Part shown: one piece after another, positions 1-22,356 of the stretch
How positions within the stretch are numbered: the first letter of the stretch is position 1
Layout: each line of letters opens with the position of its first letter
IMG/VR virus record: IMGVR_UViG_3300042466_000437
Location: 1-22,356 of that record
Length of the DNA stretch: 22,356 nucleotides
Origin: a virus
Strand: one strand, 5' to 3'
Notes under the pieces: model-generated
Told to the model about the DNA's origin: nothing
Seen by the model: only the letters and a program-made list of their open reading frames with translations
Databases searched by the model: none
Made by a program: the position numbers and the translations under genes

Positions 1-220
1 AACTGGTTAATAATGGATATGATGAAGATGAGGTTGATGTAGATAAAGTAGTTCCATTAGTGGTCCATGTTCCGCTTAGTGGATCCCAAGCATTTAATAC
101 TTCAAATTCTTCAGTAATAGATGGGTTAAAATTTTTAAAATTATTTGGAATAATACCTTTTATGGTATTTTTCTTAGACATAGTCTTGCTTTGATTTAAA
201 GTTGAAGATCCTATTCTCAT
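1..220 (-). CDS. Unidentified protein, N-terminal 73 residues (runs off left edge)
   Basis: The frame opens at an ATG preceded by a good Shine-Dalgarno (AAAGAGGTAATAATG) and stays open to the window edge, so the C-terminus is missing. The visible part starts MRIGSSTLNQSKTMSKKN, is basic for about 20 residues and then becomes Ser/Thr rich with 'NAWDPLSGTW'. That composition fits a virion or fibre protein, but I do not recognise the family. A second in-frame Met at residue 14 has no better ribosome site. The gene follows the holin candidate on the same strand, separated from it by an intrinsic terminator, so it may depend on its own promoter or on read-through. Confidence 0.7.
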   Translation of the reverse strand, partial: MRIGSSTLNQSKTMSKKNTIKGIIPNNFKNFNPSITEEFEVLNAWDPLSGTWTTNGTTLSTSTSSSSYPLLTS

Positions 221-247
221 TATTACCTCTTTATAATTTTATCACAA

Positions 248-276
248 TAAAAAAGAGGGTAGATTATCTCTACCCC
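248..276 (-). terminator. Intrinsic terminator after the holin candidate
   Basis: On the minus strand GGGTAGA (269-275) and TCTACCC (257-263) form a 7-bp stem with a 5-base loop, followed by a T-rich run with six consecutive T (249-254). It begins about 20 bases after the stop codon of the gene at 295-543 and lies before the ribosome site of the next gene. This is the clearest rho-independent terminator in the window. Confidence 0.85.
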
Positions 277-294
277 CTTAATTTTATTAAATAG

Positions 295-543
295 TTATTT
301 CTTTGCTGCCTTTTTAGCAGGTGCTTCTAACTTTGCACCAATACCAAATTTTGTATCTTTTGGATTAACGGCACGGATTACTACCCATGCTGCTGCTGCA
401 ACTGCTGAATTTAGGATTGTGCTTAAAGCATCTCCTGTTAGAGCAGACACATCTGCACCAGAATCAACGAATTGTGTTACTAGTGCAATTACAAAGGCGT
501 TCAATGCTGAACTTAAAACCTTTTTATTTAGTACTGTTTCCAT
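295..543 (-). CDS. Small hydrophobic protein, candidate holin
   Basis: An 82-residue protein starting METVLNKKVLSS. A hydrophobic N-terminal half (about residues 9-24) and a second hydrophobic stretch rich in Ala/Val (about 44-57) are separated by a short acidic segment; then come 'VNPKDTKFGIGAKL' and a basic Lys/Ala tail. Two membrane segments plus an 'NPxDxxFG' stretch near the C-terminus resemble the small holins of actinophages; that is a family-level inference. I chose the ATG at 543 because GAAGGAGG lies 5 bases upstream. An ATG at 564 would add MFLKEDN and may be used as well (see finding). A consensus-like promoter and a terminator bracket it as a monocistronic unit, which suits separately timed lysis expression. 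No endolysin is visible here. Confidence 0.65.
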   Translation of the reverse strand: METVLNKKVLSSALNAFVIALVTQFVDSGADVSALTGDALSTILNSAVAAAAWVVIRAVNPKDTKFGIGAKLEAPAKKAAKK

Positions 544-571
544 ATTGTCCTCCTTCAAGAACATGTATATA

Positions 572-600
572 ATTGTACACCCCTAGAATGGTGGTGTCAA
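572..600 (-). promoter_or_regulatory. Sigma70-like promoter for the holin candidate
   Basis: On the minus strand TTGACA (595-600) is followed after exactly 17 bases by TACAAT (572-577). This is the best match to a housekeeping bacterial promoter on this strand. The start of transcription would fall near 565, next to the ATG at 564 and about 20 bases before the ATG at 543. Confidence 0.8.
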
Positions 601-603
601 TAC

Positions 604-921
604 TTATGGTGTTATTTCTAAGCCAGTTACGTGAAAACTTACAGCAGCATTACTTGCTACTAATCTTAGTGTATTACCAGTAACCATAACTTGCTTTGCA
701 TCAATAATTACTGAATCTCTTGCTGGAACTGTAGATTCTACAGCCAAGCCTATATTGTTTAAATAAATTGCATAGGTTCTAGCACTAGTATCAGAATTGC
801 TTACAACTATATTTGTTATTAAAGTTGTGGTTGAGGCTGGCACAGTATATACTGTACTAGCACTGGTTGGTGAAACAACTGGGGTTGCACCTCTATAAAG
901 AACTGTAAATGTATTTGCCAT
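604..921 (-). CDS. Small all-beta virion-type protein
   Basis: A 105-residue protein starting MANTFTVLYRGA and ending FHVTGLEITP, with alternating Thr/Val-rich strands and no membrane segment. Its length, strand pattern and start ('TVLYRGATP...YTVPA...TTLITNIVVSN') match the protein encoded at 13705-14040 (KVLAQNAPS...YTVGAG..TIVSTITVCN), so the two are paralogues. Short proteins of this kind occur among phage tail and fibre genes, but their role is not established. Start supported by TAGGAG four bases before the ATG. It lies 7 bases after its upstream neighbour and is the last structural-type gene before the holin promoter. Confidence 0.75.
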   Translation of the reverse strand: MANTFTVLYRGATPVVSPTSASTVYTVPASTTTLITNIVVSNSDTSARTYAIYLNNIGLAVESTVPARDSVIIDAKQVMVTGNTLRLVASNAAVSFHVTGLEITP

Positions 922-928
922 TTTTCTC

Positions 929-1492
929 CTATAACCCTAAAAGGGCCAAAACTTCTGTATTATCTATTTTAGCACCTAATGTCCCATGATTTTCTATTCC
1001 TACCCAAGCAGTTCCAGAATATATGGTTTGTTGATTTGTATCTTGTAAGTATGCTAAAGTTCCTTCTACTGGAGAAGTTAGTGATGAATTTCTAGCACTA
1101 GAATTAGCAAACACGTTTATTCCAACATTTGCTCTAACTGGACCAACTATGCTTAAATCTCCACCTACGGTAAGATCATCTGTTATCGTAACATCATCAG
1201 GTAGCCCTATTGTTACATATCCAGTAGATCCAGATAATGTTATTTCATTAGCAGTTCCAGATAAACTTAAAACAGCACTAGCAGCAATGCCTTCTAGTAA
1301 ATCTTTAAATGCTTTAATATGAGAATGAATACTGTCTGAAGATGGGGTATCTGTTGATCCGTCAAAATTAGAAACACCAAAGTGGTAGGCTAAGAAAGCC
1401 TCTCTAATATCAGCAGGATCTGTAAGTTGAGGTATTAAGGTATCAAACTCAGTTGCTGGGTAGTTGGAAGCAATACTAATTAATTCAGCCAT
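929..1492 (-). CDS. Tail-fibre-like protein with VTIGLPD repeat
   Basis: 187 residues. Residues 1-70 (MAELISIASNYP...IREAFLAYHFG...SIHSHIKAF) look helical and mixed. Residues 76-120 carry 'LSGTANEITLSGSTGYVTIGLPD' and 'DLTVGGDLSIVGP', the same beta-repeat type as in the 343-residue fibre at 19321-20352. Residues 140-187 hold 'PVEGTLAYLQDTNQQTIYSGTAWVGI', a short strand motif seen at fibre N- and C-termini. It sits downstream of the collagen-like fibre, as the VTIGLPD fibre does at the other end of the cluster. Ribosome site GAGGT precedes the ATG. Likely a trimeric fibre segment; partner and receptor unknown. Confidence 0.75.
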   Translation of the reverse strand: MAELISIASNYPATEFDTLIPQLTDPADIREAFLAYHFGVSNFDGSTDTPSSDSIHSHIKAFKDLLEGIAASAVLSLSGTANEITLSGSTGYVTIGLPDDVTITDDLTVGGDLSIVGPVRANVGINVFANSSARNSSLTSPVEGTLAYLQDTNQQTIYSGTAWVGIENHGTLGAKIDNTEVLALLGL

Positions 1493-1501
1493 TTATATAC
1501 C

Positions 1502-2821
1502 TCATCTTAGAACTTTATCCTTTAATGAAACTTTTACCGTTGCTGGATATGTTGAAGCATTATTAACACTAAGACCTATTACTGCATAAGTAATACCAGC
1601 AAGTTGAGAAAATTCTTCTTCAACTGTACCAACATAAGCATTAAATGTATTAGTAATAGATCCAGAAGATACTGTTCCTATTTCTTGCAAATTTACAGTA
1701 CTATCATTATGAATTAATAATACTAAACTATGCTTATAGTTTCCATTTTGTTCTATTTGAACATTTATATCAGCACTTCTGTAAACTGCGGTATCCAATA
1801 ATCCTATTTGTACAGATCCTGAAGAATTTATTATATACTCTTCTAAATCAAAACTTTCATAATTAAATTCAGTAATACTGTCTCCAATGTTAAAAACTAA
1901 TTGCATAGTTTTTTCATTATCAGATATAAGGTATAAATTATTTGGTGCATCAAATGGAACTTTTATAATTATATCTCCATTGTCTTCACCATTATTTTCT
2001 ACACCCTCATTATATATAGAACTTGCAGAAGTAGTATAAAAACTTCTAATATATGCAGGATTTCCAGGGGTATTTATAGAAATTTTATATAAATTACCTC
2101 TTATTAAATTTAAATTATTTCCTTGTGCTCCATTTATATAATATACTTCTGGATAAGATGTACTAGTTACAAAAGATATCAAGTCTTGATCAAAATATGT
2201 AAATGATGCTGATGTTGCTGAAGCACTTGTAAATTCATATACATTATAATAACTTGCTTCATTTATTGGACCCTGTGCACCTGTTGCACCAGTAGCACCA
2301 GTTAGTCCAGTATTACCAACGGGACCTGGAGGTCCAGCAGGACCAGTAGGACCTGTTGCTCCAGCGGCTCCTGTAGGGCCTGTAGGGCCTTGTGGAAGCA
2401 CTAAATTAAGGACTTGGCTAGGTGCGGTACCAGTTATGTAAGCACTAGCAGTAGCGCCTGTAGAAACAGTTCCAATATCTAAATCGGCAGCGGGACCAGC
2501 GGGTCCAATTTCGCCTTGTAGTCCTCTTAGTCCTGATTCAATAATAAATGTCCAAGTATCTGGATTTCCAGGAACGGCGGTACGTTGATAAATAGATCCA
2601 TAATCTAAACTATTAGTATCATTATTAATAAATAAGTCACCTAGTTTTGGAGATTCATTTATAAATGCTACGCTACCCGAAACACTTGTTGGTTCTCCTG
2701 GTGCAGCAAAAATTAAACTTCCGCGTTCACCTTTAGGTCCAATGTCGACTTGTAAATCAATAGATGCTGGAGGACCAAGAACTGTAATTTCATCAGTATT
2801 TACAACAGTGGTAATTGCCAT
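1502..2821 (-). CDS. Collagen-like fibre with a ligand-less cupredoxin-like domain
   Basis: 439 residues. Three Gly-X-Y stretches are visible: about 28-34 (GPKGERG), 97-110 and the long one at 145-186 (GPTGPTGAAG... to ...GAQGP), typical of phage collagen-like fibre shafts that trimerise. Residues 233-312 align with the cupredoxin-like domain of the 960-residue fibre at 16139-19021 (NNLNLIRGNLYKISIN, VPFDAPNNLYL). The metal-ligand positions are replaced: Asn254 for His, Ser300 for Cys, Glu303 for His; only Met306 is kept. The C-terminal part (about 330-439) is beta-rich and unassigned. The ATG lies 4 bases after the upstream stop and has only a weak ribosome site, suggesting coupled translation. 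Stop is TGA, unusual here. Confidence 0.8.
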   Translation of the reverse strand: MAITTVVNTDEITVLGPPASIDLQVDIGPKGERGSLIFAAPGEPTSVSGSVAFINESPKLGDLFINNDTNSLDYGSIYQRTAVPGNPDTWTFIIESGLRGLQGEIGPAGPAADLDIGTVSTGATASAYITGTAPSQVLNLVLPQGPTGPTGAAGATGPTGPAGPPGPVGNTGLTGATGATGAQGPINEASYYNVYEFTSASATSASFTYFDQDLISFVTSTSYPEVYYINGAQGNNLNLIRGNLYKISINTPGNPAYIRSFYTTSASSIYNEGVENNGEDNGDIIIKVPFDAPNNLYLISDNEKTMQLVFNIGDSITEFNYESFDLEEYIINSSGSVQIGLLDTAVYRSADINVQIEQNGNYKHSLVLLIHNDSTVNLQEIGTVSSGSITNTFNAYVGTVEEEFSQLAGITYAVIGLSVNNASTYPATVKVSLKDKVLR

Positions 2822-2825
2822 TTAA

Positions 2826-3182
2826 CTACCCTTGCCCTGTACGGCTTACATCCTGTGTGACGGAAATATTTCCTGTTAATAAAGTATAGGTTGCAGATGT
2901 TGAAGTTTTTCTAATTTCTATGTCATAAACATACGATGTTCCTGAAAGTTGTGATCCTAATGCAGGTGAAATTTTACAAGTAACTGTATCATCTGAAGCA
3001 TCTACTGAAGCGGATGCATAGCCAACAAAGGCTGCTGAATTTCCACGTTCTGTTGCTATTGTAAATAAACTAGTATAACCAGTTAAGTCAAAGGCTGCTC
3101 CGTTAGGATTTTTAGGGTTTATAACAAAATCGTATTGGTCGCCACGGTAGTAAGCAATATTATAGGTACCTGGAAAAGCGAT
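2826..3182 (-). CDS. Beta-sandwich baseplate/fibre protein with ATC (or ATT) start
   Basis: The frame encodes about 118 residues (xAFPGTYNIAYYRGDQYDF ... DLTGYTSLF ... YDIEIRKTS ... TQDVSRTGQG) and is easily missed because it has no ATG, GTG or TTG. An in-frame TAG lies at 3195-3197, so the only candidates are ATT (3186-3188) or ATC (3180-3182). AGGAGG at 3191-3196 stands 8 bases before the ATC, an ideal distance, but only 2 before the ATT. The protein is paralogous to the one at 20736-21086: both share 'xTGYTS', a 'YD(I/L)E(I/V)' strand and an ending 'T(Q/P)(D/E)V(S/T)R'. The fold resembles the small beta-sandwich modules found N-terminal to receptor-binding proteins (BppU/LtfC type); that is inference. 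It heads the second collagen/VTIGLPD block. Confidence 0.8.
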   Translation of the reverse strand: MAFPGTYNIAYYRGDQYDFVINPKNPNGAAFDLTGYTSLFTIATERGNSAAFVGYASASVDASDDTVTCKISPALGSQLSGTSYVYDIEIRKTSTSATYTLLTGNISVTQDVSRTGQG

Positions 3183-3196
3183 GTTAATCTCCTCCT

Positions 3197-3231
3197 AAAG
3201 AGCGGGGTATAAAAATAAATATACCCTCTTT
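3197..3231 (-). promoter_or_regulatory. 5'-leader hairpin ending at the Shine-Dalgarno
   Basis: On the minus strand GGGTATA (3220-3226) pairs with TATACCC (3205-3211) around an 8-base A/T loop. Outer arms AAAGAG (3226-3231) and CTCTTT (3197-3202) can pair with a small bulge. The predicted transcription start (about 3225) falls at the base of this hairpin, and the AGGAGG ribosome site follows immediately. Compare the hairpin at 21099-21118 in front of the paralogous gene. Confidence 0.6.
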
Positions 3232-3240
3232 ATTATAGCA
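3232..3240 (-). promoter_or_regulatory. Extended -10 promoter
   Basis: On the minus strand TGCTATAAT, a perfect extended -10 (TGnTATAAT), lies in the gap between the 53-residue small protein and the ATC-start gene. No good -35 hexamer is seen at 17 bases, which extended -10 promoters tolerate. Nearly the same stretch, AATGCTATAAT, occurs at 10984-10994. Confidence 0.6.
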
Positions 3241-3273
3241 TTAAGGATAGTTTTATATACCCTCTGGGTTCCA

Positions 3274-3435
3274 TTATTCTACTTCCTCTACTTCTGCTTC
3301 GTTGCCTTCAGCAACCCATTCAAGGTATTGTTTATAATCTGTGTTTGCTTCATCTAACGGAATTGACCAGCCATCAGAACGATTAACTGCCATATTTTTA
3401 TTTTTTGAAACACTAAATATTAATTTATATTCCAT
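3274..3435 (-). CDS. Small 'YLEWVAEGN' protein A (tail-fibre assembly-like)
   Basis: 53 residues starting MEYKLIFSVSKN. The core 'WSIPLDEANTDYKQYLEWVAEGN' matches a motif known from phage tail-fibre assembly (chaperone) proteins and related short proteins encoded right after fibre genes. A role in folding or attaching the adjacent fibre is inference. I chose this ATG because it begins 1 base after the stop of the fibre gene and has GGAG seven bases upstream; an earlier in-frame ATG inside the fibre gene lacks that support. Paralogues follow the other two jelly-roll fibres (6529-6687 and 14893-15057). The tail is acidic (EAEVEEVE). Confidence 0.8.
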   Translation of the reverse strand: MEYKLIFSVSKNKNMAVNRSDGWSIPLDEANTDYKQYLEWVAEGNEAEVEEVE

Positions 3436-3436
3436 A

Positions 3437-4606
3437 TTATAACTCCGAACTTGCATCAATATAATCAGTACCAGAAGTATTAACTAAATCTCGAACAAAT
3501 GCATAAAATCTACCACTAAAACTTCCACTAGCAGTAAACGTTGCACCAACCCATTTAGTTGAACCTTCCCAATATGTTATACCTGTAATAGAATAACCAT
3601 TTGTCCAATAATCATTTATTTGACAACCACTACGAGCAAGTGATGGGATTGTTCTCATTTCTGTCATTAAAGTTGCACCTATTGTTCCATTATTTAAACT
3701 TGTTCCAACAGCACCAACCCAACCATATCCACCATTAAATCTTTGAAAATATCTTTGACATTGTTCTAAATCTTGTGCAAAAGGTTTAAACTCAAAAGGT
3801 GTAGCAGTAGCACCAACCTCAAGTTGAACACCAGTTATTTGCCAGTAGTTGTTAGTTGCTGATGCAAGGTTAACTTGACCAACAGAAGAATTAGCATCAG
3901 AATAAGTAGCCCAAGTAGTTTGCAAAGTACCAGAACTATAGTTACTTCCTACACCTAATCTAAATATTAATATTAAAGAAGCCTCATTATCGTTATCAAA
4001 AGCACCAGTAGTATCAGCAGGGAAAGTAATAGTTTTATATTCCCAAGTTGCTGAAGCATTAATAGTATATGATTTTGATACAACACGATTATTGTCAACA
4101 TCATAAAGACTAACAATGTAAGTACCAGTAACGTTTGCTTTAACCCAAAAAGAAATAGTTAATTGTTCTGCAGCAGCAGTTCCTTTTTTAACTACTTGAA
4201 GATTTTGTCCTTCAATACGTTGGTCTAAACGAACATAATCCGCACCTCCAGGAGATGCATCAGCAGTAGTACAAAGAACTTTTGTAGACTTTCTAAAACC
4301 TGAACCTGTTGGTGCATCGTTTTCAACACTCATAGTCCAAGTACCTTGAGAACTTGGTAATAATCTCCATCTATCAGTTGTTGCATAGGTATCTGAAGTT
4401 ATAGATGCTGTTGATGTACCACGTTGGGCAACCTGCATAGCACCATTAATAATCAGATTCTTAAAAGCAGTTCTATTATTTGCTTGTGTTAAATAAGTAG
4501 TAGACGCAGAAGCCTGCGTTAAATAAGTAGCAGCAACTTCTGCATCAGTTGAATATATAGAAGGCGGGGTAGAAATAATCTCCGCTACATCTCTTGCTTT
4601 ACTCAT
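3437..4606 (-). CDS. Jelly-roll tail fibre A (receptor-binding candidate)
   Basis: 389 residues. Residues 1-45 hold the RD module (MSKARDVAEI) and two 'TYLTQASAS'-type repeats that resemble trimeric fibre-neck sequence. Residues 48-280 are the conserved core: 'FKNLIINGAMQVAQRGTS', 'TTDRW', 'FWVKANVTGTY', 'KTITFPADTTGAFDNDN', 'YWQITGVQLEVG', 'CQRYF'. This is a carbohydrate-binding-like beta domain widespread in phage tail fibres (family knowledge; ligand unknown). Residues 288-389 are a tip unlike those of the two sister genes, so host contact probably resides there. It ends ...SSEL; the GAG codon of that ending supplies the ribosome site of the next gene. GGAG lies 12 bases before the ATG. 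Confidence 0.85.
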   Translation of the reverse strand: MSKARDVAEIISTPPSIYSTDAEVAATYLTQASASTTYLTQANNRTAFKNLIINGAMQVAQRGTSTASITSDTYATTDRWRLLPSSQGTWTMSVENDAPTGSGFRKSTKVLCTTADASPGGADYVRLDQRIEGQNLQVVKKGTAAAEQLTISFWVKANVTGTYIVSLYDVDNNRVVSKSYTINASATWEYKTITFPADTTGAFDNDNEASLILIFRLGVGSNYSSGTLQTTWATYSDANSSVGQVNLASATNNYWQITGVQLEVGATATPFEFKPFAQDLEQCQRYFQRFNGGYGWVGAVGTSLNNGTIGATLMTEMRTIPSLARSGCQINDYWTNGYSITGITYWEGSTKWVGATFTASGSFSGRFYAFVRDLVNTSGTDYIDASSEL

Positions 4607-4630
4607 ATATTAATTATATCTCCTTTTAAT

Positions 4631-4641
4631 TTTATATACCC
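4631..4641 (-). promoter_or_regulatory. GGGTATATAAA motif upstream of fibre A
   Basis: The 11-mer GGGTATATAAA occupies the short gap between two fibre genes. The identical 11-mer lies at 3252-3262, and near copies occur in most other gaps of this cluster (see finding). It could be a phage-specific promoter element or an RNA processing site; function unproven. Confidence 0.35.
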
Positions 4642-4644
4642 GCA

Positions 4645-5316
4645 TTATTTGTTGTAACCGTAAACTGAAACTGTACCTGTTATGGTTCCACTACTAGGAA
4701 ATAATGAAAAACCTGTAAATGAAGTAGTACTACCAAAACCTCCACCACCAACAAACCAACTTGCTTCATTAGTATTATTTATTCCAACACCATTATTTAC
4801 AATAGTTGTTTGAGCAGTTTGAAATGGTGAACTAATATTTAAACTTACTAATGCATTATTATTACCAGTTGTTCCAATTCTATAACTTGTTGTTGGGTCA
4901 GCGTTTTCGTTATTGATTGTTGATAAAGATGAATCTTTAGAAATTGCTGCACGATAGTAATCATTATTTGAGTTATCTGAACCACTAACTCTAAATCTTA
5001 AACTTATTAATGATTGAGCAGCAGTAGCATTAAAATTTAATACTACGTGATAATTTTCATAATTTGTACTAAACACATCATTTAAAGATATTGCACTAGC
5101 ACTAGAAAAAGATACAGTACCATTTGTTCCAATTGAAGCAGTTCCTCCTGTATTTGTAATTGAAGCAGGTGTAAGAAGTGTTAATCCAGCAGTAGCCTTA
5201 GTTTGATATACAGTTGAGGCACTAGCAGTAGTTAAATAACTAGCAGCCACCTCAGCGTCAGTAGCCAGGGTAGTATTAGAAGATAAAACCTTTGATATAT
5301 CTCTTGATCTAGCCAT
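4645..5316 (-). CDS. Modular fibre protein, RD module + 'SVYGYNK' family
   Basis: 223 residues. N-terminal RD module (MARSRDISKVLSSNTTLATD), one 'AASYLTTASASTVYQTK' linker, then a beta-rich body (about 44-223) with 'GTNGTVSFSSASAISLNDVFSTNYENYHVVL' and the C-terminal strand 'TGTVSVYGYNK'. Three sister proteins share this plan (7914-8543, 8832-9434, 14211-14891), with the middle third most variable. Function is not known; position among fibre genes and the shared N-terminus suggest an adhesin or fibre-tip subunit. The ATG overlaps the upstream stop by one base (TAATG), so translation is probably coupled. Confidence 0.8.
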   Translation of the reverse strand: MARSRDISKVLSSNTTLATDAEVAASYLTTASASTVYQTKATAGLTLLTPASITNTGGTASIGTNGTVSFSSASAISLNDVFSTNYENYHVVLNFNATAAQSLISLRFRVSGSDNSNNDYYRAAISKDSSLSTINNENADPTTSYRIGTTGNNNALVSLNISSPFQTAQTTIVNNGVGINNTNEASWFVGGGGFGSTTSFTGFSLFPSSGTITGTVSVYGYNK

Positions 5317-6521
5317 TATATTTCCCCATAAACTTTAATAGTTCCACCAGACATAGAATACTGTGCAAAAACTTCAATAGAAGTAATAGCAGTATTTGAT
5401 TCATACACAGCAGAACCAGTGCCCATAAACCTTGCACTAGAACCATTTAAAAATGCTGTATCGTGTGTAAAAATTTTGTAACTAGTAGTAGAAGTATAAT
5501 TAGGAAACTTAACAATAGTAATATTTGTTGTATCAGCAGCCTTCAAAGAAGTACCAGCATCAAGAGATAAATCAGTACCAGAGTTAGTACCATAAGATGT
5601 ACCAACAACACGAGACTGCCAACCACGAGTTGAACCAGAAGCATTAGGTCTAACAAGCCAGTAACCTGAGGTAGCAATGTTAGCGTTTTCAATAACAGCA
5701 ACAAGGTTTTTATATGCTTGGCTGATACTTGAAACAACAGTTGATGTTCCAGATAAAGTTGCTGATGCTAACAATACTAAACCACCAGCCGCAATAGGAG
5801 CATATGTAGCAGAAGCCGTTGCTGCAGTAATTCCAGCAGCCTGCGTTAAATATGTGCTACTAGCACTAGTTTTAGTTAAAAATTGATCATCAGTTTGTGC
5901 AATAGTATAAGTATTAGGAACTCTAAAATTCTTTAAGGTATAAATTTGAATTACGTCTCCAGATACCGCCGCTTCTGAGAGCACGACACTGGATCCACTT
6001 GTCGCGGTATATTCAGAAGGTAATAATAAAATTCCATTAACATATACTTGTTCTAAACCAGGGGTATAAGAAAGAGTAGTAGAATTATCATCTAATCCAC
6101 TTAATACCGTTGCAGAAGCACTTAATGTATCTATCCATCTAGTAAATGTATTAGCAATCTTATTATCTATTTGTCCTTGTGTATATGTATTTCCTACATT
6201 TATATTGTTATAGGCTATGATTTCTACTATATGCCCCGCAGTTAAGGCTGTAAGGCCTGTTATAGTCGTTCCTGTGGTTGCTGTATAGTCAGCATCTCTT
6301 GCTAGTAGAACACCATTAAGATATACCTGCTCATATCCAGGGGTATAAATTAAAGACTCTCCACTATCATCATTACCAGATAGAGATGTTTCTCCACCTG
6401 TCATAACTTTTTGCCAGCGGGTAGAATTAACTAAATTCCCAGTAGTATTTAAAGGTACCCATTCTGTACCATTATAAGCATATAAGGCTTTACCATTTGT
6501 TAATATTTGTGCTGATGCCAT
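5316..6521 (-). CDS. Fibre protein with two RW/DD/NG repeats
   Basis: 401 residues. Residues 1-30 contain 'ALYAYNGTEWVPL', a short motif seen at phage fibre N-termini. Two roughly 85-90-residue repeats follow (34-119 and 127-212), each running RW ... SG(N/L)DD ... YTPGxEQVYxNGxLL ... YTATxG ... NTYT. After a Ser/Ala linker (213-245), residues 248-401 form a beta domain related to the 'SVYGYNK' family (ending GTIKVYGEI). The repeats are shared with the 510- and 960-residue fibres and probably form shaft segments. The ribosome site AGGAGG lies inside the last codons of the small gene upstream, 12 bases before the ATG, so the two are likely co-translated. Confidence 0.8.
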   Translation of the reverse strand: MASAQILTNGKALYAYNGTEWVPLNTTGNLVNSTRWQKVMTGGETSLSGNDDSGESLIYTPGYEQVYLNGVLLARDADYTATTGTTITGLTALTAGHIVEIIAYNNINVGNTYTQGQIDNKIANTFTRWIDTLSASATVLSGLDDNSTTLSYTPGLEQVYVNGILLLPSEYTATSGSSVVLSEAAVSGDVIQIYTLKNFRVPNTYTIAQTDDQFLTKTSASSTYLTQAAGITAATASATYAPIAAGGLVLLASATLSGTSTVVSSISQAYKNLVAVIENANIATSGYWLVRPNASGSTRGWQSRVVGTSYGTNSGTDLSLDAGTSLKAADTTNITIVKFPNYTSTTSYKIFTHDTAFLNGSSARFMGTGSAVYESNTAITSIEVFAQYSMSGGTIKVYGEI

Positions 6522-6528
6522 ATTTTAA

Positions 6529-6687
6529 TTATACCTCCTCTGGAATATATTCTTCTGCTGTGTTGCCTTTGGCAACCCACTCTAAATATTCTTTGTAATC
6601 ATTGTTTGCTTCATCAAAAGGAATAGAAGCACTATCTGATATTCTTTGTAATATTTTTCTGTTGTTTACTAATAATATTTTATACAT
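6529..6687 (-). CDS. Small 'YLEWVAKGN' protein B (tail-fibre assembly-like)
   Basis: 52 residues (MYKILLVNNRKILQRI ... EEYIPEEV), too short for many gene callers. The core 'IPFDEANNDYKEYLEWVAKGN' is paralogous to the proteins at 3274-3435 and 14893-15057 and matches the motif of phage fibre-assembly proteins. It starts 2 bases after the stop of jelly-roll fibre B; the GAG of that fibre's final Glu-Leu supplies part of its ribosome site. Its own last codons GAG GAG GTA form the ribosome site of the next gene. A chaperone or tip-cap role for fibre B is inference. Confidence 0.8.
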   Translation of the reverse strand: MYKILLVNNRKILQRISDSASIPFDEANNDYKEYLEWVAKGNTAEEYIPEEV

Positions 6688-6689
6688 AA

Positions 6690-7895
6690 TTATAACTCTA
6701 TCTGTGCTACGTAGTTAGCACCAATTAAATATCCAGCAGGAGATTGCGTTGCTGTTGCATACATTGAAAAACTATTTTGATTAATATAATCAGCAATACC
6801 ACTAAAACTATTTGCAGCACTAAGACCATAAATGCTTCCACTAGCACCAGTTGATGGGTTATAAATAGTTACAGTTGGGGCTGCTCTCATAGGTACTTTA
6901 AGGAAAACAGGTATTGCACTTCCGTAACCACCTGTTGTTACTGAAGACCATATTACTGCTTGTGCTTCAGTTCCTGTGGCTCCAGCAAAAACTGATTGAT
7001 TGTAAGATTTTTGATAATATCTTTGACATTTACGCAATGTTGTTTCAAAAGGCTCAAACTCAAAAGGTGTAGCGGTAGCACTAATTTCTAATTGAACACC
7101 AGTAATTTGCCAGTAGTTGCTGGTTGCTGATGCAAGGTTAACCTGACCAACAACACGATTAGCAGTAGTTGGTGAAACCCAAGAAGAACTATTTAAAGTA
7201 CCAGAAGTAAGGTTACTTCCAGCACCAAGAAACCATTGAATAAAAACAGAAGCATCATTATCATTATCAAAAGCACCAGTAGTATCTGCAGGAATAGTAA
7301 TTGTTTTATATTCCCAAACACCAGATGCAGATATTGTGTAAGATTTAGATATTGCTCTTGTATTATCAGCATCATATATTTCAAATATATATGTACCAGT
7401 AACATTTGATTTAACCCAAAAAGAAACAGTTAATTGTTCGGCTGCTGCTGTACCCTTTTTGATTTGTTGAAGGTTTTGTCCTTCTATAGTTTGACTTAAA
7501 AGTACAACATCTCCAGAGGCAGGTGAAGCATCAGCAGTAGTACATAAAACTTTAGTTGATTTTCTAAAACCAGAACCTGTAGGTGCATCATTTTCAACAC
7601 TCATAGTCCAAGTACCTTGGGTAGTTATTTGAAACTGCCATCTATCTGCAGTTCTATAGCCAGTAGTTGTTAAAGAAGAAGCAGATGTACCACGTTGGGC
7701 AACCTGCATATCACCATTAATAATCAAGTTACGAAAATTAGACCCTTTATATATAGTAGAAGCAGATGCTTGTGTTAAGTAGGAAGAAGAGGCAGAAGCA
7801 TTAGTTAAATACCCTGCTGATGAAGTTTCTGTGTCAGTTGCATAAATATTTGGCGGGGTAGTAACTAATCTACTCACATCTCTTGCTCTAGTCAT
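6690..7895 (-). CDS. Jelly-roll tail fibre B (receptor-binding candidate)
   Basis: 401 residues with the same plan as fibre A. An RD module (MTRARDVSRLVTTPPNIYATD) is followed by three 'YLT.ASAS' linker repeats, then the core starting 'FRNLIINGDMQVAQRGTS' with 'FWVKSNVTGTYIF', 'TITIPADTTGAFDNDND' and 'YWQITGVQLEISATATPFEF', then a distinct tip of about 105 residues after 'CQRYYQKSY'. It ends ...VAQIEL. Long DNA stretches of the core are nearly identical to those of fibre A, so recent duplication or recombination is likely. The start is preceded by GGAGG 12 bases away; between them lies a 4-codon ATG...TGA frame whose stop overlaps this ATG. Confidence 0.85.
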   Translation of the reverse strand: MTRARDVSRLVTTPPNIYATDTETSSAGYLTNASASSSYLTQASASTIYKGSNFRNLIINGDMQVAQRGTSASSLTTTGYRTADRWQFQITTQGTWTMSVENDAPTGSGFRKSTKVLCTTADASPASGDVVLLSQTIEGQNLQQIKKGTAAAEQLTVSFWVKSNVTGTYIFEIYDADNTRAISKSYTISASGVWEYKTITIPADTTGAFDNDNDASVFIQWFLGAGSNLTSGTLNSSSWVSPTTANRVVGQVNLASATSNYWQITGVQLEISATATPFEFEPFETTLRKCQRYYQKSYNQSVFAGATGTEAQAVIWSSVTTGGYGSAIPVFLKVPMRAAPTVTIYNPSTGASGSIYGLSAANSFSGIADYINQNSFSMYATATQSPAGYLIGANYVAQIEL

Positions 7896-7913
7896 ATATT
7901 AATCATACCTCCC

Positions 7914-8543
7914 TTATTTGTTGTATCCATAGACTGAAATTGTACCTGTAATAGTTCCAGCATCTGGAAATATTGTAAAACCTGTATAAGAAGTATTTTG
8001 ATTATGAGTAGCCAAATTTAACTGAGATTGGGCACCATCACTTGAAGTTAAAGCAGTTGCATATAATCCAGTTGAGGTAGCCAAAAATGGATTATATACA
8101 TCCATACTAATAGTGTTTACTAAAGTAGTATTCCAATAACCTAAAAGATACATTGTTGTAGTATCCCTAAAACCACTAATTGTTGTATTGTTTGAGTTAG
8201 TTCTTTGTCTTACATAAGCATTTGTTGTTGAATCATCACTACTAGAAACTCTATATCTAAATTGAAATTGTGCCGCTGTACTTGGTAGTCCTGTTACTAC
8301 AATTCTATAATTGTCATAAGTTGAACTAAATACATTATTCAAAGAAACTGCTGAAGCACTTGTAAAGGATACAGCACCAGTTGTACTAATTGATCCACTA
8401 CCACCAGTAACAGATATTGTTAATGGAGTAAGTTCTATTAATCCTGTTTTAGCAATAGTTTGATAAGTAGAACTAGCAGACGCAAGACTTAAAATCGAGG
8501 TATTCGAAGTTAAAATCTTACTTACATCTCTAGTTCTACCCAT
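7914..8543 (-). CDS. Modular fibre protein, RD module + 'SVYGYNK' family
   Basis: 209 residues: RD module (MGRTRDVSKILTSNTSILS), a short 'ASSTYQTIAKTG' linker, and the beta-rich body with 'GSGSISTTGAVSFTSASAVSLNNVF' and the ending 'TGTISVYGYNK'. Its closest relatives are at 4645-5316 and 14211-14891. The middle segment (about residues 105-170) differs most, including 'TTTMYLLGYWNTTLV'. Start supported by AAAGGAG seven bases before the ATG. The gene lies directly upstream of jelly-roll fibre B, as the 223-residue sister lies directly upstream of fibre A, so this pair was probably duplicated as a unit. Confidence 0.8.
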   Translation of the reverse strand: MGRTRDVSKILTSNTSILSLASASSTYQTIAKTGLIELTPLTISVTGGSGSISTTGAVSFTSASAVSLNNVFSSTYDNYRIVVTGLPSTAAQFQFRYRVSSSDDSTTNAYVRQRTNSNNTTISGFRDTTTMYLLGYWNTTLVNTISMDVYNPFLATSTGLYATALTSSDGAQSQLNLATHNQNTSYTGFTIFPDAGTITGTISVYGYNK

Positions 8544-8572
8544 GATAATCTCCTTTAATTATATCTTAATTC

Positions 8573-8583
8573 TATTTATACCG
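8573..8583 (-). promoter_or_regulatory. CGGTATAAATA motif upstream of a fibre gene
   Basis: CGGTATAAATA lies in the 47-base gap before the gene at 7914-8543. It belongs to the recurrent GGGTATAWA set and contains TATAAATA, the core of T4-type late promoters. That resemblance may be chance in A/T-rich DNA; no late sigma factor gene is visible here. Confidence 0.3.
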
Positions 8584-8590
8584 TGGAAAA

Positions 8591-8815
8591 TTATGAAAGA
8601 ACTGTTGCTAGTTCTTCTTCTGTTAATCCAAGTCTTTCTAGAATCGCTGCTTTTGCTACAGCCTTTTCTGCTGCTGCTTCTTCTCTTGCTTCTTGTTCTG
8701 CTTGCATTGCTGCACGATCAGCCAAGAACGCTTCAAGTTCAGCACCTTCTAACACTCTAACAACTGTTTCTCCAGTTGCTGCGTTAGTTTCAGATACTCT
8801 GATTTCTTCTGACAT
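8591..8815 (-). CDS. Small Ala/Glu-rich helical protein
   Basis: 74 residues: a short start (MSEEIRVSETNAATGETVVRVL), then an Ala/Glu-rich helix (about 25-57, likely coiled coil) and the ending 'ILERLGLTEEELATVLS'. Small proteins with this 'KAAxLxRLGLTxEE' ending are common in phage tail-fibre regions, but I know of no assigned function. Strong ribosome site (AAAAGGAGGTAA) before the ATG. G+C and codon use look less A/T-rich than in the neighbours. An open frame on the opposite strand covers the same bases and is best read as its shadow. Confidence 0.8.
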   Translation of the reverse strand: MSEEIRVSETNAATGETVVRVLEGAELEAFLADRAAMQAEQEAREEAAAEKAVAKAAILERLGLTEEELATVLS

Positions 8816-8831
8816 AATTTACCTCCTTTTC

Positions 8832-9434
8832 CTATTTTCTATATCCGTAAATTGATAATGATCCAGTAAAAGTTCCGCCACTCCAACTAAAACCATCATA
8901 AGAATCTGTTGTTACATGAAAACCATTTACAATCCCCATTTCATTATTGGTACTTGCTACAGCGGTATAGTTTGAATAATAGTTTGTTCTGCTTGCGGAT
9001 ACAAAAGGTTCAACAATTTCATAAATGTTAGAACTAAAATAATCTCCCATTGCACCAGAAGACCATTGTGCTGCCGAACCAGCATAACTTCTAGATGGAC
9101 CAGCGGAATTACCTGCATAAATATATGTATAAAAATAATTACTAGATGATTCAACTGTATTTTTTACAAATTTAATACTACACCCAGCAACAGAAGTAGA
9201 TGTGTTAGTTCCAGCAATAATAATTTTATAGTTATCATAAGAACTTGAAAAGCATCCATTAACTTTAACTGCAGTAGCACTTGTTAAAGAAATTTTACCA
9301 GTTGAAGATATAGTTCCACTACCACCAGTAACAGTGAAAGAAGTCGGGGTAATTAAAGACAATCCTAATTCACTATCCAAAGCAACATTACCACTACTAG
9401 ATAATATGTTTGCTAGATCTCTTGCTCTACCCAT
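8832..9434 (-). CDS. Modular fibre protein, RD module + 'SVYGYNK'-like family
   Basis: 200 residues: RD module (MGRARDLANILSSSGNVALDSE), no 'YLTQAS' linker, then 'LSLITPTSFTVTGGSGTISSTGKISLTSATAVKVNGCF' and an ending 'FTGSLSIYGYRK'. It is the most diverged member of the four-gene family. The internal segment 'GNSAGPSRSYAGSAAQWSSGAMGDYF' may be its receptor-facing part (inference). Its ATG overlaps the stop of the C1q-tipped fibre by one base (TAATG), so the two are probably made together. A possible role is a second tip or cap subunit on the same fibre. Confidence 0.75.
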   Translation of the reverse strand: MGRARDLANILSSSGNVALDSELGLSLITPTSFTVTGGSGTISSTGKISLTSATAVKVNGCFSSSYDNYKIIIAGTNTSTSVAGCSIKFVKNTVESSSNYFYTYIYAGNSAGPSRSYAGSAAQWSSGAMGDYFSSNIYEIVEPFVSASRTNYYSNYTAVASTNNEMGIVNGFHVTTDSYDGFSWSGGTFTGSLSIYGYRK

Positions 9435-10966
9435 TATATTTTATGCCCCCAAAAATTAGCATGAGGTGAATAAAGGGTTGCATTAGAACCACGATTATGA
9501 TAAACCATAGCCTCAATATAATCACCAGCATTTAAACTTACTAATTTTGACCAGGTTCCAGCAACTACATCTGAACCACTATCACGCCATAAAATAGCGT
9601 TATTTTCTAAATTAGATCCATTTTTATAAAAACCAAATTGAAATTGGTGAGCCGCACTATAGATACCCCAAGCAACATCCATACCAAGCAAATATACTCC
9701 ACCTTGACCAGATGGTACAGTAAAGCGATAGTTTGTTACTGGATCATAAACTCCCGCACTATCAAAAACTTCTGTATCAAATTGAACCTTAGTCCAAGTA
9801 ATGGTTGCAATTGATTGATTAGTAGAAATTCTTGCAGAAAAACCTATTCTTGTATTTTGATTAACATATGTGCTACTAGCACTAGATTGTGTTAAAAATC
9901 TATTATCTGCTTGAGTAGTAGTATAAGTATCAGCCACATTAAATGGTTGAGTATTTACTATTTCTATAATATCGCTTGTTACTACCGCGGATCCTAGGGT
10001 AATTACTGAAGCAGAAGTTCTTGCATAATCAGTAATCGGGGTAAGTAAAATTCCATTTAAATAAACTTCTTCATATCCAGCAGTATATAATAAAGATAAT
10101 GCATTATCGTCTACCCCGCTAATTACGGTAGCAGAAGCAGAGAAAGTTTTTGTCCATCTAGTTCTAGTATTATATTTAGCATCTATTTGTGCGATGGTAT
10201 AAGTGTTTGCTACTTCAAATGCTTTAGGTATAATTAAATCTACAACATCTCCAGATACAATTGCTTCGTCAGGTGTGATCACTGATGCACTTGTGCGGGT
10301 ATATTCAGAAGGATCTACTAATACACCGTTAATATAAAGAGATTCTAATCCAGAAGTATATAATAGGGATTCAGAATAATCATCTACCCCAGTAATTGTT
10401 GTTGCACTTGCTGAGTAAGTTTTTGTCCAACGATCTATTCTAGATTCGTCTATTGCAAAGAATTTTGCGTCTGCTGCAGCCTGTGTATAGGTATCTGCAA
10501 TTTGGAATGATTCGTAAGAGTGAACCTCAACGGCATCTCCACTTTCTGCTGCTGTTGTTAAAACAATTGTGTTCCCAGTTGTCGCGGTATAGTCAGAACC
10601 TCTTACTAATAAAGTACCATTTATAAATACTTTTTCATATCCTGCTGTATAAATTAAAGATAAAGCATTGTCATCTAATCCTGATAATGTTGTTGCACTA
10701 GCACTTAATACTGAAATCCAACGAGTAAATGTTGCTGGTAATAATCCTGAAATTGCGTCTTCATCGCTATCGATCCATAATGCACCAGCATCTAAAGATG
10801 CAGTGTCTGGTTGATCTACTTGAAATGCTACGGTAGCGTCTCCGCCACCACCTACTGTGCCTACACCACTGAAAAAAGTCCAAGCAGATCCGTTCCACTT
10901 CCAAGTGGTACCGTCTGATTTAAATGTATCATTTACGGCGGGGGATGCAGGAAAAATTGTAGCCAA
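9434..10966 (-). CDS. Fibre with three RW/DD/NG repeats and a C1q-like tip
   Basis: 510 residues. Residues 1-35 (FPASPAVNDTFKSDGTTWKWNGSAWTF) are a typical fibre N-terminal motif. Three roughly 90-residue repeats follow at 80-169, 178-267 and 269-357 (RWxxxxSASATxxSGxDD ... YTxGxExxxxNGxLL). After 'SSASSTYVNQ', residues 373-510 read as a C1q/TNF-like jelly roll: 'GFSARISTNQSI', 'KVQFDTEVFD', 'YDPVTNYRFTVPSGQGGVYLL', 'FYKNGS', 'GDYIEAMVYH'. Such domains trimerise and bind ligands at phage fibre tips (family knowledge). The start codon is TTG, supported by GAGGTGAT just upstream, an excellent anti-16S match. An extended -10 promoter precedes it. Confidence 0.8.
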   Translation of the reverse strand: MATIFPASPAVNDTFKSDGTTWKWNGSAWTFFSGVGTVGGGGDATVAFQVDQPDTASLDAGALWIDSDEDAISGLLPATFTRWISVLSASATTLSGLDDNALSLIYTAGYEKVFINGTLLVRGSDYTATTGNTIVLTTAAESGDAVEVHSYESFQIADTYTQAAADAKFFAIDESRIDRWTKTYSASATTITGVDDYSESLLYTSGLESLYINGVLVDPSEYTRTSASVITPDEAIVSGDVVDLIIPKAFEVANTYTIAQIDAKYNTRTRWTKTFSASATVISGVDDNALSLLYTAGYEEVYLNGILLTPITDYARTSASVITLGSAVVTSDIIEIVNTQPFNVADTYTTTQADNRFLTQSSASSTYVNQNTRIGFSARISTNQSIATITWTKVQFDTEVFDSAGVYDPVTNYRFTVPSGQGGVYLLGMDVAWGIYSAAHQFQFGFYKNGSNLENNAILWRDSGSDVVAGTWSKLVSLNAGDYIEAMVYHNRGSNATLYSPHANFWGHKI

Positions 10967-10983
10967 GTTATATCACCTCTCTC

Positions 10984-10992
10984 ATTATAGCA
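10984..10992 (-). promoter_or_regulatory. Extended -10 promoter before the C1q-tipped fibre
   Basis: On the minus strand TGCTATAAT (TGnTATAAT, perfect) lies in a 34-base gap, followed by GAGAGAGG and the ribosome site. No strong -35 is seen. Transcription would start about 10 bases before the TTG codon, giving a very short leader. The context AATGCTATAAT is shared with 3232-3242. Confidence 0.55.
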
Positions 10993-11000
10993 TTACGTAA

Positions 11001-11276
11001 TTAATTTACTTCTTCCCATAAACAAGTTTCTTCGTTTAAGTTCCATTCACCAATTTCTGGTTTTGGCGGTATAAAAGCATCTAACTCTTCATCATATTTA
11101 TATCCAATACCAGCATAATTTTTTCTAATTCTATTATTATAAGAAGTTTGAATCCATACTCCACCTAAATTTAAATCATTTGCAAGATATTGTTGTCCTC
11201 TATGTTCTTGAAAATCAGGAATAACTAATACTTGTAAAACAATATTATTATTATCTATTTGTGCAAAATGTGACAT
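11001..11276 (-). CDS. Small conserved virion-associated protein
   Basis: 91 residues: MSHFAQIDNNNIVLQVLVIPD ... GGVWIQTSYNNRIRKNYAGIGYKYDEELDAFIPPKPEIGEWNLNEETCLWEEV. The 'xHFAxIDxNNxVxxVxVI', 'W(I/L)QTSYNNxIRKNYAGIGY.YDxxxDAFIPPKP' and 'WxLNExTCLWE' segments are hallmarks of a small protein common in marine and freshwater tailed phages, usually near tail or neck genes. It is thought to be structural; its exact position is not known to me. The start follows the upstream stop with one base between (TAATATG), indicating coupling to the Gly-rich adhesin gene. Confidence 0.8.
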   Translation of the reverse strand: MSHFAQIDNNNIVLQVLVIPDFQEHRGQQYLANDLNLGGVWIQTSYNNRIRKNYAGIGYKYDEELDAFIPPKPEIGEWNLNEETCLWEEVN

Positions 11277-11277
11277 A

Positions 11278-12624
11278 TTATCTTAGATACCTCACTATTA
11301 CTATACCTGATCCACCAGCAGCACCATCTCCACCAGTAGATTTACCGCCACCACCACCACCAGTAAACGCAGTTCCAGCAACGGGAGAAGTATTTGAACC
11401 AGCACCACCACCGCCAGTTCCACCAGCAGCGCCTGTACCATTTCCAGCACCGCCACCACCACCAGCGTATGCTGTTGATATACCAAAAATAGATGTTGTT
11501 ACACCATTTCCACCAATACCAGGAACTGTTCCGTTACCTGCTGTACCCACACCACCTGCACCGCCACCACCACCAGCAGTTAAATTAGTTGAATTACCTA
11601 CTCCACCAGCATATCCTTGATTTGCTGTTCCACTTCCTGCAGGAGTTGATTGAGCACTATTGGTACCACCACCACCACCTGAACCACCTGTTTTACCAGG
11701 AACGTCAGGACCTGCATCGTAAGCACCACCACCACCACCACCAATAGAAGTTATAGTTGAAAATGAAGAATTGCTTCCATTGGCACCTTGACCATTACTT
11801 GTTCCGCCTATGCCACCTGCACCAACAGTTACTGTATAACTTGTGCTAGCAGTTAAACTTAGTGGGGTTTCAAGTGAACCTCCGCCGCCTGTTGCTCCGA
11901 CTGTGCAACGCAATCCTCCTGCTCCACCACCTGCACCATTTCCTGCACCACCGCCGCCACCACCTGCAACTACTAGGTAGTCAACAGTTAAATTCTGATT
12001 AGGAATAAATACATGAGATGATGTAAAAGTATGATATACATATGTGCTATCAGTTGTAATCATTCCACCTACTGCTTTTGCAAATTTAGATGGAACATCA
12101 CCTATACCGTATAAAGTGGCGGTAGTGTGTTGGGAAAACCCTGTTCCAATATGATTAGTAATTGTAATTTTTGTTATTGCAGAAGTGTCAGACCATAAAC
12201 CAGCACTTATTGTTAAATATCCGTAGTTCGCTGTTCCACTATTATTTTCAGTAACAATATCTGATGAAATAGATTTAAAATTAGAACTTGTATAATTTGA
12301 TATATAAATTTCATTATTACTAAATACGTTTGCAGTTGCTGATGATGCAGGGCTAAAACCTTGAGGTAAATACGATGAGGCTCCAGAACTTGATGAGGAA
12401 TATGCTGCTGTGTAGTCACCATAAAGATCACGTCTAGAATAGTTTGAATTAGAATCATTAAATGTAATTCGGGCTAAATCAACCTGCTCTCCTGAACGAT
12501 TGGCCCTAGTAGAAAAAACTATTTTTAAATCAGTAAAAGTTTGGGGTATAGAAGTAAAATTAATAGCAGAAGTACCACCAGATCCTACTACTACACTTGC
12601 TATTTTTTTATATGTATTAGGCAT
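11278..12624 (-). CDS. Adhesin with 'IPQxFTDL' domain and glycine-rich tip
   Basis: 448 residues. Residues 1-175 form a beta domain (INFTSIPQTFTDLKIVFSTRANRSGEQ ... LYGIGDVP) paralogous to the whole proteins encoded just upstream at 12624-13115 and 13118-13705. Residues 185-213 link to a glycine-rich domain (214-448) that begins 'DYLVVAGGGGGGAGNG' and closes 'GGSGIVIVRYL', with poly-Gly runs separated by short loops. This Gly-rich fold is known from phage adhesins; in phage S16 gp38 such runs form packed polyglycine-II helices and the loops bind the receptor. By analogy this is a receptor-binding tip. The ATG overlaps the upstream stop by one base. Confidence 0.85.
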   Translation of the reverse strand: MPNTYKKIASVVVGSGGTSAINFTSIPQTFTDLKIVFSTRANRSGEQVDLARITFNDSNSNYSRRDLYGDYTAAYSSSSSGASSYLPQGFSPASSATANVFSNNEIYISNYTSSNFKSISSDIVTENNSGTANYGYLTISAGLWSDTSAITKITITNHIGTGFSQHTTATLYGIGDVPSKFAKAVGGMITTDSTYVYHTFTSSHVFIPNQNLTVDYLVVAGGGGGGAGNGAGGGAGGLRCTVGATGGGGSLETPLSLTASTSYTVTVGAGGIGGTSNGQGANGSNSSFSTITSIGGGGGGAYDAGPDVPGKTGGSGGGGGTNSAQSTPAGSGTANQGYAGGVGNSTNLTAGGGGGAGGVGTAGNGTVPGIGGNGVTTSIFGISTAYAGGGGGAGNGTGAAGGTGGGGAGSNTSPVAGTAFTGGGGGGKSTGGDGAAGGSGIVIVRYLR

Positions 12625-13115
12625 TATGCATTACCTGCTTGTATACCGTAGAGATTAAAAGTTGTACCTGATAAAAAGGTTGTAGAATCAGCCTTAATGG
12701 TTATTGCAGAAACTGCTTCCATACTACGTCTAATTCCAGCCCTTAGTTGAACATAAGTACTGTTGTTTGCTCTGCTAATAACAGTTTTATTTGTTGTCGT
12801 GTTAGCGTAATTAAAAATTTGAACAATAACAGTTCCTTGCTCATCAGAACCAGAGGAAATACCACCTAAGCCAATTGAACTAACATTACTATCTCGGTTT
12901 GATGTAACAGTTGAACCATTACCATACAAAGCAGTAACAGAATAATTATTAGTTGTATCAGAATTAAACTGAAGATTTGTATTTTCGTCTCCGTCAGTTC
13001 TGCCATTAAATATAACAATTAAATCAGTATATGTTTGTGGAATAGAACTAAAAGTAATAGAAGAAGCATTTACCCCTAGTATTGTTGATGCTATCGGTGT
13101 GTACGTTGCAGCCAT
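12624..13115 (-). CDS. Beta-sandwich adhesin-like protein ('IPQTYTDL' family)
   Basis: 163 residues: MAATYTPIASTILGVNASSITFSSIPQTYTDLIVIF ... FNLYGIQAGNA. It corresponds to the N-terminal domain of the Gly-rich adhesin immediately downstream and to most of the 195-residue protein immediately upstream, so three copies of one domain stand in tandem. Variable loops lie around residues 40-60 and 80-95. The fold also resembles the bodies of the 'SVYGYNK' proteins (hydrophobic strand, NY or YTDL, variable middle, (L/V)YG ending). It starts 2 bases after the preceding stop. Function unknown; likely a fibre or tip subunit. Confidence 0.75.
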   Translation of the reverse strand: MAATYTPIASTILGVNASSITFSSIPQTYTDLIVIFNGRTDGDENTNLQFNSDTTNNYSVTALYGNGSTVTSNRDSNVSSIGLGGISSGSDEQGTVIVQIFNYANTTTNKTVISRANNSTYVQLRAGIRRSMEAVSAITIKADSTTFLSGTTFNLYGIQAGNA

Positions 13116-13117
13116 TA

Positions 13118-13705
13118 TTATCCCTTAATTCCGTATAGAGCAAAAGAAGAATATTGTGCAAAATTATTTTGATTTGGCAATAAAATAATTGATGTTACAG
13201 AACTTGTTGAACGCCAATGACCAGACCACAAACCAGTAATACCACTACCATTAGCATCCCAACCTGACAAAGTTGCTACAGTCTTAAATTTGTTAGTATT
13301 TGAATAATCTAAAATGTTTATAGCACAAGCCTCAAAAGAATTAGCAAGAGAAGTAGAAGCAATCACTGCACCAGTATAAATATAAGTAGAACTAGTTTCG
13401 TTACCTGATATACCAGAACTACCATTTCCTGTTAAATAATGACTAGCATAATTTGCTCCAGTATCACTATTAAATCTTAAAATAGTATTAACAGATGAAG
13501 CAGCAGTGGTTGAACGAGCAATACCTCTAATATGCAAATGGGTATAATCTTGTGGAATGTTAGAAAAAGTAATGCTAGAAGCAGCAACATTTAATGTAGT
13601 AGTAGCAATCTGAAAAAATCCATCGGTAGTAGCAGTTTGATCCCAAACTCTTCTACGCTTAACACCAGAAACCAATGATGATGTAGATAAACTAGTAATT
13701 GCCAT
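13118..13705 (-). CDS. Beta-sandwich adhesin-like protein with short N-terminal extension
   Basis: 195 residues. Residues 1-28 (MAITSLSTSSLVSGVKRRRVWDQTATTD) are an extra basic segment absent from its two paralogues; it could be a docking peptide. From residue 30 it follows the family: 'QIATTTLNVAASSITFSNIPQDYTHLHIRG', a variable middle with 'LTGNGSSGISGNETSS', and the ending 'SFALYGIKG'. A one-base TAATG overlap couples it to the 111-residue protein upstream. It is the first of the three tandem copies in transcription order. Confidence 0.75.
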   Translation of the reverse strand: MAITSLSTSSLVSGVKRRRVWDQTATTDGFFQIATTTLNVAASSITFSNIPQDYTHLHIRGIARSTTAASSVNTILRFNSDTGANYASHYLTGNGSSGISGNETSSTYIYTGAVIASTSLANSFEACAINILDYSNTNKFKTVATLSGWDANGSGITGLWSGHWRSTSSVTSIILLPNQNNFAQYSSFALYGIKG

Positions 13706-14040
13706 TATGCAGTTATCTCCGATCCAAAAATGTTGAATGAAGTATCTGCAGTAGCGGCATAAACTGTTATAACATCAGATGCATCTAAGGTTGCACCTAT
13801 GGTTATGGCAGTAGTATCATTTGCAGCCAATGCAACATCATATGCAATATAGTGCTTATTTGCTAATGTTTCAGCATTAGGTCTAATTGCAATACGATAT
13901 GTAGTAGCGCTTGTAGATCTATTACAAACAGTAATAGTAGATACAATTGTTTGTACCCCTGCTCCAACGGTATAAATATCAGTATTGCTTGTTGCACTAG
14001 GTGCATTTTGTGCTAATACTTTATATGTTTTTGTAGCCAT
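13705..14040 (-). CDS. Small all-beta virion-type protein (paralogue of 604-921)
   Basis: 111 residues: MATKTYKVLAQNAPSATSNTDIYTVGAGVQTIVSTITVCNRSTSATTYRIAI ... DTSFNIFGSEITA. No membrane segment or signal peptide. It shares plan and local sequence with the 105-residue protein at 604-921, both ending in a strand plus '(L/S)EIT'. The start has a strong ribosome site (TAGGAGG) lying in the last codons of the 46-residue gene upstream. Likely a small fibre- or tail-surface protein; role unknown. Confidence 0.75.
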   Translation of the reverse strand: MATKTYKVLAQNAPSATSNTDIYTVGAGVQTIVSTITVCNRSTSATTYRIAIRPNAETLANKHYIAYDVALAANDTTAITIGATLDASDVITVYAATADTSFNIFGSEITA

Positions 14041-14041
14041 T

Positions 14042-14182
14042 TTAACCTCCTAGTTGCATTAATATATCTGGATTATTATCAGCGTCAATAGTGTCTAATT
14101 CTGCTACCGTTGCTAATTCATCGAGGGTAGAAATAGTAACACTATCATTCAATAACTTACTTATATCTCTTGTTCTTGACAT
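14042..14182 (-). CDS. 46-residue stand-alone RD module
   Basis: A complete short frame: MSRTRDISKLLNDSVTISTLDELATVAELDTIDADNNPDILMQLGG. Residues 1-12 match the N-terminus of seven larger fibre genes here; the rest is acidic and contains 'TLDELATVAELD' and 'NNPDIL', the latter resembling the 'GDNPDIL' repeat of the 960-residue fibre. It is bounded by a ribosome site (AAGGAG, 13 bases before the ATG) and, inside its last codons, the ribosome site of the next gene. It may be a true small docking or plug protein, or the remnant of a fibre that lost its body; the intact signals favour a working gene. Confidence 0.7.
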   Translation of the reverse strand: MSRTRDISKLLNDSVTISTLDELATVAELDTIDADNNPDILMQLGG

Positions 14183-14199
14183 AGTTATATTATATCTCC

Positions 14200-14208
14200 T
14201 TTATACCC
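14200..14208 (-). promoter_or_regulatory. GGGTATAAA motif upstream of the stand-alone RD gene
   Basis: GGGTATAAA sits in the 28-base gap between the stop of the 226-residue fibre protein and the 46-residue gene, directly followed by GGAGATATAAT. It belongs to the recurrent motif set described in the findings. Role unproven. Confidence 0.3.
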
Positions 14209-14210
14209 GA

Positions 14211-14891
14211 TCATTTATTGTATCCGTAAACTGAAATAGAACCAGTAATGTTTCCATTTTCACTAATTAAACTAAAGCCATCATATGAAGAAGAAACATC
14301 ATGTACTCCTCCACCAGCAAATCCTTGAACTACTGATGAATCAGTTATTGCTGAACCGTAGTGTCCCATTTTTGTTTTATTTGCAGTAAAGGGGTCAATA
14401 AGGTCTATAAAATAACCTTGGTATCCAGTTGCAGAGTTATCCATTTGACCTACTTTAAAACTTGAAACATTGTTTCCTTGTTGTGATACGTCAAATCCTG
14501 CATGAGTTCTTGCCCAAAAAGCATAGTAATACGTAGTGCTTGCGTCAGTTGTACCTGAACGAAGTTTTAAAAAATGCCATCCATCATTAGCACTATTTGA
14601 TGTTATATCTACTAATATTCTATAATTATTATATGATGAATTAAATATAGTATTTAAAGATATTGAAGATGTAGATGTAAAACTAACAGTTCCATTTGTT
14701 CCTATTGATCCACTTCCGCCTGTAGCAGTTATTGAAGTTGGGGTTAGTAAAATCAATCCTGTAGCAGACTTAGTTTGATATACAGTTGAGGCACTAGCCT
14801 GTGTTAAATAATTAAATGCAGAAATTTCACTATCCGTAGCCAACGCGGTATTTGTAGAAAATACTTTTGATATATCTCTTGCTCTACCCAT
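14211..14891 (-). CDS. Modular fibre protein, RD module + 'SVYGYNK' family
   Basis: 226 residues: RD module (MGRARDISKVFSTNTALATDSE), linker 'FNYLTQASASTVYQTKSATG', body 'LTPTSITATGGSGSIGTNGTVSFTSTSSISLNTIFNSSYNNYRI' and ending 'TGSISVYGYNK'. It is closest to the 223-residue sister at 4645-5316 over the first 90 residues. The middle ('YYYAFWARTHAGFDVSQQGNN', 'GFAGGGVHDVSSSYDGF') is its own. It begins one base after the stop of the small YLKWV protein and shows no clear ribosome site, so it probably relies on reinitiation. Confidence 0.8.
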   Translation of the reverse strand: MGRARDISKVFSTNTALATDSEISAFNYLTQASASTVYQTKSATGLILLTPTSITATGGSGSIGTNGTVSFTSTSSISLNTIFNSSYNNYRILVDITSNSANDGWHFLKLRSGTTDASTTYYYAFWARTHAGFDVSQQGNNVSSFKVGQMDNSATGYQGYFIDLIDPFTANKTKMGHYGSAITDSSVVQGFAGGGVHDVSSSYDGFSLISENGNITGSISVYGYNK

Positions 14892-14892
14892 A

Positions 14893-15057
14893 TTATTCTG
14901 CCACCCATTCTTCTGCTGTGTTGCCTTCAGAAACCCATTTTAAATATTCTTGATATTCATTAAGTGATTCATTTAAAGGAATCCATAATGTTTTATCAGA
15001 TTCTATTTTAATAATAAATGATTGATTAAGTTCATCACCTGTTTTTATTTTATACAT
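14893..15057 (-). CDS. Small 'YLKWVSEGN' protein C (tail-fibre assembly-like)
   Basis: 54 residues: MYKIKTGDELNQSFIIKIESDKTLWIPLNESLNEYQEYLKWVSEGNTAEEWVAE. Third member of the family found after each jelly-roll fibre; here the 'DEANxDY' part reads 'NESLNEY'. The ATG shares its A with the stop of fibre C (TAATG), and GGAG comes from that fibre's penultimate codons. The match to phage fibre-assembly proteins is at motif level only. Confidence 0.8.
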   Translation of the reverse strand: MYKIKTGDELNQSFIIKIESDKTLWIPLNESLNEYQEYLKWVSEGNTAEEWVAE

Positions 15058-16139
15058 TATAACTCCGCACTAAAGGAAATAGTGGTTATGTCTCCACCCC
15101 AACGATATATTGCACCGTGAGCCGTGGTAGCACTAGACATTCCTTGTAAATGAATTACTTGACCAGCAACACCTGCGTAGTTTGCAGATATACTTGTAGG
15201 TGTTCTTAATGCCACACCAGTTTGTTCTATCATATCCGTATATGTTGCAGATTTTACAGTCATAACTGCATCCGTTCTCATAGGAACTGGATTAGTAAAA
15301 CTAACTTTACATTGAGTTGTACTATAAAATGAACCTACTGCACCGTATGGGTAAAGATTTGTATAATATCTTTGACATTGTGCAAGTTCTTGTTGTGCAG
15401 GAAGAAACTCAAAGGGTGTAGCAGTATCACCAACCTCAAGTTGAACACCAGTAACCTGCCAGTAGTTATTAATTGCTGATGCAACGTTAACCTGACCAAC
15501 GTGTGAATTAGCATCAGTATATGAACCCCAAGTACTTTGTAAAGTACCAGAAGTAAAATTACTTCCAAAACCAAGACCAAAAATTAAACCTAAAGAAGCA
15601 GCATTATCGTTATCAAATGCACCAGTGGTATCAGCGGGGAACGTAATAGTTTTCTTTTCCCAAGTTCCTGAAACACTAATAGTGTAAGAAGCAGAGTCAC
15701 CTCTAGTGTTGTCGTAATCAACTAATCTAACAGTGTGAGTACCAGTAACATTTGATTTAACCCAAAAAGAAAGAGTTAACTGTTCTGCAGCAGCGGTCCC
15801 TTTTTTAATATGTTGAAGGTTTTGACCTTCTAAATAAGTATCTAATCTAACTTGATCACTTGCAGCAGGAGAAGCATCAGCAGTTGTGCAAAGAATTTTT
15901 ACTGATTTACGAAAACCTGAACCTGTTGGTGCATCGTTTTCTTGAGACATTGTCCAAGTTCCCATACTTCCTACAGTAAAGTTAAATCTATCTACTGTGT
16001 AATAGTTACTTGTAGTAATAGATGCTGTGGATGTACCACGTTGGGCAATCTGCATATCACCATTAATAATTAAGTTCTTAAAATTATCAGAAGGACCTTG
16101 AGAACTTCTAGTAGTTAAAATATTACTTAATTTTGCCAT
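15057..16139 (-). CDS. Jelly-roll tail fibre C (receptor-binding candidate)
   Basis: 360 residues. It lacks the RD module and starts MAKLSNILTTRSSQGPSDN, then enters the common core (NFKNLIINGDMQIAQRGTS ... FWVKSNVTGTHTV ... TFPADTTGAFDNDNAASLG ... YWQVTGVQLEVGDTATPFEF ... CQRYY). The tip of about 100 residues ('YPYGAVGSFYSTTQCKVSF', 'TDMIEQTGVALRTP') differs from those of fibres A and B; it ends ...FSAEL. I chose the ATG at 16139, which overlaps the upstream stop (TAATG) and has GGAGG 8 bases before it, over an ATG 15 bases earlier that lacks a ribosome site. Its position right after the long 960-residue fibre suggests it could form that fibre's distal part. Confidence 0.85.
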   Translation of the reverse strand: MAKLSNILTTRSSQGPSDNFKNLIINGDMQIAQRGTSTASITTSNYYTVDRFNFTVGSMGTWTMSQENDAPTGSGFRKSVKILCTTADASPAASDQVRLDTYLEGQNLQHIKKGTAAAEQLTLSFWVKSNVTGTHTVRLVDYDNTRGDSASYTISVSGTWEKKTITFPADTTGAFDNDNAASLGLIFGLGFGSNFTSGTLQSTWGSYTDANSHVGQVNVASAINNYWQVTGVQLEVGDTATPFEFLPAQQELAQCQRYYTNLYPYGAVGSFYSTTQCKVSFTNPVPMRTDAVMTVKSATYTDMIEQTGVALRTPTSISANYAGVAGQVIHLQGMSSATTAHGAIYRWGGDITTISFSAEL

Positions 16140-19021
16140 TATATAGTCCTCCATCCATAAGTAGTATTAGTATATATAAATTCTACACTACCATTGTTTA
16201 CATCTATAGTGAAATTTTCTTCTACCCCGTCAATTTTTTCACTATTTCTACCAACAGTAATATTATTAATATTAGCATTATTAGATAAGTCGGAAATAAG
16301 CACTTTATGACCCAATATAGGAGTAGCAGGTAGTGTTATAGTATGTGCACTAGCCGAGGTATTTACAAAAATAACATCATTAATACTTGCAGTATAAGGA
16401 CCATTAACTATATAAGTATTTCTTTTTATTTCATATCTAGCATCTGCTTGAGTTTGAGTATATAGATTTCCTACGTTTAATATTTCATGAGATTTAATTT
16501 CTACTATATCCCCCGAAGATACCGCTTCAACTAGAAGTACGGTGCTGCCACTTGTTGCAGTATAGTCAGTGGTTCTTGTTAATAAAATACCGTTTACAAA
16601 TATTTCTTCATTACCAACTGTATAAGATAGGGTAAGAGAACTGTCGTCTAAGCCAGAAATTGTTGTAGCACTTGCACCCATTGTTTTTGTCCAGCGGGTA
16701 TAGTTAGAAACCTTTTGATCTATTTCTGCTTTAGTATATGCATCTGCAAAATTAAATGATTGTACTGCTATAACTTCTACTACGTCATTATTAACTACCG
16801 CTTCATTTAGAACTATAGTACTGCCACTTGTGGCGGTATAGTTAGAAATATCTTGTAAAATACCATTAATAAATACTTGTTCTAATCCTGGAGTATAATT
16901 TAAACTAAATAAATCATCATCTGTACCCGAAATTAATGTTGCACTTCCACTATAAGTCTTAGACCATCTTGTAAAACTTCCACCATCGGTGCTTCCAGAG
17001 CCTTCAGGGGCTGTTTCTACCCAGAAAGTGCCGTCATACACATAAAATGACCCATCAGTATTATCAAACCAGGCATCACCCTCTACGGCCCCTACAGGAG
17101 CACTTGCTGAAACAATAATGCTTGCTCCACCACTACTAGCAGATCCACCACCACCTGCAGAGCCAACTAATATAACTTGATTATTAGCATCATCATATGT
17201 TGCTGTTATATTTGTATGATTTGAGTGAATAAATAAACTTGATGATTGATCTTGAATATATTCTATACCGTCTGCATTTTTTGCAACATAGTTTGCTGAA
17301 GCATTTGCTTGAGTTAAATAAGTTGCTGATGCTGATGAAGCATCTAGTTTTGCTGCTAAAGAATTTGTTACTGTAGTTGCAAAACTTGAGTCATCATTTA
17401 ATGCTGCTGCTAGTTCATTGAGGGTATCTAGTGCACCAGGTGCACCGTCTAACACCGCTGTTACTGCTGCGGCAGAAGCACTGTTAATGATTGATTGTTG
17501 ACTTGATAATGGTATAAAAGTTACACTTGCTGCATTAATTGCTCTTTCGTGAGTAAAGTATAAATTACCAGGATCAACAAGATTGATTGTTCCTTGCATT
17601 GATGAATGAAATTGACAAGCGTAATATAAAGTATTCGGAGCATTTAATGGGATTGTCCAAGTTATTGTTCCGTTATCTGTACCAAGATTTGTTGTTCCAG
17701 TTGAATAAATATTCCCAGAACTATATCCTCCAGATGCTGACTGAATCCAAAATGGATGTCCACTTGCATTTATAACAAATGTATAAGTATTTCCCTTTAC
17801 TAAATTAAATGTTGGATTGTTTACGGCAGCAACAACGTATGCACCAGTTCCACTATTTGTTACGGTAAATGTTTCATTTCCAGCAACAGTAGGTTCTGGA
17901 ATATCGTTAGTAGTTAAAGCGTTTATTTCAGAATTTGTATAAGCGCTTGCGCTTGCATATGCTGTGGCAGATGCGCTATTGATTATTCCTTGTTGGCTTG
18001 ACTGTAATATGTAAGTTGCTGATCCTGCGTTAACTGCTCTTTCATTTGTGAAGTATAGGTTTGTGTTTTCTGCAATGTCTGCTGTTGTTAGTGCATCTGC
18101 GTATACTACTGCGGCTGCTGAGGCTGTTACGATTGCTGAAGCAAGTTCTGCGTCTGTTGCAAAGTTTGGTGACGCTGAAGCATAGTCTGCTTGAGTTAAG
18201 TATGTTGCTGAGGCGGTATTTGAAGTAATAAATGTAGATAGAATATCTGGATTATCTCCTAATGCTGCTGCTAATTCGTTAAGGGTATCTAGTGCACCTG
18301 GTGCACCGTCTAGTACTGCAGTTACTGCGGCTGCAGAAGCAGTATTAATAATTGACTGTTGGCTTGTTTGAAGAATGTATGTAGCACTTGCTGCATCAAT
18401 TGCTCTTTGGTTTGTAAAGTATTTATTAGTTCCTTCTTCAATGTCTGTAGTTGTTAAAGCATTTATTTGAGACAAAGTGTTAGCACTTGCTGAAGCATAA
18501 GCCGCAGCCGATGCGGAGTTTGAGTATGAGTTTGCTTGAGAAAGTGCATAAGCAGATGCAGACGAAGTGGCTCCCGCTGTTGCATCTAAGGCTCTTTGGT
18601 TTGTAAAATAAAGCCTACTTCCTTCTTCTATGTCAGAAGTAGTTAAAGCATTAATTTGAGCATTTGTATATGCTGAGGCTGATGCGTAGGCCGTTGCTGA
18701 AGCAGAATTTATGGTAGTAGCAATATTGCTAAAGAATGATGGATCATCACCAATTGCTGCTGCTAGTTCGTTTAGTGTGTCAAGGAGTGCAGGTGCTGAA
18801 TCAATCAGGTCACCAATTTCAGAATTTATGTAGGCTATAATTGAGGCTGAAGCAGCATATACGTCTGCAAAATAATCTAGTTCGGTCCAATTAGAAGAAC
18901 CATCACCAATTTTTATTTTATTAGTGTCAGTTTCTACTCCAACTTCGCCAGATGCTAAGATTGGATTGGAACTAGTCCAAGAAGAAGCGATACCTCTTCT
19001 TAACTGAATTCTTGTTGCCAC
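16139..19021 (-). CDS. Long repetitive tail fibre with cupredoxin-like insert
   Basis: 960 residues, the largest gene here. Residues 1-50 (IQLRRGIASSWTSSNPILASGEVGVETDTNKIKIGDG) match the Mtd-type N-terminal module of phage fibres. Residues 55-375 and 485-560 hold Ser/Ala-rich repeats: 'TLNELAAA(I/L)GD' three times and '(L/K)YFTN(Q/E)RA' or its 'YFTHERA' variant four times. Inserted at about 376-486 is a cupredoxin-like domain with His422, Cys469, His472 and Met475 in type-1 copper-ligand order. Residues 640-672 are a 'GDAWFDNTDGSFYVYDG' motif. Two RW/DD/NG repeats lie at 683-863, and a C-terminal beta domain (867-960, 'SAHTITLPATP') closes it. The start is GTG with only GGGGG as ribosome site. 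No exact tape-measure or enzymatic motif is seen. Confidence 0.85.
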   Translation of the reverse strand: MATRIQLRRGIASSWTSSNPILASGEVGVETDTNKIKIGDGSSNWTELDYFADVYAASASIIAYINSEIGDLIDSAPALLDTLNELAAAIGDDPSFFSNIATTINSASATAYASASAYTNAQINALTTSDIEEGSRLYFTNQRALDATAGATSSASAYALSQANSYSNSASAAAYASASANTLSQINALTTTDIEEGTNKYFTNQRAIDAASATYILQTSQQSIINTASAAAVTAVLDGAPGALDTLNELAAALGDNPDILSTFITSNTASATYLTQADYASASPNFATDAELASAIVTASAAAVVYADALTTADIAENTNLYFTNERAVNAGSATYILQSSQQGIINSASATAYASASAYTNSEINALTTNDIPEPTVAGNETFTVTNSGTGAYVVAAVNNPTFNLVKGNTYTFVINASGHPFWIQSASGGYSSGNIYSTGTTNLGTDNGTITWTIPLNAPNTLYYACQFHSSMQGTINLVDPGNLYFTHERAINAASVTFIPLSSQQSIINSASAAAVTAVLDGAPGALDTLNELAAALNDDSSFATTVTNSLAAKLDASSASATYLTQANASANYVAKNADGIEYIQDQSSSLFIHSNHTNITATYDDANNQVILVGSAGGGGSASSGGASIIVSASAPVGAVEGDAWFDNTDGSFYVYDGTFWVETAPEGSGSTDGGSFTRWSKTYSGSATLISGTDDDLFSLNYTPGLEQVFINGILQDISNYTATSGSTIVLNEAVVNNDVVEVIAVQSFNFADAYTKAEIDQKVSNYTRWTKTMGASATTISGLDDSSLTLSYTVGNEEIFVNGILLTRTTDYTATSGSTVLLVEAVSSGDIVEIKSHEILNVGNLYTQTQADARYEIKRNTYIVNGPYTASINDVIFVNTSASAHTITLPATPILGHKVLISDLSNNANINNITVGRNSEKIDGVEENFTIDVNNGSVEFIYTNTTYGWRTI

Positions 19022-19077
19022 AGAGATTATACCCCCAAAATTAATTATACACTATCGCATACAACTAAATTTTATTT

Positions 19078-19272
19078 TTAGAAGACCGTTGAAGGCCCTC
19101 CCCCATCAATTATTCCTGCTGAAGCCGAGGTATTTAAAAAAATCCAGACTCCATCAGAATATACTTTTATAGCATTATTAACAGTATTAAAATATAGTTC
19201 TCCTTCAGAGCCACTTGCAGGATCTGAAGATAAATTTGCTAGTTCTATACTAGTTAAAAATTTCTTTGCCAT
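19078..19272 (-). CDS. 64-residue stand-alone fibre N-terminal module
   Basis: MAKKFLTSIELANLSSDPASGSEGELYFNTVNNAIKVYSDGVWIFLNTSASAGIIDGGGPSTVF. It corresponds to residues 1-60 of the 343-residue fibre immediately upstream (MARKFLTPINL ... EGQLYYNSNANELRVYDGSSWLP) but stops after a short Gly/Ser tail. A weak ribosome site (AAAGAGAG) precedes the ATG. It may be a separate attachment protein or a trimmed copy of the neighbour. A hairpin terminator separates the two, so expression may differ. Confidence 0.75.
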   Translation of the reverse strand: MAKKFLTSIELANLSSDPASGSEGELYFNTVNNAIKVYSDGVWIFLNTSASAGIIDGGGPSTVF

Positions 19273-19286
19273 ATTCTCTCTTTACT

Positions 19287-19316
19287 AAAAAGGGATATTT
19301 TTTTCTACCCCTTTTT
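19287..19316 (-). terminator. Hairpin terminator or attenuator inside the fibre cluster
   Basis: AAAAAGGG (19287-19294) and CCCTTTTT (19309-19316) form an 8-bp stem with a 14-base loop. On the minus strand the descending arm itself supplies a T5 run. It lies between the 343-residue fibre and the 64-residue gene. The A-T half of the stem makes it moderate in strength and usable from either direction, so partial termination is the likely effect. Confidence 0.6.
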
Positions 19317-19320
19317 AAAT

Positions 19321-20352
19321 TTACCCTGTTATTACTACTCTATATGCATTGCTTGATGGTGCAACAGCAAATGTTACTGTTGTTACCGTTGTTGATGTTC
19401 TTGCGATATCAACTTCTACTGTTTCATATGTTGAGTTGTCAAATACTTGAACTGTTACGTCACGAGTTCCTAAATTGTGAGTAAGAGCAAATACAGTACT
19501 TGCACTATTTCCAACATTTTCTACATATTTTCTTGCTAGTGCATGGTAGTTAGTTCCATCATTTGTTGCAGACCAAGAGTCTGTTGATTCATTCCAAATA
19601 AGTGAGGTATTTGGAGAATCTCCTCTTTCTATTTCTAGTCCAGCATTAGTTGATGGTACTCCCGTTACTCCAGAATTTAATAGAACAATATTATCTTCTA
19701 CTGTTAATGTTTCAGTATTAAGATAAGTTGTGCTACCACTTACTGTTAGATTTCCAGATACAACTAAGTTTCCACCTAGTGTTACGTTGTCGGGAAGACC
19801 AATTGTAATAGCAGCAGACTCGCTACCAGATCCAGAAACTTCTACTTCGTTTGCTGTTCCTGTTATTGTTGCTACATAGTTTCCTGTTGTATCAGTACCT
19901 AAAGCAACAGAATTTGCTGCTACAGCATTTGCTGTTCCAGCAGTTGTTGCAAAAGTTGCTGATGCTGCAGTTCCAGTAAGATTTGCAACGATTGTGTCGG
20001 GCAATCCTATTGTTACAGCACCTGCTGATGCAGATACAGTCACTTCACTTGCAGTTCCAGTTAAACTTGTTACTCCAGTATTGGTTATAGTTAGAGTTCC
20101 AGCACCATCATTATATGATGTTGAAATTCCTGTACCGTCAACAATAATATTATCTAAGGCATCGCCAATTGCTTCAGTTGAACCAACTGGAAGCCAACTT
20201 GAACCGTCATAAACACGAAGTTCATTAGCATTACTATTGTAATATAATTGACCTTCTACGCCAGTCTCGGGATTACTACCAAGATTTTGAATAACGGCAT
20301 TTTGCAATTCCAATTGATTTAAGTTAATTGGTGTTAAAAATTTTCTAGCCAT
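19321..20352 (-). CDS. Tail fibre with VTIGLPD repeats and 'THNLG' C-terminal domain
   Basis: 343 residues. The N-terminal module (1-60, MARKFLTPINLNQLEL ... ELRVYDGSSWLPVG) is typical of fibres in aquatic phages. Residues 94-200 hold two 'LTGTAxEVxVS ... (V/I)TIGLPD' repeats followed by 'LGGNLVVSGNLTVSGSTTYLNTETLTVEDNIVLLN', a beta-helix-like segment known from cyanophage-type fibres. Residues 235-262 read 'AGLEIERGDSPNTSLIWNESTDSW'. The C-terminus (285-343, 'FALTHNLGTRDVTVQVFD ... AYRVVITG') matches the C-terminal domain of the 123-residue protein just upstream. AAGGAGG precedes the ATG. Confidence 0.85.
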   Translation of the reverse strand: MARKFLTPINLNQLELQNAVIQNLGSNPETGVEGQLYYNSNANELRVYDGSSWLPVGSTEAIGDALDNIIVDGTGISTSYNDGAGTLTITNTGVTSLTGTASEVTVSASAGAVTIGLPDTIVANLTGTAASATFATTAGTANAVAANSVALGTDTTGNYVATITGTANEVEVSGSGSESAAITIGLPDNVTLGGNLVVSGNLTVSGSTTYLNTETLTVEDNIVLLNSGVTGVPSTNAGLEIERGDSPNTSLIWNESTDSWSATNDGTNYHALARKYVENVGNSASTVFALTHNLGTRDVTVQVFDNSTYETVEVDIARTSTTVTTVTFAVAPSSNAYRVVITG

Positions 20353-20364
20353 TTTTCTACCTCC

Positions 20365-20736
20365 TTATGATAGATATGCCTTTCCCGAGAATGGACTCGA
20401 AAAAGATAAAGTTACAGTATTGCCATCTTCAGAATAAGTGTATGACCCCTCAACCACTGATCCTGCAGAATCTATTACTGTAATATTGGGAATAAATCCC
20501 AAGCCATGAGTTACGCTCCATGATGAGGATGCAACATTTTGTGTATGAACATAAGATAAGTCTTCAACCTGTACATCGCCATTATCACCCTTATCACCTT
20601 TAGGACCTTGTGGTCCAGAAAAACCTATTGTTACTTCAACTGGTTGTTCAGTTACGGATACTATTACGTTTTCTTCAGTTACATCTAATGTTATAGGATT
20701 TTCAATTAATTCAACTGTTACTCTTCCATCAGTCAT
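20365..20736 (-). CDS. Short collagen-like fibre protein
   Basis: 123 residues: an N-terminal beta segment (MTDGRVTVELIENPITLDVTEENVIVSVTEQPVEVTIGF), one short collagen-like stretch (41-54, GPQGPKGDKGDNGD), and a C-terminal beta domain (62-123, 'SWSVTHGLGFIPNITVIDSAG ... FSGKAYLS'). That last domain is shared with the end of the next fibre (THNLGTRDVTVQVFD). The ATG overlaps the stop of the beta-sandwich gene by one base. It is the short counterpart of the collagen-like fibre at 1502-2821, which also follows a beta-sandwich gene. Confidence 0.8.
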   Translation of the reverse strand: MTDGRVTVELIENPITLDVTEENVIVSVTEQPVEVTIGFSGPQGPKGDKGDNGDVQVEDLSYVHTQNVASSSWSVTHGLGFIPNITVIDSAGSVVEGSYTYSEDGNTVTLSFSSPFSGKAYLS

Positions 20737-21086
20737 TATCTAGTTACCTCTGGGGTAATTATAAAAGATCCTTCAATAAGTCTATCTACTATTCCACTAC
20801 TAGATTGTACTTCTAAGTCATATACCCAATTTCCTGGATCAAATGCTGCAGTAGCACTTGCTGATATTAATATGTCAATTGTTCCCGCACTACCACCAAG
20901 GGTTATGCCACTTCCAGAAGTTAAGGATGTAATTGTGTCTGTGCTATAGTGTGTTTCTCTTACTTGTAGTCTTGATGTATATCCAGTTATATTTACTGGA
21001 ACATCGTCTATTTTATATGTAACGGTTTTGCGAAAGGTACTTCCTTGCGGACATACAAAGTTTACTCGTCCTGGGGTCAAGGACAT
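20736..21086 (-). CDS. Beta-sandwich baseplate/fibre protein (paralogue of 2826-3182)
   Basis: 116 residues: MSLTPGRVNFVCPQGSTFRKTVTYKIDDVPVNITGYTSRLQVRET ... NWVYDLEVQSSSGIVDRLIEGSFIITPEVTR. It is an all-beta protein with the pattern 'G ... F ... ITGYTSxLQVR ... YDLEV ... G.F.(I/V)TPEV(T)R', frequent in small phage baseplate or fibre-adaptor proteins; a BppU/LtfC-like N-terminal sandwich is my best guess. AGGAG lies 9 bases before the ATG, directly at the 3' base of a perfect hairpin. First gene of the first head block. Confidence 0.8.
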   Translation of the reverse strand: MSLTPGRVNFVCPQGSTFRKTVTYKIDDVPVNITGYTSRLQVRETHYSTDTITSLTSGSGITLGGSAGTIDILISASATAAFDPGNWVYDLEVQSSSGIVDRLIEGSFIITPEVTR

Positions 21087-21098
21087 ATGGACACACTC

Positions 21099-21118
21099 CT
21101 AGAGAAAGGGTTCTCTAG
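21099..21118 (-). promoter_or_regulatory. 5'-terminal leader hairpin
   Basis: CTAGAGAA (21099-21106) and TTCTCTAG (21111-21118) form a perfect 8-bp stem with a 4-base loop. On the minus strand its 5' base coincides with the predicted transcription start (about 21116-21118), and the AGGAG ribosome site overlaps its 3' end. Such a 5' cap hairpin could slow mRNA decay or tune ribosome access (inference). Confidence 0.65.
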
Positions 21119-21122
21119 TTTC

Positions 21123-21131
21123 ATTATACCA
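21123..21131 (-). promoter_or_regulatory. Extended -10 promoter for the first head block
   Basis: TGGTATAAT on the minus strand is a perfect extended -10. A TTGACA also occurs upstream but only 11 bases away, too close for normal use. The promoter could drive the whole fibre cluster or add to read-through from the membrane-protein gene. Confidence 0.6.
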
Positions 21132-21134
21132 AAT

Positions 21135-21446
21135 CTATTTGTCAACTATTACAGTAACAATGCCTTTAATTACTTCTAATTCTCCAGAAATTTGAGAAAG
21201 TTCATTCTTCATTTTGTTTTGGTCTCGGCGGATATAATCTATTTTATCTGACATGGATGAGCCACCATTAGGCATTATATGTCTTTCGATTTTTTCTAAT
21301 CTTTCTACTACGGTATCACCTTTTTTATTTTTACCAAGTAGTCCTTCAAATTTTCTAGCGGTAGCATAACCTACGCTTATTGCAACTCCGATAATTGCTA
21401 AGGTTTGCCAAGTTTCGGCGAGGGTAGACAAAAGATTCATTTCCAT
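21135..21446 (-). CDS. Membrane-anchored coiled-coil protein, holin-like accessory candidate
   Basis: 103 residues. One membrane segment lies at about 12-29 (WQTLAIIGVAISVGYATA), followed by a basic stretch (RKFEGLLGKNKKGD) and a long helical, charged part (43-103) with 'RHIMPNGGSSMSDKIDYIRRDQNKMKNELSQISGELEVI'. The 'PNGGSSMxDxID' motif is common in small membrane proteins encoded near lysis genes of actinophages, where they are often called holin-like; their role is mostly untested. The ATG at 21446 has no ribosome site and lies about 4 bases from the predicted transcription start, so it may be almost leaderless; an alternative ATG lies at 21440. Confidence 0.65.
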   Translation of the reverse strand: MEMNLLSTLAETWQTLAIIGVAISVGYATARKFEGLLGKNKKGDTVVERLEKIERHIMPNGGSSMSDKIDYIRRDQNKMKNELSQISGELEVIKGIVTVIVDK

Positions 21447-21456
21447 TGTAATAACA

Positions 21457-21465
21457 ATTATAACA
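21457..21465 (-). promoter_or_regulatory. Extended -10 promoter, minus side of the divergent region
   Basis: TGTTATAAT on the minus strand fits TGnTATAAT exactly; the hexamer 17 bases upstream (TTATAA) matches the -35 consensus at only 3 of 6. Predicted start about 21450. It abuts the plus-strand -35 element, so the two divergent promoters probably cannot be occupied together. Confidence 0.55.
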
Positions 21466-21494
21466 TTGACTTATCTTATTTATAACGATATAAT
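21466..21494 (+). promoter_or_regulatory. Sigma70-like promoter for a leaderless gene
   Basis: TTGACT (21466-21471), exactly 17 bases, then a perfect TATAAT (21489-21494). The ATG of the next gene begins 7 bases after the -10 ends, which is where transcription should start. No Shine-Dalgarno lies between, so the mRNA is predicted to be leaderless. Confidence 0.8.
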
Positions 21495-21500
21495 TAGAAT

Positions 21501-21707
21501 ATGCCTAAAACTAAAGAAGAAATTCAATATTATTTAACAGCAGTCGACAGGTGTGACCGTTGTTCGGCACAGGCCTACGTTCGCGCCACTGGAGTAAGCG
21601 GCGAGTTATATTTCTGCGGGCATCACTTCGCGGGTATGGAAGAAAGCGTTTCTAAATGGGCATTCGAAATTATAGATGAACGAGATAGACTCAATAAAGT
21701 AAATTAA
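21501..21707 (+). CDS. Small CxxC/CxxH protein (DUF7455-like, actinobacterial)
   Basis: 68 residues: MPKTKEEIQYYLTAVDRCDRCSAQAYVRATGVSGELYFCGHHFAGMEESVSKWAFEIIDERDRLN. The core 'TAxDRCDRCxAQAYVR ... GELxFCGHH' matches a small zinc-binding-type family widespread in actinobacteria and present in actinophages (name DUF7455 from memory; function unknown). Four likely metal ligands are visible: CxxC at residues 18 and 21 and CxxH near 39-42. The C-terminus is an acidic helix. Its G+C is clearly above its surroundings (about 60% over 21541-21600 by hand count), which suggests gain from a host-like source. It is one of few plus-strand genes. Confidence 0.85.
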   Translation: MPKTKEEIQYYLTAVDRCDRCSAQAYVRATGVSGELYFCGHHFAGMEESVSKWAFEIIDERDRLNKVN

Positions 21708-21736
21708 TTGACTGATGAGTAATATTCGTATATAAT
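21708..21736 (+). promoter_or_regulatory. Second sigma70-like plus-strand promoter
   Basis: TTGACT (21708-21713), exactly 17 bases, then a perfect TATAAT (21731-21736), placed 1 base after the stop of the preceding gene. It repeats the -35, spacing and -10 of the promoter 240 bases upstream. Predicted start about 21743. No convincing coding frame begins there, so it points into the structured RNA candidate. Confidence 0.8.
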
Positions 21737-21742
21737 TGTTTT

Positions 21743-21853
21743 AGGGTTCGCCCAAGACACAAAAGTGTGTCATTCTGATCGGTTTCATATCCGAGTGGGT
21801 AACCAGGGCAGTGGCGTCCACACCAAACACCTCGCTACTGCCCACTTAATTTT
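21743..21853 (+). ncRNA. Candidate structured small RNA
   Basis: The stretch is much richer in G+C than its flanks and folds by eye into four hairpins in series: GGG-TTCG-CCC at the predicted 5' end (21744-21753); GACACA-AAAG-TGTGTC (21756-21771); TCGG/CCGA (21779-21782 with 21791-21794); and an 11-bp stem GGGCAGTGGCG (21806-21816) with CGCTACTGCCC (21833-21843), one G-T pair, 16-base loop, followed by TTAATTTT. The last could serve as a terminator. An alternative pairing AGTGGG/CCCACT competes with the last stem, so a switch is possible. I do not recognise a known RNA family. A GTG-started frame crosses it but has no coding signals. Confidence 0.55.
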
Positions 21854-22048
21854 GGCGACAATGTACACCCTATATCTCCCCCATATCCATGCATCCATAG
21901 CACCAAAAGCCAGGTGTTATATGCTATAAATATATAAATATAATATGAAGGGTATAAAGATATCTACATATGATCTATCTTATATGCTTATAGGCTATAT
22001 AAATTATAATTGATGCTACGCATAGGTTTAAATATAAATAATCAAGGA
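21854..22048. other. A/T-rich gene-free stretch
   Basis: About 195 bases without a supportable gene. It holds an 8-bp hairpin (ATAGCACC 21897-21904 with GGTGTTAT 21913-21920, one G-T pair), two copies of TATAAATA 8 bases apart (21925-21932 and 21933-21940) and one plus-strand GGGTATAAA (21950-21958). These may be promoter or replication-related signals, but A/T-rich chance matches cannot be excluded. Confidence 0.4.
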
Positions 22049-22183
22049 TCATTTTCTACCCGATTTTTTAGATATATTTATGCATGTATTGCATTGAGAT
22101 CTATATCCATCAGTGGATTTGCTATATTTACTAAAATCTGAAATATTTTTTATTTGCATACACCATATGCATTTTTTAGTCAT
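22049..22183 (-). CDS. 44-residue zinc-ribbon protein
   Basis: MTKKCIWCMQIKNISDFSKYSKSTDGYRSQCNTCINISKKSGRK. Two CxxC pairs (Cys5/Cys8 and Cys31/Cys34) and the pattern 'KxCxxCxxxKxxxDFxKxxxxxDGYxxxCxxC' match the zinc finger that often sits N-terminal to HNH endonucleases in phages. Here it stands alone: the frame stops after a short basic tail and no HNH motif follows. It could be a DNA- or RNA-binding regulator or a leftover of a homing endonuclease. The ATG overlaps the stop of the membrane micro-gene by four bases (ATGA), which supports both frames. No Shine-Dalgarno is seen. Confidence 0.7.
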   Translation of the reverse strand: MTKKCIWCMQIKNISDFSKYSKSTDGYRSQCNTCINISKKSGRK

Positions 22184-22251
22184 CTATAGATATATAATGT
22201 TATTGCAAATACTAACATTGTTCCTAATAGTAAATAATCAAGAGGATTCAT
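22180..22251 (-). CDS. 23-residue membrane micropeptide
   Basis: MNPLDYLLLGTMLVFAITLYIYR. A single hydrophobic segment (about residues 5-22) is closed by Arg, a classic shape for a one-pass membrane micropeptide. It has no ribosome site; a TATAAT on the same strand ends 9 bases before the ATG, so a leaderless start is plausible. Its stop overlaps the start of the zinc-ribbon gene (ATGA). Being so short, it could still be a non-functional upstream frame that only delivers ribosomes to the next gene. Confidence 0.5.
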   Translation of the reverse strand: MNPLDYLLLGTMLVFAITLYIYR

Positions 22252-22259
22252 TTATACCC

Positions 22260-22265
22260 ATTATA
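22260..22265 (-). promoter_or_regulatory. Possible -10 element for the micro-gene pair
   Basis: TATAAT on the minus strand, 8 bases before the ATG of the micropeptide, followed by GGGTATAAATG, another copy of the recurrent motif. No -35 match is evident at 17 bases. Weak on its own; supported mainly by the lack of a ribosome site downstream. Confidence 0.35.
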
Positions 22266-22314
22266 TTACTTTATTTTGTAGGAGTATTTTTATTTCTTTT
22301 TAGTTGGTATTATA

Positions 22315-22331
22315 CCCCCCCTACCCCCCCC
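22315..22331 (-). repeat. G8-TA-G7 tract
   Basis: On the minus strand eight G, then TA, then seven G, directly followed by TATAATACC. Such runs are exceptional in this A/T-rich sequence. They contain four GGG blocks with short loops, enough for a G-quadruplex, and are prone to slippage. A frame entering from the right edge could end in this tract (…KPVYNWGG then TAG at 22321-22323), but too little is visible to call a gene. Confidence 0.6.
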
Positions 22332-22356
22332 AATTATACACAGGTTTAATATTGTT

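Follow-up and report, generated by a model that had tools for sequence, protein, structure and literature searches.

The tail fibre encoded by a viral DNA stretch of 22,356 nucleotides (hereafter the window; IMG/VR record IMGVR_UViG_3300042466_000437) carries, within one of its repeats, a domain that is predicted to adopt the cupredoxin fold and that retains the four residues of a type-1 copper site. The explanation that we favour, with a probability of about three in four, is that a cupredoxin domain with an intact type-1 site is displayed on the fibre, where it would be filled with copper and assist adsorption, and that it behaves as a module. The domain family is already catalogued as PHROG 677, and one deposited record names a member PetE; new here is a cupredoxin branch that serves as a viral tail module. 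A literature search combining cupredoxins or copper with phage tails, which left most subscription papers outside its range, returned no account of a copper site.

A domain interrupts a repeat of the tail fibre

The fibre gene and the features of its inserted domain are the following.

16139-19021, minus strand: 960-residue tail fibre with a GTG start, reading frame open and complete
17564-17896, minus strand: inserted cupredoxin-like domain, fibre residues 376-486, from sequence, model and profile
17756-17758, minus strand: codon for His422, predicted to be the first of the copper ligands; its column is that of the first His ligand in plastocyanin and amicyanin
17597-17617, minus strand: codons for Cys469-x2-His472-x2-Met475, the loop predicted to supply the other ligands, spaced as in amicyanin

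The N-terminus of the fibre matched Mtd_N (E = 7e-14) and the 960-residue protein matched tail fibre PHROGs. Its repeats are of two types, LTTxDIxE/YFTxxRA and RWxK...DD. Complete units of the first type, in which a gap of 2-6 residues separates LTTxDIxE from YFTxxRA, were found at fibre residues 126, 189 and 311. Across the fetched loci this gap was nearly always 2-6 residues, versus 109 at the insert, and the few longer gaps found elsewhere consisted of more repeat or fibre sequence. The interruption of a repeat at window positions 17564-17896, which a preliminary description of this DNA had reported together with His422, Cys469, His472 and Met475 as candidate ligands, is thus real, with the coordinates and the four residues placed correctly. 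The insert holds GHPFWIQ, which includes His422, and YYACQFHSSMQG, which includes Cys469, His472 and Met475; Cys469 is the sole Cys among the 960 fibre residues and Met475 is one of two Met.

A run of tail-fibre-like genes, also on the minus strand, extends over 3437-16154 of the window. Its genes have paralogous segments in common (3736-4466 and 7004-7740 resemble part of 15057-16154), which suggests a receptor-binding gene array built by duplication. The DNA of the whole window had no near match among phage records.

Predicted fold and relatedness to copper proteins

The structure prediction and fold search proposed in the preliminary description were run on the inserted domain. AlphaFold2, supplied with a 37-sequence alignment, gave an eight-stranded beta sandwich (pLDDT 90, pTM 0.82) with the Greek-key arrangement of the cupredoxin type. 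With this model, Foldseek found 141 PDB matches at an E value of 0.001 or below; each of the 50 listed has the cupredoxin fold, and they comprise rusticyanin (5e-6), AcoP, copper nitrite reductases, pseudoazurin, plastocyanin, amicyanin, laccases and CuA domains. The TM-scores were moderate (about 0.5-0.66), so the inserted domain would represent a divergent cupredoxin branch. The predicted fold was also matched by three entries of BFVD (A0A481Z6J5, A0A481Z7Q7 and A0A481YVH3; E about 1e-7 to 1e-8), all short proteins of uncultured pitho- and marseilleviruses that are named "beta-sandwich proteins".

A deep profile was needed to relate the sequence to solved cupredoxins, because single-sequence searches with the window domain gave chance matches only against PDB sequences and a single sub-threshold match (At5g54830-like) against Pfam. 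The window domain on its own reached no curated cupredoxin model, matching neither the plastocyanin model TIGR02656 nor the amicyanin model TIGR02657, the latter giving weak matches in 15 of 37 relatives. The deep profile, built from 30 diverse domains with a mean column identity of 33% and searched against PDB sequences, found copper nitrite reductase (5.3e-6 and 6.1e-5), plastocyanin (1.9e-4), amicyanin (2.7e-4) and rusticyanin (3e-3). In its alignments to plastocyanin and amicyanin all four ligand columns coincided, and the ligand loop had the length of that of amicyanin. Single relatives reached curated models by themselves (rusticyanin 7.6e-6, Copper-bind 9.5e-6, plastocyanin 1.3e-4, amicyanin 3.1e-4). 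Notchless/WD40 proteins, which had been matched by a shallow profile, were absent among the best matches of the deep profile.

The domain thus has in common with amicyanin, plastocyanin, rusticyanin and copper nitrite reductase the predicted fold and the His...Cys-His-Met order in aligned columns, with an upstream His and with Cys, His and Met in the last loop. It had been described as type-1-like in spacing, which holds, and as tighter than plastocyanin, which is incomplete: the C-x2-H-x2-M loop is by alignment identical to that of amicyanin, whereas plastocyanin has C-x2-H-x4-M. The first ligand His is followed by Pro in the inserted domain and by Asn in plastocyanin and amicyanin. The distance from His to Cys is 47, the same as between His37 and Cys84 of plastocyanin, and differs from the 39 of amicyanin. 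Compared with solved cupredoxins, the inserted domain sits within a tail fibre with no evident signal peptide and, taken alone, falls below curated cut-offs. The predicted fold, the profile matches with aligned ligands and the near-invariance of these ligands in relatives (below) bear out the cupredoxin identity first proposed, and support the insert as a relative of blue copper proteins that has kept all four copper-holding residues.

Copper as the bound metal is predicted from this ligand set. Three of the four ligands can also bind zinc and the sequence does not fix the metal, so that the site might instead be a structural clamp around zinc or some other metal. The solved relatives that were found, however, use His-Cys-His-Met within a cupredoxin fold to hold copper, and we regard another metal as very unlikely.

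Two other metal domains of phage tails were compared with the insert. Iron-binding HxH motifs in T4 gp37 and in marine phage fibres place a metal site on the tail fibre and underlie a Trojan-horse hypothesis (PMC11705849); motif, metal and fold are all unlike those of the inserted domain, and the 960-residue fibre contains zero HxH, so that an iron site of this kind was rejected. The YHYH domain is a predicted metal domain of tail and baseplate proteins with a His triad and an Asp, predicted to be a zinc hydrolase (PMC7824862). It was likewise rejected, since the insert gave no match to Pfam YHYH and its conserved residues differ.

The ligand residues are nearly invariant, except in a second copy

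An iterated profile search over all fetched loci yielded 100 distinct domains. His-Cys-His-Met was present in 92 of them; one had Asn-Cys-His-Met and one, a second copy in the window, Asn-Ser-Glu-Met, the remainder being partial matches or domains in which the ligand loop was wholly lost. With 92 of 100 distinct homologous domains keeping the set, the domain is not a product of chance. Since the early search patterns had contained the ligand motifs, the scan was redone with a motif-free query. In this motif-blind sample the set was found in 55 of 55 distinct domains besides the second copy, 39 of them new. This near-total retention outside the second copy points to selection for the site.

The following features describe the second copy.

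1502-2821, minus strand: 439-residue collagen-like tail protein with a second copy of the domain
1880-2167, minus strand: second domain copy, residues 219-314 (hmmsearch 1.2e-20, hhalign 98.4%)

Its ligand places are occupied by Asn, Ser, Glu and Met, only the Met being kept, which makes it a natural ligand-less control within the same window. Its model (pLDDT 79), from an alignment that included ligand-bearing relatives and may be biased by them, matched rusticyanin (3.9e-4) and other cupredoxins. In the closest distinct relative of the second copy (locus L103, 40%), whose sequence is split between frames, both the first His and the Cys-His-Met loop are preserved. Judged from the model, the second copy seems to have lost the site without losing the fold; a metal would then not be needed for folding in all settings, and copper may be dispensable.

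This copy is an argument for reading the insert as a plain beta-sandwich decoration of real cupredoxin ancestry, with a site that survives as a structural relic or stands empty on the virion. Ig-like domains are decorations of this kind that are shuffled among phage tails, and the present module is likewise spliced into many scaffolds. A relic, however, would shed its ligands singly. Loss was near all-or-none: where the first His was missing, the Cys-His-Met loop was mostly missing as well, and the lone exception was a Lentisphaerae protein (L086:6001-6288) that has Asn at the first His position beside an intact Cys-His-Met loop. All four ligands were within the six most conserved columns among 35 domains of less than 62% identity, at a mean identity of 34%, and together with their retention in 55 of 55 motif-blind relatives this makes a mere decoration unlikely in our view.

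The domain behaves as a cassette under purifying selection

Copies with 83% and 81% DNA identity to the window domain were found in two loci, L004 and L005. There the domain interrupts another repeat, with RWKKVY/RWRKTY on one side of it and the GxDDN part on the other. The L004 flanks match window positions 10192-10148 and 10111-9868, within the following feature.

9868-10192, minus strand: uninterrupted RWTK...VDD repeat of the reading frame at 9434-10966, a natural empty site; the homologous L004 repeat holds the cassette

Because the L004 cassette lies in a repeat that is uninterrupted in the window, related phages have received this module in repeats of two types. When the N-terminal part of the fibre was used as the query, 80 loci were obtained and the domain was present in only two, both identical to the window; the insert is therefore not fixed in this fibre family. 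Among the three copies (window, L004 and L005) dN/dS was about 0.12-0.17, with dS of 0.5-0.8, as computed by the Nei-Gojobori method with the Jukes-Cantor correction. The domain thus behaves like a cassette and is under purifying selection.

The domain is widespread in tail and baseplate proteins of aquatic phages

The preliminary description had presented the insert as an oddity of one fibre and had suggested a search in other phages. This search changed the picture: tblastn found the domain in 348 phage records, mostly of Synechococcus and Prochlorococcus phages, and IMG/VR gave 179 matches with the motif-containing query and 362 with the motif-free one, so that the domain is a module found widely in the tail and baseplate proteins of aquatic phages, and secreted bacterial proteins are related to it as well. 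By annotation, its virion context is the gp9 baseplate connector, fibres and collagen-like tail proteins; a peptidase-annotated tail protein is a further carrier, and some proteins hold two domain copies. PHROG 677, the cyanophage gp9 baseplate wedge tail fibre connector, contains the same domain (E 1.6e-26, profile positions 312-410 of 412). It is C-terminal in gp9, whereas it is an internal insert in the 960-residue fibre. The gp9 ligands are intact in P-SSM4, S-CAM8, S-RIM14, S-8S29 and ACG-2014d.

Fifteen contigs labelled bacterial or archaeal also carry the domain, some encoding clearly cellular secreted proteins and some being possibly viral. Among the secreted bacterial relatives are CHRD-repeat proteins and others, from Flavobacterium, Lysobacterales and further groups; they are about 50% identical and have intact ligands. 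Unlike the fibre insert, they bear the domain at the ends of cellular proteins that are apparently exported.

A proposed role in adsorption

The domain's role is probably in adsorption. We propose that the fibre would fold inside the host, in a cytoplasm poor in free copper, and that the site would take up copper during or after lysis, a timing suggested by the phage versions read, which show no evident signal peptide. The fibre is probably trimeric and would then present several copper sites. A copper-filled site could stiffen the ligand loop and offer a host-facing surface that helps adsorption, and the domain would be a module that moves from one fibre or baseplate scaffold to another, fitting into the loops of their repeats.

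A narrower form of this explanation, by analogy with the iron hypothesis, is that a host surface protein of copper uptake or handling would recognise the copper-loaded domain; both can hold, the one being a special case of the other. Nearly all sequenced carriers infect marine picocyanobacteria, and the version with iron and HxH tail fibres is published (PMC11705849). The domain is also found, however, in baseplate gp9 and in several copies in long tail proteins, which are not clearly receptor-binding tips, and the metal of cupredoxins is largely buried. We consider such recognition quite improbable.

Cupredoxins are known as electron carriers of cells and as parts of oxidases, and the ligand set of the insert is that of the electron carriers rusticyanin and amicyanin, as would suit a site that trades electrons with a redox protein of the host surface. 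Contact with such a protein was one of two roles put forward in the preliminary description, the other being a more rigid trimer. Electron exchange is the least supported role, and we give it hardly any weight: no redox genes were recognised within the window, the site has no known partner protein, and electron carriers on the cell surface are not a known feature of picocyanobacteria.

Here a cupredoxin with an intact predicted site recurs as a part of the machinery by which abundant aquatic phages adsorb, in carriers for which the usual annotation is baseplate connector or hypothetical protein. This domain ties these phages to trace-metal chemistry and makes virion copper directly and cheaply testable. 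As a speculation with a small chance of being right, the virions of many marine phages could be copper-loaded after lysis through this mobile fibre and baseplate module, use it in host attachment, possibly via host copper handling, and act as a dissolved copper ligand in seawater.

Further members of the family

The gene after gp9 in cyanophages encodes one or two more divergent domains of the cupredoxin-like family, with ligands in some and absent in others.

L098:4277-8266: gene after gp9, divergent family domains
L108:2627-4309: gene after gp9, divergent family domains
L117:2253-4241: gene after gp9, divergent family domains
L118:2256-4244: gene after gp9, divergent family domains
L110:2274-4259: gene after gp9, divergent family domains

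Three flavobacterial proteins (L083, L088 and L089) have repeated CHRD-like domains and an intact family domain at the end. The protein annotated PetE (plastocyanin) of Synechococcus phage S-SCSM2R (L104:4788-5294) is a 168-residue member of the cupredoxin-like tail-domain family; it has a tail-fibre-like N-terminus, no evident signal peptide and adjoining tail-like genes, and is probably a structural protein, not the product of a metabolic gene.
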